64,000 nucleotides of DNA from contig JAHQIY010000003.1 in NCBI GenBank assembly GCA_019054805.1, positions 5,022,001 through 5,086,000 on the forward strand. Direction: 5' to 3'. This DNA is from Brachionus manjavacas (lineage: Eukaryota > Rotifera > Eurotatoria > Ploima > Brachionidae). Positions 1 through 64,000 of this stretch are shown piece by piece. A model generated the notes under the pieces. The model saw nothing but the letters and a program-made list of their open reading frames with translations, was not told the origin of the DNA and did not search any database. Each line of letters opens with the position of its first letter. The stretch's first letter is position 1. The position numbers and the translations under genes are program-made.

Positions 1-3000
1 GACGAAAATACTTTGGACGGCTTCGGTTCAACTATCAAAAAAAAGACCCTCGAGGAAACCTCAAAGAGCTTGGAAGATAAAGTGCATCCAGACGAAATTA
101 GCCAAGACACAGAGGCCACATCGTCTATTTCGTCTGCTTTCGTCGACAACTCTAAACCCGAATCTCAGCCCAAAAATGACCAGCTTGATGAAACAACCAC
201 TGATTGCGACACTTTACTGAAAAATGATTTGGACGAACACAGCAAGCCAGCAGCGGACCCCAATGAAGACCATGGGCCCAAAAAGAAAAGAAAAAAAAGG
301 TCCAGTTTGATGCTTCATCACAATCTCAATCTGGAGTTTTCAAAAGACGGGTTTGTTGATTTTATTTTTTTGTTGATATTGAATTTTTGAAAAGGATATG
401 TGAAAATAGCAATTTTTGACAATCATATTTAAAAGCGCGAAAATTTGAAAATATTTCTAGATTTGCAAATTTTTAAATATCAAAAATCTTGAGTAGGAAA
501 ATTATGAAATTTAAAAAATTATTCAACTATATTATTCCATATTTTTTCAAAATTCTTTTTACATTATTTTAAACCTGATTAGATTTATCCACCATTTGCT
601 CATTTAAAATCGCTCAATTAATTCCGATTTGTAAAATTGGTTCTTTGGTTTTGCGGATAAGAAATTTAAGATTTTTAAAAGAATAAATTGAATCAGGAAA
701 TTCTTTACGAAGAAAAACAATTTAAGTCACAACTTTTATTTTTTTCACATTTTTTTTTAAAAACAAAAAGCACAAAACGAGTCGTTTTGACTCTTTTAAA
801 AATAAGTTTAAATTCTCATATCTTTTGTACAAATCGTACTCTATAAAAAGGTTATTACTCTATTAAATTACTGTTCCCTCGATCGATGCTGCACTACAAG
901 CTAAGGCACGCTTTTAGACCATGCACCAAAGTTTATCTCGCTCATGCTATTACATTTTTATTTTTCAACGCATGGTCTAATAGCGTAACCACGGGTTTAG
1001 ATCTGCATCAAACTCTGAAATTTTCAAGGCTTGATTTTAAAACTGCACCGAATGCATAATTCAAAAAAATTGTTTTTATTTTTTGTTTTAAAATCAAATT
1101 ATGATAAAGTGTTAAAAACACTGGCGCTTCTAGTGTCAAAAATAATTAAAACTAGCATCTAAACCTTACAATAATGACGAGAAATAAATGATTTTTATTT
1201 AATTTAAAGTAGCACTTATTTAAGATTGAAGCATTTTATTTAAGTCACCCATATGATAATTGTCCCTTTTCTATCCTAGTGGATAATGGGGAGGTGCTCA
1301 TCTCCTTTTCTAGTACCTATTTAAGCAACGGCTCCGATCTGGCACTGAGGCTACTGCATCGAGTTGATCATCTACACCACAATTATTACCCTGTCGAAAC
1401 CGGATTTCGGAATTTTTTGATTGAGAAAGAAAAGTAAAAATATAAAGAGGCATTTTAAAAATTGACTTGTTTTGCCCTGAATATTCTATAAAGTCAAATT
1501 TGAATAATTCCGTTATCTAAAATATTGATATTAATTTGTCAAAAAATTCTAATTAATTTTGAATACACTTTGTTAGTCTTTTTTTTTTGTAAAATTATTT
1601 TTAAGTGCTATATAAAGGTCTGATATTGCTAGTCGTCCTACCTTGCGTCGCCTTAGAACTGTCTATTGAAGGGCTCTTTTTGGTATCCATATTTCTCTCT
1701 ATTTCTTTAAATTATTAATTTAGATAATTTTTTTTATTTATCCAAACTATGTTATTTTAAGGATATTAACTATATATATTTTAAATATATAACTTTATTT
1801 TAAAAAATATTTGATTATTTAACATAATTGAATAAATATAGAACTATATTATGATATCTTAACAACTTAATTTCAATTAAATTAAGGTTAAAAAAAACTA
1901 GAATTTAACGATAGAAATTAAATTCATTTTTTTATTTTACTAGAAATAATAAAAATTAATAATAATAATATAATAATAATAATGAGCTACGGTGGTTTGT
2001 CCCACCAAACGAAAACCCATATAGGGAACGCTATAGTAGCTTTCAGACAGTGCTGAATATTTCTTTAACTATCGCGACGTATTGATTTCGTCAACCATTA
2101 ATTCGTCAATTTAATAATTTTTCATGTAAACTTTTTTTATTTATTTAAAAAATTCTGAATGAATGCTGAAAATTTTTTTTACTAGAAGAATTACAAGGAT
2201 AGTAGTAATAATTTTTAATAGTTTATTGTAATAATGAAAATAATAATAAAAAATGTTAACTAAAGGATTGTGTTTCGATTCTTTTAAGTAGCACTGACAT
2301 TCATATCATCCATATCTAGAGATAATGATAACAATATTAATATAAGTTACAACAAGCTAGCATGCTAGACTTGCGAAGATGGGAAAAAGTAGGATCCCAT
2401 CTATGTTAACTGTGGTATGTACACTTAATCAGTAAAATTCATTATGTCAGTATATAATTAATTAAAAATGATAATATATAATTAATTAATAGATGATAAT
2501 AATGTTTGAAGAGGAAGAATAGTGTCGTGGAGAACTGGTTGGCTGTTGATAATTTGGTTCGATGTTAAGAGGGATGGGGACCTCAGCTCCAGTCGGCTGA
2601 GGTGATAGCGTGTTCTGTGTTTAGAGCACAGTCACTTCCCCAGCTATGCCTTAATCACACTGTAGATTGTTATTCGTTAGGTCACCATTCCATTGTGTCG
2701 ATTCTACCGAACCTCAGGACTTCATTCATGGTAGGTTTCTCCTTACGTCTGTACTTATCCAGTCTGTTCTTGAATTGGTTGACGGATAGGGATTAAACGA
2801 TCTCTTGGGATAGGGAGTTCCTTGGCATAGTCACTCTATAAGTGAAGAAGTGCTCGGAGTGGTTAGACAAAGCTTGTTCTTCGGTTGACTTTGACAGACG
2901 GAGCTATGTGCCAGTTTACAATGTTAGTCCCTGTGTAGTATTTAAAGAATTGAATAAGATTACCTCTTGAATCTTCAAGAATAAAATTACATTCTGATTT

Positions 3001-6000
3001 CAAAAATATTGAGAGGCATGCTAATTAATCATAGTCACGTATTCTATATATATGGTCTAAATACGTTTAAAAATTTTTGCTAATATGTTGGTAAAATGGA
3101 CTTTTAAAAATCTGAGATTTTGATACCGCATCAAAAACTAAAATAAGATCACAAATAAGAATTTTTTAACTAAATTAAAAAAGAAAAAAACAAAGTTATC
3201 AAATTATCTAAAAATAGATATACATAAAAATTAATCCAAACCATGGAAAAATTAATTTTTAATGCTGTATTTTCTGCAGAAAAATAGTATTTTAAAATAT
3301 TAAAGTTAAATTTGTGCACTGTTTAAATTAATTGTTAAAAAAATAAATAAAAAATTAATTTATTTAATTGTTCTAGCAGCCATTTTTCGGTTACGAAGCT
3401 TTTCGTGTACAAATGGCCGATGAGCGACGAAGAACTTGACGAATATGAAGACTCTTCTGATTCGAAGCAAACAAAAAATAATAATTCCGACCCGACAGTA
3501 GAAGAAAAACTTGGAAAATATGTGAATAAAATTTTTGCCACTTCACCAATAGATGAATTGTACATACTTCAAGAACAAGTAAGCGAGTATCTGGGCGTCA
3601 AGTCGTTTAAACGTAAATATCCAGGTATTCTGCAAATCAATTAAGAAATTTCTTTTTTTTAATTTCTGAAATTTTAAAGAAATTTTTCGGCGATTGATCG
3701 AAGTCAAAGAGAGAGAGTTTTTGCTTCGCAAAATGCAGGTGGTGACCGAGGCTCAGTGTGACCTAGGCTTGACCGCCTTGAAGCTTAATGAATGTCTTGA
3801 TCTAATGGCTTACGACTATCCAGAAAAATTCAAAGAATTCGATGAATATTTCAATGAAAAGCGGCGACGTGCCATTGCTACTGCTGCATTTCAGGCCGCG
3901 TCTCTCTCTCTCAACAGAAACAAATCGGAAATTTTCGATGCACCTAAATCGAGCAGTTCCAGAACGGTAAGTCTTTGATTGCTAAATAAAACACTTTGGT
4001 TAATTTGGCTAAAGAAATTGATCAAAATAGAACCTGAGCGAGAAAGATAAAATGAAGGAAATGACGAAAAAAGCAATGGAATCGGTTGCTACTTATAACT
4101 CACAGATACAAAGGGAAAAACTAGAAGAAAGAAAATCATTTTATGATCTTCAGACTATGGTGAGTAATTTTTTTTTTCTAAGTTTATTAATTTTTAGATA
4201 TAAAGACATCACCTTTCACACAATTTTTTGCTGAGCACTCATTATTTTTCACAAGTTTTCATAATTTTTGATTTTTGCTTTGCCCTAACAAATTTTATCA
4301 AAACCTGCTTTAAATTTTTTGATGTATTTAGTTACAATGCTTTTCCCAGGGAAAATTTGGCTAATTGTATTTTAATTTTTCAAAATCGTGTCCAAATTTT
4401 TTTTAAAATATTTTTAAACATTTTAAATTGAAAAATTAAATGCAGTGACATATTTATGTGTAGCAAACCATGTTAAACCATCCTCAAGTGTTATTCATAA
4501 TTTTTTTTTGAGGTTTTCAGTAATAAAAAAATGAGCATCGAAATTTTTCTATGAATATTTTCAGCTGCAATATAATTTAAAATAAAAAAAAATTTTTAGT
4601 GAAACTTTTTGAGAATGGTCATTCAAAAAATTTTATTCTTGTTCGAATTTGAATTGAAAAAAAAATTTCCAACCTTTTTTAGAATAATTACTTTATTATT
4701 GCAAAAAAGATTCAGAACAATAAAAAAACAAAAATTTATAGATTTAAAATTTTGGATAAATTTTTGATCGACTCTCACAGTAATATGCAATAACGATAAC
4801 CAATTTTAGAGAATTTTTTAAAATATTCTGAATCTTACAAAATAGGCCAATATTGACTTAGGATATTTTTTAGACATTTTTAACTATAAGTTATATCTTA
4901 AATTTGGGAATATAATGTGGGAGGATTTTGGGAACAAAAAAACAATAATTATATCGAAAAAATTTCAATCTTGCCTTAACAACCACTATGTGTCTTAAAA
5001 TTAGCGGTGAGTGTTTTCCTAAATCCTAAAATTTCTTAAATTAACTAATTGATAAATTAAATTTATTTTTCAAGTTTTTTTTTGTCTTAGAATAAACATC
5101 AAAATCATCTTCAACTTTCTCATTTTTATCGAAGAAATCTGCATTGGCTTTGAAAGGCTTCAAGGGATTAGGAAAGCTTCTCTTTTAGAATTATTATTAC
5201 AAATTGATTAATTTTAAGCAGTTTAAAATTAAATTTTTCTAAAATTTCAAAAAAAGTCAAATATCTGTCGAGCTAATTTTTTTGAAAAAAATATTTTTTC
5301 ACTTTTAAAAATTAGAATTTTAATTCTCAATTTTGATGACAAAAATCATTTTTGAAAAATGAATCATAAAATTTCATCATTAGGCTTTAAATCGAAAAAC
5401 TGTAAAATTTACACCGTGCTAATTTGTTTTTTTTAAGAATTTAATTTTTCAAAACAAACTTTTTATATGTATTGCCTATATGGCTTAAACAATTTTTTAA
5501 ATAAATAAATAGATTAATTATTGAAAAATTATCGAAAAACTTCCAAAAAATGTCTTATTCACAGATTTGAAATTTCATGTTTTACCATGTATCCGAAATG
5601 ATAAAAGAATAAAAATGAATTATTTTAAAGAAAAAATTAACGCATTTTTAAGTGTCGCATTTTTTTAAAGATTAATTTTATAATTATTTATTTCAAAAAT
5701 TACGCCTGACTAATTAGTGAAAATTTTGAGAAAATCAAGTCAGATTATAAAAAAAATTGGATTAATGTATTTATTTCACATATTAAATGTTATTTTGAAC
5801 CAGAGTTTTTTTAAGTCATCAGTCTCAAGCCAAACCATGATTTTGACTTAAACTTGTTTCAAGTCACAAGTTTAAGTCAAAATCACGGCAAATGAGCACG
5901 GTGTAAATTTGAAACAAGTTTAAGTCAAGTACTTAATGATCAGTAGGATTTTTTTAACTCCTTTTGGTACTTTATTTTGAATTTTTCTTAGTGAATTTAG

Positions 6001-8271
6001 AAATTTTTGAAAATCTTGTTTTCCTACCAACTCTAAAATTAAACAAAATATCATCGATCAAATATTTTTGTACCCAACAGGCTAAATAAATTCTAATTTT
6101 TAAAAATTTTTGAATAAATTAAACACAAAACTAATCCTGATTTCAATTCAAAATCTAATTTAAAAATATTTAATTTTGATCACGAAGATAGATTGAGAAG
6201 CCATCTCTAAAAATTTATTTTTTGTTTTAAAATTAAACCAAATTAATAATAAGTCCTTTCGTGTTTTTGTAACAAATTTTTTAATACAGTACCGATTTGA
6301 CAAGTGGATTTATGGTAATTTTACGTAAAATTACGTAAATTTACTTTGTAACAAAATGTAAAAATTGGTAAAAATGAAAATGGCAAAAAAAGTCCGATTT
6401 TTTGAATTTTTTATTATTTTCTAATAAATTTTGAAAATATTAGTTTCTATTTATTAAATCAAATTTTACCAAAAGGTACTTTCTTTTACTAATTTTTACG
6501 TAAATTTTTTTAAAGGGTAAAATTTGGTAAAAAAAAGTACCTTTTGGTAAAATTTGATTTAATAAATAGAAACCAATATTTTCAAAATTTATTAGAAAAT
6601 AATAAAAAATTCAAATAATCGGACTTTTTTTTGCCATTTTCATTTTTGCCAATTTTTACATTTTGTTACAAAGTAAATTTACGTAATTTTACGTAAATTT
6701 TACATAAATCCACTTGTCAAATCGGTACTGTAAATAATTTCAATTTCATACCCAAAAATAAAATTTCAAAAGAAAATTTTTTTTTTAAATTAGCAAAAAT
6801 GATAAAAGATACTTACTTCAGCATCCTCTCTAATTAAAAAAAATAAAAATAATGTGAGTGTTCTAAAGGTCATTTTATTTTAAAGAAATCGTTCTGATCC
6901 CTTAAGTACTTTAGGTTATGATAAAAAATTTGCCTTTGAATGTAATCCTCACCAGGAGCAAGTAGACTATCAGAGTTATTTTATTTTATGTATCATTTTA
7001 AAAAATAAATTTCAAAACTTAATTTTATTAAATTAAAGAGGATACAAACTCCCCAAACCGAAGTGAAAAAAAAAGACGACCATCTATTTTCCAATGATAA
7101 AAAAGGCCACTATCCGGTCTCACTCCTGCCCGGTCAATTTCAATACTACTACAAAAACTACACATCTCATGAACTAAAGTACCTTCCGCTTGATACCGTT
7201 ATATACGCACCACCGGTGCCCGATCGATTAAGTTACATGGAATGGAAAAAAAGCCTCAACAAACCGAAACAAAACGATTCGATCCGAAGAGTGGCCGAAT
7301 TAAGGCCTGCTAAAACCGATCTTGACAGCGACAAGAAAGACACGCCTGTCAAGAATAGCGACGCAGGCCGACAGCCGATACGGATAACTGCATCAGCCGC
7401 GCCGACCATAGCCAAGCTGATTAGCTGCACCAACCAAATATGTCACATTTGCCAAAAAAGCTCTCAGATAAATCAAAACTCTACATTTATCGACAACAAT
7501 CAGCTTATGATTTCGTGTTCCTCCTGCACCAAACACATCCACCCCGATTGTCTCGAGCTCAATCCAACGCTGGTCGACTGGACTTGCATCAGAAACTACA
7601 GCTGGCAATGCATTGAGTGCAAAGTATGCAGTAAATGTAACAAGTCGAATGACGAAGACAAAATGATGTTTTGCGATAGATGTGACCGAGGCTTCCATAC
7701 TTACTGCGCCAATGTTGAACATGTGCCCAATGGTTCGTGGCTGTGCAAATCTTGCACCGACTTTACGGACAAACTAAACGCCATTCAACAAAAGATCAAC
7801 AATTCCAAGGCTCAAATCAAACCAGAAATCAGCACACCGAACAAAATCAAACAAAATTTGAAGCAAAAGTTGAGCGCAGCTCTTACGCCAACAGCCACAC
7901 CGAATAATGGTGAAAAAAGGGGACGTGGACGGCCGCCAGGCTCGGCAAATAAGCCAAAAGATCCTAGTCTACAGAAAAAAATGTAGTGGCAAAGTATTTG
8001 AACTTTTTTCTTGAACTAAATATTTTTGTTTAGAAAAAGTGTCCGAGGACAAAAAGTTAAAGATCCGATGAATGGCTTTTATTCGAATTCCAATAGCCAG
8101 ATGTACAGTCTTCAGTCGCCAATGACCAACAGCAATTTACAGTATGACGACGAGTTTAATGATAGCTTGATGAATTATGAGGCCAACAATTTTGAAGCGC
8201 AGTACGGAAGCGTAAACTCGACGCCTTATTTTCAAATGGACGAAGCGTCCAATAGTCAGTTTCAGTTTTAG
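1..8271 (+). CDS. PHF10: PHF10/SAYP-like PBAF chromatin-remodelling subunit (5' partial)
   Basis: Six exons fit one frame: <1-350, 3377-3624, 3680-3966, 4031-4159, 7039-7982 and 8034-8271, all with GT-AG borders and matching phases. The first exon is acidic and Ser-rich and ends in a nuclear localisation signal (PKKKRKKR). Exons 2-4 hold the SAY-type region, recognisable by YKWP, LQEQVSEYLGVKSFKRKYP, TEAQCDLGLTALK and EERKSFYDLQT, which match vertebrate PHF10 almost position for position. Exon 5 starts with YPVSLLPGQFQYYYK and ELKYLPLDT, then carries two tandem PHD fingers (CHIC...CSSC...WQCIEC and CSKC...MMFCDRCDRGFHTYC...WLCKSC). After these come an AT-hook (KRGRGRPPGS) and an Asn/Ser/Gln-rich tail ending in FQF. 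In animals PHF10 (BAF45a) is the PBAF subunit that reads histone tails and activates transcription in the nucleus. The family call is secure. The AT-hook and long tail are differences from human PHF10. An AATAAA lies near 8527. Confidence 0.93.
761..1135. mobile_element. piggyBac-like MITE (degraded ends)
   Basis: The element follows TTAA at 757-760 and ends with GCGCTTCTAGTG before TCAA at 1136-1139, a probable mutated TTAA. Near its left end is the palindromic block AACGAGTCGTTTTGACTC. The same terminal motifs (CTAGAAGC..., GAGTC-TTTT-GACTC) occur in the better preserved copy at 47799-48017. Its interior holds an inverted pair TAGACCATGC (917-926) / GCATGGTCTA and a segment starting ACGGGTTTAGATCTGCATC, also found in the foldback at 48206-48450. 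It has no coding capacity. The TTAA target and TIR style point to the piggyBac superfamily by inference. Confidence 0.55.
1250..1440 (-). mobile_element. LINE fragment (same family as the 45.2-45.8 kb copy)
   Basis: This stretch aligns by eye along its length with 45625-45810: both hold TCCCTTT..TATCCTAG.GATAATGGGGA, then a CTCCTTTTC block, AGCAACGG, and ATTATTACCC.GTCGAAA in the same order. In the 45 kb copy the minus strand here leads directly into LINE reverse-transcriptase coding sequence. The reading frame in this copy is destroyed. It lies antisense within the PHF10 intron. Confidence 0.55.
2600..2960 (-). mobile_element. LINE (CR1/L2-like) reverse-transcriptase C-terminal fragment
   Basis: The minus strand reads HSEHFFTYRVTMPRNSLSQE, one in-frame stop, then SVNQFKNRLDKYRR and NEVLRFGRIDTMEW. 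This is the hallmark end of CR1/L2-type ORF2 proteins (HFF..RV...WNSLP.EVV....VN.FK..LD). Base composition is markedly less AT-rich than the surrounding intron. The neighbouring GATGGGA...TCCCATC inverted repeat near 2378-2401 may belong to its 3' UTR. Confidence 0.65.
4160..7038 (+). other. PHF10 intron of 2.9 kb holding a palindromic MITE
   Basis: The donor is ATG|GTGAGT at 4159/4160 and the acceptor is AAATTAAAG before 7039. Apart from the 444-bp palindromic MITE at 6287-6730 it is AT-rich with no coding signal. Near 5840-5940 a GACTTAAAC / GTTTAAGTC inverted pair and repeated TTGTTTCAAGT / AAACAAGTTTAAGTC segments suggest another small decayed foldback repeat. Confidence 0.7.
6287..6730. 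mobile_element. Foldback MITE with ~200-bp near-perfect arms and TA target duplication
   Basis: The left end is CAGTACCGATTTGACAAGTG and the right end is its exact reverse complement, each bordered by TA (6285-6286 and 6731-6732). The arms stay nearly perfectly complementary from 6287-6484 to 6533-6730, leaving a loop of about 48 bp. The arms carry GTAAATTTACGTAA-type motifs seen again in AT-rich repeats near 22.1 and 54-55.3 kb. TA duplication and CAGT termini suggest Tc1/mariner mobilisation; there is no coding sequence. Confidence 0.85.
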
Positions 8272-10140
8272 TTTTTTTTCTCGTTCTTTGTTGTCGAAAT
8301 GTAATCTAAAGACTTGATCCTTGTGATACAATCTTGTGAGTGGCCGGGGCACATGCTTAGCTTGTAGTTGTCGAGTAATGATGAAGCATTATAAAATTTT
8401 ATTCACGAGGATTTAAGATTTTTTCAATTTTTTTTATTTTTTTCATTTTTAAATAAAAAACAAACCTCTTTTCACTCTGTCATTTCAAGTAAATTTTGTT
8501 TATTCATTTTATTTTAAAATTTTGTAAATAAAAGATTTATTAACTCAAGAAATTAAATAAAGTTTATTTCAATGGGCTGTTATTAGCACTCAAAACCCCT
8601 ATTTTATTACGTCTTTAGACTGGCGGTCTCAAATTGACGCCTTTATAAAGAAAAACACAAAATGAATCTGTTCTTTTGATTTAACTAATTTCGATTTTGT
8701 CCGTAATCTCAATTAATTAAAAAATCATGATTAAATATAGATTAAATTTTGGATTTGAAAAATTGAAAATTTGAAAAAGTGTCATGACCTAACCAAATAC
8801 ATTTCTTAATAATTTCTAGGTAAACTTTTTAACATTAAATAAGTAAAACTAGTTGTCTAGCAAAGATACTTCAGACTATTCAAAATTATACAATTTTTAA
8901 GAACAAAATTCACTACTTATACAGGAACAATTTGGATTTAGGCAACACTGGCGAGCATCAGATAATCTTTCCTTTTTGATTTTATTTTTTAGTTTTTAAA
9001 AAAATTGTTTTTATTTCCAAAACTAATTAAATGTTTAGTTGATTTTAACTTGCTGATTATATTAGTAGCGTCCCATTCAATTATATTTTAAAGGATCTTT
9101 AAAGAAATTTTAGAGAAATTTGTAGTTTTTTTAGAGGTTATCGTACATTTTTCTCTAGAATATCTTTAAAAATTTCTTTTAAATTTCTTTTATTTATCTA
9201 TAAAAAGTCTTTAAATTTTTTCAATTAAGATTTTTTTCAATTTTTCAATTTTTTTAATCAGTAAGCGGTATAAATTTATTAATTAAGGTCAATAAACATG
9301 ATTTTGTGCCTCAGAAAATTTTCAAGGATCTAGATAGCAAAGATCAAAATCATGATCACTAAAGCTGCCATAAAGCTAGATGTACAGTAAAAAATAATAT
9401 TATTCTATTGTTTATAATATAAAGAAAATGTATAATAGGCAATTCAAATAAAGTAATAAAATCTTTTGATTATTACTTGCCAAATCCTTAAAAATTAAAA
9501 ACAGATGATAAATGTACAATGGTTTTTTGTATGACCATAAAGTTATTAGCACTAATTTTGTTGTGGTTCGGGATAAATTAAGAGTTATGATGTCTATACG
9601 TTACATTAATAATTTTTTCATTAAAAAATCTAAAAATCAAGAATTTAACAAAAAGTTAAACAATTTCAAGAAAAAATTAAAAAGAAGAGTTGTTTAAAAT
9701 TCACATATCTTAAGACAACTCAAAGACTGGCTTGGACATTAATTTCAGTGACTATTACTTAAAATAGGGCGCCAAAATAATTAATAAGAACGATAATTCT
9801 TCAGTCATGATCGCGGTATCATAAATTTTTTTGCAGTTTCAGGAAGTTATTTAGGCGGTAAATTTGAAGACTAAATGGGAGAGCTTGCTTGTCGATAATT
9901 TAACTGTATATTGAAAGTAAAGATGGGATAATTAAGTGAATTGTGGCACCTATCAATAAAAAAAAGTAACCGCTATCAATCCCGTAAGCAAATTAGCGTA
10001 CAGCATTATTCAATTAAACATTTTATCAATTAACTAAAAATTAAAAAGCTTTTTGATTTAATTAGGAATGGTTCTTGAGAAAAATCTAAAAATCACATGT
10101 TTTTTGAAACATCGCTAATAGCTTTGTCTTTCCGACATTT
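8272..10140. other. Spacer downstream of PHF10
   Basis: Apart from the short LINE piece at 8880-8976 this is AT-rich and non-coding. The short frame at 9512-9697 opens with YNGFLYDHK, slightly reminiscent of a FLYWCH-type transposon domain, but lacks the expected Cys/His ligands, so no function is assigned. The 5' UTR of the LINE at 10.3 kb probably begins in the last 150-200 bp before its ORF1. Confidence 0.5.
8880..8976 (+). mobile_element. Internal scrap of Jockey-like LINE reverse transcriptase
   Basis: About 95 bp match 12556-12650 of the nearby LINE closely: TACAATTTTT.AGA.CAAAATTCACT..TTAT.CAGGA.CAAT.TGGATTTAGG.AACAC.GGCGA.CA. These encode the RT segment around NSLLIQEQSGFRKHR. The match stops sharply on both sides, so neither a 3' end nor a 5' end is preserved. 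Confidence 0.75.
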
Positions 10141-10309
10141 CAAATTTTTATCTCGAATATTGTTCTTCGTTTAAAAACTTATTTCTCACGACTCACGACA
10201 CTAAAGTTTTCAATTCAAAATTGTCGTTTGGCTTAGCAAGTTTGAAAAATCAAATTTAATTAATAGCGTCATCACGTGTTAAAAAACCGTTGAAAGTTGT
10301 GTGTTGGCA

Positions 10310-11506
10310 ATGTCGCTCAACAAAACAAACCAAAACCGACGGTGGATATTTAAAAATTCGGTCAAGCTAAATCTGAAGAGGTTAGACAAACCGATTAGCC
10401 ATAAGGTCTTATTTGGTTCACTGGATATCGTACTAAACCAGGTGGAAAATGATGCGATCACATCTGTCTACAATTTTTCTTCAAACAAAGTATGGATAAT
10501 CGAGTTTAATGCTGCTTTTAATGTTACCCAAATCTTCGATCGTGAAATCAATATTAATGGAACCAATTTCAGACTTGAAGATGCAAATAAAGTCCCGGAT
10601 CTCAGAAGGTATTGTACTTTTCGATTTCACTTCTTGCCCTCTGATTTCGAGAATCATAGACTTGAAACCTTCTTTAATGCTGTTCGAATTGATGGACTCA
10701 ATATTGAACACATTACCGAAGAAAAATATAAAGATAGACCCGAGAGGAAAAATGGTGTCAGAAGAGTAAGAATATCATTTCCAAAAGAAGTTGAGAACAT
10801 TATTGGAAGCTTGTCAGGCCCTACAATAATGTATGGTTTAAAGTGTCTTGTGTCAATTGTTGGACAAAAGCAGAAATGCTATTTTTGTGATGAAGAAGGG
10901 CACAACATAGCGAAATGCCCTGTCAAAGAAAAACTATGCGAAAAGTGTCATCAGAAAGGACACTTAACACAAAAATGCTCCATTGCTGAAAAGCTAAAGT
11001 CGCTTGAGAGGAAAAAGATTGACTACAATGATCTTTACATTGACCAAGAAGAAACCCAATCAATAATTGAAGCTGACCTAAAAGACAATGATGAAAATCT
11101 GATGCCAAAAACGCCTGGATATCAGCCATCAAATCTCAATGACGTAATGTCAGAAATTAGTCCTCAAGACCTCAAAACTTCAGTGTTAGAAGACAGTTTG
11201 GTAATCCATTTAAACGATCTTCTACCAATAAGTCAGAGACCTGTCAATGTCCTCTCAAATGATCAGAATGAGACTGAAGCTTTTTTCCAAACAAAAAATC
11301 AAATCAAGAGATTTCCCGAATCTGATCCAAATGAAAAAGAGCTCACCGAAAATGAATCAAAGAAACCATTAGTTGTATTAGAAAATCAAAACGACATTCC
11401 CTTCGAGTCTGAATCAAACAGTTCAACAACTGAATGTTCAATTCAAGTAGATCAATCATCTAACAAAATTGGTCAGCAAACTGCCAGTCAAGAAAATTTA
11501 GAATGA
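10310..11506 (+). CDS. LINE ORF1: gag-like protein with two CCHC zinc knuckles
   Basis: This is an intact frame of about 398 residues. ATG at 10310 is the first in frame. Two retroviral-type zinc knuckles lie near residues 190-222: CYFCDEEGHNIAKC and CEKCHQKGHLTQKC, both CX2CX4HX4C. The N-terminal ~180 residues resemble the RNA-binding region of Jockey-type ORF1 proteins in layout, and the C-terminal ~170 residues are acidic and Ser/Asn-rich. ORF1 proteins of this class coat element RNA. The stop overlaps the next start as ATGA (11503-11506), which suggests termination-reinitiation for ORF2. The intact frame beside a ruined ORF2 could reflect a recent loss of ORF2 or trans-mobilisation. Confidence 0.85.
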   Translation: MSLNKTNQNRRWIFKNSVKLNLKRLDKPISHKVLFGSLDIVLNQVENDAITSVYNFSSNKVWIIEFNAAFNVTQIFDREININGTNFRLEDANKVPDLRRYCTFRFHFLPSDFENHRLETFFNAVRIDGLNIEHITEEKYKDRPERKNGVRRVRISFPKEVENIIGSLSGPTIMYGLKCLVSIVGQKQKCYFCDEEGHNIAKCPVKEKLCEKCHQKGHLTQKCSIAEKLKSLERKKIDYNDLYIDQEETQSIIEADLKDNDENLMPKTPGYQPSNLNDVMSEISPQDLKTSVLEDSLVIHLNDLLPISQRPVNVLSNDQNETEAFFQTKNQIKRFPESDPNEKELTENESKKPLVVLENQNDIPFESESNSSTTECSIQVDQSSNKIGQQTASQENLE

Positions 11507-13708
11507 ACAAGAAGCTAAATAAATCAACTTTAAGAACAAAACCTCTTAATAAAACAAGGTTAGTAATTACACACTGGAATTGTCTTCATTTACCTAGTAG
11601 GGTTCATCTCTTAGACAATTTTTTAGCTCAAAAATGTCCCGACATTGTTTTGCTCAATGAATTAAAGATAGATTTGAGTGAGGCAAATATTAATCTTGAT
11701 TTTCAAAATTATCAGTTCTTAACAAAACCACGCAACAAGTACGGAGGAGGAGTAGCTATTTTAATTAAAGAAGGAATCGAATTTATACAAGATTTTTCTT
11801 ACGAGGAATTCAATTCCGAACTCCTTTGTATAAAAATGAACTTAGGAAAGAATAATGAACTGTTTGTATTTAGTCTTTATAATCCACCTAATGTGCTTCT
11901 GAACTTTGAATTTTTTAAAACAGTAAATAAAACATGTAGAAACTACATTTTAGGTGGTGATCTAAACGCTAGAACAAAGCAAATAGGCTGCGTAGGGGAA
12001 AATGAAAACGGGATAATATTAGAAAGAATAATCAACGAGCTAGACTTTTCAGTAATCAATGATAAGCATCCTACTTTCAATATTTTTAATAAGAATTACT
12101 TTGAAATTCTTGACCTTTTTTAGTTTCATCTTCATTGATTGACAAAATTACCGACTTTAGTGTCTTAAATAGTCAAGACATGACTAGTGACCATTTCCCA
12201 ATCGAAGCATCGATTTCTATGGGCTATCAATTAGAAAATAAATCAGCAGCTAAAAGGCTTAACTATAAGAAAGCAAACTGGCAAATATTCAGGGAGATTT
12301 TAAATTCTCAAATAGTGAATGTCACTGAAAGTTCCCTCACAATAGATCAACTAAATGATAAAATAACAGAAAAAATTATTTATCATAGAACTTTTTAATT
12401 TAACTCTTCGAGAAGGTAGACTCCCGAAAGCGTGGAAAACATCTTACATTACTATGATTCAAAAAAAGGCCTCTAGTTTACACGATCCTTTAAATTATAG
12501 ACCAATTAGTATAACGAGTTGTTTAGGAAAGCTACTGGAACGCATAGTATATTCAAGATTATACAATTTTTTAGAGCAAAATTCACTCCTTATCCAGGAG
12601 CAATCTGGATTTAGGAAACACCGGCGAACAGCAGATAATCTTTTCTTCTTAATTCAAAAAATTGTGGAATCATTTAATAGAAAAAAGAGTTTGCGGCCTT
12701 TTTTTGATATTTCTAAAGCCTTTGATAGGGTTTGGCATGAAGGTTTACTTTTTAAATTGATTAAAATAAATCCACCTCATTACTTGACTAACTGGATAAA
12801 ATTCTTTTTAGACTCTAGGACATTTAAGGTAAATGTGAATGACCATTTGAGCGAAGAATATCAAATAACTGCAGGTGTTCCTCAAGGCTCAGTAATTAGT
12901 CCTCTTTTATTTAGTATATACATTAATGACATCCCTAAAAGAAACAAAACAAATAATGAATACTCTCTGCTTTTTGCATGATCTAGTTACATTCTTCATT
13001 TATAACAAAAAAGGGAACCTAGAAAATAAGATCAATAAATACCTCAACGAATTAGAACAATGGCTTATTAAGTGGAAAATGAAGATATCGGTTGAAAAGT
13101 CGTGTTCATTAGTCTTTTCTAGGTACAAAAAAGAGAGTGATAATCTTAACTTAAAAATTTATGGAAACAGAATAGAGAGACAAAAAGAAATCAAGTTTCA
13201 TGGTATTAAATTTGATTCTAAATTAAACTTTAATATACTGGTAGATGAAATTAAAGAGCGCTGCAATAAAAGGCTAAATATTATTAAGATATTGTCAAAC
13301 AAAAAATGGGGTCTTAATCAGAACACACTAGGAAATCTATATAAATCTTTAGTCGGATCAATTTTTGACTATTCTTTTCCTTGCTTGAATTCATTTTCAG
13401 AAAATAATATCAAAAAACTACAAGCAATTCAGAAGACAGCAGTCAGATCTATTCTTAAGTTAAAATATGATACTCCCTCCAACATCGTACATCATGAGGC
13501 TTTTAATAAACTAAAATTACTAACAGTCTCGAATCGGCTTTTTGAATTGAGTGAGAGATATGTTGGGGCAGGACTGATTCATTCTATTCCATTGGTTGTA
13601 AGACTGGTGAAGGAATACAAAGAAGGTTTCGAATCAAGATATATTGACTACCCAACTCCATTGTGTAATTGCTACCTTACTATTTCTTCTTTTTTTCCTG
13701 AAACTTGA
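11503..13708 (+). pseudogene. LINE ORF2 (endonuclease-reverse transcriptase), disrupted
   Basis: The APE-type endonuclease starts at 11503 (THWNCLHLP, DIVLLNELK, GGDLNAR, TSDHFPIE). A frame change occurs between 12123 and 12135, and after 12398 sequence is missing that would encode the linker and first RT motifs. RT resumes at 12454 with NYRPISITSCLGKLLERI, DISKAFDRVWHEGL and GVPQGSVISPLLFSIYINDI. At about 12978 the catalytic FADD motif is destroyed by a two-base loss that gives a stop; the frame continues at 12986-13708 with the thumb/C-terminal region. The protein cannot be functional. The copy at 31451-31660 keeps SLLFADDLVS and shows what was lost. Confidence 0.85.
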
Positions 13709-13872
13709 ACTATTTAAACATTTTTTTTTTTTTTTTTTTTTTTATCTTATTTTATTAACTTTAATTTTATTTTTATTTTATTTTATTTCATTTTTAATTT
13801 ATTTTTTTAATTTTTAACTTATTCTGAAGGAGCTCTAGCTCGGTACAGAAAACAAATAAATAAATAAATAAC

Positions 13873-14829
13873 TTTATTCTCATGATTGATTGATGAGACT
13901 TTGTAGTTAAGTCTAATGCTCAAATCTAAAAGTCTCTTAAGAAATAAGAATTGTTATGTTAGGGTATTTTTTTATTTCTTAAAATAGGAGATATATAAAT
14001 TTTTTTCATTTATCGGAACATAAAATAAACAAATAAAATAATAAATAATAAAGAATCTGTAAAGAAGCTACAGAAAATCTCTAAAACTTTTTGACTGGTA
14101 GAACAGATTAAAAATTTTAAAGAGAATACAGAGAAAAAACAAAGATTTTTTTTGTTTAATTAATGATTTTTTTTATCTCTAAAATATCTCTATTTTTCCT
14201 TCAAAATAGGCCAAATTTTAGAGATTTTATAAAGAATCTTTAAAGATACTACAAAAATTCTCTATAAAATGTTTGACTGGGTTTTGTAAAAAAAAAAGGA
14301 TGCGCTTAAGAAATTGGGATAAAAAAAAATTTTAACTAAATTTTATTGAGTTAAAAAAAATTAAAATGTAGAAAAAAATATAAGTTAATATTTTCCAAAA
14401 AATCGGTAATAGACCATCTCATTCTAGATATGATATCTTTGGTCATACTTTCGACATGACTCAAATAAATAAATCTAATTATTAAAATTTAAAAAAACTT
14501 AAGACTTGTGACTTAAAAAAAAGTCTGTTTAGGATGTTTTTTTGTAATTCCTATCTTGACTCCATAGAGAGATACATTTTCTCTTTTTGCAAACTTGCTT
14601 TTTATCAATAATCAATAGGAATTTTTATATAAACAATAATTAGTAATTTTCAAGGATATATTTACTATTTTAGTATTTTCAAGGTGGTAATAAACGATTT
14701 CTAAGGCCTTAGTGTTTGTTTTTGCTGGCAAGATTCAATGTCTGTCTCTATAATTTCACTACTGAATCTCATGTCTTAAAAATTCGGACTGTGTGTTTAA
14801 TATTTGTGCTATCAGGCCAACTTTTGCCA
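13873..14829. other. AT-rich spacer between LINE remnants
   Basis: No coding signal is seen. Segments near 14040-14110 and 14215-14275 repeat AAAGAAT.T.TAAAGA and CTCTA.AA...TTTGACTGG in direct order, like the sequence around 9085-9185, so this is probably decayed non-autonomous repeat. Confidence 0.4.
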
Positions 14830-15600
14830 TTCTTTGTAGAAATCTCCAATGGTCACTCAATTACCTCATCAAAAATATTTGAAAATCTATAAGAAAAACT
14901 TACTTTTTTGAATCGAATAGGATTTCATTTAATGGACAAAATGGTTTTAGAACTGAACATTCTTGTCAAACTTTAATCCATGAGTAAATAAGCCAAAGGA
15001 AAAAAAATAACAACTGTCTCTTTTTTTGTTGACTTTAGAAAAGCATTGATACAAATTTATTACTTTTAAAACTCCTCAATTATTGTTTTGATAATTCTTC
15101 TTTGGGCCTTTTTTCAAAAAAGTTTAAAAAATGATCTCAGATAGCTAGAATTAGCAGTGAAATGTCTAAATCTGTAAGATTAAAATTGGGTGTACCGCAG
15201 GGATCTATTTTGGGTCCACTGCCTTTTCTTACTTTTGCTGATGACTTACCATTTTTATTTTAAAAATTTAAGTATCAAAATGTTTGCAGATAATACAACA
15301 ATAAGCATCTCCGATAAAAACCTCGATACAGCTTTCATAAAATTAAATGCTACAAAAAAAAATTAAATTTAATTAATCGTGTTTTTTTAACAAAATTGAC
15401 ATAAACTAATCTAAAAATTGGTGTATGATTTTTTGAAAATAGGAAAAAATTGTATCCAGAAAAGATTAAATTAGGTTGTTAAAGAAATCTGTTTATTAGA
15501 TTTCATAATTGACCAAAACCTTAATTTTACTAAATTCAGAATTGTCAGAATTGTCAGAATTTTAAATCGAACTATTCAACTGTGGACATACTTACTGAAA
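14830..15600 (+). pseudogene. LINE reverse-transcriptase remnant
   Basis: With several frame changes the plus strand gives RISFNGQNGFRTEHSCQTLI, FVDFRKAFD, LGVPQGSILGPLPF and KMFADNTTISISDKNLDTAF. These are the finger and palm motifs of a LINE RT, with the catalytic FADD mutated to FADN. It is a different subfamily from the 10.3 kb element (GPL rather than SPL after PQGS). Both ends are missing. Confidence 0.7.
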
Positions 15601-18270
15601 TAAACGATATTATATTCTTGTGTGAACATTGACTTAAATCATTTGAAATTAGTTATATAAGTGAGAGATACAAAAATTTCACTATTTTATTTCAATCAGA
15701 TATGCAAGACGATCATTCTTTTAGGAAGACCTTTTGGGGGTAAGTGTTCGATTATTAAAAAAGATATTAAAATTTTGTCTTATGATTTTGAGGATAGCTG
15801 TTTTTCTAATCTTAATGTAAAGAAAAATGAAAAAATATATAATTTAATAGGCACTTGGGTGCCTTTTGATGATGGAAGTCAAACTAGACTTGCTGAATTC
15901 AAAAGCCTTGTCTCTTTACTAGAAAGTAAACTAGAATATATATCTAATGAATCAGTATTAATTTTTGGTGATTGGAACTGTGATATTAAAAGAGGTAGAC
16001 GTTTTGATAATTCATTTAAGGATTTCTTGTCTAACAATCAACTTATTAGTGTTTCTCCATGTTTAAGTGAGGATAAAATATTCACTTACAAGAAAGGTGA
16101 ATACATCCTTTTTTTTAAAAGTTATTTTTATTTAAAAATTAATTTAAAAAGGCTTCGAGGTAACATTCGAAAAGAGCGCAAACTGCACATTCGAAGTGAA
16201 GCTCCTTCTGCCCAGTAAAAAAATAAAACAATAATAAAAACAAACAAACATATTTTAAATTACATCATTAAAAATAAATTTTTTCTTTTTTAAAAAAGAA
16301 AAAAGAAAGACAGAAGAAAAGAAAGAAGACAAAAAATCGATAGATATTTTATAATAAAATGATCCATTATTGATCATTTTATTATAAAAGAGTCATTTTA
16401 TCAAAATACATCTGAATTATATAGAAAATTTTAGCGATCACAAGCCAATAATGTGTGAAATTCATGACTTAGGGTTATGATTAATAAATACAATAGAAAA
16501 AAACATTTTCATTTCTTTCATTGGAATAAGCCTGAATTTGTTCTACACTATAAAAATTTACTCTCAAATAATGTAAAAGATTTATTGAATGAAATATCTT
16601 TTATCAATACATCAAATATCAATTCGATAATTAAAATTTTAGATAAGATTCATGAAGAAATTCCAAAAATTCTTCTTAAAACTGCTAGAGCAGTTGAAAG
16701 TAGTGAATTAAAAATTATAAGGAAACCAAAGTTGTCAATCGCAAAATTCAATTATAACAATGAAAAAGTGGATATAAACAACAAAAATAAGCTTCTTTAT
16801 AAATCTTTAGTTGTCAAAGGACCTTTCAATGATAGTATAATGAAAGAAATTAGACATAACAAAAAGAGGCTTTAACATTTGGCAAGACAGGAATTGTTTA
16901 TCAATGAGAAGAAAAAAGCCTAAAACTTGAAAATTACCGAAAACAAGACAAAAAGAAATTTTGGTCATTTATAAAAAAACTTAAGCAAAAGAACACGTCT
17001 CAACTAAACAATGAAATGACAAAAATTAATCAATTTGAAGACTATTATAAAAGATTATTTTCTCATTTTGATAGGCCCAATAACAGAGAACAAAAGAATG
17101 TAGAATTGGTTGTAAAAAATTATAAAAATACTTTAGATAATCTGGATGAATCACCTATGTATTTCACAATTGAAGAAATTAAGGATGTACTTAAAGAACT
17201 TGGTCGTAAGAAAAGTCCCGGTCACGATCTAATCTGCAATTAATTTTTTATAAATGGATCATCAACAAATCTAGTTATTCGACTTGAATGGTTCTTTAAT
17301 TATTCCATTAAAATTGGTTATCTCCCAAAGAATTTCAATATGTCATTATTAAAACCTATTCCAAAAAAGGTATTTTCAAATGATCCTTCAGATTGGAGAC
17401 CTATCACGGTGTCTACATGTTTAGCAATCATTCTTGAGTCACCTATTTTGGCCAAGACGAATGTTTTTGATAGCATTCATAGAAATCAATTTGGATACAA
17501 AAAAAAGAGCTCATGTAAACATTGCTTGTAAAGTCTTGATGCCAGTAAAGCATTTGATAAACTTTGGCGTGCTGGGCTTTTCTACAAACTAATCGGAAAA
17601 ATGAATAATTATTAGTGGAGAATATTATACAGATATTATGAAATTTCTAAAGTCTCTATTTTTTTCCTATCATTAAAATTCAATTTTTTTTCCTTTTTTT
17701 GTCGTGTCTTTTTTTTGAAAAAAATTCTGCATTTCGTCTTTATATATTTTGTCCGCTTCCCGTCCAGATTTTTAAGACATTTATCCTACCGTATTTGGAG
17801 TATTGCTCTACGCTTTTATGCTATTTTTCATTAGAAGCAATAAATAAATTAGCTAAGAGTCAATAAAACTTTTAAAAATAAAGCTTGAAGCACACACCTT
17901 TAATGAAATAAATAACTTTTTAGAAAAGTATGGTCTTAATTCATTTCAACATTAAATGTTTGAAAGGATGCTAACTTTCTCTTATAAATGTCTTTTGATT
18001 GCAATTCCCCCCAAAATCTAAAAGAGAAATTAAAGAAAAATGACTCAAGAAATTTGAATTATATTTTAAGAAAAAGCAATAATCTAATTGAATCAATTGC
18101 CAAATCAAAAAGTGGAGAAAAAACATTTGAACGTTTTTATCTAAGATTAATAAATTGCTTTGTGATCAAGAGTTTAATGTTGAAGTTTTCAACGTTTTTG
18201 CTTTCAATTATTAATAATATTAATTTAATATATACAGATTTTGTTTCAAAATTTAATTATTTAACTTAGA
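15600..18270 (+). pseudogene. Second LINE (endonuclease + RT) remnant, interrupted
   Basis: In several frames the strand encodes an endonuclease (INDIIFLCEHWLKSFEISY, then GRPFGGKCSIIKKDIKI and VLIFGDWNCDIKRGRR), then SDHKPIMCEIHD after about 16430, an RT front end (FTIEEIKDVLKELGRKKSPG, DPSDWRPITVST, SLDASKAFDKLW) and a decayed tail to 18270 (ESIAKSKSGEKTFERFY). About 300 bp of unrelated sequence (16110-16430) splits the endonuclease. The palm motif with FADD is missing. This family is distinct from the 10.3 kb LINE; the LCEHWL and GRPFGG motifs recall L2/Daphne-type endonucleases, an impression rather than an alignment. Confidence 0.7.
16347..16389. repeat. Perfect 18-bp inverted repeat (hairpin)
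   Basis: TTTTATAATAAAATGATC (16347-16364) and its exact reverse complement (16372-16389) flank a 7-base loop. It sits inside the insertion that splits the LINE endonuclease at 16.1-16.4 kb, so it may be part of a small inserted element. Confidence 0.8.
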
Positions 18271-18979
18271 TACGGCGCTGTTAAATTCTTTCAAATAACT
18301 ATTAATTCAATGATTCTATTCAATTTTTATAATTTTTTTAAAAATAATCAATTTCATTAACGAAGTGTTAATCAGTCTCTTGAGGCATGCCTGTTGATTA
18401 ACCTTAAAATTGAAAAATATTGAAATTATAGTTTTTAAAATAAGTTAAATGAATTTTCGAAAGACATTTGGTTAGTTTCTTTCTTTAATGATAGCGGCCA
18501 AGAAACGAAAAAAATTATTCTTAGAATCAGACAAAATTTACACTACTTTTACCGATTTAAAAGTGTAGAACTATTAAATAAAATTAGGAAAGAGTTATGA
18601 CTCCTAAATTTATTTTTAAAATTTATAAAGATATATTTATTTAAAAATAAATAAAAAAATTTAATAAAGATAACACTCAATTGTGTAAAATTACATAAAA
18701 TCACTTTTAAAAAAGGTTGGAAAAAAATGAGTATATTTTCCATAATATTTCTGATTATTTGTTTTTTTTTTGAAAACAATTTTGCACACGGTTTTAATAT
18801 AAGATATCTAATTTATTCAAAATTTACAAATTTTTAAATATTGCACTAGCCTCTCAAAAATATTCTAAATTATTGACATGCATTAAATGTACGAATATTT
18901 ATTTACTGAGATTCGATAGAGATGACACATTGGATCTATCTAGCTGACAGAACAAGTTTTGAACATTTCGAAAAAAAAG
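18271..18979. other. AT-rich spacer
   Basis: This lies between the LINE remnant and the 3' end of the receptor gene. Only AT-rich sequence and short chance frames are present; no RNA gene or repeat motif was recognised. Confidence 0.5.
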
Positions 18980-21274
18980 TTATTTAGTTTTTTCACTTTC
19001 GTAATGTTTTTTTCTATCAAAATTGAGATTGCCAAAAATGTCTTTAAAAACCTTTTTAAATGGTTTGTTCAATAAATAAAAAATTACAATCGAATATGAA
19101 CAAGATGCAATGTAAAATAGATTACCAAAATCTAAAAAATTATCACAAATTTTTTCTGATTTTTGACAAAAATTAAACCTAATTGTTAAAAAAAAAATAA
19201 AAAAAATAAATGATAATTCAAATAAACGAAACAAGCAAAGAATTAAATTATTTAGCCAGATTTTGATTGTCATCTTGACAATTTTGTCTTGAATTTGTCT
19301 AAGATGATCAATTTTCGCTTCTTGACTTGACGATTGGGACCAAAATTTTTTGCTTATATTCAATTGTTCTTTGAATTTAAATAGTAAGTAAGCGTTTGAT
19401 ATCAATAAAATTGTCCACAGAATTATACCATTGAATAAAACATTTATCACAAAAAGGAAAAAAAATCTGTTTTTTAACAAAATTTTTATTTGAAAGCCAT
19501 ACAAGTCATACGATACTTCGACATCTTCTGTTATGAACCAATTTCTCATTGGGAATCCATAGTAATCAGGATCAAAATCGCCATCTGTGTTTTTGACTAT
19601 CGATGAGGTAAGCTTATCAATGTTAGATCCGATTAAAACTAAAAAAAAAAACAAAAAAAAGACAACTTTTATAAATTTATTTTTTGAGTTAACTAAATTT
19701 TTTATCGATTTGAAAAATTTTGATTTCTCATCAATCATGAAGCAACGAAATACAGAAATCCAAATATTTAAAATGTTAGACAAGGTTTTTAGAATACCAC
19801 ATAGAAAATCAACCAAATAAATTTCATAATACTGTACTATAACATTTCCATAAAGACGTGAACAAAATATTCCATTGATCACTGTACATGAATTCATGAT
19901 GTGAAAAGACAAAATTAAGCAATAGAATAAATTTACAATTGAACACAATGTCATAAAATTGTATAATGTAAACGTTATCTTTTTTTTTTCTTTTAATTCA
20001 ATTTTTTTGCATTTATTTATTATAAAAATGCTCAAAAGATTAGTGATTATTCCAGTCAATGAGAATATCAAGTGCCCAATTGAACTAGCGTAGCTTAAAA
20101 TAGCTCCTATGATAAAATAATTCAATTTAAACTTTAAATTCGGATTAACTTCAGATTTAATTGAATCCATTTGTAAATTTTTGCAACTATTTTCCAATCT
20201 TATAAAATCACATGAACCATTTAGTTGCTTGGATTCACATATCTTAAGCCATATTAACAAACAATTGCAAAAGTTTTGATTTATCTTCAAAAAAACGTGT
20301 AAACTTATGAATTTATATTCCTGAAATTTATAAAATAAACAAAAATCTTGATCTGAAAACAAATAACCATCAATGACTCCAAAATCAATATAAATGAGCT
20401 TATTTAAATTACTATCCCATTTGCCAAACCAAGCATTATTTTCATACAAAAATTTATTTAATTCGTAAATCTCCAAATTTAAAATCTTCAATTTTTTTAA
20501 TCTTATTAAAATAGACCAGTCAATAATTTTGATGTGTCCGCTAATTGTTAAAAAATTGATGTTTCCAAAAACATTCAAATCGATTATATCCTTTGTAACA
20601 CTTATCTCATGTCCACCTAAATTTAATTGCTTTATTTTTGTTTCAAATGAAATATTTAAATTTATAAACTTAACACTATTTTTAAAAATAAAAGTGTCAG
20701 AAATTGTATTAAAAACAATCTGATTGATACTGCTATTGTGAAATATTAGAGGACAAATTAGAGTTTTGTATTTTGTATTTTTGAAAAATACTGCATAACA
20801 ATTCCTTAAAAAACTTAACTGTTTTGCTTGAAAATAATTACAGTTTGTGGAGTATAAAAGATTGATTTTGGAATAAACAAAATTGACTAATACCTCACCG
20901 TATAAGTTATCAAATATTTTGAGGTTGTTTTGAATCTTACCAACATTACTGAATACAAAAACTGGAGAATCTATTGCTGTCACATCGAAATTTCCTCCTG
21001 TCTTAAATTCTAATTCATCTGATAAATCAATTCGAGTATCGGGTATAAAATTGAATTCAAAATTATAAATTAGAAACTCATCACTTTGAATACAGTCTAG
21101 ATTTATTTGTGAAAAATGATTAAAATTTTTAATTGATAGTCCAAAAATTTCTTTCATTGAATTCTTGAGAAAGCCAAACTTGGAAGCTTGGTCCGTGCAA
21201 TTAGACCAATTACGAATACTGATATTCAGTGTTTTGCTGAATAAAGAAACAATTATAATTATATTTAATAGCAT
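18980..21274 (-). CDS. Orphan seven-transmembrane receptor with long extracellular domain
   Basis: This is a single uninterrupted frame of 764 residues. Residues 1-17 are a hydrophobic signal peptide. Residues ~18-385 form an ectodomain with many Asn-X-Ser/Thr sites, Leu/Ile/Asn-rich repeats resembling degenerate leucine-rich repeats (for example LKKLKILNLEIYEL near 260) and a Cys cluster at ~336-364 (CNC...C...C...C) like an LRR C-cap. Seven hydrophobic spans follow at about 395-420, 433-460, 483-511, 533-552, 603-632, 668-700 and 713-735, then a basic helix-8-like stretch (NKPFKKVFKDIFG) and a short tail. FRC replaces DRY after span 3. This matches a rhodopsin-like or LRR-type GPCR plan, but no specific family or ligand can be named. 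It is intronless, unlike PHF10 and the lectin locus. The function is probably sensory or peptide reception at the plasma membrane (inference). Confidence 0.8.
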   Translation of the reverse strand: MLLNIIIIVSLFSKTLNISIRNWSNCTDQASKFGFLKNSMKEIFGLSIKNFNHFSQINLDCIQSDEFLIYNFEFNFIPDTRIDLSDELEFKTGGNFDVTAIDSPVFVFSNVGKIQNNLKIFDNLYGEVLVNFVYSKINLLYSTNCNYFQAKQLSFLRNCYAVFFKNTKYKTLICPLIFHNSSINQIVFNTISDTFIFKNSVKFINLNISFETKIKQLNLGGHEISVTKDIIDLNVFGNINFLTISGHIKIIDWSILIRLKKLKILNLEIYELNKFLYENNAWFGKWDSNLNKLIYIDFGVIDGYLFSDQDFCLFYKFQEYKFISLHVFLKINQNFCNCLLIWLKICESKQLNGSCDFIRLENSCKNLQMDSIKSEVNPNLKFKLNYFIIGAILSYASSIGHLIFSLTGIITNLLSIFIINKCKKIELKEKKKITFTLYNFMTLCSIVNLFYCLILSFHIMNSCTVINGIFCSRLYGNVIVQYYEIYLVDFLCGILKTLSNILNIWISVFRCFMIDEKSKFFKSIKNLVNSKNKFIKVVFFLFFFLVLIGSNIDKLTSSIVKNTDGDFDPDYYGFPMRNWFITEDVEVSYDLYGFQIKILLKNRFFFLFVINVLFNGIILWTILLISNAYLLFKFKEQLNISKKFWSQSSSQEAKIDHLRQIQDKIVKMTIKIWLNNLILCLFRLFELSFIFFIFFLTIRFNFCQKSEKICDNFLDFGNLFYIASCSYSIVIFYLLNKPFKKVFKDIFGNLNFDRKKHYESEKTK

Positions 21275-24200
21275 TTTTGTAAAGTCTATTTGATTAAAAA
21301 AAAAAGAATAAAATGATTTTAATAAAAACTGATATTTTGTCTTTTAAAATATCAAATTTTTTTAAAAATTTGTCTCAAAAAAATGATATTTTAATTGTTT
21401 TATTTTTAAGAGATAAGTGGTAACTAATTTTGACAAAGAATATTTAAGATAGAATTCCAATTTAGAATAGTTTCTAACCAAATTGTATTATTTTATTTAA
21501 TACTCTATTTTTCATTATATTGTAAAGTGAATTCTTTTTTAATGCTTTTTTAAATAGAAAATATAATGACTTTTGAATCCTCTAATGATTCGTTTCTTCA
21601 GTAAAAATAAAGATAAATATAAAATAATTAATAAAATTCAAATAATCCTCTTTTCAAAAAATTTTGGAAAAATAATACGATCAAAATAATTTCATTTGAA
21701 ATATGTTTTTCCCTTTAAAAGTTAAGCTAGCCCAAGAAAATTTCCGGTCATAATTGTTTTTAAGTTTTTTGAGAAACAACTTAAAAATTAAATTTACAAG
21801 TAAATAAATTATTTTTTTTTTAAACTTTAAAATGTACTAGTGAAGAATAGCGTTTTAAGTTTAAAATTAGATGAAGAAATTAAAAAAGGAAAAGTAGCTG
21901 ATATCTCTATAAGCTTATTTTTTAATTTTAACTTAAACAGATCGAAATAATCAGCTTTTTTGTTTTTGAATCTTTGAATTAATTGGAAAATTTCATTAAA
22001 GAAAAATTTTAAGTAAATCGTGGGATTGAACGGCTTTGTAAAAAGCCTCAAAATCAAATTTAGAACTAAAAAAAAGCATTGGAATCATACAGTAGTGCTG
22101 TGAAACCTGTCTTTTTGGTTAATTTACGTAATTTTTGATGTATTGATCGTAAAAAAAAATTCAAAAAATTTTCAAAGAACTAAAAAAAAATTTGATTGAC
22201 TTTTTTTGATTGAAATTTTCGTAAATTTATGTAAATTTTAGCGAAAAATGATAAAAAATTAAAATGAAAAAAAAATTTATTTTTTTTATCAAACCTGTCA
22301 CCATTCTATTCCATTTTATCAAAAAATTCAGAAATTTTGTAATTATTTTATTTACTTTTTTTTAGATGATTAATATATAATTTTTAAATATAGAAACATA
22401 TATTTATTTCTATGATGATTTATTTTGTGTTTTTTTTCCTCTTTTAATATAAATTTTAATAAATCAACAAAAAATTGCGATTTTTCTTAAATGTTTCAAT
22501 GTTTTGAAAATAATAAATGGGACTCACTTTTGCAATCATTTTGCATTAAAATTTAGTAATTTGCATAAGACATAGAATATTCAGTTTCTATTTTTTTAAA
22601 ACAAAAATTTCAAGATTTTTGTTTTTTTTATACAAGTAGGAAAATTTTTTTCTTAGTAAATGCATTTTGTTCATTTAACTTAAATCTTTTAGATTTTATA
22701 AAATTAATGAGAGATTTTTCGTAAACTAGCCTACATATTTTTCGTAATAGTATTATTTTAGGTTTCAAGTGTTTATGGTATCAAAATTTAATGTTTTTTT
22801 GACCAATTTCTAAATTGAAATAATTATTGGAAATAAGTTGGGAAATAAAGAATGAAAATTTGTGGTATTTTTTCTCAAAAAGAACATGGAGGTAAACCAT
22901 CACGAAAGAGCTCACCGAAATGGGAATGCTCACCGAAATTAGAATAGCTTATGGAGACAAAAAAATAAATTTTAAAATACTAATATTTTCATTTCGTCAT
23001 CAATATTCTCCTTTTAATTAAAATTAATTTTTATTTTTATAATAAAGTGAAACATATTTTGTTTCATGTTAGTAGTAGTAAATTTACTGCGACTTAGTGA
23101 TTTTTCAAGCGAAGCTTTAATAAGCTACATCAGTCTTTTCAATACGCTTCGCCAACCACTCATGTTGTTGCAACATCAAATTTTAAAAAGCTTAATTTTG
23201 TCAATTTAAATCAATTAAAAAGAATTTGATTTTTTAATTAAAATTTTTTTAATTTTTTTGTAAGGTTTATGAAAATTCACAATCCCAAATTCTATATTTT
23301 CTTTATTATATTTAGTGAAGACAATGAAGCAAGACCAAAATGACAAAATTTTTTAAGGTAAATTTTATACAAAAAACAATTTGATTAATAAACATCCATT
23401 TTTTAAATATTTTATTCAGTTATAATTAAATTATTAAACTTACAAAAATTGGTTTAATTTTTTTCAAAGATAACTCAATTAAAAATAAAAGTTTGAATCA
23501 ATTTTTTAATTAAAAAAATCTAATTATCGATTACTAACAAGTCGCGGAGGGGACATAACTTTTTTATTTAACAGATAGTACAGAGAGTACAAAAGGATAT
23601 AAGTACTATTCTTTCCTTTGTATGTTTTTTGCTTTCGTTAAATTAACATATAAAATTTGTCTTTTTTTTTTCCGTAATTGGTCTATAGACTAAGGAATGA
23701 CAAACTTTAATTGGCTTTGAATTGAATTCTTCTAATAGTTGATTATATTAATTATAGTAATAAAACCATTTAAAATTTTGGACAATTTTATTTAAGAACT
23801 TAAAAAAACGAGAATAATCTAATAATTCTTTTTTTTACTAATCAAAGATTGTTTTAAATTAACTAATAATTCTATTAATTCATTCTTTTGGTCATAAAAT
23901 TTTTAAACATTATCAACAAAATTTTTATATTCTTTCATTTCAATATTCAAATTTAGAAATAAATTCAAAGTCTAATCCTATGGAAAATATCTCAAAAAAA
24001 AATTAGCGCTTTATTCAATTGAATTAAAGGCGCCACTCTATTTTAAATAGAAAGAATTAGACTGTTGTTAAGTCTTTTTCAATACTTTTTTAAATTAAAT
24101 GTGAAGCACCGCCCATTCTAGTATACATATCTTTTAACAAAGCGAACGGGTTTTGATTGTTTGTCAAATACAACCATGTTAAATTTTTGAAAGTAATTTA

Positions 24201-24304
24201 TATATATATTATATTAATAATTGTTAATTTGAATAACTTATTCTCAAATTATCCTCAATTGTTTATTTCACAAAATATTCAAATTTGCTGTGCTCAGTAT
24301 GTAA
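21275..24304. other. 3-kb AT-rich spacer with repeat debris
   Basis: No gene was recognised. Around 22088-22300 a segment starts ACAGTAGTGCTGTGAAACC and carries TTTACGTAA-like motifs akin to the MITE arms at 6.3 and 55 kb. A LINE 3' scrap lies at 22884-22962. Near 23085-23165 is a less AT-rich island (GCGACTTAGTGATTTTTCAA and onward) of unknown origin. The minus-strand frame at 21827-22057 has no recognisable domain and is left out. Confidence 0.5.
22884..22962 (+). mobile_element. RTE-like LINE 3' scrap
   Basis: ACATGGAGGT.AAC.ATCACG followed by AAAGAGCTCA.CGAAATGGG matches 58346-58385 at the end of the RTE-like LINE ORF2 (it encodes the TWR..ITKEL.EMG motif). The piece carries a local duplication of the CTCACCGAAAT unit. 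Only this tail survives, as expected for extreme 5' truncation. Confidence 0.65.
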
Positions 24305-24376
24305 TCCGTGATAGTATAGTGGTGAGTATCCCCGCCTGTCACGCGGGAGACCGGGGTTCAATTCCCCGTCACGGAG
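24305..24376 (+). tRNA. tRNA-Asp (GUC)
   Basis: The 72-nt cloverleaf has acceptor TCCGTGA pairing perfectly with TCACGGA, D-arm box A (TAGTATAGTGGTGAGTA), anticodon arm CCCGCCTGTCACGCGGG with GTC in the loop, box B GGTTCAATTCC and discriminator G. It closely resembles animal nuclear tRNA-Asp. It has no intron and no encoded CCA. Confidence 0.97.
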
Positions 24377-24386
24377 TTTTTTTTTT
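24377..24386 (+). terminator. RNA polymerase III terminator (T10)
   Basis: Ten Ts follow the tRNA discriminator base directly, the standard Pol III stop signal. Confidence 0.85.
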
Positions 24387-24486
24387 AGAAAAAAAAGAGA
24401 AATTTTTTGTTTTTAAACCTAAATTTTAATAAGACAAAGCTACATGTCTCTTTAGTTTACTGAATTAAAAAAAAAAACTATGGTAT

Positions 24487-24965
24487 CTAATTATTTGAGA
24501 TTTCTTTTAAACCAACACGGAATTGCTTCAAATAATTAAGGGCCTCTTTATTTGTAGCATTCAAAACAACTGGTGGAGCAAAACCATCTCTGTAAGCTTG
24601 AACCCATCTGAATACACAAAGACACCAATTATCGCCATCTTTTAGACCTGGGAACCAAGATCTTGGAGTGCTTAAATCGTTTCCTTGTGACTTGGTATAT
24701 TTTAAAAATTTATCATTTACTTTGGCACAAACTAAATGAGTGCCTTGATCCCATTCATTGGTCTCACACTTTCCAGTTCGTGTAAAACCAGTCATTGGCG
24801 AAACACTGCAAATCTCAAGAGGCCCTTTTATTAAAAAATGTAATGTAATGGTAATTAACAATTGAAAGAAATTTTAAAGCTACCATTGTTAACGTTCTTT
24901 TGGTCCTTGCAATTGCCAATGGCAATATAAATTGTAATTAGAAAACAAAAATATTTAAATTTCAT
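24487..24965 (-). CDS. Secreted DUF2237-family protein
   Basis: Two exons, 24884-24965 and 24487-24824, are joined by a 59-bp GT-AG intron in phase 1. Exon 1 encodes a signal peptide (MKFKYFCFLITIYIAIGNC). The mature part of about 115 residues carries the DUF2237 signature in order: NGPLEICS, MTGF.R.G.C, DQGTHLVCA, GNDLSTP, FPGLKDGDNWCLC..RW, GFAPPVV.L.AT...AL. DUF2237 proteins are common in bacteria and scattered in eukaryotes; their biochemical role is unknown. The many conserved Cys residues fit an oxidising, secreted setting. The gene lies tail to head with NF-YB (-) and opposite the tRNA. Confidence 0.88.
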
Positions 24966-25330
24966 TTTTTTTGCTTGTAACCGATTGTTACTTAATATAA
25001 ATATTTAAAGTCTGCCACCAACACTAGTTATATAATTTGAATTTAAAAATTCAGATGCTTCTACACACTTAATTTTTTATGTAATAGCTTTTTTTGTAAA
25101 GTATCTTCAAAAGTTTTGTGTTCCGTAATAGATAAAATTCACAATGCACCAAATTTGCACAAAAATTAAAATTCTCTAAAATAAATTTAAATTTTTTCTA
25201 TCAATTGTTTTATTTAAGTCTTTTATTAATTAAAAAATGAAACCAAATAATTCTTAAGTTTTCTTAAGATAATTTACAAAATAAACAAAAAAAGGCTAAG
25301 ACCTAATGAAATTATTAAATTGAATTTACA

Positions 25331-25873
25331 TTATTGAATTATTTGATTGTGATCATACTCTTGATTTTGTGTCAAACGACTTGTGTCGCACTTGATTGAT
25401 TCGCGGTATTTTTGTAAATAAAGTTTTAGTGGTTCAACATAATTATCAAAACCAAGAGTTGACATGGCGTACAAAATATCTTCTCCATTTATAGTTTTTC
25501 TTTTTTCCAAAGAACAACGTTCAGCAGCTTCACTAGTAATAAATGAAATGAACTCGCTGACGCACTCTTGGACACATTCTTTGGCATCTTTAGCTATTTT
25601 TCCTCTCTCTGGAATCGCTTTTTTCATCAACTTTGCTACATTTGCAATCGGCAAAAAGCGATCTTGTTCCCTCAACACATGCGGTAGTTCCTCATCATCA
25701 CTTCCATGTGTTCCATTTTGATTTGTTAAATGCACCTCATGGCCTAAAGCTGCGTAGAGCTCGTTTCCACTATCTTCGCCGATAGGGTGATGGACTGCGC
25801 CATTCAAAACACCAGCCGCCAATGCATCTTGTGAATCAACATCACCTCCATTACAATCATTCGGATTCATCAT
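25331..25873 (-). CDS. NFYB: Nuclear transcription factor Y subunit beta (NF-YB)
   Basis: A single-exon 180-residue protein. The histone-fold domain spans about residues 71-162 and includes [66 protein letters not shown] and [14 protein letters not shown], nearly the animal consensus including the NF-YC dimer surface and DNA-contact residues. NF-YB pairs with NF-YC, then NF-YA, to bind CCAAT boxes. The acidic N terminus (1-70) and short tail are not conserved. Two Met codons (25873, 25870) could start translation. No intron is needed. Confidence 0.96.
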
Positions 25874-27610
25874 TCTAGTAAGCTAAAGAAAATCTGAGTC
25901 TGCGAATAAAATTTATAAAATGCTGTGTTAAGAGCAATTTATTTAAAAAAAATTGAATGTAGACTAAATAATTTTATTAAATTTTAAAAGATACACCAAA
26001 TTTTGAAAAAAAAATTGAATTTTTTTCTCATTTAATTTAAACATAACATTTGTTCAAAATTTATTTACCGGACAGAACAACAACAAACACTTTTTCAACT
26101 CTTTTTTAAAATTAATCAAATTTTTTATTCATTATAAAAATACTAAAAAAATCAAAATACCAAAGCACTACAGTACTTGTACAGAATTTTGTAATTTTTA
26201 GCACAAAAAGATAACTTTAAAAGATCTAATAGTGATTTAGAAAACTAAAAGGAAGTCATAATTGAGTAAGTTCATTTTTTTCTCGTTCATGTATCTGAAA
26301 CCTACATGATATTACCGATCATTAATTGTTTTTTTATCACATGGGTCTTTGAAAAAATAAAATTTTTAATGTTTTTTTATAATTTATTTAATTCTTTTAA
26401 ATCATGAGAGACCAGCTAATTTTTTTGTGAAATTCGGTGCAAAAGAACAAAAAAAAGAATAAGAAAATAAAAATTGAATAGCTCTTTTTCTTAAAGTTCA
26501 AAATTAGTTCTGTGAATGTTCAGCATTCATACGTAGAGAGACTAGCAGACTTTTACAGTGAATGCAATTTTTTATGTTGCACCTTGTTATTCAATCATTT
26601 ATTTTGAAATTCTTTTTTTTCTGTTCTTTTGCACTGAATTTCACAAAACCACCTTAATTTAGACACTTTTAATTAGTATTAAACATATAAAATATAAAAG
26701 ATAGGATAAAAAACATATTGAAGAAAAGCCATAAAATAAGCTACTAAGTAAACAGATCGAATTAAAATTGTAGCAGATTCAGAGATACAGATTTAGTTTG
26801 GGTAGTTTTAGATGCCCAATTCATTCATGGCACTAAATTGAAATTGAAATTTTAAATCTTGCATCAAAATATAAAATAAATAAAAATAGAAGGCCATTTT
26901 GAAGGTTAAATTTAGGATTTTGTCAAGGCATTAATACTTAAAAATGTTAAATTTTTTTTCTAATTTTAAAATAAGTGACTTGAAATTTATTGTGCCAATT
27001 TTTATTTAATTAAAAAACACTTATGGTCTAAAATGGAGCTATCATATTTACATTTTGTACCACTAAATTTTTAATTGCAGTCTTAAAAAAGATACCATTA
27101 AAAATTATTTAACTAGTCAACTGAATTTTACGAATGTTTTTAGTTCCCTTTTGTAAAAAAACGCAATAAAAATAAGAAATAACATTGTTTTAGACTTAAG
27201 GTGTCATTTTTCTTGTAAACAAAGAAATTCTTGATTTTAATTGAAAAAAAATTAAATTTCAAATTTGGTAAAAAACCAAACCAGAAAATCCTTTATTCCA
27301 AGGCGTTTTATTTTTTTGCCGGATCAAATTGTCAAAAATACATCTTATAAAATAATTTTTTTATTTACATTTTCCTACAAGCGATTTTGTTTGGCCAAAC
27401 TAAAATCTAAAATGTTTCTATAATGTGCTAAAAATTGAGGGATTAAAATATTTTTGTTATTGGAATAATTAATCAAAATTTTTGCCAAATTTCAATTTTT
27501 AATTTAGAAAAATTTTTCTCCCTAACAAATAGTCGACAAAAAAATTACTCTTTACTGCTAAAACAGAAATTCTCCATGATTAAAAAAACAGAGCCTAAAA
27601 CAAACTTGGC
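25874..27610. other. Spacer between NF-YB and Timeless copy A
   Basis: This holds the NF-YB upstream region, a foldback MITE (26424-26647) and AT-rich sequence. No further gene was seen. Confidence 0.5.
26424..26647. mobile_element. Foldback MITE, ~45-bp terminal inverted repeats
   Basis: Left TTTTGTGAAATTCGGTGCAA (start 26424) pairs with the right end TGCACTGAATTTCACAAAA; complementarity extends through AAAGAAC and the A-rich stretch to about 26470 and 26602. The central 130 bp is unique. A related piece (TGTGAAATTCAGTACAAAA) is at 53739-53757. No coding sequence and no certain target duplication. Confidence 0.75.
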
Positions 27611-30600
27611 TCATATGCACAAACATTTTTCCATCAAACTCACACACTCGTTAAGCTTAATTCTGTTCGCGTCCAGCCACTCAATTGGAATGAATGGAAA
27701 TCCGCGATTTGTTCTAACTATTCCGAATATGTCGAGCAAGTGGGAAAAATCAGCCGAGTGAAAAACCTGCTGTAGCTCGAAAGTGAATGGCACAAGCGGC
27801 ATGCCTGTGTTGTAAACGTGGTAAAAGTTGATCATTTTCATTTGAAACACCGAAGAGGAATTCAGCTTGGGGTACTGCAGCGAACTTAGTAGATTGGACG
27901 CCAATGTGAACTGGTTGATCTCATTGGCATTTTTGTTAAGATGAACAGTTTTTTTGGCCAAATAGAGCTTCAAATTTTTCAAGATGGTGAAGACCCAGAA
28001 TATGGCATTGCGGGTCCTTTTTGATTTAATGCACAATTTGTCTATCAAATACTTAACATAGGCTTCTTTTAGATTCTTGCGGAACTCGTCGGTGCTGCAC
28101 GCTTGCCGCAAGCTGATGCATTCATTGCTCTTGAAGAAATCGTCCTTGTACGAGCCAAAGCCCAAGTTCAAGCCAAGAGAAAAATTTGTGCCGGCCAAGT
28201 GCGAGTCGTTCAGATCGCTCAAGTAGCTGAGCTTTTCATCCATTGAAAATTTCATCTGCAGCAAGCAATTGTAGATTTGCCAAGAGTTTACTTTCACATC
28301 ATTGGACAAATTTGGCGACACGGACTCGAACAAATCGACCAAATAGTTAAAAATTCGATACAAATGGTCATTTTTGACCATGAAACTGCTCAGTTTGCTT
28401 GACTCGCTTTGCTTGGATGAATTGTAGGAGTAGTGGGTCTTTTTGAAGGCGTCCAGTGATCTCAGACAAAAAAGAAACTCGTTTTCAATGATCATTTTGA
28501 GTTCTTTGGTCAAGCTTATTTTGGGCGTCGAGTTAATGTGCTCGAAGTGGTCAATGCTTTCTGTGTCCGAGTCGGCCGATTTCGTGGCCGATTTTGTGGC
28601 TGGTTTTGTGGCTAGTTTTGAGTTTGGCGACGAGTCGGACGGAGATGAGGTGGACGTGGACTGTAGGGAGGACCACGAGGACGAGCAGCTGGATATTTTG
28701 GAGGCCGAAAACGAGTCCGAGTCCAAAAAGGGGTCGGTGCCGCTGTTGTTCTCGATTTTGGCGCGCTTTTTCCCATGACCAATCTCCTCCTCAAGTATTT
28801 TCTCCACGCCGCAGTTGATATTGAACAAAACTTTGTTGGCAAAATGGGGTCTCTTCTTGCACAGCCTCTTGATGCCACACAGCATGTTGGACACCAAGTC
28901 TTTGGTTCGCTGATCGAGCAGTCGATAGTTGTCCAACGTGGCTATGTTGGCCAGAGCGAGTGCAAAGTTCATGTGAAACAAGTACTCGTGTTTGTTGGTC
29001 TCGCACATCAACGAGTCCAGCAAATCGATCACACATCGATTCAGACTCGGGTCGTTTTGCACAAACTGAGTGAGGACATGCTTGAGGATGTAGGACGTGT
29101 GCGTGTTGGCGTACAAGGAGTATATGTCGTTGAGGTTCAGGCTGTGAAATGAGAGGCTAGTGGACGCGATGGTCGACGAGTTTTTGGTCGCGTTGGTGTC
29201 GCTGTTGACCAGCTCGGAGTCGCGGTCGAGTTCGCGCGAGCGAATGCACCGGATGAGCTCAAAACACTGCTTGATGGTTTTAAGATAGAGATGGTTGGTG
29301 AGAAAAATGTACTTGATCAGAGAGTTGGAATAGACGTGCTCGTTGTAGCAGTAGAAGCGCATCAGCAACGGGAATAGTTGTTTTAGTTCGTCGAAGTGAA
29401 GCAGTTCGTTTAGGAAGACGCAAAATTCAGCAATTTCCTCTTGGTCGCTGGACGAGTTCAGGAGCCGGAAGGAGTTCAGGAGCTCTAGGTGGTAGTTGAC
29501 ATAGTCGAGCAGTTCGTGGAGACACCCGATGGCCATGCACAAAATTTTGAGCGAGTTTGTGTTGGTCACTTTTTTGAACTGGTCCTGGCTCGACTCATCG
29601 CTGCTTTTGCCAATATTTTTCAACTTGAACAAACGCAGCAAGTTCATGTTTTTAAAGTTGGAGTCAAAAATCAATTGTTCAAAGCTTTCCAATATCAAAT
29701 AGACCAGATAAGCAAACAGGTCGTAGTTGATTAGGCTTTTTTTTATTTTTTTTTTCTCTTCTTCCCTTTGGCCACCACTTTGCTCGGTCGATTCCTTCAG
29801 GTCTTTTAGAATAAAGTTGGGCACCAAAAATTTGACCAGCCACAAAAAATAAGACAAATCAAAATAGACTATGAGATCGACTGGTTTGCTCAGCAGCCGA
29901 ACCATTTGCTCCACCATGTTCGAAAAGGACTCTGATTCGGAAAAATGTTTGGCAAATTTGGCCAATTTTTTCTGCATTAGTTGCAGGTGACTTTTTGTTT
30001 GGCCCGTTTTCGCCTGTTGTCCACAGCCAGAAGACGCCGAGCTGATCGATGGTGAGTCAGATCGATCCGAGTTTGGCACAGCCCGGACAGTAACTTTGCA
30101 AAATAGAAGCGACATTATCTGAGCTATGAGAGAATAGCACACAAATGCTCGCTGGTCGAATTTTTGTTCTCCAAAAAGCTTTCATTTATTGCCGGCAAAT
30201 TGGACAACTGAAGCAAGAAAGGCTCCAAATTGGCTTCCAATAAAAGACTCACAATCAACGCACAGTTTGTCTCGTTTGTGTCCACACTCAGGTTTCTCAT
30301 CAGCGCCAAATTGAGCACCAAGCTGTCAAACAAAATGTTGTTAAGAAGCTTAAAATGCTTTAAGTGCACCGGGTTCGGATGAACTGATTTTTGAGCATGG
30401 AAAGTCGAGCTTATCGACTTGTAATAGTCGATTAAGTTGGTCAAAGATTGGCCAATGTGCGGGAGCATTTTTGATTCAATTAGACTTTCTTTGAAAGAAG
30501 CTAAGCTCAAGTCGATCATCGAGTCCAGATCGATTCTTTTGGTCGACTCGTCTGCTTCGTTTATTTCGCTCACAAAATCTGGTGTATCCAGACTGGTGTC

Positions 30601-31077
30601 CACATTTCTGACTATTAGGTCAAATCGGTTCAAAATAATGAATACAAAATTGTGGTTCAAGTAGAGAAATTCGCTTGGCGATGTCAAATCGACCAAAAGT
30701 CGGAGCAGTTCGTTTAGGGTTTTGATCAGCTTTAGGCTGGAGATTAGCTCCTTGTGGTTCTCGAGCAAGCGTCCCGGGTTTTTTACCAATGTGTCATGTT
30801 GGTTACAGTTGTTTATCCTGCCCAGCATTAACTTGTAGAATGGCACCAACTTTTTGACCACAATCGAATGCTTGAATATGATTGTGCGAATTTTCCTGAA
30901 CTCGCGGTCGTACTCCTCCTCCTGTTCCAGAAAGTCGTTCATCTTTCGAAAATATTCTAACAAAATGCTTATGTTGAGAATGGTCTTTTTCGACTCGGCA
31001 CTCTCTTCTGTTTGGTTTTCGGTACGGCTCGTTTCCATTTCTGGATCAAGCTCGCTGACGTCTTGTTCCGCATTCAT
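27611..31077 (-). CDS. TIMELESS: Timeless/Timeout homologue, copy A (one-base frameshift)
   Basis: Two overlapping minus-strand frames (31077-30124 and 30142-27611) make one intronless gene of about 1,155 codons. The join lies at an A run (T 30161-30165 on +) with five As where copy B has six, so either a real inactivating deletion or a sequence error. Family evidence: the N-terminal helical region (EYDREFRKIRTIIF, NELLRLLVDLTSPSEFL), NDPSLNRCVIDLLDSLM, KRPHFANKVLFN, the KSKRTRNAIF segment and the C-terminal PLVPFTFELQQVFHSADF with WLDAN follow the order in human TIMELESS. Timeless with Tipin stabilises replication forks and supports checkpoint signalling. A Ser-rich linker and KKRAK basic motif lie in the middle. 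Codons are much richer in G/C than in copy B or neighbouring genes. Confidence 0.72.
30025..30447 (-). repeat. Conversion tract shared with Timeless copy B
   Basis: These 423 bp match 59511-59934 on the opposite strand with one substitution (30082 versus 59877) and one missing A (run at 30161-30165). Identity stops abruptly at both edges; beyond them the two genes differ at many sites. Confidence 0.95.
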
Positions 31078-31289
31078 GGTCTAAATTTTTTAAAGCTTTA
31101 TCATTTAGAGTAGAAAAAATTAAAATATTTTTTTTATGCTAAGGCTAGAATTTATGCACCAAAAAATTATTTTTCCTAAAAAAATCGTTATTAAAAATTA
31201 TGAAAATTTTAAATTAATTTTAATAATTAATTTAAATTAAAGATGTCTTCTAGAGTTGAAAAATTATGCAAATAAAACCTGACAAATGC

Positions 31290-32120
31290 ATGCTTTGTCG
31301 GCTAAGGTCTATTCTCGAATTATTCCAAACCAGATTGTTCGAGCCATCGTGAATTTTCATACAAGCTTTCCGAAAATTATAAAAATAGAATTATTTTTAA
31401 AAATTTTATGTGACCAAACTGAGCTGTATAAACTTTGATGGTGAAACAACATGGTAGGGGTACCTCAAGGAGCTGTAATTAGTCCTCTCCTTTTTACAAT
31501 ATTTATAAATGACATTCCAAAATTGAACTCAAAAAATAAAAGCAACTCTCTTCTATTTGCCGATGATCTTGTTTCCTACTTTATATTTAAAAAGTATGGT
31601 AAAATTGTCACATCAATAAATTGCTATTTGAAAAAAATTGAAGTTTGGCTTGTAAAATGAAGAATGAAAATGGTCATACACTAGTCATACCATTTTCTCC
31701 GGAAATCCAGGTAAAAACCAATTTCTCACTTAAAAACTTTTTGGAAAAAATATACCGTATGAAAAAAAGCCTTTATTTCTAAGCATCACTTTCGATGAAA
31801 ACCTTAGCTTCGACTCCCATGTAGACTTTATTAGATTAAGATGTATGATGTATTGATTATTGATCATCAACGTCTTAAAAACTCTGGCACAAAAGTCTTG
31901 GAAACTTAACCACAATACTTTTGTTAATATATTAATTGGCTCTATTATTGGTTATAGTTTCTTTATTCCTATTCTAGTCTCAAAGACCAATCTTTCTAGG
32001 CTTCAAGTTCTCCAAACTATCTCAATTAAGTACAGTTATAATTTTCCTCAAGATCGGATCTCCTGATAAATTTCCTAGATGACATAAAGCTAGATAGCAT
32101 TGAAGTTCGTTTAAACAAAC
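31290..32120 (+). pseudogene. Jockey-like LINE RT fragment, 5'-truncated
   Basis: Reads VGVPQGAVISPLLFTIFIND and SLLFADDLVSYF (catalytic Asp pair intact), then decays through frame changes to NKLFIKYLKNSVIF. It belongs to the same broad family as the 10.3 kb element. It lies just upstream of Timeless copy A. Confidence 0.75.
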
Positions 32121-32343
32121 TTTTCATAAAATATCTTAAAAATAGTGTTATTTTCAAAAATGACATGTAATTATTAATTATGTTATTAATAATGAAATGA
32201 AAAACAAAATTACTGAACTAAGGAACAAAAGTATTTTTTTATTTCTATTATAATAAAAAGGTACATAAATAAAAAAAGCAATACAATTTATATCAAATTA
32301 GAACAAAAGTAATTAAACAAAGACAAAAATGATATTCAATTTA
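32121..32343. other. AT-rich LINE trailing sequence
   Basis: A continuation of decayed, A-rich sequence after the RT fragment; no separate feature was seen. Confidence 0.35.
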
Positions 32344-32740
32344 CTTTTTTTTTTTTGATCTAACTGGTCTACCGCATTTTTTTTTAACTTGGGGCTGTAG
32401 AGTACCTATTGGAGTCTCTTCAAGACGAATTTTTTTTGATATTGGCCCTTGTACAGGCGGATCGTTCGAATCTGATTCTTCATATACGCTGGTACCCAAA
32501 TCATTTACATTTTGAGATTGTTTGTAGCATTGGTTGTAGCTTTAGGGCAACCTGGACGACGCTTTCTTTCAAGTGGAATGCTCATTGCTATTTCTTTAAT
32601 ATGACAAAGTTCTTAAAATAAAATTTAGTAAAAGTTTTAGAGGATTGTTAGGTGAATAAAAACTTACTTAGCCGAGAACAGACTGCAATCACATAAGTTG
32701 TTTGGAATTTCTTCGATAAAAGACATTTTTTTGAATAGTG
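32344..32740 (-). pseudogene. C-terminal fragment of an unidentified basic, AT-hook-like protein, probably transposon-derived
   Basis: The minus strand reads MSFIEEIPNNLCDCSLFSAK, a GTAAGT...TTTTAAG intron of about 60 bp, then MSIPLERKRRPGCPKATTNA and, after a one-base frame change, DLGTSVYEESDSNDPPVQGP ending KKKCGRPVRSKKKK and a stop. The two basic GRP/RPG motifs resemble AT-hooks, and tails of this type are common in DNA-transposon proteins. In-frame stops at the exon join and the frame change argue that it is dead. The family is not established. Confidence 0.4.
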
Positions 32741-33049
32741 AATTTTGTCTAGCTCAATAATTTCCTTTTTGTATAACACCAATAAACTCATCTTGTCGGA
32801 ATCAGCTTTAGAAGGTCTTAAATTAATTTTTGAAATAAAAAGTTCTTTTAGATATATATTTATTTCAATTAGATCAAATTAGCTATCAAAGAAATAAAAT
32901 AGTTACTAAATCAATCATATTTGACATTATTTAATTTAATTGTACTAACAAAAAATAATTGACACTAACATCAGTATCTTTGTTCTAGAAAATATTATTT
33001 TTGTTTTTTTAATATATTTTACGCGTTCAAAAATACATTTACTATTGAA

Positions 33050-33405
33050 TTAATCAAAGACTATGTCAGTATTTTTGTTAATAGCTCAAGATCTTGTAAG
33101 AAAAAAACACCATTATGTAATATATGGAATGAATTCAGTGAATGGTTAAATGATAAGGGATTATCTCTCTGATTTTAAATCTTTTTGCTTTATTCTTTTC
33201 TTTTTTTGCACTAAAATTAAACAAAAAAAAAACGCTTTTCCAGTAATTTACTAACTTATTCTTTTTTGTACTTTATTTTTCAAAAATTTTTTATGTTTAC
33301 TTTATTCACTTAAAAATTCTATGTTTTACTTTTCCAATGACAGAAGGAGTTTTATTATTCAGAGTCATTTCAAATTTAAATAAACAATTAAAAAAAAAAT
33401 ATTTA
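33050..33405 (+). mobile_element. LINE/SINE 3' end with shared tail motif
   Basis: A short frame reading KDYVSIFVNSSR and NIWNEFSEWLNDKGLSL resembles a LINE C terminus. It is followed by a T-rich stretch and the tail AGAAGGAGTTTTATTATTCA then GAGTCATTT and AAATAAA. The tail matches the SINE-like insert at 34433-34570 on the other strand. Confidence 0.5.
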
Positions 33406-33459
33406 AAAAAAATTTATAGCTTTTATAAAAATACCAGCTTTTTTTTAATGAGCTATAGC

Positions 33460-35670
33460 AGTCGATTCATCTTGTTTTGTCATCCAAACGTCAATCTTAG
33501 CTTTAGACTAGTTGCACTAACAGTTTCCTCCGGAAATTTATTCCAGACACTAACAACTCTGTTTGTAAAATAATAAAGTCTCTGGCTACAATTTCTAACT
33601 CTTTCTCGAACCAAGTTCTTGGAGTTTCTTCTAAGATTATACTTTTTACTGTCAGACCTAGTGTTTAAGCTGTAGTTTAAACCTGAAATTCACAATCTCC
33701 ATATTGTTCACTAGTTTGAACATTTCGATTAGATCTCCACGTATCCTTCTCGTTTTTAGACTCGGTAATTTCAGCATAGATATCCGCTGTGGATACTCCA
33801 AATTTGCAAGCTCAGGTACTAACCGCGTCGCCCTACGTTGCACTTTTTCTATCTCATCTATATCTTTTTCTAAGTAAGGAACCATGACCTGATGGCATAT
33901 TCCAAATGAGGTCTGACAAGTGAACAGTACAGTAGTCTTACTATTTTGGCTGTTAGAAATTTGAAAGATTTGTGGATCATTCCCAATAAACGGTTTGCTC
34001 TTGGTTTGATAAACCATGTTGGCAGCCTGATATGAGGTTATGATTCAGCAAATGTTTTAGCATTACACCTTTTGCTAGGCTCTCAAGCAACTTGCATATC
34101 AAACTGGTTAACGAGACTGGACGATAATTCCTTGATGACAAATTAGAACCTCCCTTGTGAAATGGAGTAACAAAAACCTGCTTCCAAAGCAACGGTAGTT
34201 CTCCAGTTTGAATCGATTTTTTGAAAATTAGCAAAAGAGGAAGAGAAATTGATGCTGCACAGTTCTTTAACACTGCTGCATGAACTTTATCTGTCCTGAT
34301 AGCCTTGTTTTTATCCAATTTTTCAAGTTTTTACTAATAGCTATTAAACTCTCGGGATCTAAATCAGATCTATATCTATAATTGTTTCTCCCGAATTTTC
34401 TTTGTTAATAGCCTTAATTGAAGTGTTTATTTTTTTTTTTATTTTTTTTTAAAACGTTTATTAAATTTTTTTAAATGGCTCTGAGTAATAAAACTCCTTC
34501 CGCCATTCGAATTGAAAGTAAATTAAGAGTAGTTAAAAAAAAAGCAACAACAAGAATTAAAAAAAAAAAAAATTGAAGTGTTTATTTCTCTGTTACCATT
34601 TATATATCTATAGACACTTGTTTCTAATTGCATCAAAAGCCTTTCTCTTTAATTGACATCTAACGCTAGCTAAATATGATTGGCAAGCTTGGAAATTTTT
34701 CTTTATGAGCAGCTTTTAATCTCTAGTCATCCATGCCTTAGATAGTTTTTTTACCTCTTTTTTGGAATAAATCTCGAGCAGGAAGCAATATAAAAGATGA
34801 TAAATTTTTTGTACATTTGATCAATGTCTAAAAATTTAAGACATTCGACCAATTTATATTTCCCATGAAATTTGAAATTGAGACAAAGTCACCTATTTTA
34901 TAATTAAAGTGAGACGAAGAAAATTTATTTACTTTTTGGGAAATACATGGTTTCAGTTCGTAGTCCCATGATAATGTCAAATGGCCTTTCTCAGTCCCGA
35001 TGCCCAGATGTGGGCTATATTGAATGCCGTACACACGCTCTGCCGCATCGGTGATTACCAAATCCAGGATACTTTTCGGCTCAGCGTTTGACATCTGAAA
35101 AGTAGGTTCTTGTCCATTTTGAGAGAAAAAAAAATCATCTAAACAGTCAATTAGATCAACTTCGGAAGTTTTTTGCCTGTCCAGAAGCGAACCAACTGAC
35201 CCAGCCTATATTGGGAGAGTTAAAATCCCCATACAGTATTATACCAGAAAATTTGGATCTTCACATAATCTCGATCTCGATCTTTTAATGCTCAAAATAA
35301 TTTCACAATCCGAGACACCCGCTCCTGGCGGTCTGTATAAATATCCTGCTAAAATATGTTCATTTGAAGTCTGAATTCCGCACCATATTTGTTCCAAATT
35401 ATAGCCACATAAAATTTCATCATGAAGTTCAAATGCAAAAAATTTCTTATTTAAAAAAATAGACACACCACCACCTTGACGAAATTTTCTACAATAGTTA
35501 AATGGCTCAAAACTTTCAAGACGCTTGCAAAATCCATCAGAAAATCTTGTCTCAGTTATTAACACTAAATCGTAATCTTTCTTATTGACTATAAACTTCA
35601 ACTCTTCAAATTTATTACCAAGTGATATTGCGTTATTGTGAAAATATTTCAAAGACTTCACGCCTAAATT
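33460..35670 (-). pseudogene. CR1-like LINE ORF2 remnant
   Basis: From right to left on the minus strand: endonuclease (35661-35239: SLKYFHNNAISLGNKFEELK, DLVLITETRFS, GGGVSIFLNKK, LAGYLYRPPG), the endonuclease end (35094: SILDLVITDA), the RT front (34318: VHAAVLKNCAASISLPLLLI, LWKQVFVTPFHKGG, NYRPVSLTSLICKLLE), a gap where the palm should be, and the RT thumb/C terminus (34017-33658: VPYLEKDIDEIEKVQRRATR, RGDLIEMFKLVN). The palm with the catalytic Asps is deleted and frames shift. A 138-bp SINE-like element interrupts it at 34433-34570. Confidence 0.85.
34433..34570 (-). mobile_element. SINE-like or extremely truncated LINE insert with 17-bp target duplication
   Basis: The exact direct repeat AATTGAAGTGTTTATTT occurs at 34416-34432 and 34571-34587. 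The 138-bp insert, read on the minus strand, ends in GGAAGGAGTTTTATTACTCA, GAGCCATTT, AATAAACG and poly-A. The same tail is found at about 33340-33390 on the plus strand. Target duplication plus A tail show target-primed reverse transcription. Confidence 0.85.
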
Positions 35671-36214
35671 TACATTATGAAAATTCCTACTTTAAGACTT
35701 TGAACAACGACTGCGTATTACTGAAGATACCGGATCTAACTAGACGCTGCTATTTAAAATTATTTTTCTTTAATTAAGAATTTTAAATAATTTTTTTCTC
35801 AAAATTTCCAATCTGGTTCGATCATATGAATTCATTTAATTTACTTTGAACAGGTTTAAAAATAACTTTAAACTGTAAAATTAGATTTTCTTAAATTAAA
35901 TTAAAATTGAATTAAATTAAATAAATAAAAAAAATTTAAACTTTTGTCTTTTGTTCGAAACATCACTGATTTCATAATTGCATATGAATTTACTTATTTT
36001 TAATTTTTAGGATAATGGGAGAAAAATGTCGTATAATTTATTTAGATAAAATTTTAAGATTCTAATCCTGAGCCATTTAATTAAAAAAATCACCTATTTT
36101 TTTGTAATTTTTGTAGCAAATCTATTTAAATTTTAAAATTTAGAAGATAGCTTAAATATTTTGAATTTATGAATTGTAAATTCGGTGGTTTCAATTTAAA
36201 AATATATAATGATA

Positions 36215-36455
36215 GAGCGGTAAACAACATATACGTTTCGTACGTGCCTTCTGCCGACAATCCGGCAGACGAGCCTTCCAGAAGGCTCATATCACCGTAA
36301 ACGTCACCTACACCTTGGCAACGCAACGATCCGTATAAATATAAGCTGTATTCCGTGTATCGGGCAGCTTTCGAAGCTTTTTCTTTATTTTTAATTTAAT
36401 AAAACTGACTGGCTCGTGGTCATCCACCGGTCAGCCAAACATTTTTTGACCGCTC
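36215..36455. mobile_element. GC-rich 241-bp element with short TIRs and internal hairpins
   Basis: The ends GAGCGGTAAACA and (reverse complement of the right end) GAGCGGTCAAAA are each bordered by TA. Inside are two strong hairpins, CTGCCG..CGGCAG and GAGCCTTCCAGAAGGCTC, a TATA-like ATAAATATAAG and AATAAAA. Composition is far less AT-rich than the surroundings. It could be a TA-targeting MITE; the TATA/AATAAA pair also raises a solo LTR, although the ends are not TG...CA. Confidence 0.5.
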
Positions 36456-36476
36456 TATTTACGTAACTGGGAATAT

Positions 36477-36765
36477 AGCAGGAGACTAGCATTTCTTGGT
36501 TTAACTCTGCTTTGCAAGAGAAGATAAAGAAGTGACTTGATCCAGCTTTTTAAATTCCAAAGTGGTATCAATAAAGTAGATTGGTCAAAACCTCTTACTA
36601 GATGTAACTCGATAGCTTCATCAGGACCAGCTCAGGGTATCAGAGGACACAAGCGAAGACTATCATGGCAGACCATTAAAAATTTTAGTCAGAGGGAACA
36701 CTTTTTTGTCAATAGAGTAGTAAATGAATGGTAAATGCTTCCTGAGGAAGTGATCAATTCTTTTT
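36477..36765 (+). pseudogene. CR1/L2-like LINE C-terminal fragment
   Basis: The frame reads DLIQLFKFQSGINKVDWSKP, RGHKRRLSWQTIKN and REHFFVNRVVNEW, then a stop, then LPEEV. This is the canonical end of CR1/L2 ORF2, truncated at 5'. Confidence 0.8.
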
Positions 36766-36929
36766 TAACGTAAACATCCGAATTGAGTGACATGTCTTTA
36801 AAATAGAGTACTCTATTTTAGTGACACTCTGTTATAACATGTAAATGATTCTATAGTGACATATCACTAAAAAATTTAATGACATGTCACTAAATTCGGA
36901 TAATTACGTTAGTTAATCACTTCAAAAAT

Positions 36930-37480
36930 GAGTACGATAAGTTCAAAAATCCCTATTTATAGAAATTAACTAATAATCTGTTTTGGAATTGATTTGTTAT
37001 GTTAAAAGAGGAAAATTTCAATTAAGTTACAGTTGAGGAGCTGAATTGATTTTGTTGGTTGGAGCAGGTAGGTTATATGTGTCTGGTACTTTTCTATCGG
37101 TTGAGAGTTGGTAATTGGATTGAAAGCTTAAATATTTTCATCGAAAGTATGTTATGGATTGATCCATTTATGGGGTTTATTTCAAAATTTTTTCAAAATG
37201 AGTTTATGCTATCAATTTAAAATATGTAAATTGATGATCTTTCTTATAACTTGATATTTAAATGAAGCGTTGAATTTATCGTTTCGTTGACTTGGATTTT
37301 ACTAAATTCTTAGATAACCCTTCGCAATGTGCTACCACTAACTATTTTCCTCAACTCTTAAATATTCAAATATATTTAAACTGTCGCTGTATTATTTCAA
37401 TTTATTAATTTTATTTTTTTTCTTTTTTTAATTCGAGGGAGCCCTAACTCGTCATAGATAAACAAGTAAATAGTAAAGTT
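36930..37480 (+). mobile_element. Decayed Jockey-like LINE 3' end
   Basis: The last 150 bp follow the 13.65-13.87 kb tail: GTGCTACCACTAACTATTTT, a T-rich run, then AATTCGAGGGAGCCCTAACT and a C, then ATAAACAAGTAAATAG. The upstream 400 bp resembles the ORF2 end (LIHSIPLVV area) only weakly. Confidence 0.5.
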
Positions 37481-37815
37481 TTTAAGTCAGAGAATTTTTT
37501 TTTTTTTTCAAAAATTATAATATATATTTTTTACCTCATAAATGCCTTCTTTAAATCCATTAAAGAAATTACATAATTTTAATACAATGTCATCTTATTT
37601 ATATTTTGAAATTAACCATTTTTGGTTATTTCATTAAAGAAAAAATGAAGGTATCTGGAAAAACATTGTATAAGACAAAAGATCATTTTGATTAAGTTAG
37701 TTGTCTCAATAATTCTGGATTAAAATTTGAAGTTTATAAGATATTTATTAAATAAATAGGTATTAATTATTTAAAAAAATAAAAAGTTTGATTAAAATTA
37801 TTTTTTTTCAAAATT

Positions 37816-40800
37816 TCAATCATAAATTGGATTTGACATTCCTTTAATAATAGTTACCTTCTGAGAATCATTAAAATATATGCTTTCATTGTTTTGATTT
37901 TTAAAAAATATTTTATCTATTATTGGTATTTTTAGCATGATAATTTTTTTCTTCTTCAGATATACAATTGATAATGAACCAATCACAACCACTCCTCCAA
38001 TTACCAAAACAATAATCAAAAATATAGTACCACCTCTTAATTTTGAATTCTGGTTATCAGCATCTTAAAAAAAATAAATAGTTTATTTTTATAGATGTTT
38101 TTTTTTTACTTTCAAAAGATGAATTTGATAGAGTGAATGTTGTGAATTCTTTAGTAAGAGTACTCATTCTACTAGTATCAATTGTAGAGTTTTTATTTTT
38201 TGATGTTGATGTGTATGAGCTTCCGGGGTTAGTAATAGGAGTAAAACTTATTGTTGTAGAAGTACTTATAGTTGATGCAGTATTTACAACTATAAAAATA
38301 ATATAAATATATTTAATTTTGAAAAGGGAAATTGTTCACTTCTTGGCAGTTTACAAGTATATCTTTTTTTACTATAAAAGCACTCTGAATCATACCATTT
38401 ATCATTAGACATATAAACACACGGTTGACTTTGGACTGAATTGGCAAAACTTAAAAATTCTAAAGGCCTGCCATCTTGCCAAACATACGAATCTAAATTT
38501 TTAAGTTTATGATTTTAATTTTTTGTTTATTTAAAATAATACTTGAAATTTGGTTTTTTTCCAGTCCTATCCAGATAGGACCTGGTGATATTGATGAAGT
38601 CGAGCTGATTGATGAAACAAATTCAAGCTCTTCATTACTATGAATGGTCACCAAATAAGCCCCTTGTTGGTAGCAGTCAAGTTTAGCATCACCATACGAT
38701 CTTAGATTTACTTCAAATTTGTAACAGAACGAACCAAATTCTTGCCAATTATCGGGACAATAACCTGGTGGTGGTGGAGTAATAACTGGTATGGGTTCTG
38801 AGGTAATTTTGCAGATAAAAGGTTTTAGTTCATCACAAGAAGTTGTGTTCCATAAGCCATTCTTTGATTGAATGTAAAAACAATTTGAATTTGAATTTGA
38901 TGAAAAATCTAATGAATTTTCACCCCAATTAACAAAGGTCACCGGCCAACCATCAGACCAATAAAATGAATTATCATCATTCTCAAAATTTTAATCATTA
39001 TTTTTAATTTTTTTGGATTTATTTTAATTACTTTTAAAAGACCGATCCAAGGATCGGCATTAGTTTTTACATAGGTCAATAAATTCATAAAAGCTTGTTC
39101 AAATCCGTCTGATACTGTTGCTAATTCAGCGGCATCTCTTTGTTTGCAAAATTGTTTTGCATCCGACCATTTTTTCTTATCTAAATATAGTTGGTAGCAA
39201 TTTTTTCCATTATCCAAACTAAAGTATCCTGGTTTTGAGCAGCCGCTTGAAATTAAAGGAAGATTCGAATCTTTAAAAAAAAATTTAAACCGCTTGAATA
39301 TTTTAATATTTAAAAATTTTTAATTCTAATATGAAACCCAATTTGGAAAATTATAGTGGCAAATATTTTTTGAAAAAAAATAACCAATTTTATTCTAGTT
39401 AATATCATTTAAATGGAAGATTTTTTCATATATATTGGCATTAAAAGTGAAAAAATAAGTTTGTTTTTAAAGCTAAAAAAGGACGTACTCCACACGCGAG
39501 TAAAGCCTTAGTTAAATAAAAACATTTTAATTTTTCTATAAATTCATATTAAAAATAGTTAAGCTTCGATTAAAAATTCAATTTTAAAATTACATTAGAC
39601 TTTTTTATATGTTGTTTAAGCAAAAAATAAATTTTGAATTTTTTTCTTAAACTTAACAACATACTTTGGGTGCTCACCAAGATTTGAATGTGAGGTGACA
39701 AAATATTCCCTAAATTAAATTAATAACTAGATTGTTTATCATTATTTATTATTTTTATTATTTGTTTTTTTATTCACATATTGTTATCAAGCTTAAGCTC
39801 CTTCAGAATAATTTAAAAGTAAAAAATAAAAAATAAAAATAAAATATAGAAGAAAATTTGAATAGATAAATTAAAAAAAATAAATGATATCTAATATCTA
39901 ATTAAATATTGAATAGTTCAGGAAAGATGAAATAGTAGGGTAATAATTACACCATGGAGTTGGGCATTCAATATTTTTTCTTGAAAAAAATTGAAGAATA
40001 TGTCTAATTATTCTAATATGGGATGCAAGATAGGAATTTTTTAGAAACTTGTCTATCTTTGCAAAAAATACTACTCTACTACTAAAATTTATTAAAAATC
40101 AAAAACAGAAAAAAAAATTAATTTAATTTAAATATTTGCTTTATCGTTAAAATATTTAATTATTTGCTTAATAAAACATTATTTAAAGGTAGTATTAGTA
40201 TTTTTGTGAGACGTTAAGCTATTTGTTAAACTATTATATCAGTTATGGAGTACAAACATCTGATAAAATTGAAAAAAATACAAGTTAAAACTGTTAAAAT
40301 AAATTAAATTAATGTCATTCAGTTAAATTCAATATTAAATGATATTTTCTTGCATGCAAAACTTTTTAAAATTTTTTTCTCACAAAAATTGATGTTAAAA
40401 AAAAAAAAAATTGTTTAAATATAAAAACAGATTTTAAAAAAAAATAATAATATTAATGTTTACATATTTTATTTTAAAGATTTGTTCATAGAGTCATTTC
40501 AGATGTCCAATTTTGATTAGACATATTTTTCAACTGATTTCCAACAAGATAAGACGACAAATACTTTTGGAGCTATTAATAATTTTTAAATTACCTGGAC
40601 AGTTTCCCCATTTAAAATCCTGATCACAATCATTCGTTGTACAGCACCACTTTTTTAAAACATCACTGGCATCACTTAATGGTCTTGATTCATAAGTGCA
40701 TTGGTAATGAAAAACATTTTTGTATTGGAAAGGAAATACACATGGACTTTGATTTGAATTACCTCCATTGGTATAAACTTAAGTTTTGTATTACAAAACT

Positions 40801-43800
40801 TTGAATTTTATTTTAAAAAAGCAATGACTACCTGGTAAATTGATGCATTGATACCAGACTCTTAGTTGTTTTTTTACTCCAGGACACGGATCAGTGAATA
40901 TTGATGCATTGGCTGATAGATAGCAACTATTTTTTTCTTGACATAACTCTCTAACTTTATCAGTTGTTGTCGTACGAGAACTACACTCTTCGCCGTAATG
41001 AAATTCATCTAAATTTTTGATTTAATATTGTAAAAGTTTCAATATAAACTAATTAAATACCATCACATGACAAAGAATATTGGTCTCGACCAAAATCTGC
41101 TTTTATTATTGCGATACTTAAATTTTGAGCACACGAAAGAGTTATATTCTGGCTGAATGAACTCAGGTCTGATGCCTCACAACCCGCAGAATACTTAACA
41201 CCATCTTAAATAATTAAGCTCTAGCCAAATTTAATTAGAAAATATTCTAAATTAATTACTAGCTTTGGTTGAGCAAACAAAAAAATTCTGAAAATTGCAA
41301 TCAACATTTATCCATAGACCTGGTGTTTTGGGGTAACCACTAATTACTACGCATCGTTCATTCTTTAAAAATAAAAAATAAAATAAAAAAAAACATTTGC
41401 TAAAATTACTCCGTAAATATTTCCAGGTTTGTTCGGAGCCCAATTTGTATAGTCTAATAAAGAGTTATCTTCAAAAAAGAAATTGTTTCCCGATGGAGCC
41501 CACATACCCAACCAGTACTGTACGTTGGTTTTGTTTCTCATCAAAGCAGTTAAGTAGGCTTGTGAAAAAATTAAAAATTATTTATATTTTTTAAAAAAAT
41601 TAAAACCTCACATTGTTCGATGACATTATGGACCGATGCAAGACTTGCTTCGTCTTTCATACAAACTTTTCTGGCTTCAGAAAACGATTTCCGGTCATTT
41701 ACAAATCGAAAACATTTAATATCCACGCAGTAGCCCCATCTTAAGTCCTGATCGTAGTCAAATGTTGTCGAGCACCATGGAGTTCGATTTTCAAAAGTTA
41801 CACATTCATAATAATATTTGTTTTTGTATTTAAATGGGAAAACACATGGACCTGTATTGCCTTGGTTATCAGTGGTAATAACTTGAATTTTGGTGAAAAA
41901 ATTATTAATTAAATTTAAGTTAGGAAAAGTTTTTAAGCCAAAATCTTTTAAAAGTCAAAAATAGAGCTGGTAATTCATTTTCAAGTGGCTTCTTAAGATC
42001 AGAACCAATTTTAAAAAATTTAAATAAATTTTTTAAATTTTTGAATTCTTGTTCTTAAAAAAATGTCCTTCAATGAATTGAAGCAACCCTTCTTTTTTTA
42101 AAGAATATTATTAGACATAAAAATCAAAAAGCTTTGTTGAAAACCTTTCTATAAGGATAAATTTATATTTATCATTAAAATAGAACAAAAGGAAAATAAA
42201 TTTTTAAAACATTGTTTTTTTTCAAACTTATAATTTTAAAATCATAAAATTTTTAATTAAAAAAAATGCTTAAAGAAATATTATCTTTGATTTCTTCATT
42301 ATTTCAAAAAAAATATAATATTAGAAAATTTGTTTGTTTAATCTTTTGTGTTAATAAATTGTAAATTTGATAAATCATTTTTTTTTTGTAAAGAAAAAAA
42401 ACCGTAAATTGATCAAAATAGATCAAAATATAATCAAATATATTTTACTGATATTATTTACAGACCAATCTATTAAAAATACTAATCATATAAATACAAG
42501 CCTAAACTAGATGGTCTCTAAATATATTAGAAAAATATTTTGATCTTTTTCAACAAATAATTTAAAATCGGTTCCATACATTATCTACTAGTTCAATCAA
42601 ATCTGTCGAAAAAGAATGGAACGGTTAAAATTCATTTTTTTGTGAATACCGGGATCGAAAACTGCCATATTAATTTTGACATAAAACAGGCTAGATGTTT
42701 AACAATTTCAAGTTAATTTAAAAATTTTATAAATTAATTCTTAATGTTTCACTATCAATTTTTCTTAGAACAAAAATATATCGAAATATCCTTAAAAATG
42801 TTGGCTTGATCACGATTCAGTCGTTTTTAAAATTATTGACAAGATCCTTTCTGATCTCCGGTGGTAGTTTGACTAACTCATCTAAAGCGCATTCCGCTCT
42901 TAAGGTTTTCCTCATCCTGATTTGGGTCCTCTCCGATAAACAAAAATTTACAAATTTTCAGATCGATTTTAATATATACATTAATTCATTTTAAAATCTT
43001 AAATATTGAATTATAAAATGTTGATTTTAACATTTAATATTTTTGGCTTTTAAAATTTTTGATAAAAACTTAATTCATTCAAATATAAGGCAATGAAAAC
43101 CAACAAAAAAATAAATTATCAAACCTCCGAAGGTTGAATAACCAGGCGGGCATACATCTGAATTTCCATTGTTGAAGCTTAATGGTAAAACAACATCTGT
43201 TTCTCTAGTAAAATTCGACTTCTCACAAACAAATCCATTCGGACTCGCACAATTCACATCACTTTGATTATTTTGATAATAAATAAAAATATTAAAATAA
43301 TAAATAATCAATTTTTTTTTACTTCCAAAATGCTAAAAATAAAAGGTTGTTTAGTCTAGAAAAATTTTCTTCAATTATTTTAGAACTTACATATAGACGA
43401 AAGCATTTCGGCACACTTTTCTCCTCCATGTGCATCATTTGGCTCACCTGAATTCCAGTGTAAATAATTTAATGGCGAACTATCTGACCACAAGAATCCG
43501 CTATTCGATGATGCATACAATCCAATCCACCACTTGTCCAATTTTTTGCTCGCCTTAAAAATTCAAATTAATCAAAATCGACTAAATATTTTTATTAAGG
43601 CAAATAACTATTGTTGTGACATATTCCAGTTCTTTTTTTGAATGCATCGAAACTAAATCACCACCTATATTTTGACAAAATTTTCTGGCACTATACCAAT
43701 CATTTTTTTCTTCGTTTATGCCCGAACTAGCATAATAACACTTTCCATTGTAATAAGTCCAATTGTACTTAGTATTATTTGCACATTCAATTACTTAAAA

Positions 43801-45034
43801 ATAAAAAATATTGTTTCTTAGTTGAATCAATTCTATTCTTACTTGGAAACTTGTCTTCAAAGATCTCTGTTGAATTATTTGGATCGATGCCTTTTTCAAT
43901 TTGGCATGACCAGCCTTTATTTGTGTAGCAAAAGTTGTCTCTCCATCTTCCAGATGTTCTAAGCTCGACACAGTTTTCAATTCCATTTACATCATCTGGT
44001 TGACCAAAATCCCAATTAAAAAAACTAGCACCGCTTCCGTCTGCCCATTGATACCCAGTGTCTTTATCTAGTTTGTTAAGACCAATCCAAAATGCGTAAT
44101 CAAAGCCAAATGTGTATGCAAATTGACCATTTATTACTTGGCTTGTCGAAGAAGATGAACTAAAACTTGATAGATGTCCATTCAATGATTTACAAAATGA
44201 TTCTGCATCAAACCAGTTTTTTTTTTCATCCAAATTTTTTGGACCAAATAGTTTGTGGCATTTGTTATCTGCCTCGGTCCACGAAGTGGGACATTTTATC
44301 GGTTCAGGCGTTGTAGGCGTAGTCGGAGTAGTGTACAATGAATTTCTTGTGCTACAAATGCTAGGCAGCTTTAAGTTACACCCAAAATTAGACCAAAAAC
44401 CAGCAGAGCTCATGCCAATGCATTTACCAGCATTTATATCAGGATTGTTGCGATCCCAATTGCTAAAAGAGAAAAAATCTCCATTACTCCATTCATAGTT
44501 GTTAAATGGTATTCTAAGACCTATCCATTTGTTTGCCAAAAAATCGGAATGGAACTCAATATTCAGCCAATATTGTTCAAATCTATCTGTAATAGATACC
44601 AAGTTAGAGCCTAAATTTTTACAATTTGACTCAGCTTCATCCCATGTTAAAAATGACAATTCCAAATGAAAGCATCTGTTCTCATAGCCGATAAATCCCT
44701 TCGGAATGAATGTAATTTATGAGTAAAAATTTTATTCAAATTACTGATGGACATCCTGGAGTTTGTGTTGTGGTCAAAGTTGCGGGAATCGGTTGAGCTT
44801 TCTTTTTACAAAAAAAACCATTTTTGTAATTACAGGAAGTAACTATCCATTGACCAGCATCAAAAGGTTCAACAGAAGAGTCTTTAACATGCATTGCTAC
44901 GCATTGAGCGTTTGAATTAGGTTCATCAGGAGCCCAGTTTGAATAAGTTGGAAATGTTCCTGATAACCATTTAAATGATACTTGATTGTAACCTGCAAGT
45001 TCGTCATACATTCCAATCCAAACTGATTCCTTGA
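37816..45034 (-). CDS. Mannose-receptor-like lectin, membrane-proximal half: CTLDs, FN2, SUEL lectin, TM, NPxY tail
   Basis: The exons read right to left with consistent GT-AG phases. CTLD8 C-half (45034-44778, EPN) starts directly at a phase-1 acceptor; CTLD9 (44.72-44.36 kb); CTLD10 (44.3-43.84, QPD); CTLD11 (43.8-43.2, EPN and WND); FN2 (41.88-41.73); CTLD12 (41.7-41.27); SUEL/galactose-binding lectin (41.2-40.84: IKADFGRDQYSLSC, ELCQEKNSCYLSA, DPCPGVKKQLRVWYQC); FN2 (40.78-40.6); CTLD13 and CTLD14 (39.27-38.34); Ser/Thr stalk (38.29-38.12); then one membrane span (FLIIVLVIGGVVVIGSLSIV) and a ~45-residue tail ending SNPIYD. NPIY fits the NPxY endocytosis signal. In mannose receptors such proteins bind glycans and recycle between surface and endosomes. 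EPN (mannose-type) and QPD (galactose-type) predict sugar binding for CTLDs 8, 10 and 11. The N-half of CTLD8 is missing where LINE sequence begins; this half is probably continuous with 47214-53432 or a 5'-truncated gene. Confidence 0.85.
39780..39995 (-). mobile_element. LINE 3' end in a lectin intron
   Basis: The minus strand reads CCCAACTCCATGGTGTAATT then ATTACCCTACTATTTCATC, as at 13649-13690 of the Jockey-like LINE, and ends TTCTGAAGGAGCTTAAGCTT with an A/T-rich tail. It is truncated to ~210 bp and lies in the same orientation as the lectin gene. Confidence 0.75.
42780..42960 (-). other. Short less-AT-rich coding-like island in a lectin intron
   Basis: The minus strand keeps an open stretch reading MRKTLRAECALDELVKLPPE followed by IRKDLVNNFKND and a stop. 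Its composition and open frame differ from the AT-rich intron around it (41.9-43.1 kb). It is not a lectin, FN2 or SUEL sequence. It looks like the end of a mobile-element or captured protein, but I do not recognise it. Confidence 0.35.
43323..43332 (-). other. 10-nt micro-exon in CTLD11
   Basis: On the minus strand CATTTTGGAA is bounded by AG (43333-43334) and GT (43321-43322). Joined to T from the exon ending at the GTAAGT donor and to TGATGTGAATTGTGC downstream, it keeps frame and gives SFWNDVNC, supplying the W and part of the N of the WND calcium-site motif. Skipping it would break the frame (10 nt). Confidence 0.75.
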
Positions 45035-45169
45035 CTGAAAAAAAGAATTTAAATTTATCATTTTAAAATTTTGAATAAAAAAATCCAATAAAAATAATTT
45101 TGAAGAAAATTTAAAGAAAAAAACCTGAAGCATCTAAAAAAATTCCAAGGTAAGCTTTTTTTCCTAAGC

Positions 45170-45860
45170 AGAATCGTGGATAATTTTGAAAAGGAGTAAT
45201 GTAGTTCTAAAAAACTTTATCACCTAAAATAGATAATGGGTTCTAGCAGTTTTTCAAGATAGCTTGTCATACCAAGTGGTCTATAATTAGATGGATCGTG
45301 TGTTTAGGGTGACTTTTTAGGTATCGTAGTTATGTTTCCAATTTCCCATGCTTTAGGTTTCCTACCATATATAAAACTTAGATTAAAAAGATGAATTTTA
45401 TCTTTTAAGAAATTTTGAGGTAAATTTTTCAACATTAAATTGTGAATTTGATCAAGTCCTGAAGTCGCGTCTTTCCTCAGGTTATTTAGAATCAAAATTA
45501 ATTCATACTTAGTAATTGATTCATTAAGAATACAATCTTTGTTTTCCTCAAAAAATTTTGAGCTAAGATTAATTATTTGCTTATCCTTTAGGGTATCTAT
45601 TATATCAATGTTAGGGATAAATAATATAATAATATGTCCCTTTCTTATCCTAGCTGATAATGGGGAAGCACTTGTCTCCTTTTCCACTTCCTTTTTGAGC
45701 AACGGTTTCGACGTGACACAGAGGTCACTGCATCAAGCTGATTACCTATCTATGAGACCGCTATTATTACCCAGTCGAAATCTATCACCCTTTTTTAATG
45801 AGAGGGGTTTAAGCATAAGCCCCGTAATGCACAGATCTTTTCTTCCAAATTTATTTATTT
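45170..45860 (-). pseudogene. Jockey-like LINE RT fragment inside the lectin locus
   Basis: The minus strand frame 45702-45304 reads KYELILILNNLRKDATSGLD, QIHNLMLKNLP and KAWEIGNITTIPKK, then in another frame HDPSNYRPLGMTSYLEKLLE. This is the start of a LINE RT; the rest is absent. The start region matches 1250-1440. Its left edge lies about 130 bp from the CTLD8 C-half exon. Confidence 0.8.
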
Positions 45861-46059
45861 TTTAACAAAAGTTTGCTTGAAAGAGGATTTTTGCTCATTT
45901 TTTTAACAAAATCGAACTTATTATGATTTCAAAACTTCTTTAAACTAATTTTCAAAACTGTTGCAAACTTATTTAATGTTTTTTTTTTATCTTTTGAAAA
46001 CGAGTTTTTTGAAAGATTCTCCTAATTTTTCAACGTTCCTTAATTAGATCTACTTCATT

Positions 46060-46280
46060 TCACTTACTTTGAAAGCTAAACTCTTAAATCTTACTTCCCC
46101 TGAAGGAGTTTAATTGAAAATAAATAAATGAGAGTGTATTGATTGTTGAATTTGAATTAAGATTGAAAATTCGCTAATTGACCATACAATTTAAAACTAT
46201 AAATTTTGATTTAAAATTTTTTAATTTATTTATTATTCTGAAGGAGCTTTATCTTGATAAAGATAAATAAAATCAAAAAA
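46060..46280 (+). mobile_element. Two LINE 3' tails in tandem
   Basis: TTCCCCTGAAGGAGTTTAAT followed by AAATAAATAAATGAG at about 46091-46131, and ATTCTGAAGGAGCTTTATCT followed by AAATAAAAT at about 46235-46275. Both match the tail of the 13.8 kb LINE, in the plus orientation, opposite to the RT fragment beside them. Confidence 0.65.
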
Positions 46281-47213
46281 ATACCTTTAGCAATAGATTT
46301 TTGTATTTATAATTTTAAATTACTTAATTTTTGGCACTAAATGAATTATGAAATATTGTTTGATAAAATATTGTGATGTTTTTACAGAAAATTAGTTTTG
46401 TAAGCGCAACTCAGTTCAACAAGTTTGGTTGTTTCAATTGCTGCTAAAGTCGGCATACCACAAGAAAAATCTCTGCATTATGAATACATAGAAATATGTT
46501 ATTTTTTATCATTATTTATAAACAACGTTGCACTTAAAAATTAAATATTACTTTATTGAAAATTAAAGTATCTTTATTTCTATTCTGATTTCACGAATCT
46601 AAATATATTTTTGTTTTTGATATATATTATTTAATAGCATGGCACTATTAAGTTTTTTAATTCAGAAACAAAATACCAAGTTTGTTTTTTCTAGTATAGC
46701 ATCTTTTATTTATAAAAAATTTATTTAAGGAATTACCTAAGATATAAATCTAAATTTAATGAGTTATGTTTTATCTTAAAAACTTTTAAATTAAATAAAT
46801 AATGATCCAAATTAAATTTTAAAGAGTATTAATTAAACAGCTTGGCTCTGCTTATCAAAAGTTATTTTATTGTCATCTAAAATACTAATCAATTTTAGTT
46901 ACTAAATAATAATTTTGTAACTTAGTATGTTATAAGATTCATTTTCAAAATTATAATATAATTTTTCACCAAATTCTAAAAGGCTTGATCTGGAAAGTGA
47001 ATCTGATAGAAGTTTTGTAGTAAGAATGCAAACTCAAGACAATCAAGCAATTTCTAGACAAAGCTAAAAACCAAAAAGAAAGAAAATGGCGCCTAGTATT
47101 TTGTTTTAAGATATTAAATTTTTTTTCGGACTAAAAAAAAAGTATTAAAAAAAGTACATTGACATTTTTAAATTTGGACATAGTTATAGTGTAAATGCAT
47201 ACACTATTATTAT
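46281..47213. other. AT-rich stretch between the lectin halves
   Basis: No lectin exon, TE coding segment or RNA gene was recognised. I looked specifically for an N-half CTLD (CP.GW...CY) on the minus strand and did not find one. Confidence 0.45.
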
Positions 47214-50200
47214 TTAACAGGAATAGTGTATAAATTTCGATATCCTACTTCGATCTGTGTCAAGACAGCATTCTACATCAGGATCATTATATTCTCCACA
47301 TAAATTAGTCACATAAAAACTGTTCGGACATTGATCTTTATGAATACAATTTCCACCACCACCAGTTGTAGGACTAAAATATTGAGTACATGAATCCTGT
47401 ATGTCTTAAAAATAAGATGTTTATTTTAATGTAAAAATTGGACTTGTTGATTACCTGCATCTTTTTCACATGCAAACTTAAATGATTGTGTACCTTCACA
47501 GTCTATGTCGTACCATTTGTTACTAGATTTTCGCATTACAGCACATCTTTCGTTTTGATTCAAGCTAGTCGGATAATTAACATCCCAATTTGAATATTGC
47601 TTTATTATTCAAAAATTAAACTTTTCAATTAAACAAAAAATCATTTACTCCAGTAGCAACTGTGTCGTCACTATATTCCCAAAAGTCTAATCCAGATCTA
47701 CGTTTTAGACCAACCCAGATCTCTTCCTCAGCTAAATAAATTATTAATTTATTCTTATCTTTGAAAGAATAATGAAAAGCTAAATTATTTTTTTTTAACA
47801 CTAGAAGCAAATACGATTTTTCCATGTTTTTTAAATTCAAAAGTATTTTTAAATAAAAATTAAAAAAATCATACAAAATAATATCATTTTTTAAAAAAAT
47901 AGAAAATAGAAAATTATAAAATCTTCATTATACAAAAGAGATATATATTTCTTTAAAATCTCCTAAAAAGATTTAAAAATTTTACGAGTCATTTTGACTC
48001 GTTTGGTGCTTCTAGTGTTAAATTGGTTCTAAAAGTAAAGGACATTTCAATATAACTGCATAAACTTAAAACTTAAAATTGGGGTTATTTTGTGTTATTT
48101 TTCATAATATCACGCCATTTTCGGTAAAATTACAATTTGTATCAAATTTTTTTGATGTAAAATTGTGTAACATTATTAAAACTAATTATTATTGCACAAA
48201 CTAAGACGGGTTTAGAGCCGCATCAAACTCTGAAATTCTTAATTTAATGCGTCATCAAGACTTGAGTTTAATAAAAAGAATAAAAAAAACAAAATAATAA
48301 AAATTTAATAGTTCTAATATTTTATTTTTTATTAATTCTTGGTGCTACACCAAATGCACAATAAAAAAATTCCTTTTATTTATCTTAAACTCAAGTCTTG
48401 ATGACGTATTGAATTAAGAATTTCAGAGTTTGATGCGGCCCTAAACCCGTGATAATACTATTAGGCCATGTGTTCTTATTTAAAAATGTTTTAGCCTTTT
48501 GCCAAAAAACGGATCCAGGTAAAAAAAAAAGATTTTTAAAAAATTTATTGATTCAAATTTTGGCAGATAAAAATGAAATTGGCTAACTAATATAAAAAGG
48601 GTATTTAAATTTGGATAAAATTTTTAACTTAAATATATTTCTTAAATATTTTTCCTTAAATTTATAATACATTTTTTCTCAAATATAGAGGATTTGGGAC
48701 AATTTGGATAGAAATTTTAGATAAAAGTTAGATATTTATATTTTCTTGTAGAACTCGATGAGGTGATTGAGAATAAATAATTATTTCATTTATATTGGTT
48801 TAAGAAATATAGCGCCGAAAAGCTTCAAAGAGAAATGACATCATAATACTCATATTGTTTGAGGATTTAAAATACTATTTTTAAATAAAAACATTTGATA
48901 ATAGTATTGGTAAAGTTAAACAATACCTAAATTTTTGAGTATGGTCACTTGAGGACCCATTAATGGATTGCCAAATGGGATAAACATATAAAAAAATCAG
49001 ATCCTGGAAAAATCCTTTCTATCAGTAAAAATAATTTTTGAAAATTATAAAAAAATTTTAAATTTTTTTCTTGATTTTTATATAAAAAAAATTATTTCAT
49101 CCAGTATCAGACAGTCAGTATTTTTGTAGAAGAGAAAGAAAATTCGTCTAGGACTAAAGAAAAAAAATTGTATAATTATACTTATCTTAACGTGGTTTCT
49201 TAAAACCAAAAGCTAAATTTTAAAATAATAATAGTTAATTTTCATATTATTCATTTGAATTTCTATCCAAATCGACCCATATACTTTTAAAAAAGCAGCT
49301 GTAAATTAAAAAAAATAAAGCTAAGTCTAAATTAAACTTAGCTTTATTAGAAATTCGATCCGGATCCGTCTTTTAGGTGTAACAAACAATCTTTTTAAAA
49401 AAATTAAAATACCTAAATCAGCAACAAATTCAAGCTCTTGTTTCGATTTTAAAGTAGCAACGTACCCCCCGAGCCTTTGACAGTATTTTTGAGCTTTATT
49501 CCAATCAGCAGTTGAAACAGAAACTAATTGGTAACAAGAATTTTCGACAGTACTGAGATTCCAACCGGACGGACAACCCAAATTTTTTTCCAATTTTTTA
49601 AGTCTTCGCATTTGTATCATAGATACCAAAAATTCATTTTCTTCTTCATTGAAAACCTCGGTCAAATCAGATTTTTCGCTCTTACAAAATTCTTTGGCCT
49701 CATCAAAAGTCTTATGATCTTCAATTGAATTGTAAAATTTATAACAGCTTGAACTATAATAAGACCAGTTATTCTCGCATCCAAGATTAAATCCAGGCTG
49801 ATTTGAAGAGGGAGTATAAGGCTTAGTGGTTGTAATTTCTAGAGAATTTTTTTTACAAATAAAGGGAAATTTAATATTTCCAAAGCTATTATCACATTCA
49901 ATTGTTTTCCATTGTCCATTTAATTGATTCGAAATTACAGCACAAAATTGATTGTTTCCAGTATTGTATTCACCCAATGCCCAGTTGGTAAAAATAAACG
50001 GATATCTTCCATCTATCCAGGACCAACCTTTTCGAGATGATTCTCTGTTAGCACCAAGCCAAAATGTGTCAAAATTTAAAGTGCCAATAAAAGCTAAATA
50101 AAATTTATTTAAAATGTCTTTGCTTTTTTAATTTTTGGTTTACTTTGGATGAAAATTTGTTCATCTACGGACAAAATCGAAACTAATGAGCCACCTTTTA

Positions 50201-53200
50201 TTTGACAAAGTTGTTCGGACTTATCAAATGCTTCAAATGAAGAAACAAACTGGTAGCAAAAGTTTGAAAAAGGTCGTTCTATCCAGCCACGACCACATTT
50301 TTGACTGTAAGTGGTTGTTGTTAAACTAGATTGAGTCGGTAAAACAAGTCCTTTTGGTTGTTGTTGACAAACATAATTAAAAAATTTCGAATTACAATCA
50401 ACTGTCATCCATTCACCGAGGTAAGAATCGGATGTGTCGATCACAACACATGCACCAAAGTTTGTCATGTTTGGATGTCCATGTCTCCAATTTTCGAACT
50501 AAATTAAAACAATCAATTTTAAATTTTTTCATTTTTATGAAATAATTAAAAGAGTTGAATAAAATTTCAAAAATAAAATCTTAGCCTGGTCGGTATCCAT
50601 TTTTCTTATTTTATTAAATTGAATTTTTTTTTTCATTCTTAAAATAATAACAATTTAAGCCTTATTTTGATTTAGTTTTCATGGATTTTTTTAGTTTAAA
50701 AATTTTTTAGATTTCTAAAAAAGTTAAAAGTAATCGTTTTTCAAATTCTTTAACAACCCTTTTTTATCTGTTAAAAAATTACATTATTTAATGGAGTATT
50801 GTCAACCCATACAAATTCCGATTGACCGGAATTTTTCAAACCTATCCAAGTGTTTTTTCCACCAAAAACTTAAGGATAGAAAACTTAGAATCTTTGTTTT
50901 TAATAAATACTTATCTTACGAAAATCATCGATCATAGTTTGGCTTTTTGGTCCTGTAATTTTAGCAAGCAGTCCATTGTTTGAGTAGCACATGTTATTGG
51001 CTTCGTCAAATGTCAAGCTTGATGAGCTCTTAAAAAGCTTGTAACATAAGCTATCCGCTTCTATCCAGCCAGTCTCACAAATATATTCATTTGAACAGAA
51101 ACCCCACTTTTGGTCCGAATCGTAATTGGTACTAGTAGCACACCATTCTTGATTTCTATCACCGTATTTCCCGCATTCATAATAAACATTACCCTCAAAT
51201 ACAAATGGAAAAACACAAGGTTTTCCATCACTGTTCCCTCCGTAAGTATTAACTACAAAAATTTTTAATTTTTAAAAATTTTGCATTAAATATTATTTAT
51301 TTGTTTTATACTATTGCTGGGATGAGGTATAACTTGAGCATCCAAATCGATTTGACAAGCATATGGTAACTTTTGAAAGCAGTTTGATGTAATATACCAA
51401 CCAGATAGGGCCACAGCTTTTAAAATCCATTTTAAATGATTTAATTTTATATCTTATTTTTAAAACAACTTTATTATGAAAATAATTATGAAAGACTAAC
51501 GTCACTAAATTCAATTTAATAATTCCATAAATTAAAAAGAAAAACCATTTTATTAACAAAAAATTTTTTTTTAAAAAAAACTCTTCAATTTGTGGAGCTG
51601 TTTTTAAGTCAAAAGTCATGACTTATAACTTAGCAAAGCTTAAACAAGGTTTTAAATTATGACTTAAACTATGATTTAAAAATAGTCTCTAAAAATTTTT
51701 ATCTAAACCTTACATTTGTCATTTTTTTAAAAAATGGTTCAGTTTCAAAATATTTTTTTTGTTTATTTTTACATTATTTTACTTACATATAATGCCACAA
51801 TTATCTCTATCTTGAACTACAACAGGCTGTTCTGATAACCAATTTGTAAAATTTTCTACTTTTTCGTCTCCAGGGCTCCATATAAATGTATCAATTGGCC
51901 GAAAATCTTAAATAAAAATTTTTAACCTAACATTTTTTTTTCCTCTCTTTTAACCTGCTAGCCCAAGCCAGAAATCGAAATTACTGAAAGTATTTTTTAT
52001 CTCTCTTGCGATAAAACGTTGTTCATAATTGCTTAAAAATAAAAATTAGTATTTGCAAAAATTTTAAAGAAATTTATTTTTATTTTACTCTTTGATTGTC
52101 AGGATCCCTCCTCCATAATTTTTACAAGTTGATTCTGCTTGGATCCAAGAAGTGTATTTTTGTCTTGATGAATTTATCAGATAACATTTATTTTTAAAAG
52201 GTATCCATCCTTCAGCGCATTGACCTTAAATTTAAACTAAAAAAATTGTGAATTTTATTTAAAAATATCTAAAAACCTTGAGGTTTCTGGCATGCAAAAT
52301 AATATTGATTAGGACAGTAATCAATACTCCAAAGGCCATCTTTTAAGTCATTTATGACTGTGCAGTTACCAACGGTAGAGTAGTTACCCTTTCTTGATTG
52401 AAGTGCCTTTAAACCAAAGTTTCAAGTAACAAAAAAATTATCCTACATGAAGAATGGTTGACCAGGTGCCCAATATTGAAATGGAATTGAAAAATGATCA
52501 TCGACCCAATGAAGAATTCCATCGTCTCCATTCTGAATTAAAGCAAAATGAAAAAAATTTCTGACAAAATCATTATATACTTTATCTGATAAACCAATCC
52601 ACAAAGCTACTTTGGATATTTTATACCAATCACTTATAAATATTTGAATTTGTTCATTTTTTACAACTACCAAGTCTCCTCCTTGATTTTGACATTGACT
52701 TCTTGAATCATCATAACTGAGTTTGGTCTTGAATATTTTAATACAGGTTCCATTTACTGGTTCCCAAAAATCATCAACATTACATGATGTTGAAATTCCT
52801 ATAATTAAAAGATTGAAAATAAATTAATTTTTTTTTCAATAAACAGACCCATCGGCCTTTTGCAAATGTATGCTTTGGGATCATTACAATTTTGATTTGA
52901 AAATGAACCATTTTTTGCCAACTGCAAGCAATCTCCACTCGTCGAATCGGGTTTTCCCGAATCCCAATTACTAATAAATAATTTTTAAAAATAATTTTTT
53001 CTTTTAATTCTATCCAAATTACACTTGAGTTGGCACTTTAATATAATTTTGGGAAGAGGGTCCATCATTAAGCTCCGTCCAGACCCAAGCACCATCACTC
53101 AGCCGACGATATCCTCCGAGCCAAAATTCTTGATTTATGTTGTTGTTAACAAATTCAACTAAGTAGTCTCTATCGCCAGTGTCCTTAATCGAAGCCAGTT

Positions 53201-53432
53201 CAGCTCCAAAGCTTTGGCAAGCCACTCGCGCTTGGTACCAATTACGAGCAAGAACAGCGACTCCTATTTTATAGCATGACCCATATTGTTCATTCAATAT
53301 CCAACCGACTGGACAAGGTCTTTGACCTAAAGAAAAGATAATTATTAGCTGAATTAGAAAAAGATTTAAAATACCCTTAATTGCTATTAATTGAATTAAA
53401 AATATCAATGAAGCTACAAAGTATTTCTTCAT
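47214..53432 (-). CDS. Mannose-receptor-like lectin, amino-terminal half: signal peptide, CTLDs 1-7, FN2
   Basis: ATG at 53432 opens a signal peptide (MKKYFVASLIFLIQLIAIKG) joined across a 48-bp intron to CTLD1 (CPVGWILNEQYGSCYKIG). Order on the minus strand: CTLD1 (53.33-52.85 kb), CTLD2 (52.8-52.27), CTLD3 (52.25-51.3), FN2 (51.25-51.12: CVFPF...WGFC), CTLD4 (51.1-50.36), CTLD5 (50.32-49.85), CTLD6 N-half only (49.8-49.61), CTLD7 (49.58-47.46) and a small Cys-rich module (47.4-47.22: GGGGNCIHKDQC...VECC). Introns are mostly ~50 bp and split CTLDs in phase 1. The CTLD7 intron is 1.7 kb and holds a piggyBac-like MITE and a foldback repeat. The frame can end at TAA 47214-47216 or splice at GTAGGA (phase 1) to the exon at 45034. 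CTLDs 1-7 lack clear EPN/QPD motifs (KPD, HPN and EQP variants instead). If separate, this would be a secreted multi-CTLD protein; if joined, the ectodomain of a receptor of ~14 CTLDs. Confidence 0.82.
47799..48017. mobile_element. piggyBac-like MITE with intact TTAA duplication
   Basis: TTAA at 47795-47798 and 48018-48021 flank a 219-bp element whose ends are CACTAGAAGCA and TGCTTCTAGTG, an exact inverted pair. Near the right end is the palindrome ACGAGTCATTTTGACTCGT. It has no coding capacity. It sits in the intron that splits CTLD7. Confidence 0.85.
48206..48450. repeat. Foldback repeat with 65-bp arms
   Basis: ACGGGTTTAGAGCCGCATCA (48206 onwards) to about 48270 is mirrored by 48386-48450 with few mismatches. 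The centre is ~115 bp of AT-rich sequence. One arm is shared with the MITE at 761-1135, so they belong to one repeat family or the fragment was exchanged between elements. It lies in the CTLD7 intron. Confidence 0.85.
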
Positions 53433-55440
53433 TTTTCTAAAATTAGAAAATTTGAATCAATATTATCCCATTTTTTTAAACTAAGTTGTTTCAAAGTGCA
53501 ACTTTCACATAATCAAAAAAGAAAAATTTTTTATTAAAATAAATAAAAAAAATTTGAAATCAAATTAATTAATTTAATTTTAGTCTAAATATAATTTTGA
53601 AATTTAAGATAAATTTTCATTCTCACAAGACTTGTGATAATTTCAAAGCTTACATAATCTTTTTCTATGTTGACTTAAATGATTATATAAAATAAAAAAA
53701 GTAAAATGTTTCTATTTAAGATAGAAGCACAAGATAAGTATTGTGAAATTCAGTACAAAAAATATCGAATATTTTCTCTGAAAATATTTTCTACAGCAAG
53801 CTCAGCTAAGAATGTGTAGATTGTCTGCAAATTACTCAAAACTTGAAAGAAAAATATTATATTTGATCGTTGTAAAATTCAGTGGAAAATTCAGTGGAAA
53901 AAAATTCAACCAAAAAACGAAATAATTTGAATTTCCATGAAAAAACTTTTTGGAAAAAGCTAAAAAAAATTAAAATTTGGGTGAATTTTTTGGCCGAGTT
54001 TGACGTTAATTTCGGTAAATTTTATTTGAAAAATTGTAAAACTTTTTTCTAAAGAAATTCAATTTTTTTGAAAAATTTTACAAAAATTAACTTTTTTTAC
54101 GATAAATACCGTTATTTATATCACGTAAAATAAGGTGAATTCATCGTTAAGTAGCAGCACTGTATAATTAAATTATTTATTATATATTATTTAATTTATA
54201 ATTATATGAATCAATAATTGAGAAAGTAGCCTTTAAAATAACTATTAGATTCTATTATAATATTTGAGATAAGTAATAAAAATTTTTAAATTAAAAACTG
54301 AAAAAATATATCAAAAATATAATTAAAAAAAAATATGAATTAAAATTTAAATTTAAAAGAAATTATAAATTAAAATTAAGTTATGTATATTGATTTTTGA
54401 GCTTCTATCATTTTCTCGTATTATTTGTGCTAATTTTGGTAAAATAACCTTGCATATTTTTTATTATTTCTAATTAGATATACGATTATCGTTAATTTAC
54501 GTTAATTAACGTAAATTTCTTTATTCTTCTGTAAAAAAAAGGAAAAAAAAATATTTTCAATTTTATTTTATTTTTTTTTTCAATCATTTGTTTTTGTTTA
54601 AAAACCATCATTAGTTTTTATACTGTTATATTAAAACCATGCTTCACTAAATGTATTTCGAAGGGTGTGAATTTTACCAAGTTACCTTAGATTTTTTGGA
54701 TTGGTCAATTTTTTGACAGACTTGTTTTTCAAGGCTATTTTTATGATTTATAAACACTTTCATAATATCTCGATCTGCAGTTTATTTTTAATTGTAAAAT
54801 TTATGCTAAAATTTGGTCAAAAATAGATTGAAATTGTTTTAATTTTTTTTATCATTTAAATTAAAAATTAAAAAAAAAAAAAATAAGAGCTTTTTTGAAA
54901 TTATAAAAATTGTTTTTGAAAATAATTAATACATTATCAATCTATTGAAAATCATTGCTTTTGAAAATCATTTTATATTCCTTTTAAAGTTATTAATTCT
55001 TAGGTAATTAAAATAGTCATTGAGAAAAACGGTGACTGGTGGGATCATCAATATTTGCATTGAAGTTGTGCTTTTTTAACGATTTTTTTTTCCGTTTTTT
55101 ATGCTGAAAATTTACGTAAAATTTCGTAATTTTTCTTTTTAATTTTCTAAAAAATAGAGAAAAATTCCTAAAAATCGCCATTTTTTCGCCCTTTTTATAT
55201 TTACTAAAATTTTCGTTAAATTAGTTAAAATTTCGTAATTTTTTGGAAATTTACTCTTTTTTACTTTAGGAATTTTTCGTAAATTTACGTAAAGTCACGT
55301 AAAATTTCGTAAAAACAGTTTATAATAGCAGTACTGTAGTATATAAAACTTAATATAAAAATTTTATTAACTTGCTGTAACTAATAAAAATGATTCAAAG
55401 AAGACCTCTCGAAATAATATTTTTACTGTAAAAAAATCAT
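53433..55440. other. AT-rich region with MITE-like sequence
   Basis: The first few hundred bases are the presumed promoter region of the lectin gene. At 53739-53900 are motifs related to the 26.4 kb MITE (GTGAAATTCAGTACAAAA; AAATTCAGTGG twice). Around 54000-54170 and 55080-55340 are GTAAATTTACGTAA-rich stretches ending AGCAGCACTGTA and AGCAGTACTGTA, like the palindromic MITE at 6.3 kb. No coding signal. Confidence 0.5.
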
Positions 55441-55859
55441 ACACTGTGGAAAGCTTGATAGATGGTTCAATTGTTCGCAAATGTTAGCCAGCAGTGCGCT
55501 TAAGTGAATGTCTATCATTTGTTGTATAAAACAAACCATTCTTGGCCAAACTGATGCTCAAATTAAAGCCGCTAAACCCAAATTCCCAGCTTTGAATAGA
55601 AAGTACAGAGTTGGATTTTGAACGAAGAGAGTTATTTCACGCTAAGTCACTCAACTATAAATGGAAACGCTAATTACTCCGACAACAAGCAGCAGACGTC
55701 AGCTTTTGTTGAAAATAATAATAAGTTCAACTTTCAGAAAAAAGTTTGAGTTAGGCTTTTAGTACTTGGGTAAAGTTGTTAGTTAGATTTGGTAAAATAA
55801 TTTTCTTTTGTTTGGATAAAATTATGGCCTTTTTAAGTCAAAACAATTTTATTCATTAA

Positions 55860-56205
55860 AAAAATTTAATTTGAGTAGAAAAAATAATTTTCATGTGTTT
55901 GAATGAAGCTCATTAAATTACAGATTGTCTTAGGAATCTGTTGTTATCCTTAGTTTTCTAAAATGTTTAGTATTTGTCTTTTGGCATGTGATAAGTATTT
56001 AATTGATTGTAGGCTGTGAGAAATTTTTTCAAGAATTTTTACTTTTAATAAAACATTTCAGAGAGATTTGCTTGGTTGATAAAATTGAATAAAATTAAAA
56101 AAATTCAAAATGAAATTGAGTTGAAAAAATCACTTTCATTTTTTCGAATAAAGCTCATTGAATTGCACTTTGTCTAAGGAATCTGTTGGTATGCATTTTT
56201 GGATA
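55860..56205 (+). repeat. Pair of ~95-bp direct repeats
   Basis: About 55865-55960 and 56103-56203 share, in order, TTGAGT.GAAAAAAT, TTTCAT.T.TT.GAAT.AAG, CTCATT.AATT.CA, TTGTCT.AGGAATCTGTTG and TAT. They are diverged by roughly one base in six. They lie between possible transposase remnants and may be subterminal repeats of one decayed element. Confidence 0.6.
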
Positions 56206-56369
56206 GACAAATATAATTTTGATATAAAATGTAATAAATTATCAATACTGGTTTAGGGATTACTAAATATATAGTATTACAGGGAAATATTATTTAAATG
56301 GAAAATCTCAGTGCTATAAATTGTTAAAAGTGCAATTAATTAAATCGTTTACCATCATGAATATCTGAG

Positions 56370-56640
56370 CAGGAGATTGCTTCCCTTAATCAATAAGTAT
56401 CATTCAGACAAAAATTTTGAATTCCACCCCGACATGGTGAGCTCTCATTACGCAGAAGCGCTTTTGGACATTATGATCGAAAATTCAATCGACATGTCAT
56501 GACAAGATGGATAACCATGCAAATTTGCCTGAAACTAGACCAATTGAAGATTTTTGGTCAATATTGGAGGGAAAGTATACGATTGGAATGATTTTTGATA
56601 AAAATAAACAATGCCATTCGAGAACTGGATTTTAAATTCT
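56370..56640 (+). pseudogene. Tc1/mariner-type transposase remnant
   Basis: The strand reads LLPLINKYHSDKNFEFHPDM, VSSHYAEALLDIMIENSIDM, several stops, then RFLVNIGGKVYDWNDF in shifted frame. This is the DDE core around the second catalytic Asp (F.PD..S.HYA) and the PIE.FW...KG segment of Tc1/mariner-like transposases. The rest is lost. Confidence 0.65.
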
Positions 56641-56852
56641 AATTGTCTATTTTCAAGGATATCTCTCTTTTTAATTAAATCTATTAAAAAATTTTCTGAA
56701 CCTTTAATCAACGCATAATCGAAGAATTGCTTTAAAAACCAGTTGGATAATTATTTTTATTTAAAAATGAAATAACGGAAAACACTATAGCTTTTATTAC
56801 GTTGCTTTTATTTTATTAACTTATTTTTAAACTACAAAATAACTTCATTATT

Positions 56853-58470
56853 ATGGTATGTAAAAACCAGAGAGCTATCATAGCGAGGTTACGTATAGCC
56901 CTGCTCCGCAGGCTTATTAAGAAAGGAGCAAGGCGTGATAAGAACAACTATATAAACCAGTGTGCTAGCGAAGCAGAAGAAGCCAGCTTAAAAGGAACCT
57001 CCATAAACTACACAAGATCACTAATTCGATATGTAGCTCTTCATAGAGGTTCTAAATAGACCAGAACCTATAGAGTCTCTTAACCCTGAAGAAGCTACCA
57101 CTGACTTCGAAATTAACATTGAAGTGCCAAGCCTAAAAGAAATAGAAACTGCGATAAAGGCTATGAAAAACAGATAAGCCCCCCGTTGACGGAGTCACAG
57201 CAGAAATATTGAAGGCTGACAATAAGATCATAATTGGGAAATTACAAGACCTCTTCAGCTAGATATGGCGGCAAGAAATCATCCCAGAGGACTGGTCAAA
57301 TTGCCTAATTGTCAAGCTCCCAAAGAAAGGTAATAAAATGGTTTGTGACAATTTGCGAGGAATAACACTGTTACCAATAGCAAGCAAGGCGTTCTGCAGC
57401 ATAATACTGGAAAGAATCAGGAATTCCTTGGATGTTACACTTTGATAAGAACAAGCACGATTTATACTAGGAAGAGGATGCATAGACTAGATATTTACAC
57501 TTAAAAACATCATAGAACAAAGTCTGGAATGGAATAGCCCTGTATATCTTAACTTCGTTGACTTCAAGAAAGCCTTTGATAGCATACACAGAGAAACCTT
57601 GTGGGCCATATTAAAATCCTATGGCCTGCCACCGAAGATAGTTAACTTTATAAAACTCCTCTATGAGAAATTCGAGTGTAGCGTGATTCTGGAAAAAGGA
57701 CAATCTGAGAGCTTCAAAGTGTGTACAGGAGTCGGAAAAAGGTGCGTTCTCTTTTCAACACTATTCATAATACTGATTGACTATGTCATGAAGAAAACAA
57801 CTGCCAGTGCCAGGGGTATACAATGGGGTTTAATAAGAAAGCTTGAAGACTTAGACTTTGCAGACGATCTGGTGCTAATATCTAATACAGAAGCTTATAT
57901 GGATATAAATACGCAAGATTTGGCGAACAACGCTAAACCAACTAGTTATGTGCATAAACACAAAATTGGATACCCCAATCACCATAGATGCCCAAATCAC
58001 TTTAGCAAGTCTATTGAATAGACATGCTAGCTACAGTAAGGAAATATACTACTATACAACAGTGTAGTAAAAGTATGACGTACGGAAGTGAATGTTCGGG
58101 GATGTGTGAATCTGACAGGAAAAGTCTTAACACCTTCCACACGGGAAGCCTGCGGAGGATTCTCGGGATACACTGGCCTGAGAAATTTTCGCATGCTGAC
58201 CTATACAGAAGAACAAACTCAGACCCATTAAGTCAATGCATTAAGAACAAAAGACTGCGATGGCTCAGGCATGTACATAGAATGAAAGAAACGTGGATAC
58301 CAAAAAGAGCTTTTCAATGGACATCTCAAGGGTGACATGTCAGTAACATGGAGGTCAACAATCACGAAAGAGCTCATCGAAATGGGGAGAGGCAAGGGTA
58401 AAGGCAAAAGATCGACTTGAGTGGAAATCAAAAGTAATGACCCTATGCTCCACAAGAAGTGAATAAGGAA
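56853..58470 (+). pseudogene. RTE-like LINE ORF2 remnant (RT and C terminus)
   Basis: With repeated frame changes: PVDGVTAEILKADNKIIIGK, DWSNCLIVKLPKKGN, NFVDFKKAFDSIHRETLWAI, LPPKIVNFIKLLYEKFECSV, LDFADDLVLIS (catalytic Asps kept), then TYGSECSGM, LRRILGIHWPEKFSHADLYR, KRLRWLRHVHRM and TWRSTITKELIEMG, ending with an MLHKK-like tail. The C-terminal LRRILGI..P....N.DLYRRT and RW.GHV.R motifs are typical of RTE/BovB-like and related elements. Base composition is visibly higher in GC than flanking DNA. It ends about 490 bp before Timeless copy B. Confidence 0.8.
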
Positions 58471-58961
58471 AAAAAAAATAAATGTGAATTTTTTCAAAGA
58501 AATTGATATAAATCGCGTTTTCTCAAAAGGAATTCAATCAGCTACTACTTCTAGCTCTAAATGTAAATGGAAAGTATAAATCTTTTTTTCAAAAATCAGA
58601 TTCCAGATGTAAAATTCGAGGACCAAGAGGAATTTTTTAAATTTTATTTTTAATAAAATTTTCAATATTTTTTTGCCATCAAAAATTACAGGTCCATTGT
58701 TCCATTTTTGTTTTGGAACATTTGAGCTATTTGTAAAGTTATCTATGATTCTGAGCTTAAATTACCTTTTTTATGGATTGATATAGTAAAAGTCTTGCTG
58801 CAAAATATTTTAACCAAGAATTTATTATTCTGACTGAAAAATCTTGATCATCAAACAAAAGTTTTGTTGGAAAAGTACTTTCTCTGGATCTTTTTGCTGT
58901 TTGATTATTTTAATTTATCATTTTGAGATCAAAGAGTACAAATTGGATTCTTTTAAAAAAA

Positions 58962-61900
58962 ATGGAATCGAACAGCCATTTTAAATTTAATCTGAGTGGT
59001 CTGCTTGATTATTTCGAAAAAATTAACGATTCACTGCTTAATGAGGAAGAGTTCGACCGTGATGAGAGAAAAATTCGCAGGATTCTATTCAAACTCGGCA
59101 TTTCAAATCAACTAGTACCTTTCCATTCATTTATTTTAAAAAAACTCAATTCACATAAAGATAAATTTTTGACAACAATTGTGGAATTGCTCGATAATCA
59201 AAAAGAGCTCATCTCGGCAATAAAACTGATCAAAACTTACAATGAATCGCTTCGATTAATCATTAACTTAACTTCACCATTAGAATTTTTGTCCATTAAT
59301 CACAATTTTTTGCTGCCAATTTTACACAGATTTGATTTAGTTGTGAAGCCCGGTTATAGCAACCTAGAGATACCTGATTTTATCAATGAAATTTCACTGC
59401 TAAAAAATGAAAATTTTCAACAAAATGATATTTCCGTGTTAAACGATGCAAATATTGGATTGTTTAAAGAAATGTTGATTAAATCGGAAATATTTCCTTT
59501 AATCGGCCAGTCTTTGACCAACTTAATCGACTATTACAAGTCGATAAGCTCGACTTTCCATGCTCAAAAATCAGTTCATCCGAACCCGGTGCACTTAAAG
59601 CATTTTAAGCTTCTTAACAACATTTTGTTTGACAGCTTGGTGCTCAATTTGGCGCTGATGAGAAACCTGAGTGTGGACACAAACGAGACAAACTGTGCGT
59701 TGATTGTGAGTCTTTTATTGGAAGCCAATTTGGAGCCTTTCTTGCTTCAGTTGTCCAATTTGCCGGCAATAAATGAAAGCTTTTTGGAGAACAAAAAATT
59801 CGACCAGCGAGCATTTGTGTGCTATTCTCTCATAGCTCAGATAATGTCGCTTCTATTTTGCAAAGTTACTGTCCGGACTGTGCCAAACTCGGATCGATCT
59901 GACTCACCATCGATCAGCTCGGCGTCTTCTGGCTCGCTGCAGCACCTCCAAAATAATCCAACTAAGAACGATTGGCAACTAATGCAGAAAAAATTGAACA
60001 AATTTGCCCAAAAATTTTCCAAATCAGAGTCTTTTTCGAACATGGTCGAACAAATGGTTCGTCTGCTGAGCAAACCGGTTGATCTTTATGCTTATTTTGA
60101 TTTGTCCTATTTTTTGTGGCTAATTAAATTTTTAGTAAAAAATTTTATTCTTAAAGAATTAAAGGAATCGAATGAAGAAAGTGGTGGCCAAAGAAAAAAG
60201 ATAAAAAAAACTCTTATCAACCACGATCTGTTTGCTTACATCACATTTTTAATATTGGAAAGCTTTGAACAATTGATTTTTGACTCTAATTTAAAAAATA
60301 TCAATTTGCTTCGTTTATTTAAATTAAAAAAGTTTATTCATTCGGACAAGGAAATAAGCGAGGAACAATTCAGCAAAGTTACCAATGTAAATAGTTTAAA
60401 AGTGTTGTCTACAAGCATCAGTTGTCTCAATGAATTATTGAACTATTTAAGCCACTACATAGATCTGGTCAGCACTTTCAAAATTTTCAACACAGACTTG
60501 GCTGATTTTTTGTTTTTTCTTAATGAACTTTTGCATTTCGATGAGCTTAAACAACTATTTCCTCTTATAATGCGATTTTATTGCTACAATCAGCATGTGT
60601 ACTCCAATTCTCTGGTCAAGTCAATACTAATGACAAACCAAATTTTCTTGAGCACCATGAAACGCAGCTATGAACTCATCCGTAACATAATTAACAAAGA
60701 GCAAGAAAGAGAGTCTGACGGTGTCCTCAGTGACACAAATGCGACCAAAAATTCTTCGAGCATCGTCTCCAGTAGTCTTTCATATTCCAGTTTTAATCCA
60801 AATGAAATTTACAACTTGTATGCCAATACGCACACGTCACATATTCTAAAAGATGTTCTCACCCAGTTTGTGCACAATGATCCAAGTCTGAACCGATGTG
60901 TCATCGATTTGCTGGACTCGCTGATGTGCGAAACAAAAAAACACGAATACTTGTTTCACATGAATTTTGCTCTGGCCCTGGCCAACATAGCCACTTTGGA
61001 CAACTTTCACTCACTTGACCAGCACACCAAAACCATTGTGTCCAATTTGCTTAGTGGCATAAAAAGATTGTGCAAGAAAAGGCCACACTTTGCCAACAAA
61101 ATTTTGTTTAATATAAACTATGGCAATGAAAAATTAAATGCAGAAAATTATTTTGTGCAAAGTAAGAAGCGGAAAATTTCCGAAGTTTTGAGCAATTCGG
61201 ATTTTTTCGCTGACTCGGACTCAAACTCTTTTTCGCTTTCGAAAAATTCAACATACACATCGTCCATATCCTCGCTTAGATCCAAGGACACATCTTCGCC
61301 AAGTGAATCATCGCCAAATAACTCGAAAGATGCTGATGAAAATGTCCAAACAGCTGATGAAATGGATGATGGTGAAGCATTCAAAAACCTGGACACCCTA
61401 AACTATCCCAGCATGGCTGAGCTAAATAGAGAAATGCAAATTTTGATTGAAAATGAATTTTTGTATTGCATTAAATCAATGAAAGAATTCAAAAATCAAC
61501 AGTACAAATTGCCAAAAAGAGATGGTACTTGTGACGTATTCGACACTCTCATCCTAAACAAGATAATTGTCTATTTGGTCGACTTGTTCACTTCAAAGTC
61601 TGTAGACTCATCCAGAAATTTCGATGTCAGCTCATGGCAAATCTACAATTGTCTTTTGAACATGAAATTTTCCATGGATGACAAGATCAAGTATCTTAAC
61701 GAGCTAAATGATTCATACCTGAGTGGAAAGAATTTTTCCAAAGGCGTCAATCTGGGCTTGGGACCGATGAAAAACGAGTTTTTCAAAAGCAATGAATGCA
61801 TTCGAATTCGACAAGCATGTGATACGGACGAGTTCCGCAAGGCTCTAAAAGAAGCTTATACTAAATATCTAACAAATCGACTGTGCACTAAATCGAAGCG

Positions 61901-62309
61901 AACCCGCAACGCTCTTTTCTGGTTACTGAACATTTTAAAGAGCTTGAAGATCTATGTGTCCAAGAAAACAAAAAATATGGACAAAAATGCCAATGATGTG
62001 AACCACTTTATTTTAGTACCCAGCTCAAAAAATTCAAGTGTCCACGCCAAAATCACCAATTCTTCGATGGAATTTCAAGTTAAGCTGACTAATTATTACT
62101 ATGCATATAGACCCGGAATTCCTCTTATACCATTCCGGTACGAGCTTCAGCAAGTGTTTCATTCGGCGGATTTTTCGCATCTCCTGGATGCGTTCGGAAT
62201 AGTTGGATCAAAGACTGGGTTTCCATTCATACCCAATCAATGGCTGGACGCCAATAGACCAAATTTAAATGAATGTTTAGATTTAATGGAAAAGTGTATG
62301 TGTATTTGA
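58962..62309 (+). CDS. TIMELESS: Timeless/Timeout homologue, copy B (intact)
   Basis: An intronless frame of 1,115 residues; ATG at 58962 follows an A-rich stretch, and an upstream in-frame non-ATG extension is not used. The N terminus (EEFDRDERKIRRILFKLGIS, SLRLIINLTSPLEFL) and the NILFDSLVLNLALMRNLSVD, LLLEANLEPFLLQLSN and SLIAQIMSLLF segments follow the Timeless N-terminal helical repeat, including the VNLT and LV.N.L..P positions. LNRCVIDLLDSLM, KKRPHFANKILFN, SKRTRNALFWLL and the C-terminal IPLIPFRYELQQVFHSADF with WLDAN match the middle and C-terminal regions. The role expected by homology is replication-fork protection with Tipin, in the nucleus. It lacks copy A's GC-rich codons except in 59511-59934. 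A Ser/Asp-rich linker follows KKRKIS (middle). AATAAA at 62435 may be its poly-A signal. Divergence from other animals is large, so the family call rests on motif order. Confidence 0.75.
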   Translation: MESNSHFKFNLSGLLDYFEKINDSLLNEEEFDRDERKIRRILFKLGISNQLVPFHSFILKKLNSHKDKFLTTIVELLDNQKELISAIKLIKTYNESLRLIINLTSPLEFLSINHNFLLPILHRFDLVVKPGYSNLEIPDFINEISLLKNENFQQNDISVLNDANIGLFKEMLIKSEIFPLIGQSLTNLIDYYKSISSTFHAQKSVHPNPVHLKHFKLLNNILFDSLVLNLALMRNLSVDTNETNCALIVSLLLEANLEPFLLQLSNLPAINESFLENKKFDQRAFVCYSLIAQIMSLLFCKVTVRTVPNSDRSDSPSISSASSGSLQHLQNNPTKNDWQLMQKKLNKFAQKFSKSESFSNMVEQMVRLLSKPVDLYAYFDLSYFLWLIKFLVKNFILKELKESNEESGGQRKKIKKTLINHDLFAYITFLILESFEQLIFDSNLKNINLLRLFKLKKFIHSDKEISEEQFSKVTNVNSLKVLSTSISCLNELLNYLSHYIDLVSTFKIFNTDLADFLFFLNELLHFDELKQLFPLIMRFYCYNQHVYSNSLVKSILMTNQIFLSTMKRSYELIRNIINKEQERESDGVLSDTNATKNSSSIVSSSLSYSSFNPNEIYNLYANTHTSHILKDVLTQFVHNDPSLNRCVIDLLDSLMCETKKHEYLFHMNFALALANIATLDNFHSLDQHTKTIVSNLLSGIKRLCKKRPHFANKILFNINYGNEKLNAENYFVQSKKRKISEVLSNSDFFADSDSNSFSLSKNSTYTSSISSLRSKDTSSPSESSPNNSKDADENVQTADEMDDGEAFKNLDTLNYPSMAELNREMQILIENEFLYCIKSMKEFKNQQYKLPKRDGTCDVFDTLILNKIIVYLVDLFTSKSVDSSRNFDVSSWQIYNCLLNMKFSMDDKIKYLNELNDSYLSGKNFSKGVNLGLGPMKNEFFKSNECIRIRQACDTDEFRKALKEAYTKYLTNRLCTKSKRTRNALFWLLNILKSLKIYVSKKTKNMDKNANDVNHFILVPSSKNSSVHAKITNSSMEFQVKLTNYYYAYRPGIPLIPFRYELQQVFHSADFSHLLDAFGIVGSKTGFPFIPNQWLDANRPNLNECLDLMEKCMCI
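59511..59934 (+). repeat. Conversion tract shared with Timeless copy A
   Basis: These 424 bp are the partner of 30025-30447 (minus): one substitution (59877) and six instead of five As at 59793-59798. The tract is richer in GC than the rest of copy B and resembles copy A's codon use, which suggests A was the donor. Confidence 0.95.
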
Positions 62310-62924
62310 TTTCTATTAGCTGGAGATTTTTTTAATTTTGGGTATTTTATATTTTTTTAGAGATAATATTAATTATTAAATAGAGTAATGTTATTTAGCT
62401 GTATTGTTAGTTAGAATTTGGTTTGTTTAATTTAATAAACCGAAAGTATTTTAAAAATATGTTAACTAAATTTATGTACTTTGAGAAACAATATATCTAT
62501 TGTACAAATCTAATCCAAGTTTATCCAAGATTTATAAATCGATTTTTTTATTTTAATGTCACTTAATTATTAAATAAAAAACTTTTCTTGAACCATTTCG
62601 TTTATCTCATTTCAATACCAAAGATAGTACGTTTTAATTATTATTCAAAATCTATTTTTTTATAACAAAAATAGAGATCAACTTAAAATTCAATAAAAAA
62701 TAAAAATTCGTATTGCAGTTAAAATTATCAAAAAAGTTTGTTCTCTAAAATACGAAATTAGAATGAGTACGTTCCTAAATTTTCGTTTTTTTCAGCGTCC
62801 TCAGAGCACATTTATGTGAGTTAATGCACATCTTTTGTTTGTTATTTTAGTCTAATAAAGAAGATTCGAGAGTCGATCATTTAGAAATTAAAAATAATAA
62901 TTAGTAAAGTAAAGTGGTTCATTC
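62310..62924. other. Timeless copy B downstream spacer
   Basis: AT-rich, with the probable poly-A signal at 62435; nothing else recognised. Confidence 0.5.
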
Positions 62925-63545
62925 CAAGGCGTTAATCATGCGTAAATCTGATAACAGATTATGTGCAAGTTATGATTTGAAAGTATTTATTTTTGGTTTA
63001 AAAATATCGCTTGATTGAGCTTCGACTACATTCACTTCCATCATATTCCGGTCATTGACTACACGGTTTGTGAAGAAGTTATACCGTTTTGCACAATTCT
63101 TGATTATTTCTCTTTTAATTTTGTTTGGATGGCTTTTTGTACTTCTGCTTGAAAAAGTGAGTGGAGATTGCCAACTGATGTGATCAATATTTTCTTTTAA
63201 CTTAAAACATTTGAATTAGGTTGCCTTTCGTGCGCCTTTCAGTTAAATTGGTAAGATTCAGAGCTTTAAGTCTTTGATCGTAGTTCAGATTTTTAAAATC
63301 TGAAATATCACGATCTCTCTACACCCTCTAGAATTCTATTGTCTTTCTTTAGATTTGGGCACCATACTGGAATACCATACTCTAAATGAGGCCTTAATAG
63401 ACTTGCTTAAAGTAATTTAATGACCATATGTGTCCGAACTTAATACCATGAAGAACTTAACCTAATATTCTGTTGCTGCGAGCACACTTGCGAATGCCAT
63501 TTTGGATCGTTTTGGGTCCAGATTCCTAAGTTCATAAATGTTCAT
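62925..63545 (-). pseudogene. CR1-like LINE RT C-terminal fragment
   Basis: The minus strand holds SLLRPHLEYGIPVWCPNLKK and DNRILEGVERS, then, with stops and frame changes, a YDQRLKALNLTNLTERR-like segment and NFFTNRVVNDR. This is the thumb/C-terminal region of CR1/L2-type ORF2. Both ends are truncated. Confidence 0.75.
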
Positions 63546-64000
63546 AAGATCCCATTAGTCAAATAATTTAAGTTTTTATTAAGTTTTTACTAAAAATTAT
63601 ATCATTATACAAGTAATGAAAATTCGTTTAAATTAATTTTAATGAATAAAATGTGATCATGATCTGATCACACTTAAAGCATTCATGTTTCTGGCGTTCA
63701 AAATTTTAAAAATATATGATTATAAATTCAATTTTTTGATCACATTATAGATGTATGATTACCACAATCAAAAGTTCAAAAATGTTTAAAATTTTGAATA
63801 AAAACACTTTTAAAATATTTTTGGAAATAAAACGTCTTTTAAATTTTTTTTTTTCTAATTTAATTTTCGTTACTCGGTCTCCTTTATAAAACACAGATGA
63901 CACTAAAAATCAGCATCTAACATTTTTAATATTTACATTTTAATAATTAAATTTTGATCACTTAAATCAAAATATGATCATATAATTTTATGAATGATCA
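63546..64000. other. AT-rich terminal spacer
   Basis: Contains TGATCA/GATCA motifs repeatedly, including the inverted repeat TGTGATCA-TGATC-TGATCACA near 63653-63673. No gene was seen. Confidence 0.45.

What the first reader, a model, noticed from the sequence alone, without database searches (positions are those of the whole stretch)
30025..30447. Gene-conversion tract between inverted Timeless paralogues
Seen directly: 423-424 bp identical apart from one substitution and one A, with abrupt edges, between genes whose flanks differ at the protein and especially the nucleotide level. The tract in copy B has the GC-rich codon style of copy A, pointing to A-to-B transfer. It covers the highly conserved-looking HAQKSVHPNPVHLKHFKLL region. 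Alternatives are an assembly collapse or a strongly constrained functional element, but silent sites are also identical.
Basis: partly seen in the sequence, partly recalled or inferred. Interest (0 to 1): 0.8.

Follow-up and report, generated by a model that had tools for sequence, protein, structure and literature searches.

The report
Recurrent gene conversion in rotifer paralogues
Two old and very different copies of a gene in a Brachionus rotifer share one nearly identical 420-base stretch, and the copies of a related species are alike at the same place, which suggests that gene conversion keeps returning to one part of this gene pair.

Summary
Window 30025-30447 (copy A, minus strand) and 59511-59934 (copy B, plus strand) differ by one substitution and one base of indel. 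Outside, the genes are near saturation at silent sites (pS 0.75, against 0 differences over 90 sites in the tract; 0 of 10,000 permutations reach it). The source is a Brachionus rotifer near B. plicatilis. The decisive evidence comes from relatives. In a second species the A and B proteins are identical over 89 residues at the same place. Outside the tract, A groups with A and B with B (support 99-100). Inside, copies group by species, and orthologue clades are rejected (AU p about 1e-6). This is gene conversion that recurs at one segment. Assembly collapse and sequence constraint explain it poorly: between-species identity in the tract is ordinary (0.79). Proposed mechanism: the segment is the last one alike enough to recombine, and each conversion renews that likeness.

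The parts
30025..30447 (-). conversion tract in copy A (423 bp)
   Evidence: 1 substitution and 1 indel against copy B; 0 silent differences over 90 sites
59511..59934 (+). conversion tract in copy B (424 bp)
27611..31077 (-). copy A gene, no intron seen, read as two ORFs (30124-31077 and 27611-30142) because of a one-base frame break
   Evidence: orthologue P0006 in a second species is one 1148-aa frame
58962..62309 (+). copy B gene, one open frame of 1115 aa
   Evidence: 89% identical to BpHYR1_035581 of B. plicatilis
30161..30165 (-). A5 run where copy A lacks one base against copy B (A6 at 59793-59798); breaks the frame, stop follows at 30124-30126
30082..30082 (-). the single substitution inside the tract (partner 59877), nonsynonymous
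29617..30024 (-). 3' neighbour of the tract, partly homogenised (pS 0.61, pN 0.12), with identical runs of 22 bp (29963-29984) and 35 bp (29661-29695); probably older conversion
   Evidence: tree of this part unresolved

Best explanation
Copies A and B are an old inverted gene pair about 28 kb apart. The duplication is older than the split between the window's species and the second species (ENA record). One segment of the coding sequence, residues about 181-324 of copy B, has been re-copied between them by ectopic (non-allelic) gene conversion more than once: in the window's lineage very recently (after its split from B. plicatilis HYR1, on the tract tree) and separately in the second species. 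Shown: silent-site identity only in the tract, conflicting trees, and different tract edges in the two species (residues 181-324 against 215-303). Inferred: a break in one copy is repaired from the other by homologous recombination; outside the segment the copies (about 47-60% protein identity) are too different for a heteroduplex to extend, which gives the sharp edges; each conversion restores near-identity in that segment and so keeps it eligible for the next one, while the rest drifts apart. Direction of the last event is unresolved.
For: pS 0 against 0.75. Window pair: protein identity 133/134 in the tract, 85/182 upstream, 392/655 downstream; second-species pair: 131/142, 89/190, 371/656. 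Longest identical protein run in the second species is 89 residues at copy-B positions 215-303; 0 of 10,000 permutations reach it. Trees: outside, winA+ENA_A 99/99 and 100/100, winB+ENA_B+HYR1_B 100/100 twice; in the tract, winA+winB+HYR1_B 95/93 and ENA_A+ENA_B 80/86; orthologue clades rejected, p 1.2e-6 and 2.0e-6. winA resembles HYR1_B, from another assembly, at 124/134 in the tract but 87/182 and 378/655 outside.
Against: Only proteins, not DNA, were available for the relatives, so silent sites were checked in one species. No B. plicatilis HYR1 A copy was found, so events before that split are unknown. The ENA clade in the tract has only 80/86 support. In the 84-residue core the B-clade rejection is weaker (p 0.029) and the A-clade test could not run because rows are identical; the 3' neighbour is unresolved (p 0.16 and 0.33). 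Clades were named after the pairwise windows had been seen. The self-renewing similarity is inferred, not shown.
Confidence: 0.85

Rival explanations
1. Assembly artefact: reads of one copy were placed in, or polished into, the other.
For: No reads could be examined. The frame-breaking indel in a homopolymer inside the tract looks like a consensus error, and copy A is otherwise open.
Against: The copies have diverged flanks and lie 28 kb apart on one contig. A separate assembly (B. plicatilis HYR1 copy B) carries nearly the same tract protein as window copy A, 124/134, while the rest of those two genes agree at 0.48-0.58. A third record shows the same pattern at the same place. For the indel as error: the 76 other A or T runs of 5 or more in the two genes, among them A10 and A8 in copy A, lie in open frame.
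Confidence: 0.06
2. Strong constraint on protein and nucleotides (for example a conserved domain or embedded regulatory element) keeps the segment identical without any exchange.
For: The segment holds many residues shared by the family.
Against: Between species the segment is no more conserved than the rest: winA-ENA_A 106/134 in the tract against 561/662 downstream; winB-ENA_B 112/141 against 505/660. Zero silent differences over 90 sites needs nucleotide constraint, which such protein change between species makes very unlikely (inference).
Confidence: 0.02
3. Conversion is real, but selection, not residual similarity, picks the place: both proteins need matching sequence here (a shared partner or dimer surface), so conversions here are kept and others are lost.
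For: Same place in two species although other parts, such as copy-B residues 641-680 with A-B identity 0.97, also stay alike without zero silent divergence (dS about 1 or more there).
Against: No functional information; the predicted structure is too poor to use (mean pLDDT 39.6). Silent sites are swept along, so selection alone is not needed.
Confidence: 0.25
4. One ancestral conversion with slow later change, not recurrent events.
For: Both species are homogenised in overlapping positions.
Against: Within-species identity (133/134 and 131/142) exceeds between-species identity (106/134 and 112/141), which a single ancestral event cannot give; tract trees group by species.
Confidence: 0.03

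Closest known systems
Ectopic gene conversion between duplicates in palindromic orientation (Drosophila Amylase and Hsp70 pairs; review PMC3924832, passages seen)
   Same: Inverted pair; paralogues within a species more alike than orthologues; according to the passages, concerted evolution in Amylase is confined to coding sequence while flanks evolve independently.
   Different: Here only a part of the coding sequence is homogenised and the rest of the same gene is near saturation.
Concerted evolution of mmr-b repeats in the Brachionus plicatilis complex (PMC3495898, passages seen)
   Same: Same species complex; [quoted passage not shown]
   Different: mmr-b consists of tandem repeats within and between copies; here two dispersed inverted genes share one short segment.
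Timeless (timeout) family; the genome's clear member is on contig C6 near 4488413-4493739
   Same: Weak profile matches of the A/B family to three successive parts of Timeless, and one weak match to the C-terminal Timeless domain.
   Different: No match to PF04821; overall similarity below any usual cut-off; the frames seen here show no intron.

Membership tests
Ectopic gene conversion tract | Silent-site identity confined to a bounded tract between paralogues that are diverged elsewhere | tested here: met
   0/90 silent sites in tract, pS 0.752 outside; 0 of 10,000 permutations
Ectopic gene conversion tract | Tract tree conflicts with the tree of the rest of the gene | tested here: met
   species clades inside, orthologue clades outside; AU p 1.2e-6 and 2.0e-6
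Ectopic gene conversion tract | Non-reciprocal transfer with a donor and a recipient | tested here: inconclusive
   codon score of the tract neutral between A and B; GC3 leans to A
Ectopic gene conversion tract | Present in single reads of the individual | not testable with these tools
   no reads held
Timeless family | Pfam TIMELESS N domain PF04821 | tested here: not met
   0 of 7 proteins at E up to 10 (P0002, P0004-P0009); 0 of 7 members of A2 at E up to 1
Timeless family | C-terminal Timeless PAB domain PF05029 | tested here: inconclusive
   1 of 7 (P0008) at E 0.11, 13.2 bits against a cut-off of 23.8
Timeless family | Profile similarity in the same order along the protein | tested here: inconclusive
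   against P0022, P 0.0075, 0.11 and 0.054 in the same order in both, a fourth match (P 0.58) out of order; best score against P0011 27.2, 0 of 60 shuffles reached it (maximum 25.8); hhalign probabilities all 5.2% or less
Timeless family | Similarity to solved Timeless structures | tested here: not met
   1 and 3 chance-level matches at E up to 10, none named Timeless

The most novel reading that the evidence does not exclude
A self-renewing conversion segment: for as long as the Brachionus species compared here have existed, exchange between two otherwise unlinked-in-fate paralogues of a divergent Timeless-like gene has been confined to one shrinking segment of the coding sequence, kept alive by its own homogenisation. 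The frame break in copy A would then be a fresh lesion that lies inside the segment which copy B can still overwrite.
Probability: 0.4. Interest if true: 0.6.

Novelty: new member of a known kind. Interest (0 to 1): 0.45.

Why it matters
Gene conversion between duplicates is well known, but cases in which the same sub-gene segment is homogenised separately in sister species, between copies saturated elsewhere, give a natural test of how much similarity recombination needs and how concerted evolution ends. Brachionus can be cultured as clones and has been edited with CRISPR (PMC10395877, title and one passage seen), so rate and direction could be measured. It also warns that one gene tree for this family would be a mixture of two histories.

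Tried and rejected
Constraint: rejected by ordinary between-species identity. A programmed frameshift or slippage that would read through the A5: considered by reasoning only and thought unlikely, because the codon before the run ends in C; not tested. Identity of the protein: Pfam, solved structures, hmmsearch of the family profile against the frames around the genome's own Timeless gene (best E 0.12, not significant), hhalign. Structure prediction gave mean pLDDT 39.6 from 7 sequences, so no fold search was run. The PF05029 search of the own genome found nothing there or in the 14 control genomes and so tells nothing. An estimate of assembly base accuracy through the Hsp70 family (PF00012) was asked for six times and never answered. 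A first protein search of the own genome failed twice and was answered on the third try. Papers: searches are listings with starts of abstracts; I saw no paper on this gene pair among the 5 listed or the 20 of 22 listed. Passages only were read of PMC3495898, PMC3924832 and PMC10395877.

Full report
What is there. The window lies in a 114-Mb assembly of 61 contigs. The nearest named protein to copy B is BpHYR1_035581 of Brachionus plicatilis (89%), so the source is a Brachionus rotifer; its species was not determined. Copy B is one open frame, 58962-62309 (+), 1115 aa. Copy A lies inverted, 27611-31077 (-), in two frames. The two proteins agree at 711 of 1102 aligned residues. The coding similarity fades at the ends of the coding sequence. 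Two tract copies and no others were found in the assembly.

The tract. 30025-30447 (-) and 59511-59934 (+) differ by one substitution and one base. Over 134 codons there are 0 silent differences in 90.0 sites, against pS 0.752 over 969 codons outside. The identical run of 131 same-residue degenerate codons compares with at most 28 in 10,000 permutations. In 40-codon windows dS is 0 to 0.08 within the tract and mostly above 1 or saturated elsewhere; exceptions are the 3' neighbour (0.49-0.75 at about 29834-30073) and one window around 28907-29026 (0.98). One substitution in 423 bases is 0.24%, near the mean heterozygosity of 0.0016 that PMC3495898 gives for hsp82 in the complex (passage), so the last exchange is young (inference).

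Relatives. Two protein searches with a B and an A query each gave 6 proteins, the same six. P0005 (B type) and P0006 (A type) come from an ENA record and each is given a contig of 30,099 bases, so they probably lie on one contig; their order and orientation are unknown, and the pair would have to be closer than here, where it spans 34.7 kb. P0004 is the HYR1 B copy; no HYR1 A copy was returned. P0007 (B. calyciflorus), P0008 and P0009 are single and nearer to A than to B in the outer parts. In the second species the A and B proteins are identical over 89 residues, copy-B positions 215-303, inside the window's tract of 181-324. Trees of the outer parts join A with A and B with B; trees of the tract join copies by species (8 rows, 7 in the 5' part, where P0009 was dropped because it lacks that part). 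In the tract winA and winB join each other (90/87) before HYR1_B. At least two events follow: one in the window's lineage after the HYR1 split and one in the second species. If the last transfer in the window ran from B to A, no earlier event need be assumed; if from A to B, HYR1 must also have been homogenised. The weak spots are the 80/86 support of the second-species pair in the tract, the unresolved 3' neighbour, the core A-clade test that could not run, and the fact that clades were chosen after the pairwise windows had been seen.

Direction. GC3 in the tract (0.552) is near that of A next to it (0.577 and 0.515) and far from B next to it (0.319 and 0.333), but the codon-usage score is neutral. 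Protein distance to B. calyciflorus is also intermediate: tract 0.66 for both, A downstream 0.72, B downstream 0.58. Repeated exchange in both directions, or GC-biased repair, would both give this. I leave direction open.

The frame break. The indel is A5 in copy A against A6 in copy B; the frame of copy A then stops at 30124-30126. Downstream, copy A stays open for 843 codons and agrees with the second species' A copy at 561 of 662 residues, so it was under selection until recently (inference). It is either a very young lesion, an allele, or a consensus error. Against error, the other 76 A or T runs of five or more in the two genes lie in open frame, including A10 and A8 in copy A; for error, it is a single homopolymer base. 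An independent check of base accuracy did not complete.

The name. The genome's clear Timeless gene is on contig C6 (PF04821, E 2.4e-29; the 811-aa frame beside it is 95% identical over the searched part to a B. plicatilis 'timeless-like protein'). The A/B family has no Pfam match at E up to 0.001 and none to PF04821 at E up to 10. Its profile matches parts of Timeless weakly and in the same order, with one weak PF05029 match in P0008. I put about 0.7 on a divergent Timeless relative. The predicted model is mostly helical but too poor to use.

How it works. The sharp edges fall where the copies lose similarity, and the segment overlaps in two species but with different edges. The simplest reading is repair-driven copying limited by similarity: the segment is the one remaining stretch that still recombines, and each event resets it. 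Selection for sameness is the main rival for the choice of place. The event class is known; the recurrence at one part of the gene is what makes it worth a follow-up.

Noticed in passing
window 6285-6732: A 448-bp AT-rich near-perfect palindrome (93% to its own reverse complement); 160 matches in the assembly counting both strands and pieces, with only 40 of 240 candidates scored: a fold-back or MITE-like repeat family.
   Followed up: partly
window 38493-51271, minus strand: Between the two copies lie exons with C-type lectin domains (3 of 8 frames scanned) and fibronectin type II domains (2 of 8), possibly one large receptor-like gene.
   Followed up: partly
window 57491-58021 and 11503-12123, plus strand: Fragments of retroelements: a reverse transcriptase domain close to the 5' side of copy B and an endonuclease-reverse transcriptase domain.
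   Followed up: no
window 18980-21274, minus strand: A 764-aa open frame without a Pfam match.
   Followed up: no
window 25331-25873, minus strand; 7063-7986, plus strand: An NF-YB/histone-fold protein just beyond the 3' end of copy A, and a PHD-finger protein.
   Followed up: no
window 28907-29026 against 60906-61025: A second, milder dip in silent divergence between the copies (dS 0.98), perhaps a trace of an older exchange.
   Followed up: no
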